A stretch of DNA of 64,000 nucleotides from CAVYHJ01 sp963768165 [NCBI: uncultured bacterium] (GTDB lineage: Bacteria > UBP4 > UBA4092): NCBI GenBank assembly GCA_963768165.1, contig CAVYHJ010000002.1, forward strand, positions 558,001-622,000, read 5' to 3'. The position numbers and the translations under genes were made by a program. The notes beneath the pieces were generated by a model. It was not told the DNA's origin, searched no databases, and was given only the letters and a program-made list of their open reading frames with translations. Below are positions 1-64,000 of this stretch, piece after piece; the stretch's first letter is position 1; each line of letters opens with the position of its first letter.

Positions 1-64
1 GAATCAAACCCCTACTTATAATTAGGTTTTTAGAATACTAGCATACTAATACGAATTGAACAAA

Positions 65-84
65 CCATTGCATGGTATCTCTTA
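65..84. repeat. ATTGCAT-core short palindromic repeat
   Basis: Sequence CCATTGCATGGTATCTCTTA, just downstream of the stop of the CbcL-like gene. It belongs to a family with an ATTGCAT core, short inverted flanks and an adjacent CTCT block. Other copies lie at 2512-2530, 2558-2575, 11969-11988, 18216-18235, 26727-26746 and 61876-61896. Confidence 0.5.
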
Positions 85-93
85 GGCAATGCC

Positions 94-1863
94 TTACGAG
101 TTGTTTATGTCATCCGGGTTTTTCTCCTGTTCGCGCTTAAATTCATCTGGATGTTTCTTCATCCATTCTTCATACGACATTTTTCCATGCCACCACATCC
201 GGTTCACCGGATGTTCTTCACTCAAGACAAAGACATGGAACAAGTGCCAGATTAAAATTGCCAAAGTCGCAAGTACCGCTTCAAAGAAATGAATTAAAAC
301 CGCCATATCAATAACCCATTTGGGCCAGGTCTGCATGAAATACTCTTTGAACCAGATAATCAAGCCCGTGGGAATCATAATCATGCCGCCCCACACGACC
401 GCCCAATATTCCGATTTCTCTACAAACGTAAACCGCTCATAGTTCGGCAGTGTAGGTTTCCGGCCAATAAAGTAAAGGAGAGTATCCCGTAATTCGCGGG
501 CGTCGCGTAATCGCGGGAGCAAATGATATAACTCTTGGCGTCCTTCTTTCGTAAACAGAATATAACAAAAATGAAATAAGCAAAGTCCGATAAACACCAA
601 TGCGGCGGTTCGGTGTATCCATGAACGCATTTGGAATCCGCCAATGAGTTTGACAAAGAGTATCGAGAATGGGCTATCAGGGAAACTCTTGGCGAATCCG
701 GTAATAACCAGAGTAATAAAACTTAACAACAATACGGCATGTTGAATTCTGGCATTTCGGTTCATTCGCTCGTACCCCAGAATCGGCGGGTTCAACATAA
801 TTTCATGGCGCAGTTCCAATGCATTATAGAGCAGCATACTGAGGAGTGTGAGCGGAATCATGACCAGATAAAACCAGCGGATAGCAATAACCGTGGGGTC
901 CGACATGTCCGCTTTATCCACATGAATTTTGGCTTTTGTCCAATTGATATTCGCTCTGGGATGACAGGCGGGTTGTCCGCATGTTTTTGGTAAATTGGCA
1001 AGATTGATAGAGGATGCCGGATCGGATTGCGGTCGTATATTATGAGCGGTATGGCAATCTATACACACTGCCGCTCGTTGATCTCCCAATTGATGAGCGG
1101 CTCCATGAAAAGTCTCCATATAGGTTTTTACCTTGGTCGGATCAATGTTATATTTCTTCATCATGCGCGCGGAAGCGTGGCAATCGGAACAGGTTTGCAC
1201 CACATTGGATTCCGAAACTGGAGAAGAAGTATCTGTTACTTTCTTAATATTATGTTCTCCGTGACAATCCGTACAGGTCGGCGCATCAAAAATTCCTTTT
1301 GCCAAAGCCCGGCCATGAACACTGGTTTTATAATCGGCATAGATTTCCAGATGGCAGGCACCGCAGGTTTTCGCCACATTGGGTTTGCTGACACGGGAGT
1401 TTAAGTCACCGGCATGTCGAATATCATGGGTCCCGTGACAGGATTTACAGGTGGGTGCGTTGGGATTTCCGTTCAATAGGGCTTTCCCATGGACACTATC
1501 ACGGTATTCGGCATATTTCTCCGTGTCGGGAGCACCGATTTTATTCCCCGCAAAATGACATCCGCTGCAATTGACCGGCTGGATATCTTTCTTATGCGGA
1601 ATGGTCGTGATATCCCGGTGGCAATCCGTGCATTGCCGGTTGTGATGCACCGATTGGTCGAATGTTTCTTTATCCACTGTCAGCGGTATGATTTGACCAT
1701 TGGGTAGGGTTTTTGTTAGTCCGGCTTTCCCATGACACATAAAACAGGCATTATTATCAATCGCAAAACCAGGAGATACCATGAAATGGTAATTGACTAA
1801 GAAAAATAAAAATATATATATCAATAATAAATTAAGAGAGAACTTGTAATAACTATTTTTCAT
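94..1863 (-). CDS. Multiheme cytochrome c fused to membrane cytochrome b (CbcL-like)
   Basis: A 589-residue protein with a signal peptide ending near 'SPGFA'. Its periplasmic part has eight CXXCH sites, the first at C40-C43-H44, plus one CX4CH site (CGQPACH), so eight or nine c hemes. About five membrane segments follow (roughly residues 325-560) with spaced histidines typical of the cytochrome b561/HydB family. The layout matches CbcL of Geobacter, an inner-membrane menaquinol oxidase that passes electrons to periplasmic cytochromes at low potential. It is the last gene of the minus-strand cytochrome operon, so a quinol-pool exit point for the EET chain is a natural inference. Orthology to CbcL rests on architecture, not alignment; another cytochrome b/c3 quinol dehydrogenase is possible. 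Confidence 0.8.
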   Translation of the reverse strand: MKNSYYKFSLNLLLIYIFLFFLVNYHFMVSPGFAIDNNACFMCHGKAGLTKTLPNGQIIPLTVDKETFDQSVHHNRQCTDCHRDITTIPHKKDIQPVNCSGCHFAGNKIGAPDTEKYAEYRDSVHGKALLNGNPNAPTCKSCHGTHDIRHAGDLNSRVSKPNVAKTCGACHLEIYADYKTSVHGRALAKGIFDAPTCTDCHGEHNIKKVTDTSSPVSESNVVQTCSDCHASARMMKKYNIDPTKVKTYMETFHGAAHQLGDQRAAVCIDCHTAHNIRPQSDPASSINLANLPKTCGQPACHPRANINWTKAKIHVDKADMSDPTVIAIRWFYLVMIPLTLLSMLLYNALELRHEIMLNPPILGYERMNRNARIQHAVLLLSFITLVITGFAKSFPDSPFSILFVKLIGGFQMRSWIHRTAALVFIGLCLFHFCYILFTKEGRQELYHLLPRLRDARELRDTLLYFIGRKPTLPNYERFTFVEKSEYWAVVWGGMIMIPTGLIIWFKEYFMQTWPKWVIDMAVLIHFFEAVLATLAILIWHLFHVFVLSEEHPVNRMWWHGKMSYEEWMKKHPDEFKREQEKNPDDINNS

Positions 1864-1901
1864 AAAAATGACCTATTCTTTAACATATTATTCCTCAATA
1901 T

Positions 1902-1936
1902 GCGTCGGGAATGTAACGAAGTGAATTTCCCGACGC
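1902..1936. repeat. GCGTCGGGAA palindromic element, intergenic copy
   Basis: Perfect terminal arms GCGTCGGGAA and TTCCCGACGC around a 15-base centre, between the CbcL-like gene and the gene upstream of it. It belongs to the family with copies at 14259-14291, 26784-26815, 27164-27196, 31337-31369, 56309-56343 and 62205-62239. Confidence 0.75.
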
Positions 1937-1943
1937 CAATATT

Positions 1944-2651
1944 TTATTTCTTGTGATAACGATCCTCAACCACTCTCTTTTCAAATGAATCGGCTAATTT
2001 TTTGATGATGATTTCGGAAAGCTGGCTGAGAGAAACAATTCTGCCAATTCCGAAAATCTTCTCTTTTTGGTTCCCCCGGCCGAATTGATGGTCACTCCAA
2101 TAGAGTTTTCCGGTTTTCGTATCAATGGCACGGGCGGCAATCCCGATAACGGGAATATCGTTGTTCCCATCGCGTACAAATTTATACTCCACAACGGAAC
2201 CGAGAATCAGATAATCCACATTTAATTTTTCACCCAGTTTTTTGGCTACCTCCACTTCGATTTCTCCCGTACTGCGCACTCTTTCATCAATCAGGGCTTT
2301 TTCAACTTCCCCCAATTCCATGAGATTGAACGTTTCACTTCTTGAAAATAATTCGGTCAGCAGAATAGTGGTAATCCGTTTGGCGGCATCCGGTTCTTCA
2401 CTCAGATTATCAAACGGAAGTATCGCTATGTGTTTAATTTGTATGTCTGTCTTCCGTTCGGTCTGTAGAGACGTTGTTTCTCCCGATGAAGCGCTGACTT
2501 GACAAAAACCAAGAGAGGGTATGCAATACCAGGCAACTGCGAGCACAAACAAACTTAGAGAGGGTATGCAATACCTTAAACAAGAGGTAATCTTAAAACT
2601 ATGTCCTCGAGAAATCGAGGATTGAAACTTGGAACTTGAAACTTGGAACAT
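1944..2651 (-). CDS. CsgG-like periplasmic/outer-membrane protein
   Basis: A 235-residue protein. From about residue 75 it shows the CsgG/TolB-N-like fold pattern: IAILPFDNLSEEP, then alternating strands and helices with ADL-type spacing and 'DYLILGSV'. Its neighbour at 2669 is a paralogue. The ATG at 2651 is preferred over an in-frame TTG at 2660 because the GGAAGGAG ribosome site is well spaced for the ATG. The N-terminus is odd: residues 2-50 are largely encoded by repeats (a TTGAAACTTGGAAC tract, a CCTCGAG palindrome and two GGTATTGCATACCC elements giving YCIPSL twice). The signal peptide is therefore rebuilt from repeat DNA, and no clean lipobox remains. CsgG relatives form outer-membrane export pores or assembly factors; the role here is unknown. 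Confidence 0.6.
   Translation of the reverse strand: MFQVSSSKFQSSISRGHSFKITSCLRYCIPSLSLFVLAVAWYCIPSLGFCQVSASSGETTSLQTERKTDIQIKHIAILPFDNLSEEPDAAKRITTILLTELFSRSETFNLMELGEVEKALIDERVRSTGEIEVEVAKKLGEKLNVDYLILGSVVEYKFVRDGNNDIPVIGIAARAIDTKTGKLYWSDHQFGRGNQKEKIFGIGRIVSLSQLSEIIIKKLADSFEKRVVEDRYHKK
2512..2575. repeat. Two copies of the GAGAGGGTATGCAATACC element
   Basis: GAGAGGGTATGCAATACC occurs at 2513-2530 and again at 2558-2575, both inside the N-terminal coding region of the CsgG-like gene. Read on the minus strand, both translate as YCIPSL. A one-base variant lies at 18216-18235. Confidence 0.75.
2605..2620. repeat. CCTCGAGAAATCGAGG hairpin element
   Basis: The 16-base hairpin CCTCGA-GAAA-TCGAGG, preceded by TGT and followed by an AAACTT-rich simple tract, lies inside the start of the CsgG-like gene. 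The identical element with the same flanks is at 19455-19470, upstream of a response regulator gene. Confidence 0.7.
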
Positions 2652-2668
2652 TTTATTCAACTCCTTCC

Positions 2669-3322
2669 TTATAATTTTTTACTTATTTCGCCAACAATAT
2701 TTCTACAAACATCTTGTGTCAGTTCACTTAAGGTATATTTTTCTCCAAAACCGATGAAAGGAACTCCCGGACCGCCGCGTTTTGTAAAACTGGACATCCA
2801 GATTATCGTTCCGGTTTTTCCGTCTACCAACCGAACATTTAAAGAGATTTGAGGGTATTGTTCCGACCCGACCCGTACCATTTCATAACTGGTTACGGAG
2901 CCGATGACCAATGCCTGGCAATTGAGTTGGCCGGTAATTTTTTGTAGTTTTATCAAATCCAGATTGGTTGCTCCTTCAGGGCCGAATATCGCTGAACCAT
3001 TTCCATTTCCATTCACCTGAGCTACTTGTAATGCCTTGCTGACTTCGCCCGGTTCCACGATATCGAAATCTTTGGCAATCAACATTTCCGACAAAAAAAC
3101 CTGGCTGACTTTTTCACCCACATATTTTTCATTGGTGAGATTTTCAAAGGGGATGACAGCCACCCGTTTGATATACCCCATATCGGTATTGGGATGAACA
3201 AAAACTCTGCTGGTCGCTCCACAACCGAATAAAAAGACCAACAGAAGTAGATTCGCAGTAATAAAGAAATAATTCCACCCTAAAGGGTATCCTACCCATT
3301 TTCGATTTCTTATCGCTTTCAT
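2669..3322 (-). CDS. CsgG-like outer-membrane lipoprotein
   Basis: A 217-residue protein with an N-terminal hydrophobic stretch ending in a lipobox-like LFGC (C34), so probably a lipoprotein. The rest repeats the CsgG-like pattern of its neighbour: VAVIPFENLTNEKYVGEKV, 'FDIVEPGEVSKAL', 'CQALVIGSVTSYE' and 'LVDGKTGTIIW'. Start supported by AAAGGAGTG nine bases upstream. It sits between the beta-barrel gene and its own paralogue in the cytochrome operon. CsgG is the nonameric curli secretion pore, so an outer-membrane assembly or export role for this pair is plausible, but only an inference. Confidence 0.7.
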   Translation of the reverse strand: MKAIRNRKWVGYPLGWNYFFITANLLLLVFLFGCGATSRVFVHPNTDMGYIKRVAVIPFENLTNEKYVGEKVSQVFLSEMLIAKDFDIVEPGEVSKALQVAQVNGNGNGSAIFGPEGATNLDLIKLQKITGQLNCQALVIGSVTSYEMVRVGSEQYPQISLNVRLVDGKTGTIIWMSSFTKRGGPGVPFIGFGEKYTLSELTQDVCRNIVGEISKKL

Positions 3323-3337
3323 ATTCTTTCACTCCTT

Positions 3338-5854
3338 TCAAAAAGATTTGGTAAATCTGGCATAAACAGTTTGTGTTGTTCCGCTGCCTTGTTCTTCAAA
3401 ATATTGATACCCCAAGTCAAGGCTGGTTTGATATCGAAATCGGAATTGCAAAGTCGAACTAAAGGTCGAGGAATTAGTATCCCCGAGGGATTGTGAAAAA
3501 GAATTGGTCATAAAGAAATTATTTTTAGGTTTCCAGGAATAGCCGAGAGTATAGGAAAGGGTATTGGCTTGGTCGGAATTGAGGGTATAGCTGGCATTGG
3601 CAAAGAGATTGAGGGAGGAACGTATCCAATCATTTAGTTCGGTGGTGATGGTCAATTGGGAGGAATTGGAATTGGAGGTTGTCCCATCCGAGGTGGTTTT
3701 GGATTGGTTATCGGTATATTGAATCGTTTCATTCCATAAAAGTTTATCCGTCGGATGAGAGCGAAAACGCAATCCCAACGATTCACTATTGCTGTTGATT
3801 TGGTCGGCGATATCGTTAGTTTGATTATAAGTTCCATACAAGTCCGCGGAAGCTTCTGGTAGGAGTTGGCCCGTCAAGGTCATAGAGATCTGGTCACTGA
3901 TAGAGGTTTTGGTATCCATAGAAAAGGTTTCGGAATGGGAATAATTGCCATTGAGAGAGAGGTCGGGATAGAGTTGGGAAGTGAGAGTAATAGAACCGGT
4001 ATTGGTTTGGGTATTGGAGGAGGTATCTTCGGTATATTTACTGATGGAATAATCGAGATTAATATTGGTAAGTTCATAGGGTCTCAAGTTAATACCGAAA
4101 TCATGCGTAACTTGTTTGGAATCCTGAGAGGATTGATTATTAGAATCCTCCTGCGTAAGAGTCCAATCATGGTTCCCGTAAAGGGACACTAGATCATTGG
4201 GGGCTACCCGCCAACCGAAAGAGTATTGTTGATAGAGGGTATTGGTGGTGGCTACGGAAGTGCCTTCCTGATGCGTATTGGTTAGGTTATACCCGAAATT
4301 AAAATCGAAATAGTCGGAGGGATGAAGTCCGTAATTTAAAACCAGTTGATTGGTAACCATTTTAGACCAGGATTGGCTGGAGGTAATGGTGACAAAATTT
4401 CCAAAATTGGAGATATAGGCGCCATCGGAAGAATACGTTTCGACCAGACCGTTTTGGGTATCGGCAATGAATAGATGAACCGCCGGGCCAATGGCAATGG
4501 AATTCCCGGATTGGGAACCATAGGCACTCCATTTATTGACAAAAATTCCGGCAGTGGTAAACCGTTGAATGCGTTGATTGCCATAATCCAGGACATAGAT
4601 ATATCCCTGATTGTCGGCAGTGATTCCCGTGGGGGTATTGAATTGCCCATTTTGATTGCCGACGGTTCCCCATTGAGAAAGATAATTGCCGGAAGAGTCG
4701 AATTTTTGGACGCGATGATTATTTTGGTCAGTAACATAGACGTTGTTAAATTGATCCAGGCAGATTCCAACTGGAGAATTAAAATCGCCGTCCCCGGAAC
4801 CGGACGTTCCCCAGGCGGTGATAAAACTACCGGCGTTGGTAAATTTTTGAATCCGTTGATTGCCCTGGTCTACCACATAAATATAACCCAGATTATCCAC
4901 TGCCAATCCGTTGGGCGTATTGAATTTACCATTACTGGAACCGTATCCTCCCCATTGGGTGATAAAAGTTCCGGTGTTGGTAAATTTTTGCACGGAATGT
5001 AATTGCGCATCCGAAACATATACATTCCCGGAATTATCCACCGCAATTCCCGCGGGTTTCATGAACTGGCCGAGTCCTGACCCGAATCCTCCCCATTCTC
5101 TGACATAACTGCCGGCGCTGGTATAAATTTGGACATTAAAAGTCAAATCGCTGAGCGTGTAGACATAACCCGCGGCGTCCACGGCGAGCGCCACCAGTCC
5201 TTGCAAATTCTGGCTGTTCTGGGTCTGCGGATTACTCCAAAAAGTATAATCGGTGCGGGAGGCGGAGATGTTTAAATCTCCCAGTTGATAATCCCCCTTT
5301 AAAGTAAGTGTATTATTTTCGTTATTCACCGCATGGATATTTTGGTCATCGTAATACCGGTTCCCGGTATAATTAATCGTAATGCGCGGTAAATCCGGTG
5401 GGGTTAATACGAGATTGATATTTTCATATTTGGAAATTAATGGCGCCTCCCCGGTTCCGTAATTATCATCCCGATAATCCGAATATTTCAAGGTCAGGTC
5501 ATATTGTTCCCCCCGCATATCCATACTCCAGGTCGGGCGGACTTGAATATTTTCCGAAGAAGGTTTTTCAATCAACATATCCAATCCTAAATCAATTCGA
5601 TTCTTATAAAGTTGGTCTTTCCAATCTAAACTTAAACTCTGGCTCCAGGAATTATCCTGATTGTTCCCCGGCCAAGATTCTAAAAAAGATAAGCTGGAAT
5701 ACCCGGTTAACTGCGGTTGACTTTGACACCATCCATGGATTGTCATTTTAGTATTCATCATAAGAAAAAGTATAGATATTGATATTTCATATCGTCTCTT
5801 AATGATACGACGCCAAAAAAAAAACTTATTTAATTTATTTAACGAATTTAACAT
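3338..5854 (-). CDS. Outer-membrane beta-barrel with inserted NHL beta-propeller
   Basis: An 838-residue protein. Residues about 50-205 and 490-838 are alternating amphipathic strands with many aromatic, Asn and Thr residues, and the chain ends in Phe (ARFTKSF), the usual outer-membrane beta-signal. Residues about 219-485 are NHL repeats (for example GIAVDNSGNVYVSD and GYIYVVDQGNQRIQKF), five or six blades. The propeller therefore interrupts the barrel instead of capping an end. The gene lies between the 8-10-heme cytochrome and the CsgG-like lipoproteins. This suggests an outer-membrane component of the EET machinery that may dock or guide extracellular cytochromes. It lacks the CXXC features of MtrB, so it is not a plain MtrB/PioB homologue. 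The N-terminal signal is unusual but has a hydrophobic stretch near residues 24-34. Confidence 0.75.
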   Translation of the reverse strand: MLNSLNKLNKFFFWRRIIKRRYEISISILFLMMNTKMTIHGWCQSQPQLTGYSSLSFLESWPGNNQDNSWSQSLSLDWKDQLYKNRIDLGLDMLIEKPSSENIQVRPTWSMDMRGEQYDLTLKYSDYRDDNYGTGEAPLISKYENINLVLTPPDLPRITINYTGNRYYDDQNIHAVNNENNTLTLKGDYQLGDLNISASRTDYTFWSNPQTQNSQNLQGLVALAVDAAGYVYTLSDLTFNVQIYTSAGSYVREWGGFGSGLGQFMKPAGIAVDNSGNVYVSDAQLHSVQKFTNTGTFITQWGGYGSSNGKFNTPNGLAVDNLGYIYVVDQGNQRIQKFTNAGSFITAWGTSGSGDGDFNSPVGICLDQFNNVYVTDQNNHRVQKFDSSGNYLSQWGTVGNQNGQFNTPTGITADNQGYIYVLDYGNQRIQRFTTAGIFVNKWSAYGSQSGNSIAIGPAVHLFIADTQNGLVETYSSDGAYISNFGNFVTITSSQSWSKMVTNQLVLNYGLHPSDYFDFNFGYNLTNTHQEGTSVATTNTLYQQYSFGWRVAPNDLVSLYGNHDWTLTQEDSNNQSSQDSKQVTHDFGINLRPYELTNINLDYSISKYTEDTSSNTQTNTGSITLTSQLYPDLSLNGNYSHSETFSMDTKTSISDQISMTLTGQLLPEASADLYGTYNQTNDIADQINSNSESLGLRFRSHPTDKLLWNETIQYTDNQSKTTSDGTTSNSNSSQLTITTELNDWIRSSLNLFANASYTLNSDQANTLSYTLGYSWKPKNNFFMTNSFSQSLGDTNSSTFSSTLQFRFRYQTSLDLGYQYFEEQGSGTTQTVYARFTKSF

Positions 5855-5869
5855 ATTTAACTTTTCATA

Positions 5870-7483
5870 TTAATATTCATAATTGGGTGTCCAGTTGACT
5901 CCGGTCGTATGTGCGTGACACGAGCCAAGAATCGAAGAACCTGGGGGAGTCCAACATCCACCTGAGCCGAGGGTACCTGAGTTGCCGGAAGAAAATCCAA
6001 CGATACTCGCGCCATTCATAAAATGTTCCCCGAGATTAGAAGATCCGCGTATACCCCTACCGGTATTGGTTCCATGGATTCCCCCGACCGCATTGCCTCC
6101 ATGACAATTGAGACAAGGATTTTTCCAAACATTGGAGTTGGCATTAAAGTGTTGTGCCCCGCCAAAACTGTGGTCAAATCGGCTCAGGGCGCGGGTGGCT
6201 CTGGTTCCAAGCGAACCATCGTTATACACATCCTGTCGGTGACATTTCCAGCAGACATTGGATGGGTCTGGGACTGATCCAGCAAGAATGGTCTTATTGG
6301 TTGATCCATGAGGACCTTGAGGATGGAAACTATTCCCGGTATTTAATTCACTCCCGTGACAATCACTGCAATAGATTTGGCTGGTTTTGGTAATTGGAGA
6401 AACAAAGGTTTGTTCGTAATTAGGATTAAGAGTTTGATTTTTTCCCATGGATTCGACAGCGTGTTGCGAAAGGTTATTGGGATTAAATTCGACACTCTGG
6501 TCGGTAATCTTGAATTGCGGATAAGATGGGAAGGTAATATTGGTAATTCCCGTTGCCCAGGACGAATGACATTTAAAACAAATTTGATATTCGTACGCGA
6601 CCCCTTCATGTCCTTCGGGATTTTCTGTGACGGCATCGGGAGCAATATAAATATAAGAGGGTATGGTTCCTGCCGTGCTATTGATGACCTTAATTCCATT
6701 GACTCCGCATAACATCTCGGAGGCGATATTGGTCGGCATGACATGGGTTTGTTCTCTTGAAAGGTGCGGGTTGTGACAATCCGAACAATCGAGATGGCGG
6801 TTGGTGATACCGTATTTAGTTCCATCATTTCCTTCCGCTTCGGAATGGCGGTCGGTGTATTTGGAATAAGTAAGATAATGTTGGGTATTGAACTGGCCGT
6901 TATTTTTGGAAAATTCTGCCGCGATATCATATCGGGCAGGCCCGTTTAGCCCATGACACCCCAAACAAAGTTTTTCGGCTCTGGCGAATTGCATAGCGGG
7001 AATCAACCCTTGGGAATCAGAAACTCCATGCGGGTCATGACAATTAATACATTGTCCAACCTCTCCGCCATCTCTCGCCCAGGGAATTGGACCGGGCCAT
7101 ATCATATTGGGACTGTTATTATGCCCGCTGAGATTATAGGTTTCACTCCCTTGATAGGACTGGTTGGGCACTCCGCTATCATGACACCCGCTGGTATAAC
7201 ACAAGGAATTATTATTTTGTGCGAATAATAAATAAGCATAAGGTCCGGCGGTATTGGTTCCTTGTATACCGGAATGTTGATAATGGCATTGGGCACAATC
7301 TCCTTTGGGTTGATGGGTATCCCGCAAGATACCGGTCATCGGATTTCCATGTTTAGTCTGAAGATAGACCCCTCCGGCAAAGCAAGGAGTAATTAACAAT
7401 GATGAATTAAGTATAAAGCAGAATACATGGAAGAAAGCGAACCGGTGCTTTTTTATATTCATAATTCTTAATTCATAATTCAT
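5870..7483 (-). CDS. Secreted multiheme cytochrome c, 8 canonical plus 2 long heme motifs
   Basis: A 537-residue protein with a signal peptide ending near 'ITPCFAG'. Eight CXXCH sites are visible (first at C63), plus CYTSGCH (CX4CH, residues 95-101) and a C-terminal CX11CH (C510, C522-H523), so up to ten hemes. The N-terminus MNYELRIMNIKKH comes from an AT-rich simple tract around the start. The AGGAAG site upstream supports the ATG at 7483, with a second ATG at 7462. It follows the OmcS-like gene by 14 bases and precedes the beta-barrel gene, so it is probably a periplasmic or extracellular relay. No close family is recognised. Confidence 0.8.
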   Translation of the reverse strand: MNYELRIMNIKKHRFAFFHVFCFILNSSLLITPCFAGGVYLQTKHGNPMTGILRDTHQPKGDCAQCHYQHSGIQGTNTAGPYAYLLFAQNNNSLCYTSGCHDSGVPNQSYQGSETYNLSGHNNSPNMIWPGPIPWARDGGEVGQCINCHDPHGVSDSQGLIPAMQFARAEKLCLGCHGLNGPARYDIAAEFSKNNGQFNTQHYLTYSKYTDRHSEAEGNDGTKYGITNRHLDCSDCHNPHLSREQTHVMPTNIASEMLCGVNGIKVINSTAGTIPSYIYIAPDAVTENPEGHEGVAYEYQICFKCHSSWATGITNITFPSYPQFKITDQSVEFNPNNLSQHAVESMGKNQTLNPNYEQTFVSPITKTSQIYCSDCHGSELNTGNSFHPQGPHGSTNKTILAGSVPDPSNVCWKCHRQDVYNDGSLGTRATRALSRFDHSFGGAQHFNANSNVWKNPCLNCHGGNAVGGIHGTNTGRGIRGSSNLGEHFMNGASIVGFSSGNSGTLGSGGCWTPPGSSILGSCHAHTTGVNWTPNYEY

Positions 7484-7497
7484 AGTTGCTCTTCCTA

Positions 7498-8592
7498 TTA
7501 TTTGTTATGACATTGTTGACAGGATTGCATCAACGAAGTCCCGTCTTCCCGATTTGGTGATAACGGGTTATCGTAAATCAATCCAAATGGATTGGTGGAG
7601 CCATGCGCTTTATGACACGTAATACAAGCCACTTGGTTATCACTATTTGTGTTAGTTCCCGGAATTTGATTACTGGGAGAAACGACCGGTAAACGGGATT
7701 TTAATTTCTCATTGAACCATGCCGACGAGTCCAAATGTTGGTTCTTGACGGCTTGTGACATAGTCACTCCAGTGATGGGATGCTGTACCCATGCGGAATT
7801 GGTGGCATTATTGTCCCCGAGCAAAATCCCGCTGTCATTTATTTCACCGCCCGTACCATGAAAATTCGTATGACATCCTTTACACCATTGGCTTAATCCA
7901 TCCACAGGGGTATCCCTCCGGTATTGAATGTTTCTGGTGGAATAGTGAATTGAAGTGGGGTTCAACTCGACTTGAAAAATCGAAGAAGATCCGCTATAGA
8001 TACCATTGATATAAGATACTTTTAAATGGGTACCGTTCCCCACATTTGATTTAAGACTTCGATAATTTCCATTACCGTGCGCGTCGTGACAGCTTACACA
8101 GGTTAAGCCGGTAGGAAACGTGACAATCGGATTACTCCCCGGAGCGATGTCTTTAACTACCCCCAAACTATGTCCCTTATGAGAAATAACTCCAACCGAA
8201 CCTTGGAATGAACCTGCCGCCCGCTTAAGGACGGGAGTTTCGTAGGAAGCCACACCCCATACATCCGGCGCACCGTTTATGCCACCCGTGCCACTATCAT
8301 GACAACTTAAACAGAGAAGATTTACAGAATCTGCACGAATCAAGAATTCGGATGGTCCCGCGTAAGATTCGCCGGAAGGTGTCTTTATGGGTGCACCCCC
8401 TTCACTGTAATGCATGGTATGGCAATCCGAACATTGTAAATCGGTATGGTAGGGGTGAGGGTCATCGGCAAAACAAGAATTATTCATAAGTAAGACAAAA
8501 GGTAAAAGTAGGATAATAGCAAAATTAATATTATAGATTGTAGATTGCAAATCTGAAATCTGAAATCTGAAATCTGAAATTTCTTTATTCAT
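7498..8592 (-). CDS. OmcS-like hexaheme cytochrome (copy B)
   Basis: A 364-residue secreted protein with six CXXCH sites: CSDCH (C54), CLSCH, CVSCH, CKGCH, CITCH and CQQCH. Spacing and flanks follow Geobacter OmcS: a first heme in CSDCHTMHYS, then CVSCHDAHG followed by YRSL, then QWCKGCHTNFH, CITCHKAHGS and a last heme at the C-terminus. OmcS packs six bis-His hemes per subunit and polymerises into conductive filaments. Copy A is at 12029-13126. The signal peptide's n-region derives from a GAAATCT tandem tract at 8553-8580. AAGGA precedes the ATG. The gene lies two bases downstream of an NHL propeller gene. Confidence 0.8.
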   Translation of the reverse strand: MNKEISDFRFQISDLQSTIYNINFAIILLLPFVLLMNNSCFADDPHPYHTDLQCSDCHTMHYSEGGAPIKTPSGESYAGPSEFLIRADSVNLLCLSCHDSGTGGINGAPDVWGVASYETPVLKRAAGSFQGSVGVISHKGHSLGVVKDIAPGSNPIVTFPTGLTCVSCHDAHGNGNYRSLKSNVGNGTHLKVSYINGIYSGSSSIFQVELNPTSIHYSTRNIQYRRDTPVDGLSQWCKGCHTNFHGTGGEINDSGILLGDNNATNSAWVQHPITGVTMSQAVKNQHLDSSAWFNEKLKSRLPVVSPSNQIPGTNTNSDNQVACITCHKAHGSTNPFGLIYDNPLSPNREDGTSLMQSCQQCHNK

Positions 8593-8594
8593 TT

Positions 8595-9608
8595 TTATTC
8601 CTTAATTTCAAAGACTTGAACTCGATTGGTTCCTTTTTCCAACACATAGACCCGTCCTTGAGAATCAAAAACTAGATCTATGGGAAAATAAAATTGGCCG
8701 TTTTCTTTTCCGGTTGTACCCAATTGAAAAAGGTAATCTCCTTTGGAAGAAAATATTTTCAGCCGGTGTTGAAAACTGTCCACAATCCAAATTCTCCCTT
8801 TCCTATCAATGGCAAATCCGGTGGGAAAAGAAAAATTAAACTCTTGTGACCCGTGTTCCCCAAAACTTTGTACCAGATGATTGGTGGTATCAAAAGTGTG
8901 TATCGCTGTTCCTAATGAGGAGAGGAGATATAATTTGTCATCCTTTGTAATCTGTAATCCCGCGTATTGTTCACTTTGCAACTGATTTTCTTGAATTCCA
9001 TCCAGGGCAGCCATAAATTGTCCCTGGGAATTTAATTTTACCACCTGACCGTTGGCCCGATCAATAACATATAAGTTGTCAGTTTTGTCTATAAACAGTT
9101 TACCGGGGATTAACCCCGTTAGACTATCCGGTTCTATCTGGCGTATAGTTTTTTTCGAGTATGAGTCTAACGGGGTGAATTGTTCCTGTCCCAACGTGAA
9201 TTTACTGAAATCATATTCCTTGATCAACTCTCCTCGAAAATCCGCTTGTTTGACTTTCAAGGTATTAGCCTCCGACCAATAGATATTCCCGGCAGAATCC
9301 GTGGCCACAGACACAGGGGAGGAGACTCGTTTTTCACGTCCAAAACGAAATCGCAGTTTCCCATTGGTATCAAATATTCCTATTGAATCATTGTCGGTAT
9401 CCGCGATGAGAATCTCATTTTGATTTGAATCAAACCAAATTCCTTGCGGTTCTAAGAAAAAATCGTGTCCACCATATCCATTGATGGTGTAAAGCCAGAC
9501 TAATTGTATGGATGGGTTGGCAGACTGGGTTTCCTGAAACAATGCAATAAAAACAATTCCAAAAACACAGAAGATAAAACCTAATTTATTTGACCAATAG
9601 TTCGCCAT
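8595..9608 (-). CDS. Secreted NHL-repeat beta-propeller protein
   Basis: A 337-residue protein with an N-terminal signal sequence ending near 'QETQSA'. NHL repeats fill the rest: DNLYVIDRANGQVVKLN, GRIWIVDSFQHRLKIFS and GRVYVLEKGTNRVQVFE. Its last two blades resemble the propeller of the receiver-NHL fusion at 13183. It overlaps the upstream PD40 gene by 23 bases and lies two bases before OmcS-like copy B, so the two are probably coupled in translation. NHL proteins are neighbours of omcS in Geobacter; a role in secretion, capping or assembly of the cytochrome is inferred, not shown. Confidence 0.8.
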   Translation of the reverse strand: MANYWSNKLGFIFCVFGIVFIALFQETQSANPSIQLVWLYTINGYGGHDFFLEPQGIWFDSNQNEILIADTDNDSIGIFDTNGKLRFRFGREKRVSSPVSVATDSAGNIYWSEANTLKVKQADFRGELIKEYDFSKFTLGQEQFTPLDSYSKKTIRQIEPDSLTGLIPGKLFIDKTDNLYVIDRANGQVVKLNSQGQFMAALDGIQENQLQSEQYAGLQITKDDKLYLLSSLGTAIHTFDTTNHLVQSFGEHGSQEFNFSFPTGFAIDRKGRIWIVDSFQHRLKIFSSKGDYLFQLGTTGKENGQFYFPIDLVFDSQGRVYVLEKGTNRVQVFEIKE

Positions 9609-11676
9609 CTGTCTGTCCTGCCAAGTCTTTTATTTTGATACGTTCGACATTCCCAGTGGTTGAGGTATAAACCATAACATCCTCCTCCGGTAAAAAAGAT
9701 TGAAAGACTCCTCCGGCGGAGGTCATTTTTTGGGATTCCCCCCCGCTCGTGGGAATCCGGAATATATTGGGATTTCCATCTTTGTCGGAAGTAAAATAAA
9801 TATATTTTCCATCCGGTGTGAATAACGGCGGATAGGTATAATCATGTTCAAAAAGTGAAAATTCACTTAAGAGCGGTTCCTGGTAAAGTTTTCTCGGATT
9901 GGAACCATCCCTGTTAATCATCCAGATTTCTTTATACACCGTTTGATTCTCCCAGTCATCCATGGTGAACAGCAATTGATTCCCAAGAGGAGACCATTTT
10001 AGATTACTGATAACCCGGGTGGGATTCCGATTACTTGTTGAATCGGGATTGTAATTTTCCCTAGAATGAGCCCCCGCGGTATCCATAATCCATAAATGTC
10101 CGTTCCCAATAAAGGCAATTTCTTTTCCATCGGGAGACCATTGCGGTACTAAATCCACAACATTGGGTGAAATTTCAGGATGGTTTTTAATTCGTAACTC
10201 CGACAAATCCATGACCAGGGAGTCGCTGGATTTCCCAATTAAAATATGCGGCTGGCCATTGCGGATGGTACAGACAAGTAATTGCCCGTCGTGATGATTA
10301 AGGTCTACAGATAACAGACCGTTGGGAAAGTTTAACAATGGATGATTCGCCGGATTGGCAATATCGCAGGACTCCAGATACGTATCGGAAATTAAAATAA
10401 TTTTTTTTCCGTCCGCCGACCACAGGATCCGGGAATCAAAATGCGGTTGGATATTCGAAATCTTTGACACGAGTTTTCCGTCTCGGGTAACAATCTCAAT
10501 TTGTGTATTTTTAGATTGATTGGTGAAAAAGGCGATTTGGGAACCATCGGGAGATACCTCCGGTGCCCATTCTGAATAGCTTGACTGGGTTAGTCTGTGT
10601 AACTTTTTCCCGCCATTAGGGACACCATGCAATGGTCCAATGGTAAAGATATCCAAACCAAAACTCTTTTGAGATTTACCGGAAAATAGGATTAATTTAC
10701 CATCAGGAGACCATTCCGGGTTGGACCCGTGGATTGTTTTTGGGGTAATTTGGATCGGTTTTGTTCCATTGGCATTAATTACCCAAATGCCTATAGTTGT
10801 TCCCATTTCACCGGTATAAGCAAATTGTTTATCATCCGGAGACCATTTTACAGGCGTGCCTTTGTTACCGGGTAAAGCAAACTCTTTTTTGGCAGTGCTG
10901 TCGGTATTCATGACCACCAGGATATGTTGTCCTTTTCCTGCCGATTGAGTGAAGGCAATGCGTTTTTTATCATGGGATACGCTCATTACACCGCAAAATC
11001 CATGAAAGACCAGTTGTTTCTTTCCATCAGTAGAGACCCCAGTACTAAAAATGGCACTGAGCATGGTTTGACCCACCTGATATATGATTTTCCGGTCATT
11101 CTCAATCCAATGAGGATTTTGTATCCAGAGACCGGATGTTAGTTGGATCCTGTGGGCGCCATCTTTTTGAACGACCCACAAATCCCGGCCGACCGTGGAA
11201 GCAGCTAAATATGCCACCCATTGGCCATTCGACGACCAAACTGCTTCCGTGACATCTTGGGGGAGTAGCGAAATGGGTTTTCCTAAGAGACACCCTGCAA
11301 GGGTTTCCTTGTCATCCAGGGAATATTCGAAAAGATGGGCAGCTCCATTTCGAAAAGAGATATAATGAATTTTTTGGCTTTCTATTGACCAGGAATAATC
11401 ATTCACATCCCCTAACAGTAACTTATGGGCTTCATTGCCATCTGAATTCATTATCCATAAGGAACCGGAATTATGCGGGCTCGAGGAAAGAAAAGCGATT
11501 TTTTTCCCATCCGGTGACCAGCGTGGGAGTCTCCCTCCATTGGGTAAATCATCGGGTCTGGCAAATTGTTGGGATACAATAAAGATATAAACAAATAATA
11601 ATAAATAGAGTGGTTTAATACTATTAAACTCGGTAAAAAGATTGTATTGTGTCCATTGTTTAAATTGTCTGCGCAT
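9586..11676 (-). CDS. PD40/TolB-like beta-propeller protein, exported
   Basis: A 696-residue protein with one N-terminal hydrophobic segment (about residues 20-40), then PD40/WD40-like repeats throughout. Copies of the type WSPDGKKIAF, WSPDDKQFAY, WSPDGKLILF, VSPDGSQIAF and FTPDGKYIYF recur about nine times, enough for a double propeller. There is no peptidase domain, so it is not a TolB or DPP-IV enzyme. It is the first gene of the large operon, directly behind a sigma54 promoter, and overlaps the next NHL gene. A periplasmic scaffold or partner-binding role is likely; the substrate is unknown. Confidence 0.75.
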   Translation of the reverse strand: MRRQFKQWTQYNLFTEFNSIKPLYLLLFVYIFIVSQQFARPDDLPNGGRLPRWSPDGKKIAFLSSSPHNSGSLWIMNSDGNEAHKLLLGDVNDYSWSIESQKIHYISFRNGAAHLFEYSLDDKETLAGCLLGKPISLLPQDVTEAVWSSNGQWVAYLAASTVGRDLWVVQKDGAHRIQLTSGLWIQNPHWIENDRKIIYQVGQTMLSAIFSTGVSTDGKKQLVFHGFCGVMSVSHDKKRIAFTQSAGKGQHILVVMNTDSTAKKEFALPGNKGTPVKWSPDDKQFAYTGEMGTTIGIWVINANGTKPIQITPKTIHGSNPEWSPDGKLILFSGKSQKSFGLDIFTIGPLHGVPNGGKKLHRLTQSSYSEWAPEVSPDGSQIAFFTNQSKNTQIEIVTRDGKLVSKISNIQPHFDSRILWSADGKKIILISDTYLESCDIANPANHPLLNFPNGLLSVDLNHHDGQLLVCTIRNGQPHILIGKSSDSLVMDLSELRIKNHPEISPNVVDLVPQWSPDGKEIAFIGNGHLWIMDTAGAHSRENYNPDSTSNRNPTRVISNLKWSPLGNQLLFTMDDWENQTVYKEIWMINRDGSNPRKLYQEPLLSEFSLFEHDYTYPPLFTPDGKYIYFTSDKDGNPNIFRIPTSGGESQKMTSAGGVFQSFLPEEDVMVYTSTTGNVERIKIKDLAGQTDGELLVK

Positions 11677-11703
11677 GTTTTTGACCTGTTCTTTCTATTA
11701 TAA

Positions 11704-11719
11704 AGCAGGTACTATGCCA
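11704..11719 (-). promoter_or_regulatory. Sigma54 (-24/-12) promoter of the PD40-NHL-OmcS-barrel operon
   Basis: On the minus strand the sequence reads TGGCATAGTACCTGCT, with the invariant GG and GC ten bases apart as in the RpoN consensus TGGCACG-N4-TTGC. It lies 28 bases upstream of the ATG at 11676. Related sites occur at 14686, 29315 and 29932, each at an operon head. Confidence 0.7.
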
Positions 11720-11721
11720 TC

Positions 11722-11737
11722 TGCGTAATTTTACACA
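11722..11737. promoter_or_regulatory. TGCGTAATTTTACACA operator-like palindrome
   Basis: A 16-base near-palindrome two bases upstream of the -24 element. It resembles the perfect TGCGTGATATCACGCA pair at 14814-14851 and TGCGTAAAATTTCGCA at 29332-29347. Probably bound by a regulator shared by the three operons. Confidence 0.55.
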
Positions 11738-11948
11738 GTTTATAGAATATTGTTTTTATTATGCTTAATTAATTATTTTAAACTCTAAACTATAAGCCCT
11801 AAACCATGGAACTTTATTTAAATGTGTTATTCCATAACGTGATAGTTACTTGTTTAATCTAAATGATTGATTTTAATATAGTTGGATTAATCATAAATTC
11901 TATGCTTAAGAAAGCAACACTGTATTGATAAAAGACATCAAAGACTTT

Positions 11949-12000
11949 AAAAAAGAACCCGAGTTTTGACATTGCATACCGTCTCTTACAAAACTCGGGT
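11949..12000 (-). terminator. Intrinsic terminator of OmcS-like copy A, with a repeat in its loop
   Basis: A perfect 12-base stem (ACCCGAGTTTTG, 11957-11968, with CAAAACTCGGGT, 11989-12000) is followed on the minus strand by six T. The 20-base loop (11969-11988) is a copy of the ATTGCAT-core element, as if the repeat had inserted into the terminator loop. Confidence 0.8.
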
Positions 12001-12028
12001 CTATAACCAATTACTAAAAAATTAAGAA

Positions 12029-13126
12029 CTATATACCACCGCCCTCTTCATGGCACTTGTTGCATTGACCTAGGGCACTCGCTTGAGTTGGATCCCAACG
12101 TAACGCGTTAGGATAAGCCGTCGCATGTGCTTTATGACAAGTCAAACACATAATATGATCAGCATTACCTAATGTTCCACCACCTGTATTGGTCCAAGTT
12201 CCATTACCCTCGACCAATGGATAATTGTAGTCATAGGTGCTGCCAGTCGTATAAGCTCTGAGAGAGGTTAGGGCACTATTGGTCGGATGTCTGATATAAG
12301 CAGTCCCGTCCCAATCGTTGGCGGTTTGATCAATTTCAGCATGGAAATTCGCGTGACAACTCGAACACCATTCGGAAAATCCGCCTTTATAGACATTTAT
12401 GTTGGTCGCACTTTCACTCTGCTGTAAACTTGCTCCATCAGGTCCCGGACTGACCTTTCCACCAGAGACAACCCAAGCGCGGCTTATGATTGAATCGGTG
12501 GACACCAAGGTACTATTGCCAAGGGGTTCAGCCAACAACAATCGGTATCCATAGTTTTGATAGGATGCGAGACGGGATACACTGACATTTCCACTTTCCG
12601 GTCCGTGTACTCCGTGGCAATTAGTGCATTGAAAACTGCTCATCGTCGTACTACTTCCCGGGGGAGTCAAACCTGTCGCTCCACCATCCGGACTCGGATT
12701 AAAATTGACCGATGGATAAGCGGCGCTCCCAAACGGGTTGTGTCCGCCTGCGGTTAATCCCGGTAAGGTGGCTTGTGGAATTTTTGCACTATATCCAAAA
12801 TCACCACCCGGCAATAGAACCGAGGCACTCGCCGGGTTCGTATTATACACACTGGGTGCACCGGTATAACCATTATTCATGTGGCATTGCAAGCACAAAT
12901 CCGTTATATTGGATTTGACCAATAAGTATTCAAAAGGTCCACCCAAGTCCGCATTTTGTGGATAACCATTATTCACAGTATTGGGTACTTCTCCACCTTC
13001 ACTGTAATGCATGGTATGGCAATTGTCGCAAACCAACTCACTGCCATTATGAAATGCCAACGCTGGAATAGCTGCGAACAATATGAGTGCAACGAAAAAT
13101 ACCAAAGTTAGTTTCATTATTTTCAT
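12029..13126 (-). CDS. OmcS-like hexaheme nanowire-type cytochrome (copy A)
   Basis: A 365-residue secreted cytochrome with signal peptide 1-24 (ending PALA) and mature start FHNGSELVCDNCHTMH; Geobacter OmcS begins FHSGG then CEGCHTMHNS. Six CXXCH sites: CDNCH (C33), CLQCH, CTNCH, CSSCH, CLTCH and CNKCH. Other OmcS hallmarks in order are PGGDFGY after heme 2, a YRLL stretch, EWCSSCHANFH, an RHP motif, CLTCHKAHATA and a terminal CNKCH. OmcS forms filaments with a continuous heme chain, so a nanowire subunit is the leading call. The ATG at 13126 has a GGGGGTG site. An upstream ATG at 13186 with AGAGGAG overlaps the stop of the receiver-NHL gene and would add 20 residues. A strong terminator follows the gene. 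Confidence 0.85.
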   Translation of the reverse strand: MKIMKLTLVFFVALILFAAIPALAFHNGSELVCDNCHTMHYSEGGEVPNTVNNGYPQNADLGGPFEYLLVKSNITDLCLQCHMNNGYTGAPSVYNTNPASASVLLPGGDFGYSAKIPQATLPGLTAGGHNPFGSAAYPSVNFNPSPDGGATGLTPPGSSTTMSSFQCTNCHGVHGPESGNVSVSRLASYQNYGYRLLLAEPLGNSTLVSTDSIISRAWVVSGGKVSPGPDGASLQQSESATNINVYKGGFSEWCSSCHANFHAEIDQTANDWDGTAYIRHPTNSALTSLRAYTTGSTYDYNYPLVEGNGTWTNTGGGTLGNADHIMCLTCHKAHATAYPNALRWDPTQASALGQCNKCHEEGGGI

Positions 13127-13182
13127 AGAATTCACCCCCTTTCTCATTGGATTATAGTTACGATTAACTTGATAAAAAGATT

Positions 13183-14655
13183 TCATGATTTTTTCTCCTC
13201 TAGCGGCGGGGTTTGAGTTAGAACTTGAAACACTTGAATCCGATTCATATCGGGTTCGAGCACATAAATATGTTGGTTGGAATCTATGGCAATCCCGTGC
13301 GGAAAATAAAATAATCCATTGGTCATACCCAATCTGCCAAATCCAAAAAAACATTCCCCGTCTTCGTCATACAGTAAAACCCTGTGGTGACTGGAATCCG
13401 TTACCATAATCCATTTCCGGCTCTCGTCATAGGCCAGGCCGGATGCCAGACCTAGAAAATAATCGCCATCCCCGGTTTTCCCGAATGAACGTATTAAATC
13501 TCCTTCCGGGTTGATGACCAATACTTGATTTCTCGCCGCATCCAACACCAATAAATCCCCCCGGTCATCCAACGCCATATCGGTCAACGATTTGATAACT
13601 ATATCCGGGTTTTTCTTCCCGCTGATTTCCTTGATTAATTCTCCCGTGATGATATCTACGATAAAAATCCTGTTTTTCTTGCTGTCCCCTACATATAACC
13701 GGTCCTGTTTGTCAATCAATAATTTGCGAATACTTATTTCCGGAGGGTTGGCTGTTTTCGTGTTTTTTTTCGAGTCGCTATTGGTGAAGAACGAAGGCTG
13801 GGTGGTTTGTTCGCTCTGGGTTAGCATCTTGGATAAATCCAGATACCCTTTGACATTCCCCAAATAGTTGAGAATGGCGATCAGCGGTTTGGAAACATCC
13901 CCCACGTAAAAATTGCCTTCCTGGTCTTGAGTAACCGATCCGGGGTATTTTATTTTACCGAAACTATTCCATTCATGGGTGATAACCCCATTCGTGTCGT
14001 AGGAAAATATTCGATGGCTGCCCAGGTCTACCACATAGATTTCTTTATCATTGGAATCGAAATAAATCGTATATGGAGTATTTAACTTTTCATATTTGGT
14101 TCCGGCATCTTTGATGGTATACAAATATTGGGCAATATATTTTGAGGAAGATACAGGTGCGGTTTGATCTTGGGCGAAGGTTAATGTATGGCAGCAAAAC
14201 TGGAATATAAATAAAAGCGACAAAAAACTTAATAAGGTAAGACCATGCCCAGACTTCTGCGTCGAGAATGAGTCTTTTTCTTTCTCGACGCCTGTTTCCT
14301 TCAATAAATCTTTAATATACCGGATGAGATCTTTCATATCAAAGGGTTTCGCCATCCATAAAGCGATATTTTCATTCCTCGCTTCCCACGCATCCTTTTC
14401 CGTGCCATAAGCCGTGATGACAATGGCTTTAATCTTCGGCAGAATTTTCTTGATTTCCCGCACGGTTTCCACCCCGTTCAACCCGTCCATTTTTAAATCG
14501 GTCACGATTAAATCAAACTTGATTTGTTTGGCCTTCTCAATGGCTTCTTCCCCGGAAGAGGCGAGTTCTATCTCACAATCGTTGTCGCTCAGTACCTGGC
14601 CAACAGACCATCTCACTAACTTTTCATCATCTACTACTAAAACGGTGTATTTCAT
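13183..14655 (-). CDS. Receiver domain - membrane segment - NHL propeller fusion
   Basis: A 490-residue protein. Residues 1-120 form a complete response-regulator receiver (acidic D9/D10, phospho-acceptor D53, T81, K103). Residues 138-161 (LTLLSFLSLLFIFQF) are a signal-like or transmembrane segment ending in TFAQ. Residues about 175-480 are NHL repeats whose last blades match the propeller at 8595. The joint (residues 122-133) is encoded by a palindromic element at 14259-14291. No in-frame ATG separates the halves, and the frame is open throughout. As built, a cytoplasmic receiver would be tethered to a periplasmic propeller. Alternatively two genes were fused by the element. The gene has its own sigma54 promoter and is followed by OmcS-like copy A. 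Confidence 0.75.
   Translation of the reverse strand: MKYTVLVVDDEKLVRWSVGQVLSDNDCEIELASSGEEAIEKAKQIKFDLIVTDLKMDGLNGVETVREIKKILPKIKAIVITAYGTEKDAWEARNENIALWMAKPFDMKDLIRYIKDLLKETGVEKEKDSFSTQKSGHGLTLLSFLSLLFIFQFCCHTLTFAQDQTAPVSSSKYIAQYLYTIKDAGTKYEKLNTPYTIYFDSNDKEIYVVDLGSHRIFSYDTNGVITHEWNSFGKIKYPGSVTQDQEGNFYVGDVSKPLIAILNYLGNVKGYLDLSKMLTQSEQTTQPSFFTNSDSKKNTKTANPPEISIRKLLIDKQDRLYVGDSKKNRIFIVDIITGELIKEISGKKNPDIVIKSLTDMALDDRGDLLVLDAARNQVLVINPEGDLIRSFGKTGDGDYFLGLASGLAYDESRKWIMVTDSSHHRVLLYDEDGECFFGFGRLGMTNGLFYFPHGIAIDSNQHIYVLEPDMNRIQVFQVLTQTPPLEEKKS
14259..14291. repeat. Palindromic element at the receiver/NHL joint, in frame
   Basis: Arms GCGTCGAGAA and TTCTCGACGC. On the minus strand it encodes GVEKEKDSFSTQ. 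The copy at 27164-27196, inside a ccsA-like gene, encodes the related VGKEKNSFPTQ in the same frame. The G-to-A change in one arm is matched by a C-to-T change in the other. Confidence 0.8.
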
Positions 14656-14685
14656 GGTGTTTATTTCCTCAACGTTACTTTATTA

Positions 14686-14701
14686 CGCAATATCTGTGCC
14701 G
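14686..14701 (-). promoter_or_regulatory. Sigma54 promoter of the receiver-NHL/OmcS-A operon
   Basis: Minus strand CGGCACAGATATTGCG: GGCAC and TTGC match the RpoN consensus with GG-N10-GC spacing. It ends about 30 bases before the ATG at 14655. This is the best match among the four sites in the window. Confidence 0.8.
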
Positions 14702-14735
14702 ATAACCTTATTATTTCAATAATTAATTAGACTAC

Positions 14736-14748
14736 TAAATGATTGATT
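14736..14748 (-). promoter_or_regulatory. IHF-like site
   Basis: On the minus strand AATCAATCATTTA fits the IHF consensus WATCAANNNNTTR. It lies between the -24 element and the upstream palindromes, where IHF bends DNA at many sigma54 promoters. The same 13 bases occur at 11860-11872 upstream of the PD40 operon. In AT-rich DNA chance matches are possible. Confidence 0.35.
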
Positions 14749-14813
14749 TTATTAATGTAACGTAAACTTAAATTTTAATGTCCTAATTGTAATATTCATT
14801 ATCTTTATTATTA

Positions 14814-14851
14814 TGCGTGATATCACGCAACCAACTGCGTGATATCACGCA
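14814..14851. promoter_or_regulatory. Tandem perfect palindromes, probable enhancer for a sigma54 activator
   Basis: TGCGTGATATCACGCA occurs twice (14814-14829 and 14836-14851), centres 22 bases apart, about two helical turns. The sites lie about 115-150 bases upstream of the -24/-12 promoter, as expected for upstream activating sites bound by dimers of an NtrC-type activator. Two such activators are encoded in this window (17999 and 38943). Confidence 0.7.
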
Positions 14852-14893
14852 GTTCTTAGTAAATCAGGATAATGTATGAATTTCGAGTGGACT

Positions 14894-14925
14894 TGCAATG
14901 AACGAGACTGATCTCGTTCATTGCA
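14894..14925. repeat. 32-base palindromic repeat (AATGAACGAGA family)
   Basis: Perfect inverted arms TGCAATGAACGAGA and TCTCGTTCATTGCA around CTGA. A second copy at 36793-36824 has TGTAATGAACGAGA arms with the matching change in the other arm, so the pairing is conserved. Confidence 0.75.
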
Positions 14926-14977
14926 CCTTCGCATAGTATCTTTTGACGCCTCTGAAAAATCCCAAAAAAGCAGCACC

Positions 14978-15091
14978 TTGTCATTCTGAGCGGAGCGAAG
15001 AATCCCGATGTTCGGACTTTATCCTGAGTCTGCGAAGGATGAAGTAAAACGACTTTAGGCAGAGATTCTTCGCTCCGCTCAGAATGACCAA
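14978..15091. repeat. Long inverted repeat, possible miniature mobile element
   Basis: A 25-base perfect inverted repeat begins at 14980 (GTCATTCTGAGCGG, then AGCGAAGAATC) and its complement ends at 15088, enclosing about 59 bases that themselves hold ATCCT/AGGAT. No ORF lies inside. Degenerate relatives with GTCATTCTTGAG and GAAGAATC are near 62117-62152 and 35709-35755. Confidence 0.65.
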
Positions 15092-15209
15092 GACAGGAAT
15101 TACACTTTTTTAGAGATTACCAACTTCAAAATCTGATGGATTTCACCCAGTCGGAGTATTTCGCCATTTGGCGAAATATTTTCATAGGATTGATTTTATT
15201 GAAGATAAG

Positions 15210-15239
15210 AAACCTTTAATGTTTGTTAAAGGTTTTTTA
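15210..15239 (+). terminator. Orphan terminator-like hairpin
   Basis: AAACCTTTAA pairs with TTAAAGGTTT across a six-base loop, followed by TTTT. No plus-strand gene ends just upstream, so it may close an unseen short transcript or be a chance hairpin in AT-rich DNA. Confidence 0.3.
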
Positions 15240-15384
15240 AAAAATGAAGGGGTTGTTATTCTTGAGGGAGCGGGGGGGTATGATTGAAGAGTTTTAGGGA
15301 AAGTGGCGGGAAATCTGTAAAAGGACATCATTCCCAATAAAAAATTCATATGTTTAGCTTTATAACTCTATGGTATTATATTGC

Positions 15385-16653
15385 ATGCGACCAAATAAAT
15401 TTAGACGTTACCTTGTAACCATTGCCATAGCATATCTATTATCAATACCGACATACGCTGATGATCAACTCGTAAAACTATATCAAGATTTAGATGGTTC
15501 AATAGTAAAAATACATACTGGAATGAAAATTACCGCCAGTGGAATGACTACATATATAATGGGAAGTGGAACAGGTTTTATAATTAGTAAAAATCCACTA
15601 TGGATAGCTACAGCAGCACATATGATTGAAGACAAAACAACAAAATATACCAATGAAATATATTATCGAGCAGATGATATTCAAGTTGAATATCCGGGAT
15701 TTGCACAATGGGTTCCATGCGATATTATAGACTCAAGTATTAATTTATATTATCAAGATACTACAAATAAATATGTTCCATTTTCCTTTGATATGGCAAT
15801 TATACAACCTAAAGGAATAGTAAATGGATTTAATCCAAAGCCATTACAAATAGACAGAAGTACTACAGTAAAAGCAGGAGATGATGTTGTATTTGTTGGA
15901 TTTTCTCTTGGTGGTGGCTCATTAGATATTCCTGGAATTGAGTTACACAAACCCATGATACCCTTAATTACCCCAGCCATAATAGCAGGTACAGAAGATG
16001 GTCCCTTTCCAAACATACCTTTTCGTAAAATTTATTTAAATATTCGTGCTGAACACGGAGATAGTGGTGCACCAGTTATAGAACTCAATACACACAAAGT
16101 AATAGGTGTAATTAGTCATAGTGATATTATAAATGGGGAGGTTGGGAAAACTGTGGTTTGGCCAATGGATATAATATTTGAAAGTATTAAGAAAAGTAAT
16201 TCATCTACAAATAAATCCGAGTGGGAAATTAATGAAGAAAACTATGCATACTTACGTTCAGAATATCCAGGACCACCGGATACTCTTATAAGAGATTTTA
16301 ATTCAACAGTACCCAATGCCCAAGATACAACAAGTATAACCATAATTTTCCCACGGTACAAAAAACTCAATATCAAACCCACAATAATCGGAAAAACAAG
16401 TGATGGAAAAAATAAAATTGATCTTTATATAGAATTCTTTTCTACAAAATATAATCCTAGCAATCAATCAACAGAAACAACATTATTTGATATAACCTCA
16501 ACTTCAGTAATTGAAAATCAAGAATTTGTATGTCCTCATAAATCGTTAGATAAAGGTTTTAGTTATAATATTGAAGGGAAAGTAACTATTGAAAACGATA
16601 ATGAAACAAACGAACCAAAGATAAATTTTTATCTCAAAACAAGTACATGGTGA
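15385..16653 (+). CDS. Secreted trypsin-like serine protease
   Basis: A 422-residue protein from the ATG at 15385; an ATG 15 bases earlier gives a less tidy start. The signal peptide MRPNKFRRYLVTIAIAYLLS ends near PTYA. The chymotrypsin-fold triad is visible: H79 in ATAAHM, D136 in SFDMAII and S227 in HGDSGAP. The C-terminal 170 residues match nothing I recognise. The coding DNA is much more AT-rich than the flanking cytochrome genes and favours A/T-ending codons, which suggests horizontal acquisition. It stands alone between repeat-rich spacers. The substrate is unknown; unlike DegP there is no PDZ domain. Confidence 0.75.
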   Translation: MRPNKFRRYLVTIAIAYLLSIPTYADDQLVKLYQDLDGSIVKIHTGMKITASGMTTYIMGSGTGFIISKNPLWIATAAHMIEDKTTKYTNEIYYRADDIQVEYPGFAQWVPCDIIDSSINLYYQDTTNKYVPFSFDMAIIQPKGIVNGFNPKPLQIDRSTTVKAGDDVVFVGFSLGGGSLDIPGIELHKPMIPLITPAIIAGTEDGPFPNIPFRKIYLNIRAEHGDSGAPVIELNTHKVIGVISHSDIINGEVGKTVVWPMDIIFESIKKSNSSTNKSEWEINEENYAYLRSEYPGPPDTLIRDFNSTVPNAQDTTSITIIFPRYKKLNIKPTIIGKTSDGKNKIDLYIEFFSTKYNPSNQSTETTLFDITSTSVIENQEFVCPHKSLDKGFSYNIEGKVTIENDNETNEPKINFYLKTSTW

Positions 16654-16692
16654 CCAAAAATACATCGGGGATTTCTATGTGTAGGGGATTCT

Positions 16693-16737
16693 ATGCGTCG
16701 GGAATTTGAGTGGTCTATACGGTATTCCAGACGCTTT
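16693..16737. repeat. Degenerate GCGTCGGGAA element
   Basis: GCGTCGGGAA at the left is answered by TTCCAGACGC at the right. One arm base differs, so this looks like a decayed copy of the dispersed palindromic family. Confidence 0.45.
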
Positions 16738-16765
16738 TTCTATTTCAGCCAAGATAAATGTAGTG

Positions 16766-16828
16766 GCATCGGGAATAGATAGAGCAAAAGTTGTCCGATA
16801 AAAAGAATCGGACTTCCAGACCCGATGC
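16766..16828. repeat. Nested palindromic element
   Basis: Outer arms GCATCGGG and CCCGATGC enclose a second hairpin, GTCCGAT and ATCGGAC (16793-16812). A related GTCCGA/TCGGAC hairpin followed by CCCGATGC is at 17952-17982. This suggests a two-hairpin element of which partial copies exist. Confidence 0.55.
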
Positions 16829-16946
16829 ATCTTTTAAAAATATCTACCCATCTTTTCCTTTTTTTCTTGATCTTGGATTCTCAAAGATGTTATATTCTGA
16901 GCGTTCTTAATTCAATACCATTTACGGGAAAAGGAGAATTTATTTT

Positions 16947-17876
16947 ATGACACGGAATCTTAAAGCGAAAGATGAATTGGCGCAAATGAATATTACTTAT
17001 AGCGAAGATGCATTTGTTAAATGTGCCGGAGAAGGCAAAACTGCGGCTGTGAAATTGTTTTTAGAGGCGGGAATAAACCCGAATTCGAAAAATAAGAATG
17101 GGTACACTGCCTTAATGCTTGTGGCATGGAAAGGCTATACGGAGACGGTGCAAGCTTTATTGGACAAAGGCGTGGAGGTTAATTTGAAAGACAACAATGG
17201 TTACACCGCCTTGATGTATGCGGCAGGTTATGGTCATACGGAGACGGTGCAAGCTTTATTGGACAAAGGCGCAGAGGTTAATGTGAAAAGCAACAATGAT
17301 ACAACCGCCTTGATTTTTGCGGCACTGGAAGGCCAGACAGAGATCGTGCAAGCTTTATTGGACAAAGGCGCGGAGGTTAATTTGAAAAACAACCATGGTA
17401 GGACCGCCTTGATGGTTGCAGCAGGGAAAGGCTCTACGAAGACTGTGCAAGCTTTATTGGACAAAGGCGCGGACGTTAATTTGAAAGACAACGAAGGTAT
17501 AACCGCCTTGATGGAGGCGGCAGGGAAATATCCTAGGGAGACCGTGCAAGTATTATTGGCGAAAGGCGCGGACGTTAATGCGAAAGACAAGTATGGTAAC
17601 ACCGCATTGATTCTTGCAGCATCCTATGGTTATACGGAGAGCATGCAAATATTATTGGCGAAAGGCGCGGAGATCAATGCGAAAACGAACGCTGGTAGGA
17701 CTGCCTTGATGTATGCGGCAGAGAATGGCCATACAAAGACCATGCAAGCATTATTGGCGAAAGACGCGGACGTTAATGCGAAAGATAATAATGGTTTGAC
17801 CGCCTTGATGTGGGCGACAATACTAGAACATCCCGACATCGTAAAACTCCTAAAGAATGCTAGGGCGAAAGAGTGA
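16947..17876 (+). CDS. Ankyrin-repeat protein
   Basis: A 309-residue protein, nearly all ankyrin repeats of 33 residues. The unit is of the type GYTALMxAAxxGHTETVQALL followed by DKGAxVN; about eight copies start near residue 22. There is no signal peptide or membrane segment, so it is probably cytoplasmic. AAAGGAGA precedes the ATG. At DNA level the 99-base units are nearly identical over stretches such as GTGCAAGCTTTATTGGACAA, pointing to recent tandem expansion or gene conversion. Ankyrin repeats bind proteins; the partner is unknown. Confidence 0.85.
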   Translation: MTRNLKAKDELAQMNITYSEDAFVKCAGEGKTAAVKLFLEAGINPNSKNKNGYTALMLVAWKGYTETVQALLDKGVEVNLKDNNGYTALMYAAGYGHTETVQALLDKGAEVNVKSNNDTTALIFAALEGQTEIVQALLDKGAEVNLKNNHGRTALMVAAGKGSTKTVQALLDKGADVNLKDNEGITALMEAAGKYPRETVQVLLAKGADVNAKDKYGNTALILAASYGYTESMQILLAKGAEINAKTNAGRTALMYAAENGHTKTMQALLAKDADVNAKDNNGLTALMWATILEHPDIVKLLKNARAKE

Positions 17877-17942
17877 GAATAGAAAGTTTCAACCCCTGTC
17901 AAAAACACGCAGGGTCAAGATTTCAGGCTTCAGGTTAAGAAG

Positions 17943-17966
17943 AAAAAAATTGTCCGATACTCGGAC
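17943..17966 (-). terminator. Intrinsic terminator of the resB-hemA-regulator operon
   Basis: On the minus strand GTCCGAGTATCGGAC forms a six-base stem, followed by AATTTTTTT. It lies about 35 bases past the stop of the sigma54 activator gene at 17999, the last gene of the operon. Confidence 0.6.
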
Positions 17967-17998
17967 TCACTGACCCGATGCATAAAAGAAAAAGTATT

Positions 17999-19429
17999 TT
18001 ATTCCCGTTCTTTCAACATCCCATATTTCTGCATACGGTAACGGAGGGCGTCGCGGGATAATCCGACCAGTTGGGCGGCGTGGGTCTGGTTCCGGTTACA
18101 TCGTTCAAGCGCTTGAATGATTAATTCTTTTTCCACATCATCAATCTGGCATCCGTCTTTCGGCAAGGCAAACTGGAGTGTCGGTTTTCCATTCTTATCT
18201 GAGAGACCATTTCCTGAGAGAGGGTAGGCAATACCTAATTCTCTGGGCAATAAATCTTCCGTAATGGATTCCTGCCTAGAGCCCGCGGGAATGACGGAGG
18301 ATGTGAGGATGACCGCCCGTTCAATGACATTGGACAATTCCCGGATATTGCCGGGCCATTTATACGCCAGTAACTTTTTCTTCGCGTCTTCCGAGATTCC
18401 CTGAATGGTTTTTTTACAGCGCGCGTTAAACCGGGCAAGGAAAAAGTCCGCCAGTAGTAAGACATCGTCTCCCCGTTCCCGCAACGGCGGCAAAGACAGC
18501 GGGAGAACCTGCAGGCGATAATATAAATCTTCCCGGAAACTTCCGAGTTCGACCAACCGGTGTAAATCTTTATTGGTGGCGGTTTTAATACAAACATCCA
18601 CTTCGATATCCTGCGTTCCACCCACCCGCCGAAACCGGCGGTTCTCCAATATCTGCAACAGCTTGACCTGGAGATGCAGCGGCATATCGCCAATCTCATT
18701 CAAGAAAATAGTGCCCCCATCCGCCAATTCAAACAATCCTTTTTTGGTAGATTTGGCATCGGTAAACGCCCCTTTTTCATAACCCATTAATTCACTTTCG
18801 AGAAGGTTTTCCGGGATGGCATTGCAGTTTACCTCGATAAACGGCATAACCCTTCTGGACGATTCGTGATGCATGACTTTCGCCAATAAATCTTTTCCTG
18901 TCCCGCTTTCTCCCAGCAGTAACATGGTAGTCGGATGACTCTCCACGATTTTTTGGGCGTGTTCAATGAGCTGCTGAACCGCCGGGCTTTTTCCAATAAT
19001 ACTCTTCCAACTATATTGCCTGGTTCGTTCATCATGCACCGATTTGATTTCCCGTTTTAACCTGACCCCCTGCAAAGCCTTTTCCACTTGAATGGAAAGT
19101 TCATCCAACTGAAAGGGTTTCCCGATATAATTATCCGCGCCATATTTCACCGCCGTAACCGCCGTGGTCAAATCGGTTTTTCCCGTCACCATGATAATAG
19201 CAGTCTCCGAGTCGGTCTTTCGGATTTGCTGCAGAACCGTTAACCCGTCAATTCCCGGGAGGGTAATGTCCAATAAGATTAAATCCGGTTGTTCCGCGGA
19301 ATATATTTCAATCGCCTCTTCGCCTGATTGCGCGGTGAATACTTCATACCCTACCCCACTCAACATTTCTTTCAACGCCCACATGGCGAGTTTTTCATCT
19401 TCGACAATCAGTATTTTTCGTTTTGCCAT
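17999..19429 (-). CDS. NtrC-family sigma54-dependent response regulator
   Basis: A 476-residue protein: receiver domain 1-120 (phospho-acceptor D54), AAA+ domain with GESGTGKD Walker A at about residues 170-177, and a C-terminal Fis-type helix-turn-helix (THAAQLVGLSRDALRYRM). The sigma54-contact loop reads GAFTDA instead of GAFTGA, a known natural variant. Its partner kinase is encoded 64 bases upstream. It is the last gene of the operon that makes heme, cytochrome maturation factors and the 45-heme protein, so feedback onto the sigma54 promoters in this window is likely. Residues 399-405 (IAYPLSG region) derive from a GGTATTGC repeat element in the linker before the HTH. Confidence 0.9.
   Translation of the reverse strand: MAKRKILIVEDEKLAMWALKEMLSGVGYEVFTAQSGEEAIEIYSAEQPDLILLDITLPGIDGLTVLQQIRKTDSETAIIMVTGKTDLTTAVTAVKYGADNYIGKPFQLDELSIQVEKALQGVRLKREIKSVHDERTRQYSWKSIIGKSPAVQQLIEHAQKIVESHPTTMLLLGESGTGKDLLAKVMHHESSRRVMPFIEVNCNAIPENLLESELMGYEKGAFTDAKSTKKGLFELADGGTIFLNEIGDMPLHLQVKLLQILENRRFRRVGGTQDIEVDVCIKTATNKDLHRLVELGSFREDLYYRLQVLPLSLPPLRERGDDVLLLADFFLARFNARCKKTIQGISEDAKKKLLAYKWPGNIRELSNVIERAVILTSSVIPAGSRQESITEDLLPRELGIAYPLSGNGLSDKNGKPTLQFALPKDGCQIDDVEKELIIQALERCNRNQTHAAQLVGLSRDALRYRMQKYGMLKERE
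18216..18235. repeat. In-frame GAGAGGGTAGGCAATACC element
   Basis: A one-base variant of the element duplicated at 2512-2575. It is in frame in the AAA+/HTH linker of the response regulator and is read as GIAYPLS. Confidence 0.55.
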
Positions 19430-19454
19430 CGTATCACCTAACTCTGAACCTTGT

Positions 19455-19470
19455 CCTCGAGAAATCGAGG
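19455..19470. repeat. CCTCGAGAAATCGAGG hairpin element, second copy
   Basis: Identical to 2605-2620, again preceded by TGT and followed by an AAACTT simple tract (19474-19507). It lies between the response regulator and histidine kinase genes. Confidence 0.7.
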
Positions 19471-19493
19471 ATCTAAACTTTAAACCTTAAACT

Positions 19494-20990
19494 TTAAACT
19501 TTAAACTTATACGGCAGCCGAATGGTAAACACGGCTCCCTGTCCCGGGTCACTTTTTACAACCATTTCACCACCATGCATTTCTACAATTTTTTTGGATA
19601 CCGGTAACCCCAGTCCGGTACCTTTGGCGCGCGTCGTAAAAAAGGGAACGAATATTTTATCCAGATTTTCCGGAGAGATTCCTTTTCCGGTATCCCGGAT
19701 TTCGATATCCAAACTTTGACCTCTCTCATTTTTGGTTTCAATGGTCAAAGTCCCGCCTGTCGGCATGGCTTGAAAGGCATTCAATATCAAATTGAGCAAA
19801 ACCTGTTTCATTTGTTCCTGGTCAAGTTTTATTAAAGGCAGGTTCTCTTCATAATTTTCAATCAATTGGATTTTCTGTTTTTCCGCCTGAGACCGGGTCA
19901 ATAAGATGGCATTCTGGACGACTTCATTGACATTCACCGGCATTAATTGGGGTGCCCGGGGCCGGGCAAAACTTAATAAATCGGTGAGCGTCTTATTCAG
20001 CCGTTCCACCTGCACAATCATTTCCTGCATAATTTCACGGCGAGGGTCGGATTCATTCAATTGATCTGACAAGACCTGGGTGGCGGCACTGATTCCCGAT
20101 AACGGATTTTTCATTTCATGCACCAGACCCGCGGCTATTTCCCCTAAAGACGCCAATTTTCCCGCGCGTAATAATTCCTCTTCATGAACTTCCGCCAGTT
20201 TTTTATTGGCTAATTCCAATTGATCAACCATGGTATTAAAATGGTGTCCCAATCTGCCAATTTCATCATCGGATTTTATTTGCACCCGCTTGGACAGGTC
20301 GCCTTGAGCCACTTCTGATATAGTACCTTCCAAATTCTGCAAGGGGATTCGCATCAAATAATGCATTAAAAAGATGATGACTCCCACAGATATAAAAACC
20401 GTTAGGATCACGGAATAGGAAATCAACTTTCGATTTTCATCATTTTCTTTGACAATCCAATCCAGGGAAGGCCGGTAATATAATCCCCCCAAATAAATAC
20501 TTCCAGTTCCATGACACCGCTGGCACTGTGCTTTATTGACTATCGGTGTCAACACAGTGATACTTTGGCGCCGGGCAATCTGATTCACTTGAACATTAAT
20601 CTCATTCGCTTTGAATACTTTGCCATAATCAAAATCAACCGTTTTGTTAAGGAGGGTTGTTTGGGTGGAAAAGATTATTTTTCCGGTGGGGTCAAAAATG
20701 GAAGCTTCATTGGGAGTTTCGGTTTTTGTAAAAGCACTGCTTCCCGCCAAATCGAGCAAAAAACTTTGCACGTCTTCTTTCCGTCCGGATAACATGGTTC
20801 GCTGTAATTGGTTATAAATCACCTGGCTGATTTTTACACTTTCCAATTTCGTTCGGTCCATCAAGCGTTCTTCTTGTATAGTCAGACCGATATACGCGGA
20901 GATGGCGACGGTTAACAAAAATATTTCCGACAGCACAAGAGTAATTTTTGCGGTCAAACTCGAAGGGAATATGGAAAATTTCTGATTCAC
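19494..20990 (-). CDS. Histidine kinase with a periplasmic c-type heme sensor domain
   Basis: A 498-residue protein: TM1 at about 15-37, periplasmic domain 40-189 with one heme site CQRCH (C156, C159, H160), TM2 at about 190-212, HAMP domain, HisKA with H291 in LVHEMKNPLSG, then HATPase (LNLILNAFQAMP, DTGKGIS, GTGLGLP). A single covalent heme in the sensor suggests detection of redox state, oxygen or NO outside the cytoplasmic membrane. It is encoded directly behind the 45-heme cytochrome and before a sigma54 activator. The C-terminal end overlaps a repetitive AAACTT tract, giving the final KFKV. Confidence 0.9.
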   Translation of the reverse strand: MNQKFSIFPSSLTAKITLVLSEIFLLTVAISAYIGLTIQEERLMDRTKLESVKISQVIYNQLQRTMLSGRKEDVQSFLLDLAGSSAFTKTETPNEASIFDPTGKIIFSTQTTLLNKTVDFDYGKVFKANEINVQVNQIARRQSITVLTPIVNKAQCQRCHGTGSIYLGGLYYRPSLDWIVKENDENRKLISYSVILTVFISVGVIIFLMHYLMRIPLQNLEGTISEVAQGDLSKRVQIKSDDEIGRLGHHFNTMVDQLELANKKLAEVHEEELLRAGKLASLGEIAAGLVHEMKNPLSGISAATQVLSDQLNESDPRREIMQEMIVQVERLNKTLTDLLSFARPRAPQLMPVNVNEVVQNAILLTRSQAEKQKIQLIENYEENLPLIKLDQEQMKQVLLNLILNAFQAMPTGGTLTIETKNERGQSLDIEIRDTGKGISPENLDKIFVPFFTTRAKGTGLGLPVSKKIVEMHGGEMVVKSDPGQGAVFTIRLPYKFKV

Positions 20991-20999
20991 TTTTCCCCT

Positions 21000-23900
21000 C
21001 TAATTAAACTTGTGACATTGAATACATAAATCCGGATCTTTCTCGGCCAAAAGTCCTTTGACATTGCTGGAATGCGGTTTATGGCAACTCATACAAGTCA
21101 TGGGTTTTTGGGTTCGCGGGTCCTTCAAATCTATCCGAACCGGGTGCACATGACGCGTGATGGAATGGCAAGTCAGGCAAATACTCATATTATCCGCCGG
21201 CATCAACCCGGTCTTTGACGTCCCATGGATTACGTGACATTGCGTGCAAAGACCCTCTTTGGATGGCATGTGTTGTACCGATTGTTCAAAGTCCGTATGG
21301 CTGTCTTTATGACAAGTGAAACACATCTTATCAGGTGTGTCTTTCAGTAAAGATTTGTGATTGGACATGTGCGGAGTATGACAGGCAATACAATCTTGAT
21401 GCGGCCAATCGGCGTTCAGCAACGTTCCCGTCTTTTGTTTGGCCGACAAGGGCTGTTTATCTTGATGGCAGGTAATGCAAAGATCCGTGGGTTTATCATT
21501 TAACGCGAAGGGATTTTTATCCGTATTCTTAGCATGGCAAATGGAACAATCACCCTGCTTGAATGGTTCATGTACCCAGGAATGCGTTAGCTCTTTTTTC
21601 GCGGAAACATGCGCGTCGTGACAAATCAAACAATCGGCCTTTTCCACAGGGTATTCATTATGCGCTTTCTTAAATTTCGCTTCGGTAGCAGTATGGCATA
21701 CCAGACATAATTCCGGCGATTTACCCATTAATTGATTTTTTTCGGGTGAAGCATGGGCATCGTGACATACGGTACATTCACTGTCCTTAACCGGCGGATG
21801 AATTTTGGGAGCCAAGGTTTTCATTTGTTCCGAAGTATGGCATTTGAGGCAAAGTTCGTCCCGTTGCGTCTTGGGCATATTCATCAGGTCGGCGGCATGT
21901 TCGGGATTATGACATTTGGTACAGGCGTCTTTCTCCGACAAATTCATGGTTCGATGCGCTTTTACAAGTGTATCTGATTTCATATCATGGCATTTCAAAC
22001 ACAAATCATTTCCCGGTTTTTCTATCGGCAGATGGATATGACTGCCAGCAAACTTGGTTTCCGGGTTGGCGTGACATTTGAAACAAAGATTATTTCCCGT
22101 TTCCACCAATTGATTGGGATTATTGCTGGCGTGCGGGTCATGACAACTCAGGCAGGAACCGTTTTTCACAGGAGTATGCTGATGCGCCTTTTGAAATTCG
22201 GCTTTCTCTTTGGAATGGCAGCTATAACACAATTGGTCGCCATTAGCTTTCAATAAATTAGGTTGTTCCGAGGCATGAGTGGAATGGCATCCTGTGCAAT
22301 TGCCCGCCTTTACAGGGCTATGGACAAATTTTTTATTAATCTTCTTTTCAAAATCACTGTGACAGGTAAAACAAAGGGATTTCTGGTCTTGATTTAATGA
22401 AGCCGTTGGCGTGGGCGGTTGAACGTGGCAGGCTTCACACATACTTTCTTTAAAAGGTTCATGTTTGACGGGTGCAATCAATCCCTTTTCCCGGGAGGAA
22501 TGAGCGGTATGACAACTCAAACAATTCGCTTTATCCACCGTAAATCCTTTGTGAGGTTTCTGGAACCGGTCAGCTTTATAATCATGGCATTGGGCACATA
22601 ATTCAGCAATCGGCTTCTTAATTAAATAGGAACCATCCGTGGAATGCGCATCGTGGCATTTCAAACAATCCCCTTGGGCCACCGGCGCATGGACAATCCC
22701 CTCTTTAAAACTTTTTTCTTCTTTGGTATGGCACCCATAACATAATTCTGCTACGGAGTTCTTGATAAAACCTTTATTATCGGAAGCGTGGGGATCATGG
22801 CAAGCCAGGCAATTTCCATCTTTTACCGGTGAGTGAACTACCGCTTTATTGAATTTTGCCTTCTCATCCGAGTGGCAGGTGTAACATAAATCGGAATTGG
22901 TATCTACCAACAGATGGGAATTTTGGCTGGAATGTCCTTTATGACAGGATAGGCAATCGTCATTCTGTACCGGACCATGGACAAAGGTTTTCTTAAATTC
23001 TTTTTGCTCTTTGGTATGGCAGGAGTAACAGAGTTTGCTATCGGTGGATTTTAATTGCTCTTTGTTTTCTCCTCCATGCGGAACATGGCAGGACAAACAA
23101 TCTCCTTTACCAAAGGGATCGTGGACACTGTGTGCTCTCTTATCTTTCGCTACCTCCGTATGGCAAGTGATACATAAGGTCTCATTATTGGATTTCAATA
23201 ATTTCCCGTTATCACTGCCGTGCGCGGAATGGCATTGCAAACATTGGCCTTCTGCCGCGGGGGGATGCGGGTATTTACTTTGTTTGAATTTATCTTTTAA
23301 GTCTGTGTGGCAGGTATAACAAAGGTCGCCACCGGTTTTGATAAGCAACGTTTCGTTCGGTGATGAATGAGCTTGATGGCACATCTGACAATCACCCGAT
23401 TTTGCCGGAGGATGGACATCTTTTTTATTCAACTGATCTTTTAAATCTGCGTGACAGGTCAGACATAAGGTCAGGTTATCTCCGTTTAATAACGGTTTTG
23501 TCCGGCTGGCGTGAGGGGAATGGCACGATAAACAATCACCCTGTTCCACAGGATGATGGACATGTGTGTCTTTGAATTTTTTCTCTTCATCGGAATGACA
23601 GGTATAGCAGAGTTTTGAGATGGGTTTGGTTAATTGGCTATGGCAAATCTGACAGTCTCCCCCGGTTAGAGGGTCATGGACGCTGACACGGAATAAGGAT
23701 TTGGTTTCACCGGAATGCGGGTCGTGACAGGAAACACAAGAAGTTTTGTCAAAGTTGAAATTTCCGTGTTTCTTGGTAAAGTCCGGCTCGCTGGAATTAT
23801 GGCAGGTTAGACATAACTCATTTCCAGGTTTGGTTAATAATTTTTCATTGGCTGAAGAATGAGTCGTATGGCAGGGATTGCAATCCCCATTGATTAAGGG

Positions 23901-24404
23901 TTGATGAACATTTTTTCTTTCAAATTCGGCCTTTTCGGCTTGATGGCAGGTTAGGCAAAGGTCTTTACCATTTTTCTTTTTCAGGAGAGCAGGTTCCTGC
24001 GAAGCGTGCGGGTCATGACAAACCAAACAATTCCCATCCGTCACGGGTTGATGAATATGGGCTTGTTGAAACGATTTTTCTTCTTTGGAATGACAGGAAT
24101 AGCAAAGTTCTGCCCCCTGCTTTTTCAATACCAGATTATTGGCAAACCCATGCCGGTCATGACAACTTTCGCAATCGTTTTTCTTGACCGGATCATGGAT
24201 ATATTTTTGGGTATATTTTTGCTTTAAATCCGCGTGGCAGTCGTAACACTGTTTGATTTTACGATTACTGGTTTCTGCCGCTGTCTTCGTCACCGCGTAA
24301 GCGGTGATTGAATTCGATACAAAAATAGGTATAAATGCAAATATTAAAAATAATTTAAAGTTTATAATTTTGTGTTTAAATTTTAAAATTCCACGGTATA
24401 TCAT
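21000..24404 (-). CDS. Giant 45-heme c-type cytochrome
   Basis: A 1134-residue exported protein with a signal peptide ending near 'ITAYA' and 45 CXXCH motifs, by direct count. The chain is a string of about 50-residue units: CLSCHDPHAS, spacer, LCYTCH, spacer with F and VHxPVxxGD, then the next CXXCH. This is the doubled-CXXCH pattern. The paired motif plus the extra HPV and PH histidines suggest bis-His hemes in a long flexible wire. There is no membrane segment or anchor besides the signal. It sits between hemA and the heme-sensor kinase, at the centre of an operon for making heme and attaching it. Likely role: a periplasm-spanning or extracellular electron conduit or reservoir. No close family is recognised. 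Confidence 0.9.
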   Translation of the reverse strand: MIYRGILKFKHKIINFKLFLIFAFIPIFVSNSITAYAVTKTAAETSNRKIKQCYDCHADLKQKYTQKYIHDPVKKNDCESCHDRHGFANNLVLKKQGAELCYSCHSKEEKSFQQAHIHQPVTDGNCLVCHDPHASQEPALLKKKNGKDLCLTCHQAEKAEFERKNVHQPLINGDCNPCHTTHSSANEKLLTKPGNELCLTCHNSSEPDFTKKHGNFNFDKTSCVSCHDPHSGETKSLFRVSVHDPLTGGDCQICHSQLTKPISKLCYTCHSDEEKKFKDTHVHHPVEQGDCLSCHSPHASRTKPLLNGDNLTLCLTCHADLKDQLNKKDVHPPAKSGDCQMCHQAHSSPNETLLIKTGGDLCYTCHTDLKDKFKQSKYPHPPAAEGQCLQCHSAHGSDNGKLLKSNNETLCITCHTEVAKDKRAHSVHDPFGKGDCLSCHVPHGGENKEQLKSTDSKLCYSCHTKEQKEFKKTFVHGPVQNDDCLSCHKGHSSQNSHLLVDTNSDLCYTCHSDEKAKFNKAVVHSPVKDGNCLACHDPHASDNKGFIKNSVAELCYGCHTKEEKSFKEGIVHAPVAQGDCLKCHDAHSTDGSYLIKKPIAELCAQCHDYKADRFQKPHKGFTVDKANCLSCHTAHSSREKGLIAPVKHEPFKESMCEACHVQPPTPTASLNQDQKSLCFTCHSDFEKKINKKFVHSPVKAGNCTGCHSTHASEQPNLLKANGDQLCYSCHSKEKAEFQKAHQHTPVKNGSCLSCHDPHASNNPNQLVETGNNLCFKCHANPETKFAGSHIHLPIEKPGNDLCLKCHDMKSDTLVKAHRTMNLSEKDACTKCHNPEHAADLMNMPKTQRDELCLKCHTSEQMKTLAPKIHPPVKDSECTVCHDAHASPEKNQLMGKSPELCLVCHTATEAKFKKAHNEYPVEKADCLICHDAHVSAKKELTHSWVHEPFKQGDCSICHAKNTDKNPFALNDKPTDLCITCHQDKQPLSAKQKTGTLLNADWPHQDCIACHTPHMSNHKSLLKDTPDKMCFTCHKDSHTDFEQSVQHMPSKEGLCTQCHVIHGTSKTGLMPADNMSICLTCHSITRHVHPVRIDLKDPRTQKPMTCMSCHKPHSSNVKGLLAEKDPDLCIQCHKFN

Positions 24405-24486
24405 TTATCATATCCATTTCTCCCGCAATTTTTTTACTCGCTCAGTAAAAAAGTTTCAAATTTCAAATTGCTTGCATAAGAATAGA

Positions 24487-25845
24487 TTATTGATTTACAA
24501 CCTCCTTTGGTTTATTTGTAAAGTCCGTTTTTTTAGGGCATTTCGGTTCACCCTTTTCGTAGGTTTCTGAATTATCATGGTTATCCAACTCAAATAAATC
24601 TCTTACCGCTTCCGTATGAAAATATCCATCTCCCGCCGCGGTTCTCCGTTTCAATTCTTTAATCGGATAATGCAATAGTTGATGGGTAATCCGCTGTGTC
24701 AAATAAGCAATCTTTTCTTTATCTTGTTCGGAGAGTTCGGGTAATTGATGGAGGGTTTTTTCCAATTCCTTCATGCGGATTTCATCAAATTTTTCAATTA
24801 ATTCTTTGATGGTGGGAGTAACCGCCAGGTTACTATACCATTTCAGAAAGTCCTGCTGTTCCGTCTCGATAATTTGATTACATTTTTGCAATTCCTGCTG
24901 GCGTTTCATCAAATTTTCATTGGCAACTTTCTGTAAATCATCTATATCATATAAATACACATTGTCGAGTTGGTTCACTTGAGGATCAATATCGCGGGGT
25001 ACGGCTATATCTATTAATAGTATCGGACGGTTTCTTCGTTTTCTAAGGACTTCTTTAATATCTTCTTTGGAGATAATACATTGCGGAGCGCCAGTCGAAC
25101 TTATTACAATGTCTATATCCGACATGCGCTGGAATGCGTCATCAAACCGGACGGCTTCTCCCTGACAGGCCTCCGCCAATTGTTGTGCTTTTTCATAGTG
25201 CCGGTTGGAAACGACCACCGAACGAGTGCCATTTTTCACAAGGGATTGGAGTGTCAATTCCGACATAGGTCCCGCTCCGATGACCATGACCGCTCTTTCA
25301 TTTAATTCCCCAAATATTTTCTTGGCCAAATCCACCGCTACGGAACTTATCGAAACCACGCCTTCCCCGATATCCGTAGAAGACCGAACTTGTTTGGCAA
25401 CGTTAAACGCGCGTTGAAAGAGGGTATTGAGAATGACACCGGTGAATCCGGTCTCTTTGGCAATTTCATACGATTCTTTGATTTGACCCAGAATTTGCGC
25501 TTCCCCCACCACCATGGAATCCAGACTGGAAGCGACTCGAAATAAATGTTTCACCGCACCCATACTATGGTGCATATAAAGTACATTGGCAAAATCATTT
25601 TCCGCGATTTGATGATACTCGGATAAAAATCTACGGATTCGTGCGGAAGTCGCGGTAATCGTCTCTTCCGATGCCGCGTAAATTTCTACCCGGTTGCAGG
25701 TAGACACAATCACCGCTTCCATCAATGACGAAAGCTTTTTTAACGCATTCAACGCATCCCCCAGATTTTTTCGGGGAAAAGCCAGTTTCTCCCGCACGTC
25801 AATCGGCGCGGTATGGTGACTTATTCCTACGACTACTATATCCAT
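24487..25845 (-). CDS. hemA: Glutamyl-tRNA reductase
   Basis: 452 residues from MDIVVVGISHHTAPIDVREK, the family's hallmark start. The open frame runs 75 codons further up, into the ccsA-like gene, but that part is not HemA-like. AGGAAC precedes the ATG at 25845. Visible motifs are STCNRVEIYA with the catalytic Cys, the GEAQILGQIKESY substrate loop, the NADPH-binding VMVIGAGPMSELT and the C-terminal dimerisation helix. It makes glutamate-1-semialdehyde for heme. Its position next to ccs genes and the 45-heme cytochrome suggests heme supply is raised together with demand. Confidence 0.95.
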   Translation of the reverse strand: MDIVVVGISHHTAPIDVREKLAFPRKNLGDALNALKKLSSLMEAVIVSTCNRVEIYAASEETITATSARIRRFLSEYHQIAENDFANVLYMHHSMGAVKHLFRVASSLDSMVVGEAQILGQIKESYEIAKETGFTGVILNTLFQRAFNVAKQVRSSTDIGEGVVSISSVAVDLAKKIFGELNERAVMVIGAGPMSELTLQSLVKNGTRSVVVSNRHYEKAQQLAEACQGEAVRFDDAFQRMSDIDIVISSTGAPQCIISKEDIKEVLRKRRNRPILLIDIAVPRDIDPQVNQLDNVYLYDIDDLQKVANENLMKRQQELQKCNQIIETEQQDFLKWYSNLAVTPTIKELIEKFDEIRMKELEKTLHQLPELSEQDKEKIAYLTQRITHQLLHYPIKELKRRTAAGDGYFHTEAVRDLFELDNHDNSETYEKGEPKCPKKTDFTNKPKEVVNQ

Positions 25846-25859
25846 AAATCTGTTCCTGT

Positions 25860-26765
25860 TTATTTTGCTAAATACGAATGCAATCCGGGTAACAAAAGCC
25901 CAACTCCTAAATATGTGAAAATAACAAATCCAAAACCCAGTATTGACAGATACGCAACTTTCCGACCGCGAAATCGGGAGGTAATACGAACATGCAAAAG
26001 TACCGCATACAAAAACCAGGTAATTAAAGACCAGGTTTCTTTCGGGTCCCAACCCCAGTACCGGCCCCAAGTTTCATTTGCCCAAACGGAACCGGTCACG
26101 ATACCGATTGTCAAAAATACAAATCCTAACGCGACCGCAAAGTAATTGATTTCATCCAATACTTCCAAAGGAGGTATTAATTGATAGAGCAACCCAAAAT
26201 GTTTTTGTTTCATTTGCCGTTCCAGGAAAATATAAAAAACGCCTGCCGCAAACGCTACGCAATACGCCGCGTAACTTAAAAACGCAAATCCCACATGAAT
26301 CGTCAACCAATAGGATCGTAATGCAGGCGCCAATGCTTCCACATCCTGAATCTGAAACAATGCGGCGATCAACAAAATAATGGCCACCGGAATCACTCCG
26401 ACATTAATAAAAGGAATCGTGGAACGTTTGCTGAAATAGAATCCCGCGACCACGATGACAAATGAAAAGAACAAAAGTGATTCATAAATCGAGGTGACCG
26501 GGAAATGTCCGGAACGCATACCCCGGATAACCAGGATTGTCAAATGAAGAAAGGCTCCCAGATAAAGGATTCCATTCGGAAATAACCGTAAATGAAAACC
26601 GGTATCCGCAGAATAATTTCCGGACGCGGTAGCCGGTGACAAGGAACGATGCTGGATTGGGATTTTGGAGAGAATTATTGCGACCACACCGATGATATAT
26701 AGCGTGATGGTGACCAGTAGTAAAGACCATTGCATGGTGTCTCTTATTTCCCAATGTATCGTCAT
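25860..26765 (-). CDS. ccsA: System II cytochrome c maturation protein (CcsA/ResC type), copy 1
   Basis: A 301-residue protein with about eight membrane segments and the tryptophan-rich heme-handling motif WGRYWGWDPKETWSLITW near the C-terminus, plus conserved histidines (HVGFAFLSYAAY and HVRITSRFRG). With ResB it forms the heme export and ligation complex for CXXCH apocytochromes. The first residues (RDTMQW) are encoded by an ATTGCAT-core repeat, so the N-terminus may be recently altered. It is followed 15 bases later by hemA. It is one of two paralogues in the operon. Confidence 0.9.
   Translation of the reverse strand: MTIHWEIRDTMQWSLLLVTITLYIIGVVAIILSKIPIQHRSLSPATASGNYSADTGFHLRLFPNGILYLGAFLHLTILVIRGMRSGHFPVTSIYESLLFFSFVIVVAGFYFSKRSTIPFINVGVIPVAIILLIAALFQIQDVEALAPALRSYWLTIHVGFAFLSYAAYCVAFAAGVFYIFLERQMKQKHFGLLYQLIPPLEVLDEINYFAVALGFVFLTIGIVTGSVWANETWGRYWGWDPKETWSLITWFLYAVLLHVRITSRFRGRKVAYLSILGFGFVIFTYLGVGLLLPGLHSYLAK
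26727..26746. repeat. ATTGCAT-core repeat in the start of the ccsA-like gene
   Basis: CCATTGCATGGTGTCTCTTA, nearly identical to 65-84 and read in frame as part of RDTMQW. Confidence 0.45.
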
Positions 26766-26783
26766 AATTTTTTCAAACCTCTG

Positions 26784-26815
26784 CGTCGGGAATGATTTCT
26801 TTCTTTCCCGATGCC
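26784..26815. repeat. GCGTCGGG palindromic element, intergenic copy
   Basis: Arms GCGTCGGGAA and TTTCCCGATGC, between the two ccsA-like genes. Interior and flanks (TCT before, CTTCCTTAT after) match the in-frame copy at 27164-27196. Confidence 0.75.
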
Positions 26816-26819
26816 TTCC

Positions 26820-27764
26820 TTATTGACTCACCTGACCATAACTATGCAACCCGCCCTCGGTATATTTCGGCAGGATGATATTGACTCCGTAATAACAAAT
26901 CAGCACCGCGACAAATCCGGCAACCGCCAACCACGCGGTTTTAGACCCGCGCCATTTCGCTACCAATCGGGTATGTAAAAATGCCGCGTAGACCATCCAA
27001 GTAATCAATGACCAGGTTTCTTTGGGGTCCCAACTCCAATAAGAGCCCCAGGTTTCATTCGCCCACACGGCTCCAAAGATAATTCCGGCGGTCAGCATAA
27101 TAAATCCTGTGGTAACAACCCAATAAGTATTTTGATCCAACGCATCCAGATTCTTGGTGTTCTGCGTCGGGAATGAGTTCTTTTCTTTCCCGACGTCTTC
27201 CTTATGGCTCTTCCAAAGAAATAAAAGTCCCGTTCCAAAAGACAAAGCAAACGCGCCATAGGCTAGGAAAATGGTGATTACATGAATCTCCAGCCAATAG
27301 CTATTCAATGCTGGCATTAACGCTTCCGCTTCCCGCGTGGGGGGAGGGAACCAGCCGCCTTTCCCGCCGATGCCTGCCGTTAACGCGTTTAATAAACTAA
27401 ATATATAAGAAACCGGTACCATATCTAGAGCATAACCTTGCACCAACCAGGCAATCGGGAGAACAATCGCACCTAGTCCTGGCACGGGTCGGAATATCTC
27501 CACTAAAGTAAATGCCAACGCCACCACCCACGACAGAAAAATCACCGATTCATACATATTGGCAAAGGGTGCATGTCCCGCTTCATGCCAGCGATACAAC
27601 AACCCAAAGGTATGTGCGGTCACTCCGATAATCATAAGGACAATATTAAATTTACGAGGAATGGGAACTTTTCCTGTAGACAGCAATAAATAAGATATCG
27701 TTCCGATAAAATATATGAAATACGCGATGATAAACAATCCATAACTATTCATGTGGCTATGCAT
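26820..27764 (-). CDS. ccsA: System II cytochrome c maturation protein (CcsA/ResC type), copy 2
   Basis: A 314-residue protein with about eight membrane segments and the WGSYWSWDPKETWSLITW motif; conserved histidines lie in LEIHVITIFLAYGAF and FLHTRLVAKWRG. It overlaps resB by eight bases, so the two are translationally coupled. A loop at residues 190-201 (VGKEKNSFPTQ) is encoded by an inserted palindromic element and has no counterpart in copy 1, although the frame is intact. Two ccsA copies next to one resB may reflect subfunction for different cytochromes. Confidence 0.9.
   Translation of the reverse strand: MHSHMNSYGLFIIAYFIYFIGTISYLLLSTGKVPIPRKFNIVLMIIGVTAHTFGLLYRWHEAGHAPFANMYESVIFLSWVVALAFTLVEIFRPVPGLGAIVLPIAWLVQGYALDMVPVSYIFSLLNALTAGIGGKGGWFPPPTREAEALMPALNSYWLEIHVITIFLAYGAFALSFGTGLLFLWKSHKEDVGKEKNSFPTQNTKNLDALDQNTYWVVTTGFIMLTAGIIFGAVWANETWGSYWSWDPKETWSLITWMVYAAFLHTRLVAKWRGSKTAWLAVAGFVAVLICYYGVNIILPKYTEGGLHSYGQVSQ
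27164..27196. repeat. Palindromic element inserted in frame in ccsA copy 2
   Basis: Arms GCGTCGGGAA and TTCCCGACG(T). Minus-strand translation DVGKEKNSFPTQ. The reverse complement of the element at 31337-31369 is almost identical over its whole length. Confidence 0.85.
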
Positions 27765-29271
27765 ACTGTTGTTCCTTTCCTTTTGCTTGTTGTTTCAATG
27801 TTTCCTCAATAACATCCAACTCCGGCACTTTATTATCTGTTCTCCGGTTCGCATGTCCGGTCATTCGGATGAGAGACCCTTTTTCATTGGCGGATATTTT
27901 TATCCACACCCGTTTATGATCTCGAAACAAACTTAAGATGGTCCCAAAGATCAAACTCGCAAATCCAAAATAGACAATAGGAACACCCGGATCTTTGACT
28001 ACCTGGAATACAGAATAATAAGAAGGTTCCAGAGCATCTACAACATAGTTATAGGTTAATTTTTTGCCTGCGTGAAAATCACTAATTTTCGGAAATATCC
28101 AAGTTCTATTAGTCATCTGTCCATTGGCATATTCTTCAATCTGAAATGCCGGGTTCACCATATCATTGGATTTACTAAAAGGTTTCATCTGCGGGTCTAG
28201 TGCAAAATCTGGTAAGAATTGAGTGATTTTAAAGGATTCCGGTTTTCCTGGAATGGCAATCAATGTCCCGATTTGTGCCCCGATTTTGGCAACATCTTGA
28301 TTAGTAGCGGGATCAACGATTCGCAAAGTAATCCGGTTCAGATTCTGCCCTTGTCCATAACTGCTTTGGAAGAATTTCACACCTTCATACTTTAAGGGCT
28401 GATTGACTCGAATCAATGGATTGGAAATCTCTTTGCCGTTTTCCAAGACCGTGACAAAACTTCTAAAATCCTTGGGCATGGAACCATCTTTTTGAAACTC
28501 CACTTCAAATTTATTCAACCGGATTTGAAATCCCGAATGGGGTACCTGTTGAGTCTCCCCTTCATTAATCTGCATATTGGTACTAAAAGCATATTGCCCA
28601 TCCACGCTGCTGGTGAATCCTTTTAAGGGACCGTTGACAAAATATCCGCTTAAAAATTGGCTGATACGGGTATTCCCGAATAGCGTTCCCACCATAATGA
28701 CAATAACACTGAAATGAATCAGTAAATTTCCCCATTGATTGGTCATCCCGCTCGAACCATATAAATACGTTCCATCTCCATTCTTTCTCTCATACACGTC
28801 AAAATGATGTTTTTTTAATTCGGTTTTGGTCGTCTCCAGCGATTCTGTCAGAGGCATCGAAGTGTATAATTTAATTCCCTTATCGGCGACCATATAAAAA
28901 TGGTCGTCCATAATGACCGCCGGTTCCCGCATAAACCGCCGGACGACTTTCAACCGGTAGGTCGCGCAGACACTGGTGCTGATACCTAACATAATTAATA
29001 GAAGGGTAAACCAGCCGCAATGATAGATATTCGTTAAACCAATGGTGTGAAATAAATATGCCATCCCAATCCCATATTTTGTTATATAAGCTTGCTGCTC
29101 GACATTTTGCGGGATTAACGTACCGATAATGCAGGCCACAATCAATATACTGAATAGGGTAACACTCAGTTTAATGGATTTCCAAAAATCCCAAAACGCT
29201 TGCCAGCCAACTTTAATCATTCGATTCATTTCCATCGGGTGATTTATTGTTAATTCTCGACTGTCCGACAT
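27757..29271 (-). CDS. resB: ResB/Ccs1 cytochrome c biogenesis protein
   Basis: A 504-residue protein: three N-terminal membrane segments beginning FWDFWKSIKLSVTLFS, a large periplasmic domain (about residues 200-440) and a last membrane segment VYFGFASLIFGTILSLF. This is the ResB/Ccs1 architecture. It binds apocytochrome and works with CcsA to attach heme. It is the first gene of the operon, about 45 bases behind a sigma54-type promoter. Confidence 0.9.
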   Translation of the reverse strand: MSDSRELTINHPMEMNRMIKVGWQAFWDFWKSIKLSVTLFSILIVACIIGTLIPQNVEQQAYITKYGIGMAYLFHTIGLTNIYHCGWFTLLLIMLGISTSVCATYRLKVVRRFMREPAVIMDDHFYMVADKGIKLYTSMPLTESLETTKTELKKHHFDVYERKNGDGTYLYGSSGMTNQWGNLLIHFSVIVIMVGTLFGNTRISQFLSGYFVNGPLKGFTSSVDGQYAFSTNMQINEGETQQVPHSGFQIRLNKFEVEFQKDGSMPKDFRSFVTVLENGKEISNPLIRVNQPLKYEGVKFFQSSYGQGQNLNRITLRIVDPATNQDVAKIGAQIGTLIAIPGKPESFKITQFLPDFALDPQMKPFSKSNDMVNPAFQIEEYANGQMTNRTWIFPKISDFHAGKKLTYNYVVDALEPSYYSVFQVVKDPGVPIVYFGFASLIFGTILSLFRDHKRVWIKISANEKGSLIRMTGHANRRTDNKVPELDVIEETLKQQAKGKEQQYA

Positions 29272-29314
29272 CTCGTACTCCTCATTGGAATTATTAGTTA
29301 CATCGAATTACTTA

Positions 29315-29330
29315 TGCTGGATTCATGCCA
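29315..29330 (-). promoter_or_regulatory. Sigma54 promoter of the resB-ccsA-hemA-45-heme operon
   Basis: Minus strand TGGCATGAATCCAGCA, with GG-N10-GC spacing, ending about 45 bases before the resB ATG. Confidence 0.65.
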
Positions 29331-29331
29331 G

Positions 29332-29347
29332 TGCGTAAAATTTCGCA
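29332..29347. promoter_or_regulatory. TGCGTAAAATTTCGCA operator-like palindrome
   Basis: One base upstream of the -24 element, the same arrangement as at 11722-11737. It shares the TGCGT/ACGCA ends with the enhancer pair at 14814-14851. Confidence 0.5.
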
Positions 29348-29931
29348 ATTGGATTTGCAAATGATTGAAAAATAACAAGTTGGATTATTTAATGATAGAC
29401 TTTTAGCGTAAACCTCTAAACACTAAATATCTTCTATATTTGTTTTTCTTATTAACAGGATTTCTTTGTTTAGTATTTTAATCATTGAATTTATTTTTGT
29501 TACGATATTTTGTGACTTTCCTCCACACTGTCTTTTTTCATTACACTTTTGTTTAATTGAATTTAATATGTCAAAAATATCGTAGAAATAAAACGGTATA
29601 TTTATTATTTATATGGAAAATATTATTTCTTTTACTTGTTTTTGATTATTGTCTGTTTTATATTTTGGACTTTTTTACGTTTATTCAACACTTTTAATGT
29701 AGAGTAATTCATCAAACCGTGTGTTGTTTCTCATCATCACTTTAAGATATATGATTTTATTGATGTTACGGTATTGGTTGTATTTATATTCACTCTTCAT
29801 GTGGTTATTTACATCACTATAAATAGAATGCCATTTTCATAGGTTTATTTATTAAATAAAAAATTGGTTATAGATTATTAATTTAATTGAAGTTAATTAA
29901 TATTTTGAATCTCTTACAAAACTTACATATT

Positions 29932-29947
29932 TGGCATGGTACTAGCA
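29932..29947 (+). promoter_or_regulatory. Sigma54 promoter of the GcvH-like/HybAB operon
   Basis: TGGCATGGTACTAGCA, GG-N10-GC. An ATG inside it (29936) opens the reading frame, but translation more likely starts at 29999, 40-50 bases downstream of the promoter, with a strong AAAGGAGG site. Confidence 0.65.
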
Positions 29948-29998
29948 ATAATAAGCTATGAAATTGGAAAAACAAATACACGAAAGGAGGAACAACCA

Positions 29999-30667
29999 AT
30001 GACAGTCATCGCCGTCATCATACTTTTTACACTCTTCATATTAGGTGAATGGGTTTATATCAAATTTTTCGAGAAGAAAGGAGCCGTGGAGATAAAGATA
30101 AAACCTGCTATTTCCGTGAATACGGAAAAGTATTATCATCCCGGGCATACCTGGGTAGAGCTAAAAGGGGAAGATCAGTCTGCCGAGATTGGTCCGGATA
30201 GTTTCACTCAGAAAATTATGGGACCGGTGGAAGAGATTGAATTACCGCGCACGGGACAAATCATTCAACAAGGGAATCCCCTCTGGACTTTTATACGCGG
30301 GAGCAGACGATTAACTCAAGTTTCCCCACTAACCGGGAAAGTAATGGAAGTAAATACAACGGTTGCTAATAACAAGTCCGCTGCTACACAGCCTGCTGAT
30401 GGCACCACCTGGATGATTAAAATACATCCTTTGGAAGTCCGGCAAAATTTGAATAATCTGTTGCAAGGGGTATTGGCACGCAAGTGGCAGGACACCTCGA
30501 AGACCCTCTTTGTGCAGAATTTCTTTTCGCACCTGGGTCCGGTATATCAGGACGGGGGCGAACTGGCAGACGATGTCAGCCAAAAAATCACCGACGAACA
30601 ATGGAATAAAATCCAAAACGAATTCTTTTATCCAGTAATTCAAAAATCATTTAGAGAAAGGGAGTAA
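29999..30667 (+). CDS. Membrane-anchored GcvH-like protein 1, no lipoyl lysine
   Basis: A 222-residue protein from the ATG after AAAGGAGG. TM anchor about residues 2-20, then a GcvH-like fold beginning YYHPGHTWVELKGEDQSAEIG, which resembles the H-protein start (HEWV, then IGIT). Where H proteins carry the lipoylated lysine in ESVKA, this one reads GSRRLTQVSPLTGKV, with Arg in place of Lys, so it cannot be lipoylated in the usual way. The C-terminal motif VYQDGG is shared with the two paralogues at 30673 and 33360. First gene of the operon. It may be a structural subunit of the HybAB-like membrane complex; glycine cleavage is unlikely, as no P, T or L protein is present. Confidence 0.75.
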   Translation: MTVIAVIILFTLFILGEWVYIKFFEKKGAVEIKIKPAISVNTEKYYHPGHTWVELKGEDQSAEIGPDSFTQKIMGPVEEIELPRTGQIIQQGNPLWTFIRGSRRLTQVSPLTGKVMEVNTTVANNKSAATQPADGTTWMIKIHPLEVRQNLNNLLQGVLARKWQDTSKTLFVQNFFSHLGPVYQDGGELADDVSQKITDEQWNKIQNEFFYPVIQKSFRERE

Positions 30668-30672
30668 ATTTT

Positions 30673-31329
30673 ATGGTCACTATATTTCTATTTTTAACGG
30701 TAGTATTTTTCATTCTATTGGATGTCATTATCCAGAAAATTAGAGGGAAAAAACCGGTATTGGCAGTGGAAAAGGATAACTCGATCCGGTTACCCAAAGG
30801 TTTATTTTATTATACCGGCCATACCTGGGCGAATATCCAGATGTCCGGCAGCGTCAAAGTAGGGATTGATGATTTTGTACAAAAACTGGTAGGAAAAGTT
30901 AGTGAAATTCAGGCACAACCTATCGGTAAAACTGTTAAACAAGGCGAAACCCTAGTGCAAATCAAACAGGGGAATCGTACTCTTTCTTTTGCCTCTCCGG
31001 TGGATGGTACGGTCACTCAGATCAACGACCATCTTCTGAAAAATCCTGTCCTATTACAGGAAAGTCCTTATAAATCCGGATGGATATATGAAATTCAACC
31101 AACCAATCTATCCTATAATCTGCCGAAATTACTGGTGGGAGAACGAAGTCTCGCCTGGTTGAAAACGGAACTTAGCCGCCTGCGGGATTTCTTAAGTTCA
31201 ACGGCAATGACTCCCGCACTGGTGGGTCAAACCATGCAGGATGGCGGGATCCCCGCGAATGGTTTATTGGAACAACTGAATGACCAATCCTGGGACGCAT
31301 TCCAAAAACAATTTTTAACCAAAATATAA
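30673..31329 (+). CDS. Membrane-anchored GcvH-like protein 2, no lipoyl lysine
   Basis: A 218-residue protein: TM at residues 2-20 (TIFLFLTVVFFILLDVII), then the H-protein-like domain starting FYYTGHTWANIQMSGSVKVG. The position of the lipoyl lysine reads GNRTLSFASPVDGTV, with Thr. The C-terminal region has TMQDGG. It starts five bases after GcvH-like 1, with GGGAG as ribosome site. Probably partner of copy 1 in the same membrane assembly. Confidence 0.75.
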   Translation: MVTIFLFLTVVFFILLDVIIQKIRGKKPVLAVEKDNSIRLPKGLFYYTGHTWANIQMSGSVKVGIDDFVQKLVGKVSEIQAQPIGKTVKQGETLVQIKQGNRTLSFASPVDGTVTQINDHLLKNPVLLQESPYKSGWIYEIQPTNLSYNLPKLLVGERSLAWLKTELSRLRDFLSSTAMTPALVGQTMQDGGIPANGLLEQLNDQSWDAFQKQFLTKI

Positions 31330-31336
31330 AAATAAG

Positions 31337-31369
31337 GCGTCGGGAAAGAAAAGAACTCATTCCCGACGC
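31337..31369. repeat. GCGTCGGGAA palindromic element, inverted copy
   Basis: Arms GCGTCGGGAA and TTCCCGACGC in the 63-base gap before the HybA-HybB fusion. It is the reverse complement of the element inserted in ccsA copy 2. Confidence 0.8.
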
Positions 31370-31392
31370 AGTCAAATAGGAGTACCTAAGCT

Positions 31393-33336
31393 GTGTCAAC
31401 TCGAAGAGCAATCCTTTATGATTCAACCAAATGCATCGGCTGCGGGGCATGTTATAACGCCTGCAAGGATGAATTTCATCTCCCGAAAACCTCCGATGAC
31501 CCATTAAAAGACAAATTATCCTGTAATACCTATACCTCCATTCAAGAGAAAAGCGGGAATTATATCCGGCGCTTATGCATGCATTGCGAAACACCCACCT
31601 GCGCCTCCGTTTGTCCCGTCGGGGCTTTCACGAAGACAAAAGAAGGGCCTGTCATTTATGATAAGGACAAATGCATGGGCTGCCGTTATTGTATGCAGGC
31701 ATGTCCCTTTCAAATTCCCACATATCAATGGAATAGTGTCGTACCCATTGTTCAGAAATGTATCATGTGTTATGACAAAGTATCCAAAGGGGAGCCTACC
31801 GCTTGCGCGGCGATATGTCCGACCGGAGCAACCGCCTTCGGGTTTCGCGATGACTTATTAACGGAAGCCCACAAACGGATTCAAGATAATCCTACTGAAT
31901 ACCAAAACCAGGTTTACGGTGAAAAAGAAGTCGGTGGCACTTCCGTATTAATGTTATCCAAAGTCCCGTTTGTGGATTTGGGGCTTAAACCGAATCCCAG
32001 TGTTAACCCGTTACCCAAACTTACTTGGAATGTCCTTTCCGAGACACCCAATTTTGCATTAGGTTGGGGTATCTTCCTTGGCGGAATGTGGTGGTTGACC
32101 AATCGCAAAAATGAAATGCAAGAGAAGGTCAGGGAAGAACTGAAAAAGAAAGCCGCGGAACCGATAGAAGTAAAATTACCGCCCGGAATATTTAAACTTA
32201 CCTTCTGGAAAAGCATATTTCTTCTTACGATACTAGCCGGACTAGCGGCTACTTTTATGAGGGTCACACATGGGTTAGGTTCTACGCACCTGACCGACGA
32301 AATTCCTTGGGGACTTTGGGTCGGGTTTAAATTATGCGCTGTGGCACTGGCGGCGGGCGGGTTTACCCTTTGCGCGATTACCCATATTTTTCATATCAAA
32401 CGATATGAGCCTTTGGTCCGTCCAGCGGTTTTAATTGCATTTCTAGGATACCTATCGTTTATCGTCACACTCTTATATGATTTGGGCCAACCCTGGCGAA
32501 TCTGGCATCCCCTATTAATGTGGAATGAACATTCCGTCATGTTTGAAGTATCCTGGTGCGTGATGTTGTATACGACGGTATTGGCATTGGAATTCAGCCC
32601 GATACTTTTTGAACGGTTGGGCTGGCATACACCGATGAAATGGATTCACACCATTACCATTCCCCTGGTCATATTTGGAGTGGTGTTATCCACGTTACAC
32701 CAATCCTCCCTCGGTTCTATGTATTTAATCGTTCCCGGCAGATTGCATCCCCTGTGGTATTCCCCAATGATACCGGTATTCTTTTTCATATCGGCACTGG
32801 GCGCAGGTTGTGCGATGTTGATGTTTGGGTCTTTCTTAAGTTACCGGAATTTTGGGAAACGCCTGCATATTGATTTGCTTGGCGACCTCGCGAAAATGAT
32901 TATTGTGATAGAAACCATTTATCTTATCGTGCGAGTACAGGATTTGTTCCGCCGGGGTGCCATTACCTATCTGTACACCTTGAATCTGGAAAGCGGTTTA
33001 TTTATGGCGGAACTACTGATTGGGACAATTCTCCCGATTATTATCCTGTCGTTCCCCGCCGTTCGAAAAAGCCAGCGGGGCCTTTATTGGACATCTGTAT
33101 TAATAATTCTTGGAATGGTCTTGAACCGTGGAAATATCAGTATCACGGGAATTCAAGCGTTTGTGAAAACCCCTTACTTCCCGTCTTGGACGGAAATCGC
33201 CATTGTTTTAGCGGTGGCTTCGACAGCCATTACGGCCTTTACATTGGCGGTCAAATATCTGCCCATATTTGAGGAATTGGAAGATGAACCGAAACAAGAG
33301 ATTAAATATGAGCAATTTAAAATTATTCCCGCATAG
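31393..33336 (+). CDS. HybA-HybB-like fusion: ferredoxin-type subunit plus NrfD-family membrane subunit
   Basis: A 647-residue protein starting at GTG behind AGGAG. Residues 1-170 hold four cysteine clusters (CIGCGACYNACK, CMHCETPTCASVCP, CMGCRYCMQACP, then CIMCYDK and CAAICP) for four FeS clusters, as in HybA. One TM lies near residue 225. Residues about 275-625 are nine or ten TM of the HybB/NrfD family (ITHIFHIKRYEPLVRPAVL, LGQPWRIWHPL). Such modules pass electrons between FeS centres and menaquinone. Here they are in one chain, with no hydrogenase subunits nearby but three GcvH-like proteins and a tetraheme cytochrome. A quinol:cytochrome oxidoreductase is the likely role. Confidence 0.85.
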   Translation: MSTRRAILYDSTKCIGCGACYNACKDEFHLPKTSDDPLKDKLSCNTYTSIQEKSGNYIRRLCMHCETPTCASVCPVGAFTKTKEGPVIYDKDKCMGCRYCMQACPFQIPTYQWNSVVPIVQKCIMCYDKVSKGEPTACAAICPTGATAFGFRDDLLTEAHKRIQDNPTEYQNQVYGEKEVGGTSVLMLSKVPFVDLGLKPNPSVNPLPKLTWNVLSETPNFALGWGIFLGGMWWLTNRKNEMQEKVREELKKKAAEPIEVKLPPGIFKLTFWKSIFLLTILAGLAATFMRVTHGLGSTHLTDEIPWGLWVGFKLCAVALAAGGFTLCAITHIFHIKRYEPLVRPAVLIAFLGYLSFIVTLLYDLGQPWRIWHPLLMWNEHSVMFEVSWCVMLYTTVLALEFSPILFERLGWHTPMKWIHTITIPLVIFGVVLSTLHQSSLGSMYLIVPGRLHPLWYSPMIPVFFFISALGAGCAMLMFGSFLSYRNFGKRLHIDLLGDLAKMIIVIETIYLIVRVQDLFRRGAITYLYTLNLESGLFMAELLIGTILPIIILSFPAVRKSQRGLYWTSVLIILGMVLNRGNISITGIQAFVKTPYFPSWTEIAIVLAVASTAITAFTLAVKYLPIFEELEDEPKQEIKYEQFKIIPA

Positions 33337-33359
33337 ACCATGCAATTGGAGGATTGATT

Positions 33360-34175
33360 ATGAATGACAATGAAATGAAACCTCGACCAAGTTCCCGCCG
33401 GTTGATTCCGGAATCCGAGACCCGGTGTATCTGGATGGACGTGGGTTCCGTCGCGTTCAAATTATGCGATCAATCATTTGATTGTGACCATTGTCCCTTT
33501 GATAATGCGATGCGTTCATTACATTCCAATCCCTCCTCTCCGAGTCTGCGGCCACTGAAAGATGAAAAGGAGGTGAATACGCAAGATATGTCTCAAATTC
33601 TGGAACAATATGTCCCTTTCCATCAACCCATCAAGAAGAATCTATATTATGACCCGCGGTATACCTGGGTGGAACAAACCGATACGACTCATTTCAATAT
33701 CGGTCTTGACCCATTCCTGCTATATATGCTGGGGCATGTGGATGTAATTGTGTTACCGATTGTGGGTACCCCCATCCACAAAGGGGAATATTTCTGCTGG
33801 TTATTCGGGGATTATTCGCCATTACCCATCGTGGCACCCGTTAACGGAGTAGTGACCCGGGTCAATGCCACGGTTAGATTGGAACCGGAATCCCTGCTCA
33901 GGGAACAGGGGAAAAATGTTTGGTTGGCAGAAATTGAGTCCACAGAATTTGAGAAAGATAGACAAGATTTGCTTTTTGATACCCGGTCTCTGGATTGGCG
34001 GGATAACCAAATCAAGATACTGAAAAACCAATTCTCCCAGGCGCTCGAAGAAAACAGTAAGAAAATTGGGGTGACCCTGCAGGATGGGGGTCCCCGCTTA
34101 ACCAATATCAAGGACATCCTGGGGACGAAAAAGTATTACGAGATTATTTTTCGATATTTGAAAAAACTAACGTAG
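33360..34175 (+). CDS. GcvH-like protein 3 with N-terminal four-cysteine motif
   Basis: 271 residues from the ATG at 33360 (GGAGG seven bases before; an in-frame TTG is nearer the site). Residues 23-45 carry C-x12-C-x5-C-x2-C, starting CIWMDVGSVAF and ending CDHCPFDNAM, which could bind a metal or FeS cluster. Residues about 85-200 are H-protein-like (YYDPRYTWVEQ), with the lysine site replaced (GDYSPLPIVAPVNGVV). The C-terminus has TLQDGG. There is no TM, unlike its two paralogues. It is soluble in the cytoplasm, probably docking on the HybAB-like complex or acting as a sensor or adaptor. Confidence 0.75.
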   Translation: MNDNEMKPRPSSRRLIPESETRCIWMDVGSVAFKLCDQSFDCDHCPFDNAMRSLHSNPSSPSLRPLKDEKEVNTQDMSQILEQYVPFHQPIKKNLYYDPRYTWVEQTDTTHFNIGLDPFLLYMLGHVDVIVLPIVGTPIHKGEYFCWLFGDYSPLPIVAPVNGVVTRVNATVRLEPESLLREQGKNVWLAEIESTEFEKDRQDLLFDTRSLDWRDNQIKILKNQFSQALEENSKKIGVTLQDGGPRLTNIKDILGTKKYYEIIFRYLKKLT

Positions 34176-34176
34176 G

Positions 34177-34232
34177 ACATCCTTTAGGATGGAACTCTTT
34201 GTTTGGTTCGGGCATGAATGCCCTCCTACCAT
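34177..34232. repeat. Paired mini-palindromes in the intergenic gap
   Basis: CATCCTTTAGGATG and GGGCATGAATGCCC follow each other in the gap before the tetraheme gene. A similarly built pair (GGGGCTTTAGCCC-type and GGACTGAAGTCC) is at about 62000-62035. These resemble intergenic REP-like elements. Confidence 0.45.
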
Positions 34233-34256
34233 ATTATTGAAAGGAGATTCATATAA

Positions 34257-34817
34257 ATGTTCAAGAAATTAATACCCATTACATTATTCATTCTGGGGAT
34301 TTGCTTCTTAGCGACCCTAAGTTCAGCGCAAAGTACAGGAAATCATAAATATCTTGGCGTAAAAACGTGTATGTTGTGCCATAAAGGCGAAGCCAAAGGG
34401 GCAGTATATGAAAAATGGGCGTCCAGCGGTCATGCCAAAGCCTATCAAGAATTACTAAGCGCCCAATCGGATGAAATCGCCAAGAAAAAAGGATTGAAAA
34501 CGGCAGCCAAAGACAGTAAGGAATGTTTGGAATGTCACGCGACGGCAGCCGATGTAACCCCGGCGCAAATCAGTGAAAAAGGAAAATTGGATGTGACGGA
34601 CGGAATCGTATGCGAAACCTGTCATGGTCCGGCGAGCGATTATTTGGCAATCCATTCCAAAAAGGATATTGCCAAGGCCATGGAAGCCGGGTTAGTCGTG
34701 GGCGCCAATAACGAAAAAACCTGTACCAAATGCCATAACAAGAAAAGCCCGACCTTTAAATCCTTCAACTATAAAGAACAATGGGCTAAAATTGCACATG
34801 CCATGCCCAAGAAATAG
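34257..34817 (+). CDS. Tetraheme cytochrome c (c554-like family)
   Basis: A 186-residue protein with a signal peptide ending near 'LSSAQ' and four CXXCH sites (CMLCH, CLECH, CETCH, CTKCH). The pattern YLGVKTCMLCHKGEAKG, then W-SSGHAKAYQ, then GIVCETCHGPASDY is typical of the cytochrome c554-like family of periplasmic electron carriers. GAAAGGAGA precedes the ATG. It is the last gene of the GcvH/HybAB operon and is followed by a terminator, so it may accept electrons from the HybAB-like complex. Confidence 0.85.
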   Translation: MFKKLIPITLFILGICFLATLSSAQSTGNHKYLGVKTCMLCHKGEAKGAVYEKWASSGHAKAYQELLSAQSDEIAKKKGLKTAAKDSKECLECHATAADVTPAQISEKGKLDVTDGIVCETCHGPASDYLAIHSKKDIAKAMEAGLVVGANNEKTCTKCHNKKSPTFKSFNYKEQWAKIAHAMPKK

Positions 34818-34844
34818 TTGAATTTTATATTTGTTTTTCATTTC

Positions 34845-34880
34845 ACTCCTATAGTGAGAATACCACTATAGGAGTTTTTT
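34845..34880 (+). terminator. Intrinsic terminator of the GcvH/HybAB/tetraheme operon
   Basis: A perfect 12-base stem, ACTCCTATAGTG and CACTATAGGAGT, with a seven-base loop followed by TTTTT, 28 bases after the tetraheme stop codon. Confidence 0.9.
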
Positions 34881-34958
34881 ATTGGCGGGATTATATGCGT
34901 TGGGAAGAAGTTTAAAGTTTAGGGTTAGAAGAAGACCAAACCTTTATTATCTCCACAA

Positions 34959-35177
34959 TCATGAGACTTGGACAGGTTCGTGATGCAATACGAGAAGCTT
35001 GTCGGATGATAAAGAAAAGGAGGCATAAGTACGACCGAGATTATCACTAAACTCAATTTCATAAATATCCGGCGATAATATTTCAACCACCGTGCCTACT
35101 TGACCACGGTACAATTTCCGTTCTGGAATATCCACGGTCAAGGCAACCACATCCAAATTATGTAATGTAGGACTCAC
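34959..35177 (-). CDS. DUF4926 small protein
   Basis: 72 residues, MSPTLHNLDVVALTVDIPER, then the GQVGTVVEILSPDIYEIEFSD core typical of DUF4926: a small beta-barrel-like protein. It directly follows a DUF6883 gene (15-base gap), a pairing frequent in bacteria and suspected to be toxin/immunity- or toxin/antitoxin-like. No terminator or promoter is clear. Confidence 0.7.
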   Translation of the reverse strand: MSPTLHNLDVVALTVDIPERKLYRGQVGTVVEILSPDIYEIEFSDNLGRTYASFSLSSDKLLVLHHEPVQVS

Positions 35178-35192
35178 GTTCTTAACCTCTAA

Positions 35193-35525
35193 TTATAGTA
35201 TATAACAACTGATGAATCTGGGAAAGTTTTCATCCCTCCGAATAATCCACAAACTGCGAATTATCGCTTGCCCAAGGGGTCCCTTGATTTGGAAATCCAG
35301 GATATATCTTTGACCATAATCATCTTTTTCAACAGATAGCGCATCATCTGTTTCGATCTTATTTAATAAAGTTCTCCTTAATTCTTCAGTATGGATTTCT
35401 GTTAATCCTAAAACTGTTTCAAAGACCCTGGCTTTATGCCGTCCTCTTGGATGTGTTTTACTGAGACAGTAATCTCGCAACTTTTCTATATCCACGATCG
35501 CACTCTCTGCATTGGGTATTTTCAT
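35193..35525 (-). CDS. DUF6883 protein
   Basis: 110 residues beginning MKIPNAESAIVDIEKLRDYC, with the GRHKARVFETVLGL motif of DUF6883, a fold also found as a domain of polymorphic toxins. Located just upstream of the DUF4926 gene on the same strand, so the two form a two-gene unit. Function unproven; toxin-like activity is only a guess from family context. Confidence 0.65.
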   Translation of the reverse strand: MKIPNAESAIVDIEKLRDYCLSKTHPRGRHKARVFETVLGLTEIHTEELRRTLLNKIETDDALSVEKDDYGQRYILDFQIKGPLGQAIIRSLWIIRRDENFPRFISCYIL

Positions 35526-35871
35526 AGAGTTCTGAATATATCAAACCTTATCAAATTGAGCAATATACACTTTAAATTACTGGATTCTCAATCCAGTTCG
35601 ACAGGACTGGCGGGGGGTTCGGGATCCACATGAAACAGGGCCCAACTCCGAAAGGGAATCCTGTAGGTTTTGGTTTTTGTAAGGACTTGAGGCATCATGC
35701 CTCTGTAGTTGTCGTTCTTGAGGGAATGATTCTCAATGACCGAAGAATCTCCCGAAGACAGAGCTTTATTTCAAATATTCTCCGAATGTACAGGCTATGT
35801 TAAAATCACTTGAACTTAGGTAAGGAAACATTTTTATCTATTTTGAAGAAGAAAATTGTATAGGTTATAGA
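35526..35871. other. Intergenic region with hairpins
   Basis: 346 bases without a gene. It includes GGCATCATGCC (about 35691-35702) and a GTCGTTCTTGAG/GAAGAATC segment related to the long inverted repeat at 14978-15091. Divergent promoters are expected here but none is convincing. Confidence 0.45.
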
Positions 35872-36570
35872 ATGCATAATCATCGGACAGCAATGGTAAC
35901 AGTCTTCGTTTTCGTTACTTTACTTTTCGGCCAGAGTCAGGCTGTTTCGGACTTGGGGACAATTGATGGTCCCGCCATAAAATCAGGGACTTTGGGAAGC
36001 GAACTTCCTGTCCAATCGTCTGCTCCTGCGACTCCAACAAAAGATACCACACAAACCACAGAAAAGAAACTTAATTCCCTGATGATTTTTGGAGATGGGT
36101 TCTTATTTACAGTCAGAGAGCCTGATGGTTGGGTCGGGAATACTGAAAATGCCGATGAATATGGTGGAGGGAATGTCGTATTCTATAAATCGTCTGAATC
36201 TCTAGAGAAATATACCAGGATAATCATTGTGAGGGTAAATTCTAAAGAGAAGAAAAACGATGATGGAAAAGATGATTTAAAATATGATATGGAAAAATTC
36301 AAAAAAGAAATACCCAATGCAACCTTTAAGGATTTTAAGATGACCCACCCTATTTACAAGTGTTATCCCAAGATTTATATTGTTGCGGGAAAATATTACG
36401 AATACGTCACCTATATCAATCCTGGAGATGATAGTAATATCATGTTTTCGGCGACATTGCATATTGATAAAAGGGATGCCAATAAAGATGAATTGGAAGC
36501 GTACAATAAAGTAGTAGATTCTCTCAGAGTGATTAGTACAAGTTTCCGCGTCCTCCAAGAGACAAATTAA
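35872..36570 (+). CDS. Secreted protein of unknown function
   Basis: 232 residues with an N-terminal signal sequence (VTVFVFVTLLFGQSQA). An ATG seven codons downstream (35893) would give a tidier signal peptide. After a Thr/Pro/Lys-rich linker the rest is a mixed alpha/beta domain (FGDGFLFTVREPDGWVG, VVFYKSSESLEKYTRIIIVRVNSK) that looks like proteins scoring the exponentially small DUF1795/PsbP-like class, but this is weak. Stands alone on the plus strand. I do not recognise it with confidence. Confidence 0.6.
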   Translation: MHNHRTAMVTVFVFVTLLFGQSQAVSDLGTIDGPAIKSGTLGSELPVQSSAPATPTKDTTQTTEKKLNSLMIFGDGFLFTVREPDGWVGNTENADEYGGGNVVFYKSSESLEKYTRIIIVRVNSKEKKNDDGKDDLKYDMEKFKKEIPNATFKDFKMTHPIYKCYPKIYIVAGKYYEYVTYINPGDDSNIMFSATLHIDKRDANKDELEAYNKVVDSLRVISTSFRVLQETN

Positions 36571-36792
36571 TCGCTTAACCCAATGCGACATTGTAGCCTT
36601 CAACACATTTCTATTCACTATTTCTAAGAGAAATGGCGACCAATATGTACTTTTAGGGTGTTGCAAAGTAATAGCTACAGTTTTTGTCGGAGTCCCAAGT
36701 AACGATTGATATTATTGGAGATAACAACCTTTTACCAAACGATAAAGAGTGTTTGCCATTTTCATGAAATGGCAAGCAGGTCATATTGGCAT

Positions 36793-36824
36793 TGTAATGA
36801 ACGAGACTGATCTCGTTCATTACA
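36793..36824. repeat. 32-base palindromic repeat, second copy
   Basis: Arms TGTAATGAACGAGA and TCTCGTTCATTACA around CTGA, with the compensated G/T change relative to 14894-14925. Confidence 0.75.
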
Positions 36825-36830
36825 GGGAGC

Positions 36831-36851
36831 GGAATTGAAAAAAGCAATTCC
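36831..36851. repeat. GGAATTG...CAATTCC hairpin
   Basis: GGAATTG and CAATTCC are separated by AAAAAAG. The same core in reverse orientation forms the hairpin at 53736-53768 after the complex III operon. Confidence 0.55.
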
Positions 36852-37284
36852 GGTTAAACTACAGTTCAAACGACAGTTTAACGTCTCAAGTCTAAAGTTG
36901 GGTCGTTAAATAGAGATTCAACAATTTTGTAGGAAAGAGGATAGGTAGGGGATGTCTCCGTATTGTCTCCGCTTTAACTCCGCTTTGTCTCCGTTGGACA
37001 ACCGCTTACTAAACGAAGAAGTTTTGTCCAGTGGACAACAATTTTGTGTCTACCAACTAAGTTTCAAGCTTGAGGTTTTAAGTCTAAACTTAAAGAGGGG
37101 AATGTTGTATATTAATGGGCAAATAAGGGATGTAGTTGTAGTAAATATTACATAGTGGGGGTGTAGAGGAATGAATCATGTTGATTTTTTAATCAGTTTA
37201 ATATATACTATTAGTTATATACTATTAGTTGAGTGTTACAAGCGAGGTCAATGATTGACGGGGACACTCAGAAGGTAAGAAAAA

Positions 37285-38946
37285 ATGAGAATTGTCCGAC
37301 TCGCGAGAACGCTCAGCTTCCATTTATTTCTGCTATTGTTAGGCGTTCTACTCGTAGTATTTATAATTTATGCGTACGTAAATGTCCGTACCCAAACCAC
37401 TCACTTGATGAGCACGGTGATGGAACATGCCAACAGTACGGGGGATTTAATCAAACGTTCGACCAGGTATTCCATGTTATTAAACCGGCGGGAGGACGTG
37501 TATCAGATTATCAAAGCGTTGGGAGACCAGCCGGGAGTCGAAGGGATTCGAATCTACAATAAAAAAGGGGAGATTATGTTTTCGACCAACTCCACAGAGA
37601 TTAAAACCATGGTCGATATGAGTGCGGAGGCGTGCAATATCTGTCATGTCGGGAAAGGTCCGATTGAATCTCCTGCCGGCAGTCTACGGTCGCGGGTATA
37701 TAATTCCAATAATGGGCATCGTGTATTAGGGATTATTCATGCGATTCGCAATGAGCCGGATTGTTACACGGCAGAATGCCATTATCATAGTGCCAATCAA
37801 ACTGTCTTAGGGGTACTGGATGTGAAAATGTCACTGGCAACGGTGGACAGCCAAATTCAGGAAAGCAAAAATGGAATGATGTTCACGGCAGGGTTGGCAA
37901 TATTTTTCACGGCGCTATTATCGGGATTATTTATTTACCGGGTGGTGCAGATACCGGTGCATAAATTGACGCTTGGTACTCAGGAAATCGCGGAAGGGAA
38001 TCTGGATTATCATTTGGATATCCAATCGGATGATGAGATTGGGCTGTTGGCAAAATCGTTTAATTCCATGACCGGGGAACTTAAAAAGGCGCGGGATGAA
38101 ATTACCGACTGGTCCACGACCCTGGAGAAAAAAGTACAGGAGAAATCCGAGGAATTACAACGGGCACAATATCATTTAATCCAAATTGAAAAGATGGCGT
38201 CACTAGGGAAGTTATCGGCGACGGTGGCGCATGAATTAAACAATCCACTGGCGGGGATTCTGAATTATACCAAGTTGAATATCCGGCGGTTAAGTAAGGA
38301 AAATTTGACGAAGGAAGAGGTGCAGAATATTACCAAGGATTTGAGTTTTATGGCGGAGGAAGTCACTCGTTGCGGGAATATCGTGCGGAATTTATTATTA
38401 TTCTCCAAAAAGCAGGTGACGGAATTTTCGGTTCAATCCCTCAATGAGATATTAGAAAAATCTCTTAAGCTGGTGGCGCATCATTTACAGATGCGTAATG
38501 TGAAACTGGAGAAACAGGTCAGCGATCCTGGCTATGAACTGGTGTGTGACGGACAGGGGATACAACAAGTATTTATCGCGTTGTTTATTAATGCCGTGGA
38601 AGCCATGCCGCAGGGCGGGACTCTGAGTGTCACCACAAAACCGAGTCCCGTGAAAGAAGACGTCGAAATTACCATCCGGGATACAGGGATTGGCATACCT
38701 GAAAAAGATTTAGAGCATATTTTCGAGCCTTTCTTTTCGACCAAAGAAAACGGGAAAGGTGTGGGCTTGGGACTTTCCATTGTGTATGGAATTATCCGGC
38801 AACACCATGGAGAAATTACTGTGGAATCAAAACCGCGCGAGGGGACTACATTCAATATTGTCCTGCCCCGGGATTTTCAGAAAAAGGAATCTGCAAATAA
38901 GAAAGATATATTAAATAATAATACAAGTACGGAGGAAAGCCCATGA
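37285..38946 (+). CDS. Histidine kinase with c-type heme sites in its periplasmic domain
   Basis: A 553-residue protein: TM1 12-34, periplasmic domain 35-197, TM2 about 198-219, HAMP, coiled coil, HisKA with H316 in VAHELNNPLAG and HATPase (GIGIPEKDLEHIF, GVGLGLSIV). The periplasmic part carries CNICH (C117, C120, H121) and a CX4CH site CYTAECH (C160 to H166), so one or two hemes. It differs from the kinase at 19494 in sequence, but both join a heme sensor to a sigma54 activator. Its stop overlaps the response regulator start (ATGA). Confidence 0.9.
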   Translation: MRIVRLARTLSFHLFLLLLGVLLVVFIIYAYVNVRTQTTHLMSTVMEHANSTGDLIKRSTRYSMLLNRREDVYQIIKALGDQPGVEGIRIYNKKGEIMFSTNSTEIKTMVDMSAEACNICHVGKGPIESPAGSLRSRVYNSNNGHRVLGIIHAIRNEPDCYTAECHYHSANQTVLGVLDVKMSLATVDSQIQESKNGMMFTAGLAIFFTALLSGLFIYRVVQIPVHKLTLGTQEIAEGNLDYHLDIQSDDEIGLLAKSFNSMTGELKKARDEITDWSTTLEKKVQEKSEELQRAQYHLIQIEKMASLGKLSATVAHELNNPLAGILNYTKLNIRRLSKENLTKEEVQNITKDLSFMAEEVTRCGNIVRNLLLFSKKQVTEFSVQSLNEILEKSLKLVAHHLQMRNVKLEKQVSDPGYELVCDGQGIQQVFIALFINAVEAMPQGGTLSVTTKPSPVKEDVEITIRDTGIGIPEKDLEHIFEPFFSTKENGKGVGLGLSIVYGIIRQHHGEITVESKPREGTTFNIVLPRDFQKKESANKKDILNNNTSTEESP

Positions 38947-40298
38947 CAAATGATAATGTAGGAATACTTATTGTAGATGATGAACCTGCGATACGGGACT
39001 CATTGCAAAAATGGTTTCAGGAAGACGGGTATCGAGTAGAAACGGCGGAAAGCGCCGTGGACGCTTTAAAGAAGTTGCAAAACGCGAAATGGGATATTAT
39101 TTTACTGGATATCAAGATGCCGGGGATGGATGGGTTGGAATTACAGAAACGGATTGCCGATATTGACAAGGATATTGTGGTCATCATGATTACCGCGTTT
39201 GCCTCAGTGGATACGGCAGTACAGGCACTCAAATCCGGGGCCTACGATTATGTCACTAAGCCGATTGACCCGGATTATCTGAGTCATTTGATTAAAAACG
39301 CCATCCGGCAACGGAAATTGAGCGTGGAAAATATTCAATTGCGCCAACAAATTTTAGAATGGTCGAGAGAGGATGAAATTATCGGAGAAAGTTCTGCCAT
39401 TAAAAAAGTTTTTGAATTGATTCATGCCGTATCCCAGACCGACACCACCGTTATGATTCGAGGGGAAAGCGGGACGGGCAAAGAACTAATAGCACGGGCG
39501 ATTCATGCTAACAGCTCACGGAAATATTTTCCCATTATCACGGTCAATTGCGGTGGGTTACCGGAAGGGGTATTGGAAAGTGAATTATTTGGCCATGAAC
39601 GAGGGGCATTTACGGGGGCACAATACCGGCGCAAGGGGCGGTTTGAGATGGCGGACGGGGGAACCATATTCCTGGATGAAATCGGGAATGTGAGTTTAAA
39701 AACCCAGATGGATTTATTGCGCGTGATTGAAAGCAAACAATTCACCCGGGTGGGGGGGAATGAAATAATACATTCTGATTTCCGTGTGATTTGCGCGACC
39801 AATAAAGACTTGGAACAGGCGGTAAAAGAAGGGACTTTGCGGGAAGATTTATATTACCGGTTGAACGTGTTTACGATTATGCTGCCCCCCTTGAGAGAGC
39901 GGCGGTCGGATATTCCATTATTGGCACAGCATTTTGTGAATAAGTATGCCACGGCGATGAATAAAGGGCGTATAGAGATATCCCCGGAAGCGATGGATTT
40001 GCTGGTACGATACGATTGGCCCGGCAATATTCGAGAGTTGGAAAATGCGATTGAGCGTGCGTTGGTCATCGGGAAAAACAATCAAATAACCGGCTCGGAT
40101 TTGCCGTTCCAGTTATCCAACGGGGTGCATCCGATCCCCTTCGGAGAATCACTGGACTCGGTGGAGAAATCACACATTGCATTTATCCTGGATAAATATT
40201 TATGGAATATTTCGCGTTCCGCGGATATATTGGGAATAGATCGGGTGACGTTATATAAGAAGATTGAGAAATATGGATTGAAACGACCCGGGAAATAA
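38943..40298 (+). CDS. NtrC-family sigma54-dependent response regulator
   Basis: A 451-residue protein: receiver domain (phospho-acceptor Asp in IILLDIKMPG), AAA+ domain with GESGTGKELIA and the canonical sigma54 loop GAFTGA, and a Fis-type HTH (SRSADILGIDRVTLYKKI). It overlaps the heme-sensor kinase by four bases, so they form one two-component system. A candidate activator for the sigma54 promoters at 11704, 14686, 29315 and 29932. Confidence 0.93.
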   Translation: MTNDNVGILIVDDEPAIRDSLQKWFQEDGYRVETAESAVDALKKLQNAKWDIILLDIKMPGMDGLELQKRIADIDKDIVVIMITAFASVDTAVQALKSGAYDYVTKPIDPDYLSHLIKNAIRQRKLSVENIQLRQQILEWSREDEIIGESSAIKKVFELIHAVSQTDTTVMIRGESGTGKELIARAIHANSSRKYFPIITVNCGGLPEGVLESELFGHERGAFTGAQYRRKGRFEMADGGTIFLDEIGNVSLKTQMDLLRVIESKQFTRVGGNEIIHSDFRVICATNKDLEQAVKEGTLREDLYYRLNVFTIMLPPLRERRSDIPLLAQHFVNKYATAMNKGRIEISPEAMDLLVRYDWPGNIRELENAIERALVIGKNNQITGSDLPFQLSNGVHPIPFGESLDSVEKSHIAFILDKYLWNISRSADILGIDRVTLYKKIEKYGLKRPGK

Positions 40299-40313
40299 TG
40301 GTATAAGTAAGGT

Positions 40314-40874
40314 ATGTATCGCCTTGCGATTGTTCCCATTCTTTTTTCCGACACCCCGGCATTGGAGTATTTGCGGGATTCGATTCAGAGAACTATTCCA
40401 GTGCAGGCGGACATTCACAATCTCCAAATTAATCCGGATTTTGCGTTTAATTCATCGAGAGGGCAATATAATTCGACGTTAATTTTGGCGAAATTATTGG
40501 AATTATTTCCCAATGGAACGGGAGTTTTAAAGGGATATGAAAGAATTTTGGGGGTGACTTCTTGCGATTTATTCATTCCAATATTGACCTTTGTGTTTGG
40601 GGAGGCACAATTGGATGGGAGGGTCGCGGTGGTCTCCGGTTACCGATTGCAAAACGAAAGATACGGGTTGCCGAAAGACCAGAATCTATATCACGAAAGG
40701 CTGGTCAAAGAGTCTGTGCATGAATTGGGTCATACCCTGGGACTCATTCATTGTTCTAACCAAGATTGTGCGTTACATCCCTCGACCTATGTAGAAGAAA
40801 TAGATTTAAAATCAACTCATTTTTGCCATTCCTGTCAGGCAAAAGTTCTCCATAAGATGGGTGAAAGCGGATAG
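40314..40874 (+). CDS. amzA: Archaemetzincin-family metalloprotease
   Basis: 186 residues. The zinc site HELGHTLGLIHC matches HExxHxxGxxH of the archaemetzincins, followed by the family's second zinc motif: Cys in CSNQDCALH, then EIDLKSTHFCHSCQAKV. N-terminal part MYRLAIVPILFSD. Length fits the family. No signal peptide, so cytoplasmic. It starts 16 bases after the response regulator and may be co-transcribed. The physiological substrate is unknown. Confidence 0.9.
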   Translation: MYRLAIVPILFSDTPALEYLRDSIQRTIPVQADIHNLQINPDFAFNSSRGQYNSTLILAKLLELFPNGTGVLKGYERILGVTSCDLFIPILTFVFGEAQLDGRVAVVSGYRLQNERYGLPKDQNLYHERLVKESVHELGHTLGLIHCSNQDCALHPSTYVEEIDLKSTHFCHSCQAKVLHKMGESG

Positions 40875-41089
40875 TAGCGACATAATTCTGGTCGAGAAGG
40901 TTCCCGTTGTATCTTTATGAATGAAGGAATTCCATCTTAAAACCAAAGGTATTGAAAATAATTACAAGTAATGCAATAATAATTTATATATAAAACAGAG
41001 CGGGCTAGTCAGATAAATATTTAGGATTGTTTTCCGGGAAAGGGAAATATCTGTTGTAAGATATTTGTGTTATTCACCTTAGGATAATA

Positions 41090-41962
41090 ATGTTTACTTA
41101 TTGCAGAGGGAATATAATACTGAGGCATGTGAAACATTTCACAAGCACTAGGCGATTATTATTCCTATTATTAACGATAGTCATAGGTGGATTTGTTCCC
41201 CATACAAAATGTATCGCGGAGGATAATTCTGCGAAAGATGAAATAGGGATTGATGAGAAACTGGGACAAACCATTCCCCTTGACGCGACCTTTATCAATG
41301 AACAAGGACAACAGGTTGTATTAAAAGACCTGGTGGGGAATAAACCTTTTCTTTTGTCGTTAAATTATTACCATTGTCCCGGGATTTGTGACAAACAATT
41401 GAGCGGGATTGCCGATGTATTGGATAATGTCGAATTGGAACCCGGAAAAGATTTTAATGTTATTACTATTAGTTTTGACCCGACCGATACGCCGTCTTTG
41501 GCCATTGAAAAGAGATTGACTTTTTTGGCGATGATGAAACGCAAGGTTCCCGTAACAAGCTGGCATTTTCTGACCGGAACCAAAGAGAATATCGCAAAAA
41601 TCGTCAATGCCGTCGGGTTTCAATATAAGAAAGCTACCCCCGGAGATTACTATTTACATTCCGCGGCTTTAATGGCGATCTCACCGGATGGGAAAATCGC
41701 GCGGTATTTGTATGGCTTGGATTATTTGCCCTTTGACCTGCAAATGGCACTGACGGAAGCCTCTCACGGAAAAACCGGTCCGACGATTAATAAAGTATTA
41801 CAATATTGTTTTTCGTATGAACCGCAAGGTAGAAGATATGCATTTAACATCATCCGGATCGGCGGGATTTGCACTCTAATTTTTGGACTGGGTTTTTTAA
41901 CCATAGTCCTGGTTATGACGAGAAAGAAACGCAAGGAAATCGAGGTAAAAAAACATGCCTAA
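41090..41962 (+). CDS. SCO1/SenC copper chaperone for cytochrome oxidase
   Basis: 290 residues with N-terminal and C-terminal membrane segments (about 22-38 and 262-280) and a thioredoxin-like domain between. The copper site YYHCPGICDKQL has C96 and C100, and the downstream His is in YYLHSAALMAI. It delivers copper to the CuA centre of subunit II. The gene overlaps coxA by eight bases and leads the respiratory operon. Confidence 0.92.
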   Translation: MFTYCRGNIILRHVKHFTSTRRLLFLLLTIVIGGFVPHTKCIAEDNSAKDEIGIDEKLGQTIPLDATFINEQGQQVVLKDLVGNKPFLLSLNYYHCPGICDKQLSGIADVLDNVELEPGKDFNVITISFDPTDTPSLAIEKRLTFLAMMKRKVPVTSWHFLTGTKENIAKIVNAVGFQYKKATPGDYYLHSAALMAISPDGKIARYLYGLDYLPFDLQMALTEASHGKTGPTINKVLQYCFSYEPQGRRYAFNIIRIGGICTLIFGLGFLTIVLVMTRKKRKEIEVKKHA

Positions 41963-43586
41963 CGGTGTTGCCGAAGCACTTCATCCGCCTTTAAGTTTTT
42001 ACAAGGAGAAAGGACGGTTCAGCGGAATCCTGTCGTGGGTTTTATCCACAGACCATAAACGAATCGGGATTTTATATCTCATAACTATGTTGAGTTTTTT
42101 CCTGGTGGGAATGTCCATTGGATTTCTCATGCGGTTGGAATTGCTCAATCCCGGCGGGAAAATATTTTCTGCTCAAACGTATAACGCACTGTTTACCATA
42201 CATGGGGTAATCATGATTTTCTTGTTTGTTATCCCGGGCTTGGCGGCGCCTTTTGGGAATTTCTTTTTACCCATACTCATTGGAGCCAAAGACGTAGCGT
42301 TCCCGCGATTGAACTTATTATCCTGGTGGTTATTCGTCACCGGAGCGTGCCTAGCGATCACTTCCCTGTTTACCGGTGGAGGCCCACCGGATACGGGCTG
42401 GACGTTTTATGTACCCTTTAGTTTACGCACTGGAACAAATGTTTCATTGGCGGTATTTGCCGTGTTTGTTTTAGGGTTTTCATCCATCTTAACAGGAATG
42501 AATTTCGTGACGACCATCCACATCATGCGCGCACCGGGAATGAAATTTTCACGGATGCCGTTATTCCCCTGGTCGCTGTATGCGACGGCATGGGTGCAAG
42601 TTCTAGCCACACCGGTTTTGGCAATCACCCTGGTTTTATTGATTCTAGAGCGTTCTTTTGGTGTGGGATTGTTCGACCCGGCCAAAGGGGGAGACCCGAT
42701 TTTATACCAACACATGTTTTGGATTTATTCTCATCCGGCCGTATATATCATGATTCTGCCGGCGATGGGCGCAATTTCTGAAATCTTCGCGACCTTTTCC
42801 CAGAAAGCGGTGTACGGTTATAAAGCCATGGTCGCCTCGGTGATGGCGATTGCGTTTGTGGGATATTTAGTCTGGGGCCATCACATGTTTGTCAGCGGAG
42901 AGAGTGATACGTCTGTGATTGTATTTTCCTTCCTAACCTTTTTGGTAGCGATACCCAGCGGTGTGAAGGTATTTAACTGGATAGCGACCCTCTATAAAGG
43001 GCGTATAGATTTGCAACCGCCCATGTTATTCGCGATGGCATTTATCTTTCTATTTTCCATCGGCGGGTTAACCGGACTGGTGCAAGGCGCGCTCGCCGCC
43101 AATGTTCATCTGCATGACACCTATTTCATTGTGGGACACTTCCATTATATTATTTTCGGGGGGACAGGATTTGCCTTCTTCGGTGCCCTGCATTACTGGT
43201 TCCCGAAAATGTTCGGAAAAATGTACAATAAATCGGTCTCCCGAATCGGCTGGTTTATCATGTTCGTGGGATTTAATATCTTGTATTTTCCGATGTTAAT
43301 TTTAGGAATTGAAGGAATGCCCAGAAGGTATTACGATTATCTGCCGAGATTTCATTTCTGGCATGTGGTTTCCACGGTAGGTTCCTGGATTTTAATTACC
43401 GGGATTTTGATTATTATCGTCAATCTTATAAAAGCATTAATTAGTGGAGAAAAAGCGGAAGATAACCCATGGAATGGTTCCACGCTGGAATGGAAAATCC
43501 CGTCTCCACCGCCCCTGGAAAATTTCGAAGAAATTCCGACGATTACCTCCGGGCCATATCATTTTGGGAAAGAGACCGTTAAATGA
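41955..43586 (+). CDS. ctaD: Cytochrome c oxidase subunit I, A2-type heme-copper oxidase
   Basis: 543 residues, 12 TM. Heme and CuB ligands visible: helix II His in FTIHGVIMIF, helix VI YSHPAVY, HH in WGHHMFVSGES and the helix X pair VGHFHYI. The proton-channel Glu of HPEVY is replaced, and the motif reads YSHPAVY, which defines the A2 subfamily (as in Rhodothermus caa3). Start overlaps SCO1; stop overlaps subunit III (ATGA). The terminal oxidase of the aerobic chain, fed through complex III and cytochrome c. Confidence 0.95.
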   Translation: MPNGVAEALHPPLSFYKEKGRFSGILSWVLSTDHKRIGILYLITMLSFFLVGMSIGFLMRLELLNPGGKIFSAQTYNALFTIHGVIMIFLFVIPGLAAPFGNFFLPILIGAKDVAFPRLNLLSWWLFVTGACLAITSLFTGGGPPDTGWTFYVPFSLRTGTNVSLAVFAVFVLGFSSILTGMNFVTTIHIMRAPGMKFSRMPLFPWSLYATAWVQVLATPVLAITLVLLILERSFGVGLFDPAKGGDPILYQHMFWIYSHPAVYIMILPAMGAISEIFATFSQKAVYGYKAMVASVMAIAFVGYLVWGHHMFVSGESDTSVIVFSFLTFLVAIPSGVKVFNWIATLYKGRIDLQPPMLFAMAFIFLFSIGGLTGLVQGALAANVHLHDTYFIVGHFHYIIFGGTGFAFFGALHYWFPKMFGKMYNKSVSRIGWFIMFVGFNILYFPMLILGIEGMPRRYYDYLPRFHFWHVVSTVGSWILITGILIIIVNLIKALISGEKAEDNPWNGSTLEWKIPSPPPLENFEEIPTITSGPYHFGKETVK

Positions 43587-44368
43587 ACCATACCGCCACG
43601 CTTGAAATAGAACAACACAGCAGTCCCCGCGGAGCAAAAATCGGGATGTGGTTATTTTTATTCACGGAATTGTTGTTGTTTGGCGGGATGTTTCTTTTGT
43701 ATTCTGTCTACCGCATGAAATATCCGACGGATTTTCATAATGCCGCCTCGGATTTAAATACATACGTGGGTGCCATTAATACCATCATTTTATTAACCAG
43801 TAGTTTAACCATGGTATTGTCTATTGGCGGGTTGGAACGTGGGAACAAGAAACTGGCCATTATTTTCCTAGTCATCACAATACTGCTAGGTCTAGCGTTT
43901 TTAGTCAACAAGTATTTCGAATGGATGACAAAATTCGAGCACGGACTTTATCCGGGAGCAGAGGAACTGAGCAACCGGAGCCAGGGAGAAATACTCTTTT
44001 TCGGACTTTACTTTGTGATGACGGGCCTCCACGGAATCCATGTTCTATTAGGAATGATTGTTCTGAGTTTCCTATTGGTCTTTATAATAAAGAACCCTTA
44101 TGAAAGAATCAAATTGATGCCTCATCAAATATCCACTATTGTTGGATCCCGGTTATGCCTGCAAGGGGAAGACGGCAAGACGGTATGGAACGGGCCAGAG
44201 ATTGATTCTTCCGTGAAATCTGTTTCCATGACAGTCGCGTATGAGGATTATAACTCCGACAAGATCAACCATTCGGATTTAATCAAACTGGAAAACGCCG
44301 GTTTATACTGGCATTTAGTTGACATTATCTGGATATTTTTATTCCCATTATTTTACTTAATCACTTAA
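43583..44368 (+). CDS. ctaE: Cytochrome c oxidase subunit III
   Basis: 261 residues with seven TM. Family motifs: GMWLFLFTELLLFGGMF, FYFVMTGLHGIHVL (Glu-like region) and ENAGLYWHLVDIIWIFLFPL. Between TM6 and TM7 there is a soluble stretch of about 55 residues (IVGSRLCLQGEDGK through NHSDLIKL), longer than in most subunit III proteins. Overlaps subunit I by four bases. Confidence 0.92.
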   Translation: MNHTATLEIEQHSSPRGAKIGMWLFLFTELLLFGGMFLLYSVYRMKYPTDFHNAASDLNTYVGAINTIILLTSSLTMVLSIGGLERGNKKLAIIFLVITILLGLAFLVNKYFEWMTKFEHGLYPGAEELSNRSQGEILFFGLYFVMTGLHGIHVLLGMIVLSFLLVFIIKNPYERIKLMPHQISTIVGSRLCLQGEDGKTVWNGPEIDSSVKSVSMTVAYEDYNSDKINHSDLIKLENAGLYWHLVDIIWIFLFPLFYLIT

Positions 44369-44377
44369 GAGGGCAAA

Positions 44378-44680
44378 ATGGAACCCAATAAACCACAGCA
44401 TGAACCAATCAGGTATGGCGTGTACATTTTAGTATGGTTAAGCTTGTTAATTTTTACGGGTTTAACAGTTGGCATTGCCGGAATTAACATACGCGGGTTG
44501 GCCGTCACTATCGCTCTGACTATCGCCACCGTCAAAACCATTTTAGTAATTTCATATTTCATGAATCTGAAGTTTGAAGACCGGATGTTCAAAGTCATGT
44601 TGTTATTTGCCATAGTCACGCTGGCCGTGATTTTATTTTTGACTTATTCGGATACTTTATTTAGAAATATCATTCTATAA
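44378..44680 (+). CDS. ctaF: Cytochrome c oxidase subunit IV (CtaF-like)
   Basis: 100 residues with three TM: VYILVWLSLLIFTGLTVG, LAVTIALTIATVKTILV and VMLLFAIVTLAVILFLT. The small prokaryotic subunit IV of the heme-copper oxidase. Follows subunit III by nine bases. Confidence 0.88.
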   Translation: MEPNKPQHEPIRYGVYILVWLSLLIFTGLTVGIAGINIRGLAVTIALTIATVKTILVISYFMNLKFEDRMFKVMLLFAIVTLAVILFLTYSDTLFRNIIL

Positions 44681-44699
44681 ATAGGCACGGGAAAATCCA

Positions 44700-45359
44700 T
44701 TGTCAACTATAGTTCAACAAGTGGATAATGTAATGACGCTCATTATCGCGATTGATATATTGCTGCTCGCGTTAATCACGTTTCTGATGATCTTTTTTGT
44801 AATCAAATATCATAAGAGCCGTCACCCGAAACCGGAGGAAGTGAAAGAACATGCAATGTTGGAAATTACCTGGACGGTATTACCGACGATACTGGTTATG
44901 GGAATGTTTTATTATGGACTTGTAGGGTATGAGACCATCCGCACGGTTCCCAAGAATGCCTTTGTTGTGAAAGTAATCGCGCAGCAATGGCAATGGAAAT
45001 TCGAATATCCCAATGGTAAACAGGCCGACCAACTATTTGTTCCCGCGCAAAAACCCATCAAATTAACGCTTGAATCGCTGGATGTCATCCATGGATTTTA
45101 TATCCCGGCGTACCGGGTCAAGCGAGATGTCGTCCCCGGATTACCCGGTAATTATCTTTGGTTTGAAGCACCCAGAACCGAATCGCAGGATATCTTCTGT
45201 ACTCAATATTGCGGGTTATATCATGCCCAAATGCATACCAAAGTAGTCGCTATGGAACAAAATGATTTTGATAAGTGGTACACCGCGAAAGATACAACAA
45301 CGAACGCAACTCAAACGGCTGACACCACTGCAAAAAAAACAATGGAAGTGAAAAAGTAG
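44700..45359 (+). CDS. ctaC: Cytochrome c oxidase subunit II
   Basis: 219 residues with two N-terminal TM (about 15-40 and 60-80) and a cupredoxin domain with the CuA site: DVIHGFYIP, then CTQYCGLYHAQM (C-x3-C-x3-H-x2-M). It lacks a C-terminal cytochrome c domain, so it is aa3-type, not caa3; electrons come from a separate carrier. The start is a TTG at 44700, with GGGA as weak ribosome site; an in-frame ATG 11 codons later is too near the TM. Confidence 0.93.
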   Translation: MSTIVQQVDNVMTLIIAIDILLLALITFLMIFFVIKYHKSRHPKPEEVKEHAMLEITWTVLPTILVMGMFYYGLVGYETIRTVPKNAFVVKVIAQQWQWKFEYPNGKQADQLFVPAQKPIKLTLESLDVIHGFYIPAYRVKRDVVPGLPGNYLWFEAPRTESQDIFCTQYCGLYHAQMHTKVVAMEQNDFDKWYTAKDTTTNATQTADTTAKKTMEVKK

Positions 45360-46253
45360 ATGAAAGAAAAAATACAGATTGCTTTAGAACTGGGCAAATC
45401 CAGAATATCCCTATTGGCGGCATTATCCGCGGCAACGGGTTATATTCTGGCAACCGGACGATTTTCCGCAGGTATCCTTGCCGCGACAGTCGGTATCTTT
45501 TTTATGTCGAGCAGTTCTTGCGCGATAAACCAAATTCAGGACCGGGAATTCGATTCTCGTATGGACCGGACAAAACAACGTCCTTTACCCTCACAACGAA
45601 TCAGTCTTGGTGGGGCATGGGTAATCGTGACAATAACCTTTGTCACCGGCAGTCTGATACTTTATTTTGGCGCAAATCCAGTAGCCTGGAGTCTCAGTCT
45701 ACTTGCCATGGTTTGGTATAACGGGGTGTACATGTATTTAAAACGGGTTTCCTCGTTAGCGGTTGTTCCGGGTTCTTTGATTGGAGCGATACCACCGATA
45801 TTAGGTTGGTCTGCCGCAGGTAGAAGTATTTTTGACCCCTCCATTTTATCGGTTGCATTTTTATTTTTCATTTGGCAGGTACCGCATTTTTGGTTACTGA
45901 TATTAAATTTTAGCGAAGATTATAAAAAAGCAGGATTACCGACTTTGACGAACCTATTTTCTTCCCGACAACTTGGAAGAATAACCTTTATGTGGATTGC
46001 AGCAACCGGGGTTACTGGGATATTGATGCCCTTATACGGGAATGCCTATTCGGTGATAACGGCCTTTTTACTCATTGCGATTTCATTATGGCTTATTGGA
46101 ACCTCAATGAAATTATTAAGACAAAATAATGTTTCTTTTATGAAAGTTTTTATGAATATCAATATCTATATTCTGGCAGTCATTGTCATTCTCTCTATTG
46201 AGAAACTATTGACATATGGCAAACCCGGATTGAGTCTTCTGGTGGAAAGGTAA
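45360..46253 (+). CDS. ctaB: Heme O synthase (protoheme farnesyltransferase)
   Basis: 297 residues, about nine TM of the UbiA family. The prenyl-diphosphate motif NQIQDREFDSRMDRTKQRPL is complete, and a second motif is in ILNFSEDYKKAG. It makes heme O, a precursor of heme A, for the oxidase. The start directly abuts subunit II. Confidence 0.94.
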   Translation: MKEKIQIALELGKSRISLLAALSAATGYILATGRFSAGILAATVGIFFMSSSSCAINQIQDREFDSRMDRTKQRPLPSQRISLGGAWVIVTITFVTGSLILYFGANPVAWSLSLLAMVWYNGVYMYLKRVSSLAVVPGSLIGAIPPILGWSAAGRSIFDPSILSVAFLFFIWQVPHFWLLILNFSEDYKKAGLPTLTNLFSSRQLGRITFMWIAATGVTGILMPLYGNAYSVITAFLLIAISLWLIGTSMKLLRQNNVSFMKVFMNINIYILAVIVILSIEKLLTYGKPGLSLLVER

Positions 46254-46266
46254 GATTTTTAGCAAA

Positions 46267-47601
46267 ATGTCACCGCAGAGCATATTATTACCTTATCCGG
46301 AGCATCTGACACTATTGAACGTTCTTACAGTGTTAGTCATGCTAATTCATTTGCTCTATATTTTCCTGTTACTAGGAAGCACAGCTTTATCGGTGCATTG
46401 CCTGGTACAGGATAAAATCGAACCGTCTACGAGGGTGCGCCGGTTGGCAGGAGACTTATCCCGTCTCGTACCAACAAATTTCGCGGTCTATCTAATGTTG
46501 GGTTTTATCCCGCTGCCAACCTTGATGCTGGTTTATTCCGAATGGTTCTACCAAACGAATTTTGAATTGTTTAAATATTTTGGCTTTATTGCTTTGGCGA
46601 CCTTGGCGGGATTAATACTGATTTATTTATATGCACGAATGATGCAAAGTAAAACCCCTAATTTTTTTATAGCTCTTAATACCGGGGGTCCGGGAGTTAC
46701 ACTATTGATTGGAGCCTATTATGTTTTTGCCAATGTCATCGGAATGACATTGCGTCCTGAAAGTTGGGCTTTGACTCCCTGGCCGGTACCATGGTTGTTT
46801 GAAGCGAATTCCTTTGCGCGGGCGTTATTATATCTACATTTAGCGTTTGCCTTAACAGGATTGGGAGTATTGTTCTTTTGGTTTAACTGGCACAAGATGG
46901 ATTTCGATGAAAGTTATGGAAATTTCGTACGGAATTTCGGGCTTGTTGTTTCCAGTTTGGCCGTTTTAGTCTTGCCCTTACTCATAATCTGGAATGCGAT
47001 GACCATGCCTCAAAGTTCCTATTCGATTGGAGTATTTATACTCAATGCATTGGCATTAATTTTATTAATCGGAGTCAGTATATCCATTTACAACTTCATC
47101 TCCCATCCGGGATTGGCCATTACAAAAACGCCATTCGTATTATTAATCTTCGTTTTCTTTGCATTAATATTATCCGATGAAGTGGGCAAGGAAAATGCGA
47201 ATCTAGGCCATGCTGTTTTTATTGCTGACTTGGGAGAAAAGGTAAAATTTGACCTGGAACAAAAACGAACTTCCGGAGAAAAAGTTGTGGCAGATTTAGG
47301 ATTGGGTGAAAAAGTATATAAGGGTCGGTGTATGACCTGTCACGCATTCGACCATAAAGTGGTTGGCCCTCCACATAATGAAGTATTGCCAAAATATTAC
47401 AATGATCAAGATACTTTGAAACAATTTATCTTGCATCCACATAAAGTGAATCCGGCGTATCCGGAAATGCCGCCACAACCTTTAACTAAAAAAGAAGTGG
47501 AGTCGGTTGTAGCGTATATGATGAAACATATTGAAGATGAAAAATTGGTCACTCCCGCTCCTCCGAAACCGGCAGTGAGTCCGGTAGCTGAGAAGAAATA
47601 A
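46267..47601 (+). CDS. Polytopic membrane protein with C-terminal cytochrome c domain
   Basis: 444 residues: eight or nine TM (residues about 15-310), then a cytochrome c domain with one heme site CMTCH (C355, C358, H359) and a likely axial Met in AYPEMPPQPL. The membrane part has spaced histidines (LIHLLYIF, YLHLAFALTG) that could bind heme b, but I do not recognise the family firmly. It lies directly before actA. Since the complex III cluster lacks ActE, this cytochrome c domain is a good candidate for carrying electrons to the oxidase. Confidence 0.75.
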   Translation: MSPQSILLPYPEHLTLLNVLTVLVMLIHLLYIFLLLGSTALSVHCLVQDKIEPSTRVRRLAGDLSRLVPTNFAVYLMLGFIPLPTLMLVYSEWFYQTNFELFKYFGFIALATLAGLILIYLYARMMQSKTPNFFIALNTGGPGVTLLIGAYYVFANVIGMTLRPESWALTPWPVPWLFEANSFARALLYLHLAFALTGLGVLFFWFNWHKMDFDESYGNFVRNFGLVVSSLAVLVLPLLIIWNAMTMPQSSYSIGVFILNALALILLIGVSISIYNFISHPGLAITKTPFVLLIFVFFALILSDEVGKENANLGHAVFIADLGEKVKFDLEQKRTSGEKVVADLGLGEKVYKGRCMTCHAFDHKVVGPPHNEVLPKYYNDQDTLKQFILHPHKVNPAYPEMPPQPLTKKEVESVVAYMMKHIEDEKLVTPAPPKPAVSPVAEKK

Positions 47602-47605
47602 ATCT

Positions 47606-48130
47606 ATGATTAAATTTGAAAAAGATAAAATTATAAAATTTGCGTTAACGGTTTATTTCTTAACCTTTGCGGTTTTGGTATTTGCCTTTGGCGCATTCTG
47701 GTATGAATTCTGGAAAGCGCCGGTACAACCGATAGCCTTCAGTCACAGAACTCATACGACAAAAGTCGCGTTGCAATGTACGTATTGTCATATCTATGGC
47801 GCCAAAGGATTAAGTCCGGGAGTACCGTTTATATCTGTTTGTATGAATTGCCATAAAAACGTGAAAACCAATAGTCCGGAAATTATTAAGTTAACAGAGT
47901 ATTGGAACAAGAAAGAACCCGTGCCATGGATCCAGGTGCATCGTCTTCCGGACCATGTTTATTTCCCGCATAAACGGCATATCCAAAAAGGTGTGGATTG
48001 TGCCGTCTGTCACGGGGATGTCAAAGGAATGGATCGAATTTATCAATCAAGGTCACTGGAAATGGGTTGGTGCGTGTCATGCCATAGAGCCAATAAAGCA
48101 CCCACAGACTGTTGGACATGCCACAAATAG
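47606..48130 (+). CDS. actA: Alternative complex III pentaheme subunit ActA
   Basis: 174 residues: one N-terminal TM (FALTVYFLTFAVLVFAFGAF), then five CXXCH sites (CTYCH, CMNCH, CAVCH, CVSCH, CWTCH). The FSHRTH and YFPHKRHI histidines fit the ActA pattern. It carries electrons from the ActB FeS arm to cytochrome c. Starts four bases after the membrane cytochrome c gene. Confidence 0.93.
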   Translation: MIKFEKDKIIKFALTVYFLTFAVLVFAFGAFWYEFWKAPVQPIAFSHRTHTTKVALQCTYCHIYGAKGLSPGVPFISVCMNCHKNVKTNSPEIIKLTEYWNKKEPVPWIQVHRLPDHVYFPHKRHIQKGVDCAVCHGDVKGMDRIYQSRSLEMGWCVSCHRANKAPTDCWTCHK

Positions 48131-48141
48131 GAGTTATATAA

Positions 48142-50931
48142 ATGAATCGTAGAGATTTTTTAAAATTAGCAGCGACGACTACAGCAGCCATGGCGGCAGC
48201 CTCTTGTTCTATTAATTATAAAGACAACAGCAAAGTGCTTCCCTACCTTGTTCCGCCCGACCCGGAAATTATTCCGGGAATGCCGATCTTTTATAAATCT
48301 ACCTGCACGGAATGTAACGCCAATTGCGGTACGATTGTCAAAGCGTATGACAAAGTCATTAATAACCGCCACACGATTTGTCCCATCAAACTGGAAGGGG
48401 TCAAAGAAAATCCAATAAACCTTGGCGGGCTCTGTATTCGCGGACAGGCTTCCTTAACGCGATTGTATCATCCGGATAGAATCAAATCGCCGTTGTTAAA
48501 AGACAGCAGCGGTAAATTCCAAAAGGTAACTTGGGAAGATGCCTTAAAGAAAATTTCCGCTGCATTACAAAATGCCAAATCACAAGGTAAAAAGAATATT
48601 TACCTGTCGGGACGAACCACCGGTTCTTTATCCGATTTGATTGATGAAACCTGTCAAAAGCTGGGAATTGAACGCGCGCCCGAATTTGAACCTTTATCCT
48701 ATTCTGCCATCCGCAACGCCAATAAAATATTGTTTAATAAAAATGAAATCCCATTTTATGATATTGAACATGCTGATTTCCTGTTAACCATTGGTGCTGA
48801 TATTGTCGGTACTTTTGTAAGTCCGGTCTCCTATGGAAAACAATATTCTGATGCTATCAAACGGCCTGATTTTTCTTGGACGCATGTGGAACCCCATCTG
48901 ACCTTGTCCGGATTAAGCGCCTATAATCGAATCATAATAAAACCCGGCACCGAAAGCTATTTGCTGGCGTATCTCTTAAAGAAAACCGCCAAAGGCGGGA
49001 AATTGGATGCGGTCTTTTCGGCATTGCCCAATTTGTCGGAGGGTGAAGTTTCCACAAAAACGGGTATCCCGCAAAACCAATTAGAGCAAATGGCAACTCA
49101 ACTGGCAAAAGCAGCCAAGCCGTTATTAATCATCGGTGAAATTTCAACAAGTTCTTCCGGTTCTACCGGCACAGCTATTCTCGCCGGTTTACTCCAATGG
49201 TCCACCGGTATGATTGGTTCCACCATTGATTTTAGCCGCTCGGAAAATTATGCCAAAGTCGGAAATTTCCAAGACCTGCAAAATCTTTCGGGACGATTGA
49301 AAGCCAATGGAATTGGCGTGATGATTATTTCCCGTGCTAATCCTGTTGCTCATTTAGCAGACTTTGAGCAAAATCTAAAAAATGTGGCTCTCCGTGTGGG
49401 AATGAGTGAGTTAATGAACGACTCATTAAATGAATGCGATATCGTTTTACCGTTATCCCATGCCCTGGAATCCTGGGGAGACGCGCAACCGAGAAAAAAT
49501 GTTGTTTCTGTCATTCAGCCAACTTTAGTACCTATTTTCGATACAAAATCAGAAGGGGATATCTTGTTGGAATTATCCGGCCAACCGGTCGCTCAAAGTT
49601 ATCAACTCTATCTCTTTGCCAAGTGGAAAAAGAATTATGGTGACACGTTTAATGACAATTTCTTGAAATCCGGTTTCCATGAAATCCCGGTTTCGCATGA
49701 GTCTGTGACTTTCAATTCGACGGTTGTAGCATATTTAAAATCAATAAAACTGGAAGAACCACTAAAAGGGCCGGTTCTGGCGGTCGTACCTTCCTTGCGA
49801 TATTATGACGGTCGCGGGAAAGCATTGCCGTTGTTGAATGAAATCCCGGACCCCTTAACGACCATCTCTTACGGTGAATGGGTTTCTGTATCCAAAGACA
49901 ATGCCACCTCTCTCCATCTGAAAGACGGAGATGTAGTATCGTTAACCGCCGGTACAGAATCGTACAAATACCCCGTTAAAATCCAGCCGGATTTGCCCTC
50001 TGGTATTTTTGTGATTCAATATGGAAATTTTGATGCACGAAATTTACTCTCTGATAAGAACGGGCTGGAGAAAATCGCCGTTATCCAAAATATCCAAATC
50101 CAGAAAACCGGGGAATGGATTGAATTGCCCATTCTCTCTGGTTCCATGCACGAAGAAGGCCGCGGTATTATCCCGGAACCGATTGACAAACAAAAACATG
50201 AAGAATACGAAAAGAAAGCCGGTCTGTATGATGAACCCAATTACCCGGATTATCGTTGGGGAATGGCCATTGATTTGGATTCCTGCACCGGTTGTTCCGC
50301 TTGTGTCGCCGCGTGTTATATCGAAAATAACGTACCGGTGGTTGGCAAAGACGACCATATCCATGGACGCACTATGTCCTGGATTCGCATTGAACCGTTC
50401 TTTGAAAGTGACTCGCAGGAATTTGTTCCCATGTTGTGCCAACAATGCGATTATGCTCCCTGCGAATCCGTCTGCCCGGTCTATGCGGCATATCATACTC
50501 CTGAAGGACTGAACGGCCAACTCTATAACCGTTGTGTCGGCACGCGGTATTGCGCTAATAATTGTCCTTATAAAGTCCGGCGGTTTAACTGGTTTGATCA
50601 TGAATGGAAATCGCCCTTGGATAGAATGTTAAATCCTGAAATGACAGTGCGGGGCCGCGGGGTCATGGAAAAATGCACCTTCTGCGTCCAGCGAATCCGT
50701 ACCGCCAAAGATCATGCCAAAGATGAAAAACGAACTGTCAAAGACGGGGAAGTATCACCGGCATGCGCGCAAAGCTGTCCGACCAATGCTATCACCTTCG
50801 GGAATTTGAAAGATAAAAAATCTCTTGTGTATATAGCGGCGAATTCCAAGAAAGCCAATCAAGTATTTGATTACCTTGGAGTTGGCCCAGCCGTATATTA
50901 TCTCAGCAAGAAAAATGAGGAAAAAGTGTAA
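48142..50931 (+). CDS. actB: Alternative complex III subunit ActB (molybdopterin-like plus FeS domains)
   Basis: 929 residues. N-terminus MNRRDFLKLAATTTAAMAAA then SC: a twin-arginine signal and lipobox, as in the Act lipoprotein. The large domain resembles molybdopterin enzymes (CTECNANCG near residue 53) but, as in other ActB proteins, serves without Mo. The C-terminal part (about 700-900) has ferredoxin motifs CTGCSACVAACY, CQQCDYAPCESVCP, CVGTRYCANNCP and CTFCVQR with CAQSCP, for three 4Fe-4S and one 3Fe-4S cluster. The stop overlaps the actC start (TAATG). Confidence 0.95.
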   Translation: MNRRDFLKLAATTTAAMAAASCSINYKDNSKVLPYLVPPDPEIIPGMPIFYKSTCTECNANCGTIVKAYDKVINNRHTICPIKLEGVKENPINLGGLCIRGQASLTRLYHPDRIKSPLLKDSSGKFQKVTWEDALKKISAALQNAKSQGKKNIYLSGRTTGSLSDLIDETCQKLGIERAPEFEPLSYSAIRNANKILFNKNEIPFYDIEHADFLLTIGADIVGTFVSPVSYGKQYSDAIKRPDFSWTHVEPHLTLSGLSAYNRIIIKPGTESYLLAYLLKKTAKGGKLDAVFSALPNLSEGEVSTKTGIPQNQLEQMATQLAKAAKPLLIIGEISTSSSGSTGTAILAGLLQWSTGMIGSTIDFSRSENYAKVGNFQDLQNLSGRLKANGIGVMIISRANPVAHLADFEQNLKNVALRVGMSELMNDSLNECDIVLPLSHALESWGDAQPRKNVVSVIQPTLVPIFDTKSEGDILLELSGQPVAQSYQLYLFAKWKKNYGDTFNDNFLKSGFHEIPVSHESVTFNSTVVAYLKSIKLEEPLKGPVLAVVPSLRYYDGRGKALPLLNEIPDPLTTISYGEWVSVSKDNATSLHLKDGDVVSLTAGTESYKYPVKIQPDLPSGIFVIQYGNFDARNLLSDKNGLEKIAVIQNIQIQKTGEWIELPILSGSMHEEGRGIIPEPIDKQKHEEYEKKAGLYDEPNYPDYRWGMAIDLDSCTGCSACVAACYIENNVPVVGKDDHIHGRTMSWIRIEPFFESDSQEFVPMLCQQCDYAPCESVCPVYAAYHTPEGLNGQLYNRCVGTRYCANNCPYKVRRFNWFDHEWKSPLDRMLNPEMTVRGRGVMEKCTFCVQRIRTAKDHAKDEKRTVKDGEVSPACAQSCPTNAITFGNLKDKKSLVYIAANSKKANQVFDYLGVGPAVYYLSKKNEEKV

Positions 50932-52271
50932 TGGAAGCGACCAATACCAATATTGTCCAGTTAAAAGACCAGGTTGAAAAAGACGTTCTTGTAGCCATGA
51001 AAAAACCATCCATCGGTTATTGGCTGGGGTTGGCTGTCTGTTTTATCGGTTTTAACATCGGGTTTACCTTATGGGGTTACCAAATCATGAAAGGGATTGG
51101 CGTCGCCGGAAAAAATAATCCCGTGGGTTGGGCGCTCTACATTACCAGTTTTGTTTTTTGGGTCGGTATCGCCCATTCCGGGACATTGATTTCCGCTGTG
51201 CTTTACTTGTTCCGTGCGAAATTCCGCAGCCGGTTTAACCGCTCCGCGGAAGCCATGACCATTTTTGCCATCATGACCGCCGGGTTGTTCCCCATGATTC
51301 ATTTGGGACGTGTCTGGGTTTTCTACTTCTTGATGCCCTACCCGAACCAACGCCATATCTGGATTAATTTCCGCTCTCCATTGGTGTGGGACGTTTTCGC
51401 CGTCTCCACTTATTTCACTATCAGCGCGATTTTCTTTTATATCGGCTTAATCCCTGATTTTGCCATCGCTCGCCGGTACACTACTGGAATTAAAAAAATT
51501 GCCTACAACATTCTGTCCTTTGGTTGGGTGGGTTCGGATCGGCAATGGAAACATTACAACCAGTTGTATATGTTCTTGGCCGCGTTCGCTACCCCGCTCG
51601 TCGTTTCCGTGCATTCCGTAGTCTCTTGGGATTTCGCCATGAGTATTGTTCCGGGTTGGCATACCACCATCTTTGCGCCGTATTTTGTAGCCGGTGCCAT
51701 CCTGTCGGGAACTGCCATGGTTTTTACTTTAATTATCCCTATGCGTAAGTTTTACAAGTTGGATAAAATAATAACCCTGGAACACATGGATCTTCTTGCC
51801 AAAGTTCTTTTATTCACCTCTTTAATCGTCGCCTATTCCTACATTGTTGAATTTTGTCTGGCATTTTATGGGAATAATATTTTTGAATCTGCCATATTTT
51901 CTTACCGCGTATTTGGATATTACAAATATTGTTATTACATTATGATTTCCTGCAATTGTATTTTCCCGCTCTTACTGTTTATCAAAAAACTTCGCAGGAA
52001 TATTAAGTTCCTATTTATCCTCTCGCTGTTGGTCAATGTCGGCATGTACCTGGAACGGTTCGTCATTATCGTCACTTCCCTTTCGCATGATTACGACCCT
52101 TATGCCTGGAGAATTTATAAGCCTACAGTAGTTGACGTCGGGATCGTGATCGGCAGTTTTGCCTGGTTTTTCTTTTATTTCCTGCTCTTTGTAAAATTAT
52201 TGCCGATTATCGCCATAACTGAAGTCAAAGAAGAACTGGAACCTATTCATGGGGAAGGAGGGCACGCATGA
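50931..52271 (+). CDS. actC: Alternative complex III quinol-binding subunit ActC
   Basis: 446 residues, ten TM of the NrfD family. Typical stretches: SGTLISAVLYLFRAKFR, LGRVWVFYFLMPYPNQR and SVHSVVSWDFA. Houses the menaquinol oxidation site. Coupled to actB and actD by overlapping start and stop codons. Confidence 0.95.
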   Translation: MEATNTNIVQLKDQVEKDVLVAMKKPSIGYWLGLAVCFIGFNIGFTLWGYQIMKGIGVAGKNNPVGWALYITSFVFWVGIAHSGTLISAVLYLFRAKFRSRFNRSAEAMTIFAIMTAGLFPMIHLGRVWVFYFLMPYPNQRHIWINFRSPLVWDVFAVSTYFTISAIFFYIGLIPDFAIARRYTTGIKKIAYNILSFGWVGSDRQWKHYNQLYMFLAAFATPLVVSVHSVVSWDFAMSIVPGWHTTIFAPYFVAGAILSGTAMVFTLIIPMRKFYKLDKIITLEHMDLLAKVLLFTSLIVAYSYIVEFCLAFYGNNIFESAIFSYRVFGYYKYCYYIMISCNCIFPLLLFIKKLRRNIKFLFILSLLVNVGMYLERFVIIVTSLSHDYDPYAWRIYKPTVVDVGIVIGSFAWFFFYFLLFVKLLPIIAITEVKEELEPIHGEGGHA

Positions 52272-52708
52272 AACAGGAATTTTGTTTTGATACCTATGAA
52301 GAATTCTTAAAAAAATGGAAGGAAATTGAGAAAAGTAATATTCCCAAAAAGAATATTACCATTTACGCACCTCACCCGGTGCATGGTTTCGACCATCTGG
52401 TCAATCCCAAATCCAGCTTGCTTAAGTTTTTCACCTTATTGGGAGCACTGAGCGGAGCCATCAGTGGTTTGGCATTAACTATTTTTACCGTAGAAAGCTG
52501 GCCTATAGATACCGCGGGAAAACCTTTGATTTCTCTTCCCCCGTTTATCATCATCGGATATGAATTGACTATTTTATTCGGCGGAGTGGTTTCGTTCCTC
52601 GGGTTTTTATTATTATCCCGAATGCCCTCCTATAAAAACTTGATGAGCCAAAAAGATTATGGTAATAAATATGCCATCGTCATTGACGACACAAAGGAAC
52701 CTAACTAA
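52268..52708 (+). CDS. actD: Alternative complex III subunit ActD
   Basis: 146 residues, DUF3341: an N-terminal soluble part with YAPHPVHGFD, then two TM (about 55-75 and 92-115). ATGA overlap with actC. Confidence 0.93.
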   Translation: MKQEFCFDTYEEFLKKWKEIEKSNIPKKNITIYAPHPVHGFDHLVNPKSSLLKFFTLLGALSGAISGLALTIFTVESWPIDTAGKPLISLPPFIIIGYELTILFGGVVSFLGFLLLSRMPSYKNLMSQKDYGNKYAIVIDDTKEPN

Positions 52709-53724
52709 TGAACAACGGTAAATTGATCGGGCTTTCCATTATTATAGGCGGGATTATTGCCGTTATTGATTGTGTTTTCGCCATCGGTCATAGCGCGTCC
52801 TACATTCTGGTCATGACCTTTTGGACAGCTATCACGGAAGGGTGTATCGCGGTAGTGGCGGCAGTCGAAACAGCGGAAGGTTCCTGGATTAAACCCATTA
52901 AAAAACATTTATTATCCCTCTACCCATTGATTTTGCTATTAACGGTAATGTTCTCGTTTATGTATACCAAACTGGATTTATATCCGTGGCATAACATGAA
53001 CGGAAAATGGCTCAATAAGAATTTCTTTATAATTCGGAATGTGGCCGTACTCTTCATCACCTTTCTGGCAGCGCGAAAATATGCCATTGAATCTTTAAAA
53101 GAAAGTGATAATAAAGCGACCTATGCCGTGCTCTATTTATTTGCCTGGGTTCTTTCCCAATCCCTGGTCGCATTCGATTGGGTTATGTCGTTGGAATATC
53201 CCTGGGTCAGCACGTTATTTGGCGGATATTACTTTGTGGAATCCTTTTATCTCGGTGTTGGAGTTTCCGGAGTCGTCCTGTTTGCTATTTCCAAACGGTA
53301 CCCCGCTAAATTTAACGAGTATAAAGAAACCTTAAAAGATACCGGGATTTTAATGCTGGGATGGAGCGTGGTTTGGGTGGGACTCATGTTCGCCCAATTC
53401 TTAACCATCTGGTACGGACATCTCCCGGAAGAATCCGCCTTCTTCATTATGCGCGTCGAACAACCGTATTATAAATGCCTCATGTATAATGTCATCCTCT
53501 TATCGTTTTTTATTCCTTTTGTAGCCTTGATTTTCAACAAAACCAAAAGGAGTCCCTTTGCAGTGGCTGTCATCGCTTTCGTCATCTTTGCGGGAAATAT
53601 TCTCGAACGCCTGGTCATCCTAACCCCCCTAGTCCATATTAATTTCTTCCTGCTTATCATCGAATTTATCGGCATGGCTTTCCTTTTTGTCACCGCCCTC
53701 GACCTTAACAACCCTCAACAGTAG
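52708..53724 (+). CDS. actF: Alternative complex III subunit ActF
   Basis: 338 residues, about ten TM, with FDWVMSLEYPWVSTLFGGYY near the middle, the ActF hallmark. It starts in the actD stop (TAATG). There is no monoheme ActE gene between actD and actF, where it lies in Rhodothermus. A hairpin follows the stop. Confidence 0.93.
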   Translation: MNNGKLIGLSIIIGGIIAVIDCVFAIGHSASYILVMTFWTAITEGCIAVVAAVETAEGSWIKPIKKHLLSLYPLILLLTVMFSFMYTKLDLYPWHNMNGKWLNKNFFIIRNVAVLFITFLAARKYAIESLKESDNKATYAVLYLFAWVLSQSLVAFDWVMSLEYPWVSTLFGGYYFVESFYLGVGVSGVVLFAISKRYPAKFNEYKETLKDTGILMLGWSVVWVGLMFAQFLTIWYGHLPEESAFFIMRVEQPYYKCLMYNVILLSFFIPFVALIFNKTKRSPFAVAVIAFVIFAGNILERLVILTPLVHINFFLLIIEFIGMAFLFVTALDLNNPQQ

Positions 53725-54083
53725 ATTACCGTATCAGGAGTGGAATTGCTTTTTTCAATTCCACTCCTAACCCGATATAACTTATAATTTCCTTGTAACT
53801 TTAATAAAACGAGTCTTCTAAATAATTCTTCTCCATTTGGAGAAAAATAAGTGTCGCCCATGGAGACAATTTATCTCCAATAAAATCAATGATTTTAACA
53901 TAAGCATTTACTTCATTAATGGGATAATTTTGTTTTTCAATTTTGCCAATAGGAAAACTGAAACTGTGAACACTGTCCAGAAATGTAAAAGACTAAGAAT
54001 TGACAAAATTAAGCGTACAATATAGCATGTAAACTATAACAATAAAAAATGAGAGACTAACTTAGAAAGGTGGTATATAAATA
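53725..54083. other. Intergenic region after the complex III operon
   Basis: About 360 AT-rich bases. It contains the hairpin at 53736-53768 and a TTCTCCATTTGGAGAA palindrome near 53827-53843. Nothing else is recognised. Confidence 0.5.
53736..53768. terminator. Hairpin after actF, possible terminator
   Basis: A perfect 13-base stem, AGGAGTGGAATTG and CAATTCCACTCCT, with a CTTTTTT loop. No T-run follows, so termination is uncertain. The core GGAATTG-CAATTCC is shared with 36831-36851 and may be a repeat. Confidence 0.5.
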
Positions 54084-55001
54084 ATGAAATTACGTTTAAA
54101 GCAAAAAATAGCGATTAGCATTATTCTACTGGAACTTTTTCTAATATTAGGATGTGTTACACAAAAAAGTATTATTGCATTTGATGATGGTTATATGATG
54201 AATTCTCATTGGGTAGTTATGCAAAATTCTTCTAAGGTACACGATTTGAGCCTTCTTCTGTTACGCAACTATGCCACCTATGAAATGGAAACAAAGGATA
54301 TGCAAGACGGGCAGAAAAGTAGTCTAGAATTAGGAGGAGCGGTTTATCCTGAGGTTTTATCAAAGGATCAGGGGAATTTTCCTTTAGAACTTTTTGTGTT
54401 TACAAAAGACACGGTTAAACTACACAAGAGCTATCAAGGTGATTTAGAAAGAACACATGGAGAAAACCAATTGCATTGGACAGCGAATGAAAATCGTGTT
54501 CCGCCCTATTTTGGATATTTTGGTTATACAACTCAAGGGATTGTGACGAGCGTTTGGATGACTCGTGATTGTACCCCTCTGGGGAATAATCAAGCACGTA
54601 TCGCTATTACCATTCGGGCAACAAAACCGTATTTAATTCGAGTTTGGAATGTAGGGCAAATCAAGGTGGAACCTGATACGATAACCCCCAAAGGATTAAA
54701 ATTGAGTGATAATGGTGTGCTCTTTTTTAATTATAGCAATCTTGGCAAAACCAGTGAAATTAGTTTTATGGTTTCAGGAATAAAAAAAGGAGAACTTTAT
54801 TATCCTATGACCAATGCGATGCTCTTTGAATCCATACGTTCGAAGAATTTTCCAGAAAAATCCTTAACGGAATTTCGGGGAAAAGCCTGGGAATATGAAT
54901 TTAACTTAAGATCGAAATATGGTTTTAAAATTACTAATCTTGAGAGATGGACAAATGAGGAATATAAATTAAAGGAACTCATTTTTAAAGATAATAAATA
55001 A
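54084..55001 (+). CDS. Lipoprotein of unknown function
   Basis: 305 residues with a lipoprotein signal: hydrophobic stretch then LILGC (C24). AAAGGTGG ribosome site. The rest is rich in beta strands (ARIAITIRATKPYLIRVWNV, GVLFFNYSNLGKTSEISFMV). No family recognised. The coding DNA is AT-rich relative to the complex III genes. It stands alone, convergent with the decayed epimerase. Confidence 0.6.
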   Translation: MKLRLKQKIAISIILLELFLILGCVTQKSIIAFDDGYMMNSHWVVMQNSSKVHDLSLLLLRNYATYEMETKDMQDGQKSSLELGGAVYPEVLSKDQGNFPLELFVFTKDTVKLHKSYQGDLERTHGENQLHWTANENRVPPYFGYFGYTTQGIVTSVWMTRDCTPLGNNQARIAITIRATKPYLIRVWNVGQIKVEPDTITPKGLKLSDNGVLFFNYSNLGKTSEISFMVSGIKKGELYYPMTNAMLFESIRSKNFPEKSLTEFRGKAWEYEFNLRSKYGFKITNLERWTNEEYKLKELIFKDNK

Positions 55002-55011
55002 TCAATATCTA

Positions 55012-55303
55012 TTAGCTTTTACCTTTGATCATTTTTCGCAACATATTTTCAATCGGTGTTAGCTTAACCATGTAGGTATTGGCTACTACGCTTGAATCAC
55101 AGATATAATCATGGGTGAGGATATAGAGTTCATCGGAACTCATGATACTTGTCCTCTAATATTCTTGTCGAGTATCGGGAGTTACAGATTCCACAGGCAC
55201 AAATACTTTCTGGCACTTCACACCCACAATCTTCGACACCGTATTAATCAATTGATTGTAAGACATAGGTTCCGATCCGTCTAAATCAAAAATGCGGTTG
55301 GTG
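55012..55303 (-). pseudogene. Decayed 3' fragment of an NAD-epimerase gene
   Basis: Minus-strand translation TNRIFDLDGSEPMSYNQLIN through VPVESVTPD, then a stop, then MSSDELYILTHDYICDSS. It matches the last third of the intact gene at 57835-58740. A 27-base insertion (about 55147-55175, with GATACT/AGTATC ends) breaks it, bringing a TAG at 55156-55158 while keeping the frame. The 5' two thirds are missing, replaced by the end of the DUF2961 gene. Confidence 0.85.
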
Positions 55304-55308
55304 CTACC

Positions 55309-57756
55309 TTATTCAAACTTTAAAAATAGTTCCCTTGGAACAGCAGTTGGTTGAGGTTGGCCGAGGAGTACCCAATCAGACGGGTTGGATTGATTGCCGT
55401 TTTCATCCACGGCAATAATTTGATAATACTCGCCACTATTTGGGGGGTAATTGTCATCGAGTATAAAATCCGTGGTTTCACAAATCAGTTCAACGCTATT
55501 GGACAGTATGAATGGATTTAAACACCGGTACACCAGATATTGTGTAACCGCAATATTATCCTCGCTTTCTTTCCACATGAGAATATTTTCCGTGGAGGTA
55601 GATAAACCAGACACCCAATTGGGCGGGGTGGGAGGTTGGGTATCCTGACTGAATGGCTCAACCACGGAAAATACCTTATAGCGATATTCGGTCCAATAAG
55701 TATCCGAACTGTCATTTTCCAAAGTAATTTTCAAACTGGTTTTCCCGTTGGTATATTCCGCGGGGATAAAATATTCATCTTCCAACCAGCGCGCGTAGGA
55801 ATTCGTCAATGCCGAATACCAATACCCTATTTCCGAATCGTTGACAAAGAGCAAAGCACCCTGTTTACCCATTCCCTGGTCGGAACGGCGGCGCAGAATC
55901 ACTCCCTGATTATTGGGGTTAATCGTTACATAAAACTCGGAAGAACCCAAAGTTTCCCGGCCTTCATCGAAAACATAGGTTGGATCGGTGACTTCCAAGG
56001 AATCTCCTTCAAAGGAATATTTTTCAATTCCCGTCGAACCGGTATTGCGACCTGTATATAAATGTGCTGATTCGGACGAAAAATCACCCATATCAACGAC
56101 ATCCGTCATTTCCAGAGTATAGTTATCCTGCTGATAATAATAGACCACACTGGAATAAACCCCGGGAACATCGTCATCCTGAAATCCGTGTTCTATACTA
56201 AAACGAATATGGGAATGATAAATGGGAGCGTCCGGGAACTGCAACCGATAAGCGCCAAATCTCCACCATGTGGTAGAAGTGCTGGTAGTAAGCGGGAGGG
56301 AGAGTGCGGCGTCGGGAAATCCGCTTCGCTCCATTCCCGACGCATAGTTGCTTACAGTGTCCGGCAAAGGAGGGAGATATTCGACTTCAAAATTTTGTAA
56401 TCCATTCGCCGGTAGATTGAAGGGGACAATTTCATTATTTACAGTAAAATACCACCCGCCGTTGAAATAATCTTCGGTTCCGGTACCATGAATGGCTGGG
56501 GAGCGGGAATCATCCAAAAAGACTTTTTCATCCCCTTCCAGTTCGCCAGCCAACCCGTCATTGGCGGAATTTGACATGTCCATGGTTGCACCCAAAAGTT
56601 TACCTGTCCCATAGGAATCGAGAATTAAATAATCTTGTCCAGGAGTCGTGGGGTCTTCGCGATGGTAGGTGGCATGAAAATAACCGGCTTTTTGCTGGTT
56701 GTAAATAGTTTGTTGGCTATAAATGATTTCGTAGGACATATTACCTGGAGATGAATTTAAAGGATTTTGCAGTATCATCTTTACCCCGGACCAAAATGGC
56801 ATTGGGTAATAACAATAATAGTGGCCTTGAGTATCCTGACCTAAAAATAAAGACCGGATTCCTACTGTATCTACGGCAGTCCCGAAAAAAGGTCCTAATG
56901 GGGCATCCACGGATGCGATGGTTGAATTATCCCAATATATCTGTAAACGCAGAGACGTGAGAACAGATTCAGTGGGTGTGCCATTCTGAAAAAGAAATCT
57001 AATACTGGTAAGATAACCGGAATCGGCTTTCTCCAGGAGAGTGAAAGTAGAGTTGGCATTGACCGTGACCGAATTTGAAATAGTGACATTTCCATACGTT
57101 GATTTCGGGTCGTTTCCTACGGCATTCCAAAGTTGTTGAACCGTGGAAACATCCATCGCCGGATTAAACGGCGTTATTGGGACACTGGGATCGTATTTAT
57201 AAAAAGTTACCTGGTAATAGACAAACATGGAGGTGTCGTTAATCCAGATTTTACAATGGTTATTGAAAGGGATGGGAACATAAGAAATATACCCGCCGTG
57301 GGAGGTTGTGAAATCGGCAACGAGGGGATAGAGAAAGGGCGAGGTTGTTCCATCAAAACACTGATGGATATTCAAATCCAATACAGCTGTATCTGAATCC
57401 ACATAAACCCGGATGCGTCCGTAGGAATCGAATGAATTGGTCGGATACCACGTCATCCATAACCTTGCCACGGCACCCGGACCATATTCATCAAAAATCA
57501 CATAGCCGCTATTTTCGGAATAAAGGTAATTCCCGTAATCATGGTCCCCGCCGGTTCGGTCAAAGGAAGACCGCTGTAACACTTTTACACCCGTCGGAAT
57601 ATTTGGCAAATCCTCGAACTGAGTTAAGTTATCAAGTCCGATAGGATAGTCGGGAACGGTAGCGAACGACTGAGAACAACTGAAAATAGTTACGCATACC
57701 GGTAGTATTCCCTTTAACAGGAATTTAGAAAAATCACAAAAACGGCTAAATACCAT
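55309..57756 (-). CDS. Secreted DUF2961 protein
   Basis: 815 residues with a signal peptide (LLKGILPVCVTIFSCSQSFA). DUF2961 features: SSFDRTGGDHDYGNYL near the start, GPGAVARLWMTW and HGTGTEDYFNGGWYF near residue 420. This family is related to phage-capsid-like beta-sandwich glycoside hydrolases that act on glucans or arabinans. A C-terminal fibronectin-III-like region follows (about residues 715-800). Residues 472-483 (ASGMERSGFPDA) are encoded by a palindromic element at 56309-56343, inserted in frame. The gene lies between an epimerase gene and its decayed copy. The C-terminal end abuts the fragment, so the final residues may be altered. Confidence 0.8.
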   Translation of the reverse strand: MVFSRFCDFSKFLLKGILPVCVTIFSCSQSFATVPDYPIGLDNLTQFEDLPNIPTGVKVLQRSSFDRTGGDHDYGNYLYSENSGYVIFDEYGPGAVARLWMTWYPTNSFDSYGRIRVYVDSDTAVLDLNIHQCFDGTTSPFLYPLVADFTTSHGGYISYVPIPFNNHCKIWINDTSMFVYYQVTFYKYDPSVPITPFNPAMDVSTVQQLWNAVGNDPKSTYGNVTISNSVTVNANSTFTLLEKADSGYLTSIRFLFQNGTPTESVLTSLRLQIYWDNSTIASVDAPLGPFFGTAVDTVGIRSLFLGQDTQGHYYCYYPMPFWSGVKMILQNPLNSSPGNMSYEIIYSQQTIYNQQKAGYFHATYHREDPTTPGQDYLILDSYGTGKLLGATMDMSNSANDGLAGELEGDEKVFLDDSRSPAIHGTGTEDYFNGGWYFTVNNEIVPFNLPANGLQNFEVEYLPPLPDTVSNYASGMERSGFPDAALSLPLTTSTSTTWWRFGAYRLQFPDAPIYHSHIRFSIEHGFQDDDVPGVYSSVVYYYQQDNYTLEMTDVVDMGDFSSESAHLYTGRNTGSTGIEKYSFEGDSLEVTDPTYVFDEGRETLGSSEFYVTINPNNQGVILRRRSDQGMGKQGALLFVNDSEIGYWYSALTNSYARWLEDEYFIPAEYTNGKTSLKITLENDSSDTYWTEYRYKVFSVVEPFSQDTQPPTPPNWVSGLSTSTENILMWKESEDNIAVTQYLVYRCLNPFILSNSVELICETTDFILDDNYPPNSGEYYQIIAVDENGNQSNPSDWVLLGQPQPTAVPRELFLKFE
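56309..56343. repeat. Palindromic element inserted in frame in the DUF2961 gene
   Basis: Arms GCGTCGGGAA and TTCCCGACGC with a TCCGCTTCGCTCCA centre. Minus-strand translation ASGMERSGFPDA. Confidence 0.8.
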
Positions 57757-57834
57757 AATTAAATAATAATACTCTTTTACCCATAATTGATTACAAATCT
57801 ATTTTGAATTAAAGCAAGTATCATTTGTTCTTTT

Positions 57835-58740
57835 TCATACTTTGAGACTTGATTTTATGATTTTAGCAAATGCTTGTGGAATTGAAGTTAACGGTATCCC
57901 ATAGGCTTTAGCAACAATGGAAGAATCACAGATATAGTCGTGGGTGAGGATATAGAGTTCATCGGAACTCATGATGTCGGGAGTTACGGATTCAACAGGG
58001 ACAAACACTTTCTTACACTTCACCCCCACAATCTCTACCACCGTATCAATTAATTGGTTATAAGACATGGGTTCCGGTCCACCTAAATCGAAAATACGGT
58101 TGGTAATAGTTTGAGAAATAGCGGCACGGTAAAATAATTCAAGAAAGTCTTCAATGTAAACCGGCTGCATTTTATATTCCCCAGTACCGTAGACTTTGAT
58201 TTCTCCTGTCTTAACCTGCCGGACTAATTCCATCGTGAAGTAATCTCCCGGACCGAGAACGAAAGACGGACGAAAGATAATATATTCCAATCCTGATTTC
58301 TGGATAATTTGTTCTGCCTGCCATTTAGCGCGAAAATGACCGATTAAAGCATCAGATTCAACTCCCAGACCGCTCACATAAATAACACGTTTCACTCCCG
58401 CTCTCTTTGCCGCTTCGACAACATTCCGTGTCCCTTGGATAATGACCTTTTCATACGTTAAATCTCCTTCCTCCGCAATAATCGCCACAAGGTGAATAAT
58501 AACATCTACACCACTAAACGCGCTTTGCAGGGAAGAGACATCAGACACATCCCCCAATTTAATTATAGCCGGTGTGCCTTTAAACATTTCTCCCTTTTTC
58601 TCATTCCGCACAATCGTGTAAATCCTCGATAAACACGTTCGAGGGCTCAATGATTCTTTGATTAATTTGGGAATCAAGTGGGAACCGATAAATCCGTTGG
58701 CACCGGTAACGGCAATAGATAATTTTGAATTATCAGGCAT
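57835..58740 (-). CDS. NAD-dependent epimerase/dehydratase (NDUFA9-like SDR)
   Basis: 301 residues: N-terminal Rossmann motif VTGANGFIGSHL, then GDVSDVSSLQSAFSGVDVIIHL and FRPSFVLGPGDYF. This is the atypical extended SDR family of complex I NDUFA9-like and sugar epimerases. The classic YxxxK pair is not evident, as in the atypical members. Starts two bases after the queC stop. Substrate unknown. Confidence 0.85.
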   Translation of the reverse strand: MPDNSKLSIAVTGANGFIGSHLIPKLIKESLSPRTCLSRIYTIVRNEKKGEMFKGTPAIIKLGDVSDVSSLQSAFSGVDVIIHLVAIIAEEGDLTYEKVIIQGTRNVVEAAKRAGVKRVIYVSGLGVESDALIGHFRAKWQAEQIIQKSGLEYIIFRPSFVLGPGDYFTMELVRQVKTGEIKVYGTGEYKMQPVYIEDFLELFYRAAISQTITNRIFDLGGPEPMSYNQLIDTVVEIVGVKCKKVFVPVESVTPDIMSSDELYILTHDYICDSSIVAKAYGIPLTSIPQAFAKIIKSSLKV

Positions 58741-58742
58741 GA

Positions 58743-59405
58743 TTAATCAATCGCATCCGCATAAGTAATCGGGTCGACAATACCCAATTGTGCAAAAGCG
58801 GATAATCGAGCCTGACAACTCCGGCACTTCCCGCAAGCGGGCGGATCGTCGTTGTAACAACTCCAGGTAAGTTCCAGAGGAGCTTTTAAATCTCGTGCCA
58901 TTTGCAAGATTTCAGAATGTTTTTTGTCAATCAGCGGCGTGAGGATACTAATGGGCTGACCCACCACACCGGAACGAGTGCCGAATTTCAGGATTTGATT
59001 CATCATGGTATAAAATTCTTTTCGCGCATCGGGTAAATCCAAACCGTCTTCTTTGGTGGAACCGGATATGATTTGGTTGGCACCGATAGATTCTGCGAAC
59101 CCGGCGGCAATAGAATAAAAAATGGCATTGCGCGCAGGTAGGTAATCCATAGAAACCGGTTTTTTATCTTTCCCGGAAGAGGCGATGGAGGGATGGACTG
59201 TGAAAGAATCATAGAAAGGCAGTTTGATGATATTATGAGTTGCGATACCGGAACACTTGGCTATATCTCTGGACGCTTGCATATCCATACGGCTCACTTG
59301 TTTGGCGTCAAACGTCAACGCAGTAACATCCCAGCCTTCCTGAAGAGCCCAGTAAAAAGCCGTTGTTGAATCCAACCCGCCGGATAATAACACAATGGTT
59401 TTCAT
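58743..59405 (-). CDS. queC: 7-cyano-7-deazaguanine synthase
   Basis: 220 residues: PP-loop LLSGGLDSTTAFYWALQEGW and the C-terminal zinc site ACGKCRSC preceded by a Cys in WSCYNDDPP. Converts carboxy-deazaguanine to preQ0 for queuosine tRNA modification (or 7-deazaguanine DNA). No other que genes in the window. Divergent from the LOG gene. Confidence 0.94.
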   Translation of the reverse strand: MKTIVLLSGGLDSTTAFYWALQEGWDVTALTFDAKQVSRMDMQASRDIAKCSGIATHNIIKLPFYDSFTVHPSIASSGKDKKPVSMDYLPARNAIFYSIAAGFAESIGANQIISGSTKEDGLDLPDARKEFYTMMNQILKFGTRSGVVGQPISILTPLIDKKHSEILQMARDLKAPLELTWSCYNDDPPACGKCRSCQARLSAFAQLGIVDPITYADAID

Positions 59406-59496
59406 ACTCGTGATAGAAAAAGTATTATACCACCGCTATTCCGGGAATGAATAATTTCAGGTAGAATAAACGTTCCGTGAATTAGAAAGGATTTAT

Positions 59497-60207
59497 ATGG
59501 TAAATAATAAATTGAAAAAGAATAATAGCCTTAAAGTGGATGCCATGCTTCAAAAATCGGATTTTACGACTGAGGATACCTGGCGTATCTTCCGTATTAT
59601 GGCGGAGTTTGTGGAAGGATTTGAACTGCTTTCCAAAGTAGGATTTGCGGTCTCTATTTTTGGTTCCGCGCGTGTCCGGCCTGGCGACTCGGAATATGAA
59701 AAAGCAGTACAAATTGCCAAAGGATTGGCAAAAGAGGGATTTACCGTGATTACCGGAGGCGGTCCCGGTATTATGGAAGCCGGTAACAAGGGCGCCTCCC
59801 TGGCCAAAGGTGAATCCATTGGGTTAAATATCCAATTGCCTATGGAGCAATATCCCAATCCCTATGCAACGATGGAAATGAACTTTCATTATTTTTTCGT
59901 ACGCAAGGTTATGTTCGTAAAATATGCCGATGCTTTTATCATTATGCCGGGCGGATTTGGTACCCTGGATGAATTTTTCGAATCCATCACCTTGATTCAA
60001 ACCAAAAAGATAAATCATTTCCCGGTCATATTGGTAGACAGCAAATATTGGAAACCGCTCTTGGATTGGTTGAAAAATACCGTGATGGCACAAGGGAATA
60101 TTTCCAAAGAAGACTTGGACTTATTCAAAGTGGTGGATGACCCGAAAGAAGTCGTGAGGGAAATCGTTAAGTTTTATAAAACCTCAAAAAAGTCTTTGAA
60201 AAAATAA
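59497..60207 (+). CDS. LOG-family nucleoside monophosphate phosphoribohydrolase
   Basis: 236 residues, TIGR00730 family. Motifs ITGGGPGIMEAGNKGA and PGGFGTLDEFFE form the active site. AAAGGA precedes the ATG. Members cleave AMP or cytokinin riboside monophosphate to ribose phosphate and base; the cellular role in this bacterium is unknown. Ends seven bases from the convergent glycosyltransferase. Confidence 0.9.
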   Translation: MVNNKLKKNNSLKVDAMLQKSDFTTEDTWRIFRIMAEFVEGFELLSKVGFAVSIFGSARVRPGDSEYEKAVQIAKGLAKEGFTVITGGGPGIMEAGNKGASLAKGESIGLNIQLPMEQYPNPYATMEMNFHYFFVRKVMFVKYADAFIIMPGGFGTLDEFFESITLIQTKKINHFPVILVDSKYWKPLLDWLKNTVMAQGNISKEDLDLFKVVDDPKEVVREIVKFYKTSKKSLKK

Positions 60208-60213
60208 CTTATC

Positions 60214-61755
60214 TTATTTCATATCGGGAAGCACTAAATTCTTACGTTGATATAAGACAACGGGCTTATTATTTAAAAGAAACTTCGGTGTCGGAAAAGA
60301 ATGTATCGGCATATATTCGTTTTTAAACCATTCAGGCAACGTTTTTGGATCAGTTGTAATTTCATATAAAACACAGAAATCTGGTTTCAATGTTCTGTAC
60401 GACCACCACCAATCCGTTGCTAAATGTCCCACAACTTCCGGAGTAACCAATCCGCAGGGATCAATCATTCGAAAATTCGAATAATATCCAATGATTCCTA
60501 TTTCAGTACACGCCACTGTATTCGCTGGTGTTCCAACCGATTTTAATTCTTTCACAATACTCTGATAAACCGGGAATCGTGTTTGCCGGATATTCCAGTC
60601 ATAGACCAGTGAGAGAATTTGATAATGGAAAATTAATGTGATCACTAACAACATGAGTATACCAGAATTATTAAAATATTTCCGAATAGTTAAGGTGTTG
60701 GAATGATTGCCAATAAACCAGTAAGAAATAATTTGCGGAGTCCAGTAAATTCCATAAGCGGCAAGGATGACCATCCCGAAAATCACAGGAATATAATACC
60801 AGAGATACGAACCGGGAATTTGTAGAAAAGAATAACTGATAAAATACAATAATGACCAAAAGAAAATCAGTAATGGTTTGCGAAAATAAAGAAAACAATA
60901 TATCAAGCCTAACAAAAACAAAATCAATAGAATCCGATTGTAGACAATCGAAATAAAGGGAAGACCTTGATTATGAATAAATGCCGGGAAAAAATTCCCA
61001 AGGCCGAAAAACCACGTACCGATTTTACCCTGGGCTATTTTTGCGCTTAGGGTATTGGGTGTGAAACTGCCAAAATACAACTTTGAAAAAAGAAACCAGG
61101 GCAGGAGTAGAACCAGTATTAATAAAAATGGGCCTAGGGGGAAATTACGCTTTTGCCACAGGTAATGAACCAGTAATATAAATGGCACCAAAATACTATC
61201 AGGACGATTTAACACCGCCAAGGAAAGGAAAAAAGAGGAGAGATAATATTTTTCATTGTAGTATCCATAAAATCCAATTAGGACTAACAAAAGTGAGAAA
61301 TTTGATTCTAAACCGATTCCAAAGAGAAATGTAGGTTGAGTCATCAGAAGAAGAGAAGCAATCATTCCAACAGCCCGTTGTCCCCAACCCAAGAAAATTA
61401 AATAAGTTAGAATGCTAACACCTGTCCAGGAAGCCATACTGATAACAGTGGAAATCTGCGGAAGATCGAAACCCAGTTTGTAAACCACGACCATTAGAAA
61501 GGTATAAAGCGGGTTGGTGACTCCCAATACTCTTTCGCCGGTATTGTATACAAAACCTAATCCTTCAGCAATATTGCGCGCATAACGGTAGGTAATGAAA
61601 GGGTCATCGGTACGGTAATGGCGGAAGAAAATACCTATAGTAAGTCCCAGACCCAAAATGATACAGCAAAAAGCATAATCAATGGGCAGTTTACCCGATT
61701 GATTTTTTGAAGATACAGCAGATACACTGCCGGAGGAAGCGGATTCAATATACAT
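60214..61755 (-). CDS. GT-C family membrane glycosyltransferase
   Basis: 513 residues with about eleven TM. The N-terminal loop after TM1 carries DDPFITYRYARNIAEGLGFV, the acidic motif of lipid-linked GT-C arabinosyl/mannosyltransferases. A periplasmic C-terminal region (about 400-500) follows. Acts on a polyprenyl-phosphate sugar at the outer side of the inner membrane; acceptor unknown. The N-terminus MYIESASSGSVSAVSSKNQ is cytoplasmic. Confidence 0.8.
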   Translation of the reverse strand: MYIESASSGSVSAVSSKNQSGKLPIDYAFCCIILGLGLTIGIFFRHYRTDDPFITYRYARNIAEGLGFVYNTGERVLGVTNPLYTFLMVVVYKLGFDLPQISTVISMASWTGVSILTYLIFLGWGQRAVGMIASLLLMTQPTFLFGIGLESNFSLLLVLIGFYGYYNEKYYLSSFFLSLAVLNRPDSILVPFILLVHYLWQKRNFPLGPFLLILVLLLPWFLFSKLYFGSFTPNTLSAKIAQGKIGTWFFGLGNFFPAFIHNQGLPFISIVYNRILLILFLLGLIYCFLYFRKPLLIFFWSLLYFISYSFLQIPGSYLWYYIPVIFGMVILAAYGIYWTPQIISYWFIGNHSNTLTIRKYFNNSGILMLLVITLIFHYQILSLVYDWNIRQTRFPVYQSIVKELKSVGTPANTVACTEIGIIGYYSNFRMIDPCGLVTPEVVGHLATDWWWSYRTLKPDFCVLYEITTDPKTLPEWFKNEYMPIHSFPTPKFLLNNKPVVLYQRKNLVLPDMK

Positions 61756-62249
61756 TGCTTACATTTTATAAGAAAACCAGAACAATCTCTAGTAAATCAA
61801 ACAAAAAGCACCTTGCGATATTGTCTTTTCAGTATTTATTCCCGTGAAGGATGGAATATTAGATTGAAGATTTCCGAGAGAAGATATGCAATATCCTTCG
61901 CTCCGATCAAGGACATGGATTTAAGATTTAGAAGAGAATTACTCCGTTGGAAGGCGTCGGAAAATGTTTTCATATTCTACGACACTTTAGTGTACGGTTC
62001 TTGGGGCTTTAGCCCATTATGTCTTGGACTGAAGTCCAGCTACCCTTCGTGTTAAGGAATTAATTTTATATTAAACTGTCGGGTAGAAGATGATGGGATT
62101 TATTCCCGTAAACTTGTCATTCTTGAGTCCTGTTCTTTAGGACGAAGAATCTCTGGCTCAAGGACATGGATTTATGATGTAGAAGAGAATTACTCTGTTG
62201 GAAGGCGTCGGGAAATCCATTTCATTCTATTCCCGATGCATAATAATTA
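61756..62249. other. Repeat-rich intergenic region with a direct repeat
   Basis: About 490 bases without a credible gene. A 65-70 base direct repeat is present at about 61908-61975 and 62157-62224: TCAAGGACATGGATTTA, then TAGAAGAGAATTACTC, then GTTGGAAGGCGTCGG. The second copy ends in an intact GCGTCGGGAA palindrome (62205-62239), the first in a degenerate one (61954-61984). Between them lie GGGCTTTAGCCC- and GGACTGAAGTCC-type palindromes and a degenerate GTCATTCTTGAG/GAAGAATC element. An ATTGCAT-core element is at 61876-61896. Confidence 0.65.
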
Positions 62250-63821
62250 CTAATAAAAGTATTGTGAATTATCTGTAAACATTGGCATCACTTTTCCTTT
62301 TAGCCCTTTTAATTTCCTTTGTTCTTGAATATTAACAAAATTAATTAAATATATAATTGCGGATTTTGCCAATTTCATTATTTTAATGGTTTCTTCCAAA
62401 AATACATCATATTCTATACAGTAATAATCTTTATTTTTATCTGGAGTTACCAAGTCATAAATAATAAGCTTTTGATGTTGTGCTGCATTTCTAATATTTC
62501 CTAATTTGCCATAGTAGGGAGTCTTAAAATCTTTATTTATATCATAAAGCGCATAAAGACTTATATTTTTCGTATTTAATATTTCATCTCTTATAATATA
62601 GTTATTATCTTTATTAGGATTATTCTCGTTTTTCTTTTCCCAAATTGTCCAATAATAGATTTTTTTATTTTCAATACCTAATCCAAGATATTCATTTATG
62701 AATAAGGCGATTTTATCAAAAATACTATAAGCATCTTTAAAAGCAGATTTTAATAATCCATAATAAATATTAAATTGAGAATAATCAAGGGTATTAACAA
62801 AAGTCGTTCTTAGGCTTATATTATTAAAATCCTTTCTTTTAAATTGAGACTGAACCAATAATAATCTGGCTACTGCATAATCTTCTTTTATCTGATTAAT
62901 AGTTTTTGCCAATTTGTAGAAGGTAGTATTGTCGCCAACTGAAGTAATTAACCTTATAAATATGGGATCGCATATTGATTCCTCACAATTATCTTCATGA
63001 ATATGAAAATTAAGAAATAATTTATTTTTAATGCAATAATCAATATAAAATAATTCAAATTTTGATAGTTTTTTTCTGTCATATTCTTGATGTTGAAACC
63101 TTCTATCCAAAATGCTTTTATCCTTAAAATCTTCCCTAATCTTTTCACGTTCATTTTCAAATATTTCTCTTGTGTAAATATCTATACCTTTACTCTCAAT
63201 AATTGGAGAAAGCATTTGATATGATTCATGATAAATAGCACCTCTATATTTACCCGAGACATCGGCAAAAAATCTTAAGGCTCTTGATTTATTTAAAAGG
63301 GCATTAGGAAAATATTTACTATATTTTAAAGCCTCATTATATGCATCAATGGATTCAACTACCCTTCCAATATTTTTTAGACAATTCCCATAGTTAACCC
63401 ATAAACGTTCATTATATATATCTCCCAATTCAAATGCTTTTCTAAAATGCAATTTGGCATTTTCTAAATTCTTAGATTTTGGGATTTCCGTTATTCCAAG
63501 TTGTTTTTCTTCTATATTATATAAGTCTGAGTAACCAGTCGCTAGATTGTAATGAATTAATGCAAAACACATGCTTAATTCTTTATTTTTTAATAAAGAT
63601 TCTCCTTGATTGATACCTTCTCTTATTAATTCGTTATTTTTAAGCCCATGCCCAATATCTATAAGAAAGTTAGCTCTATTATTTGCATAGTTTATGTTAT
63701 TCGGTTCTTTTGAATAGAGTGAATTTAGAAAATCAAGTGCTTTTTGATATTCATGGTTATTAATTAAATTAGAAATTGTATTTAAATTATTTACTATTTC
63801 AGGATCAGGTTGTTTATGCAT
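62250..63821 (-). CDS. TPR-HEPN protein (LA2681-like)
   Basis: 523 residues, very AT-rich. The N-terminal half (to about 210) has TPR-like helical repeats (YQKALDFLNSLYSKEPNN and YNEALKYSKYFPNALLNKS). The C-terminal region contains ALYDINKDF and IRNAAQHQK, the R-x4-H motif of HEPN domains, as in the LA2681-like family. HEPN domains are commonly RNases in anti-phage systems. AAGGA precedes the ATG. Lies 36 bases downstream of a probable restriction/methylase gene on the same strand, so a defence context is likely. Confidence 0.75.
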   Translation of the reverse strand: MHKQPDPEIVNNLNTISNLINNHEYQKALDFLNSLYSKEPNNINYANNRANFLIDIGHGLKNNELIREGINQGESLLKNKELSMCFALIHYNLATGYSDLYNIEEKQLGITEIPKSKNLENAKLHFRKAFELGDIYNERLWVNYGNCLKNIGRVVESIDAYNEALKYSKYFPNALLNKSRALRFFADVSGKYRGAIYHESYQMLSPIIESKGIDIYTREIFENEREKIREDFKDKSILDRRFQHQEYDRKKLSKFELFYIDYCIKNKLFLNFHIHEDNCEESICDPIFIRLITSVGDNTTFYKLAKTINQIKEDYAVARLLLVQSQFKRKDFNNISLRTTFVNTLDYSQFNIYYGLLKSAFKDAYSIFDKIALFINEYLGLGIENKKIYYWTIWEKKNENNPNKDNNYIIRDEILNTKNISLYALYDINKDFKTPYYGKLGNIRNAAQHQKLIIYDLVTPDKNKDYYCIEYDVFLEETIKIMKLAKSAIIYLINFVNIQEQRKLKGLKGKVMPMFTDNSQYFY

Positions 63822-63857
63822 AATGTCCTTAGGAAAATAAATATGCTTGATTACATG

Positions 63858-64000
63858 TTAAATTTCTTCAACAATCTTTATTTCTTCCTCTGTTAAACCA
63901 TAGAATTCATAGACCAGTTGGTCAATTTGGTGGTCGGTGGTGGTGATTTGGCGTTGGAGGGATTCTTTGTCATGGGGTGTTTTGGCTTGGGGTAATTGTT
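63858..64000 (-). CDS. C-terminus of a probable Eco57I-type restriction/methylase protein (truncated by window)
   Basis: Only the last 47 codons are in the window, ending QIDQLVYEFYGLTEEEI then KIVEEI and TAA. The IDxLVYELYGLTEEE tail is typical of Eco57I-like and N6-adenine methyltransferase/restriction proteins. The rest lies beyond 64000. Its neighbour is a HEPN gene. Confidence 0.65.
   Translation of the reverse strand, partial: QLPQAKTPHDKESLQRQITTTDHQIDQLVYEFYGLTEEEIKIVEEI

Follow-up and report, generated by a model that had tools for sequence, protein, structure and literature searches.

Two OmcS-family hexaheme cytochromes in a probable nanowire-type locus of an uncultured bacterium of the UBP4 lineage

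Genes of the locus

The window, i.e. the whole stretch of 64,000 nucleotides analysed, encodes two hexaheme cytochromes on the minus strand, each with six CXXCH motifs. An earlier note had proposed both open reading frames as OmcS-type cytochromes, and their positions were confirmed. The two are named copy A and copy B. They are presented below with their neighbours; osc denotes the omcS companion operon (GSU2504-GSU2493), which was compared via genome G163, a Geobacter-type genome.

94..1863, minus strand: eight-heme c domain with a cytochrome b561/FdnI-type membrane domain, a possible quinone module
1944..2660, minus strand: CsgG-family protein 2 (osc-block profile, 2e-32)
2669..3322, minus strand: CsgG-family protein 1 (osc-block profile, 4e-35)
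3338..5854, minus strand: barrel-like protein, weakly similar to the osc barrel, whose two parts are separated by an NHL propeller
5870..7483, minus strand: P0003, a cytochrome with eight CXXCH
7498..8592, minus strand: copy B, hexaheme cytochrome of the B-clade, candidate companion (base or cap), mature protein of about 322 aa
8595..9608, minus strand: NHL propeller, directly upstream of B
9586..11676, minus strand: PD40/TolB-like beta-propeller (uncut relatives with E values of 1e-75 to 7e-78)
12029..13126, minus strand: copy A, hexaheme cytochrome of the A-clade of the OmcS superfamily, candidate filament subunit, mature protein FHNG..., 341 aa
13183..14655, minus strand: response-regulator domain, hydrophobic stretch and NHL propeller, RR-NHL (Response_reg 3e-24, NHL 6e-23)
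17999..19429, minus strand: sigma-54-dependent response regulator
19494..20990, minus strand: histidine kinase with one CXXCH (CQRCH) in the sensor region
21000..24404, minus strand: 45-heme cytochrome, alignable to the 26-heme and 16-heme osc proteins over their combined length

The motifs CHTMHYS, EWC/QWCxxCHxNFH and CLTCHKAHA/CITCHKAHG were found exactly as previously read, and PGGDFGY was present in A only, as claimed. The proposed FHNG start of the mature proteins held for copy A; copy B begins at about DDPHPYH. The reading frame of A extends further upstream, with an alternative ATG that overlaps the stop of the RR-NHL gene. An NHL gene (Pfam NHL) lies immediately upstream of each hexaheme gene, at 13183-14655 for A and at 8595-9608 for B. 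That omcS has such a neighbour as well was borne out in G163, where an NHL gene (L050:17784-18722) directly precedes an omcS-like gene (16260-17714) whose product is the best match there, 73% identical to OmcS. Gene B and the assembly genes lie close together, and the 45-heme gene stands apart from the rest of the locus. P0003 shares 37-40% identity with three orthologues. The pieces of the barrel-like protein that match the osc barrel profile (E 1.4e-7, a weak match) flank its NHL propeller; similarity to the 600-aa protein at the same place in the relatives was not significant. Searches of the window for rRNA, tRNA and other Rfam families found none. HemA comparisons did not point to a phylum for the host: 15 of 16 genomes gave a match, with best identities of 41-48% (the 48% across 206 of 452 residues), and among 247 genomes from another phylum two reached E 1e-110, each at 44%. 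COX1 and a molybdopterin-oxidoreductase protein, the latter read as part of alternative complex III, are encoded at 42-51 kb of the window.

Affiliation to the OmcS family

Among 177,635 distinct PDB sequences, OmcS was the best match for both A (7e-14) and B (5e-7). The alignment covered A at nearly full length and B in separate pieces. With a profile of the A-clade, OmcS (5.2e-26) was the sole chain up to an E value of 0.1. The B-clade profile yielded OmcS at 3.2e-22, followed by NrfA, likewise a CXXCH protein, at 2.2e-4 and hence about 18 orders of magnitude weaker. The earlier assignment of both proteins to the OmcS family is thus supported. A chance similarity between CXXCH proteins was ruled out, with NrfA, octaheme reductases and OmcE scoring far below OmcS.

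A and B share the order of their six CXXCH, the N-terminal His and CHTMH with the nanowire protein OmcS of Geobacter sulfurreducens (PDB 6EF8, 6NEF). Twelve histidines ligate the six hemes of OmcS, and all twelve columns are occupied in A and B. Per column, the histidine is present in 12-13 of 13 A-clade and 8-9 of 9 B-clade rows, all gaps deriving from two truncated rows. The second His of CHTMH, which we take to be the inter-subunit donor of OmcS (His16), occurs in A and in B. The literature describes a histidine that ligates heme 5 of the next subunit in the OmcS nanowire, in passages that do not name the residue (PMC6584659, PMC7096707). In contrast to classic OmcS, A and B are shorter, belong to separate clades and have low identities of 26-33% (A) and 22-27% (B). 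The spacing between hemes 5 and 6 is 28 residues in A and 35 in B versus 60-75 in classic members, thus the subunit interface must differ from that of OmcS. AlphaFold monomer models were calculated on two alignments of 31 rows. These held A and B plus 29 of the 33 hexaheme rows of L001-L020, the four omitted being L005:2206, L008, L011 and L012. The pLDDT values of 38.6 and 39.1 were too low for use, and Foldseek searches with these models gave 0 and 2 matches, none of them meaningful.

In an unrooted tree, the A- and B-clades together with classic OmcS were split from the X-type proteins at a 100/99 branch. X-type is a name coined here for a broader hexaheme group marked by the heme-3 motif CAGxxGCHG or GCxGCH followed by an HH pair, and by the absence of the N-terminal His. 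Membership of A or B in this group was rejected on these features. B formed a clade of its own (100/95) outside the fork that grouped A with classic OmcS, a grouping with a weak support of only 87/77. Distant OmcS homologues have been published, one from Coriobacteriales with 28% identity (PMC7399161) and further ones (PMC10954620). These also have six heme motifs at low identity and occur outside Geobacter; the passages on them mention neither an A/B pairing nor a companion gene order. Syntrophic sulfate reducers are described to carry OmcS-like and OmcX cytochromes in multi-gene electron-transfer clusters (PMC10553843), a likeness by description rather than by alignment. At a guess, OmcX may correspond to the X-type group.

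According to passages of PMC12977616, the OmcS family holds paralogues not known to form wires, and OmcS alone is known to do so among those of G. sulfurreducens. A and B might be monomeric or short-chain carriers at the surface or in the periplasm, the wire habit being special to the Geobacter branch. The low identity to OmcS and the short heme 5-6 spacing would fit such carriers. We consider them improbable nevertheless, in view of the twelve conserved histidines in OmcS-type order and the recurrence of the genes beside osc-type genes.

Gene order in related genomes

The arrangement NHL gene, A (one to three or more copies), PD40 propeller, NHL genes, B, nine-heme cytochrome, barrel-like protein, CsgG proteins and 42-heme cytochrome was repeated in G682, G684 and G654, in part of G687 and G002, and in G1094. 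A-type genes occurred in three copies in G682 and G684 and as one copy in G654 and G002. B was present once in every A-containing operon read and adjoined the P0003 cytochrome wherever the stretch extended to it; the P0003 orthologues, with eight or nine CXXCH, lay beside B-type genes in all six stretches extending past B. A recurring gene order particular to this OmcS-type assembly locus is seen in the phylum-level groups of G002 and of G001, and B-P0003 sets are found in a third such group, that of G008. A and B are two old lineages, met side by side in other genomes too; the comparison sets a likely filament lineage apart from one that is likely a companion.

The earlier note had suggested that A and B, if they polymerise, give two kinds of filament. 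None of the twelve ligand-type histidines is lost in B, the one of CHTMH included, and the stretches read of two genomes (G741, G800) each hold a pair of B-type genes but lack an A-type gene. Against this stand the single copy of B per A-containing operon, its position among the assembly genes, its smaller size (322 aa) and its separate clade (100/95). A is repeated in several relatives and is followed in the window by a likely terminator. We regard two kinds of filament as possible but unlikely.

Comparison with the osc locus

Blocks of the osc type were recognised in the Geobacter-type genome and also within Nitrospirota. Apart from OscI and OscJ, the Osc letters were assigned here by gene order, and the osc functions are given at second hand, as cited in passages of PMC13194489 and PMC12977616. 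Profiles of the osc block matched the two CsgG proteins and the relatives of the 26-heme and 16-heme proteins strongly and the barrel weakly; the osc propeller was matched as a fragment only. Hexahemes with propellers, a barrel-like protein, CsgG-like proteins and large multiheme cytochromes are common to both loci, and this content agrees with the nanowire-type locus suggested earlier, resembling the osc locus for nanowire assembly. The loci differ in several genes. The window has a PD40 propeller, which possibly takes the place of the YncE-like propeller of osc, one 45-heme protein in place of separate 26-heme and 16-heme proteins, a barrel-like protein with a propeller inside, the extra cytochrome P0003, and a kinase and a sigma-54 regulator nearby. 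A profile search of the window for the prolyl isomerase of the osc blocks gave no match. The locus can be read as a divergent form of the Geobacter osc locus.

Terminator-like and promoter-like elements

11957..12000, minus strand: likely intrinsic terminator after A, with a 12-bp perfect stem, a 20-nt loop and a T-rich tail
14686..14701, minus strand: sigma-54-like -24/-12 element lying 30 nt upstream of the RR-NHL/A unit
11704..11719, minus strand: sigma-54-like -24/-12 element lying 27 nt upstream of the PD40/B unit
14814..14851, no strand assigned: two tandem copies of the palindrome TGCGTGATATCACGCA, a pattern derived from the site itself

None of 100 mononucleotide shuffles gave a hairpin as good as that after A. 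A standard terminator scan with a loop limit of 8 did not list it, and the whole 352-nt gap after A folded no better than shuffles (z -0.95). Of twelve stretches, four had a terminator: after A in the window, after omcS in G163, and, in each of L078 and L079, between copies 2 and 3; the other eight gaps had none. The 73%-identical OmcS relative in G163 shares with A of the window both the upstream NHL gene and the hairpin after the gene.

The sigma-54-like element before the RR-NHL/A unit has two mismatches and keeps GG-N10-GC. Sigma-54-like matches were not enriched across the window (18 versus 11.4 expected; 7 of 100 shuffles had as many). Upstream stretches contained the element at up to two mismatches in 4 of 18 cases versus 0.36 expected, a post hoc comparison; the 14 without it at two mismatches included one case with three mismatches and most A units of the relatives. 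The palindrome TGCGTGATATCACGCA occurred at two places only in the window at up to three mismatches (0.17 expected), and its tandem copies are possible activator sites.

Proposed function

The probable explanation, in our judgement, is a divergent osc-type locus for an OmcS-class filament with A as the subunit and B as a low-copy companion, perhaps at the base or cap. The stretch 94-24404 would make and export this filament. Subunit A would hold six bis-histidine hemes in line, and the second His of CHTMH would reach into the next subunit and ligate its heme 5. B, a related hexaheme of low copy number made with the assembly operon, may start the filament or connect it at the outer membrane together with P0003, the barrel-like protein, the CsgG proteins and the propellers. 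The 45-heme protein could carry electrons in the periplasm, and the heme-bearing sensor kinase and the sigma-54 regulator may switch both transcription units. Electron exchange with quinones is proposed for the eight-heme/b561 protein. It has an architecture like that of the inner-membrane cytochrome CbcL, a multiheme c domain with a b561/FdnI-type membrane domain, with nine CXXCH in CbcL versus eight here.

The capping of cytochrome wires is called unclear in a review (PMC7096707), and companion B is a concrete candidate for the missing anchor or cap. A more specific and speculative reading, unlikely as it stands, is a two-part OmcS-class nanowire with A as the shaft and B as its dedicated base or cap, joining the first A subunit to the outer-membrane complex. 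B would then have a heme chain of the same build as that of A, and an identical His donor and open heme-5 site. The joint recurrence of A, B and P0003 in distant genomes would be explained by such a role of B. If true, this reading would answer how cytochrome wires are capped.

Electrons might also run inward, from Fe(II), minerals or a partner cell to oxygen via the respiratory cluster of the window. The COX1 and molybdopterin-oxidoreductase genes would suit this direction, which we consider rather unlikely: the sequence sets no direction, and quinol oxidation would suit the b561/FdnI-type protein just as well. An inward wire is a question of direction and is compatible with an osc-type locus for a filament of A.

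Identity of the two hexaheme cytochromes

The window carries two hexaheme cytochromes, A and B, in the neighbourhood of these genes:

5870-7483, cytochrome P0003, eight CXXCH
7498-8592, minus strand, hexaheme cytochrome B
9586-11676, propeller protein PD40
12029-13126, minus strand, hexaheme cytochrome A
13183-14655, NHL protein with a response-regulator domain (RR-NHL)

An earlier note had regarded A and B as OmcS-type proteins next to NHL genes, probably a cytochrome-nanowire locus. Both reading frames and their motifs were as described there, apart from PGGDFGY and the FHNG start, which only A has. The proposed likeness to OmcS was borne out: OmcS was the top PDB match for both proteins in single-sequence and clade-profile searches. 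As a single sequence, A matched OmcS best with 7.4e-14 (A residues 25-345 on chain residues 1-346), and B matched it in pieces with 5.4e-7, followed by OmcE (0.0074). The A-clade profile retrieved OmcS (5.2e-26) and no further chain up to E 0.1, the B-clade profile OmcS (3.2e-22) and as second NrfA (2.2e-4). In Pfam and NCBIfam, the cut-offs were passed only by the general doubled-CXXCH and cytochrome c7 models. The Pfam domain search also confirmed an NHL gene immediately upstream of A and of B. The same NHL-omcS arrangement is present in G163, a Geobacter-type genome with a best match of 73% identity to residues 1-345 of OmcS.

In comparison to OmcS with 407 residues, the mature proteins are shorter, 341 residues for A and about 322 for B. 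Hemes 5 and 6 are spaced by 28 residues in A and 35 in B versus 60-75 in classic OmcS members; other A-clade proteins having all six hemes show 46-48. The subunit interface of OmcS is given as about 1900 square angstroms (PMC9473688). Judged from the sequences, the interface of A and B must differ from it.

Conservation of heme ligands

OmcS is described with twelve axial histidines, eleven supplied by the same chain and one, at heme 5, by a neighbouring subunit (PMC6584659). A and B were aligned with 24 rows picked by an N-terminal FH, including L006:9250, an X-type protein in the tree (X-type is our name for a broader hexaheme group). Exactly twelve columns were histidine in 25 or 26 of the 26 rows, and A and B had all twelve. 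In a wider set, these columns were histidine in 12 or 13 of 13 A-clade, 8 or 9 of 9 B-clade and 14 or 15 of 15 classic rows; the absent cells of the A- and B-clades all lie in two truncated rows. The second histidine of CHTMH we take to be the intersubunit donor. This column is not trivially kept, because a G163 paralogue (L050:1313-2623) has lost that histidine.

Phylogeny

For the first tree, 91 ORFs having between five and seven CXXCH were used, duplicates removed and A and B added; 80 rows remained at E 1e-5. Unrooted, it placed 53 X-type rows apart, with a support of 100/99, from 27 others, namely the OmcS-type rows, a single Nitrospirota protein, A and B. A second tree of 59 rows combined 13 classic and 18 X-type rows of the first, A, B and 26 new rows (27 gathered, one duplicate dropped). 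Four groups were obtained: X-type (22 rows), B-clade (9; 100/95), A-clade (13; 99/97) and classic OmcS (15; 100/100). The grouping of the A-clade with classic OmcS had a support of just 87/77 in this unrooted tree. Only in the first of the two trees was B flagged as a long branch (2.54).

The X-type hexahemes (L001-L057) are a large sister group. Many have an unusual third heme motif, CAGxxGCHG, in which five residues separate the cysteines, and after it an HH pair. In the phylum of G002 (Nitrospirota), 38 of 295 genomes match A with X-type or classic proteins, often several each.

Gene content of the locus

Blocks of the osc type, after the omcS companion operon of Geobacter, were found in G163 and in Nitrospirota genomes. 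They contain hexahemes, NHL, propeller, barrel-like, CsgG-like and prolyl-isomerase-like proteins together with 26-heme and 15- or 16-heme cytochromes; in both loci tested, Pfam confirmed the prolyl isomerase and a propeller of YncE/lactonase type. Searched with profiles built from four osc-type loci, the window gave matches for two CsgG proteins (4e-35 and 2e-32), the NHL proteins, a 45-heme protein (E below 1e-240) and, weakly, a barrel-like protein (1.4e-7). The propeller profile matched a fragment of RR-NHL only, and the prolyl-isomerase profile gave no match in the window.

In five genomes (window 21000-24404; L078, L080, L096, L097), one 42-45-heme cytochrome spans the combined length of the osc proteins with 26 and 16 hemes; the second half of the alignment of the window protein is ambiguous owing to repeats. 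RR-NHL has an odd cytoplasm-to-periplasm layout of response-regulator domain, hydrophobic stretch and NHL propeller, and could alternatively be two genes read together.

Probable transcription units

Several features favour a reading in which A would be the abundant subunit and B a low-copy partner. About 28 nt past the stop of A lies a hairpin with a perfect 12-bp stem and a T-rich tail, the genes from PD40 through the second CsgG overlap or are spaced by at most 15 nt, and sigma-54-like elements precede the RR-NHL/A unit by 30 nt and PD40 by 27 nt (background 0.020 per 300 nt, post hoc test). The RR-NHL gene is preceded, at a distance of about 160 nt, by two tandem palindromes, and the region at 18-21 kb encodes a kinase and a sigma-54 regulator. 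Hairpins of this kind also follow omcS of G163 and, in L078 and L079, the second copy of A; in 8 of the 12 stretches examined none was present. The folding of the whole gap after A is not unusually stable, sigma-54-like matches are not enriched across the whole window, and most units of relatives have no such element upstream.

Elsewhere in the window, one or more GcvH-like proteins adjoin a ferredoxin-NrfD membrane protein at 29936-34175 (domain search of one GcvH-like and the NrfD protein). A cytochrome oxidase and alternative-complex-III-like cluster occupies 41090-53724, according to a domain search of two proteins; the names of the others are putative. This cluster suggests that aerobic or microaerobic respiration is encoded next to the nanowire-type locus.

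Occurrence in related genomes

With the nearest relative of A, from G002, as query, 6 of 230 genomes of its class were detected at E 1e-15: G002 itself, four with a best match of 52-57% identity and one of 30%. In the stretches read, G682 and G684 have three A-type copies each and G654 one. All three also show PD40, two NHL genes, B and P0003, followed, as far as the stretch extends, by a presumed barrel-like protein of 600 aa, two CsgG proteins and one with 42 hemes. In the window, PD40 and B are separated by a single NHL gene, and the 45-heme gene is upstream beside kinase and regulator, not at the operon end. G002 and G687 have parts of the A-PD40-NHL-B-P0003 order. In G1094, which additionally carries a classic OmcS osc locus, the order runs from A to the 42-heme gene, with CsgG not seen with the ORF filter used. 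G741 and G800 have B-type pairs and P0003, with no A-type gene within the stretch read; in G1114, P0003 occurs along with a 1131-aa ORF that contains NHL, and neither A nor B is clearly present.

P0003 has clear orthologues in two genomes each of the G008 phylum (L021, Terriglobia; 247 searched) and the G001 phylum (L001, Desulfuromonadales; 297 searched); all other family matches were much poorer, the best having E 6e-45. The existence of distant OmcS homologues is already on record (PMC7399161, PMC10954620). A description of the A-PD40-NHL-B-P0003 order was not found in the portions of the literature searched, and the osc-defining paper may treat wider distributions.

OmcS-like domains also occur within giant open frames of about 1770-2575 residues in G692 (L083:674-5980), G005, G693 and G694; the G692 frame matches B with 2e-64.
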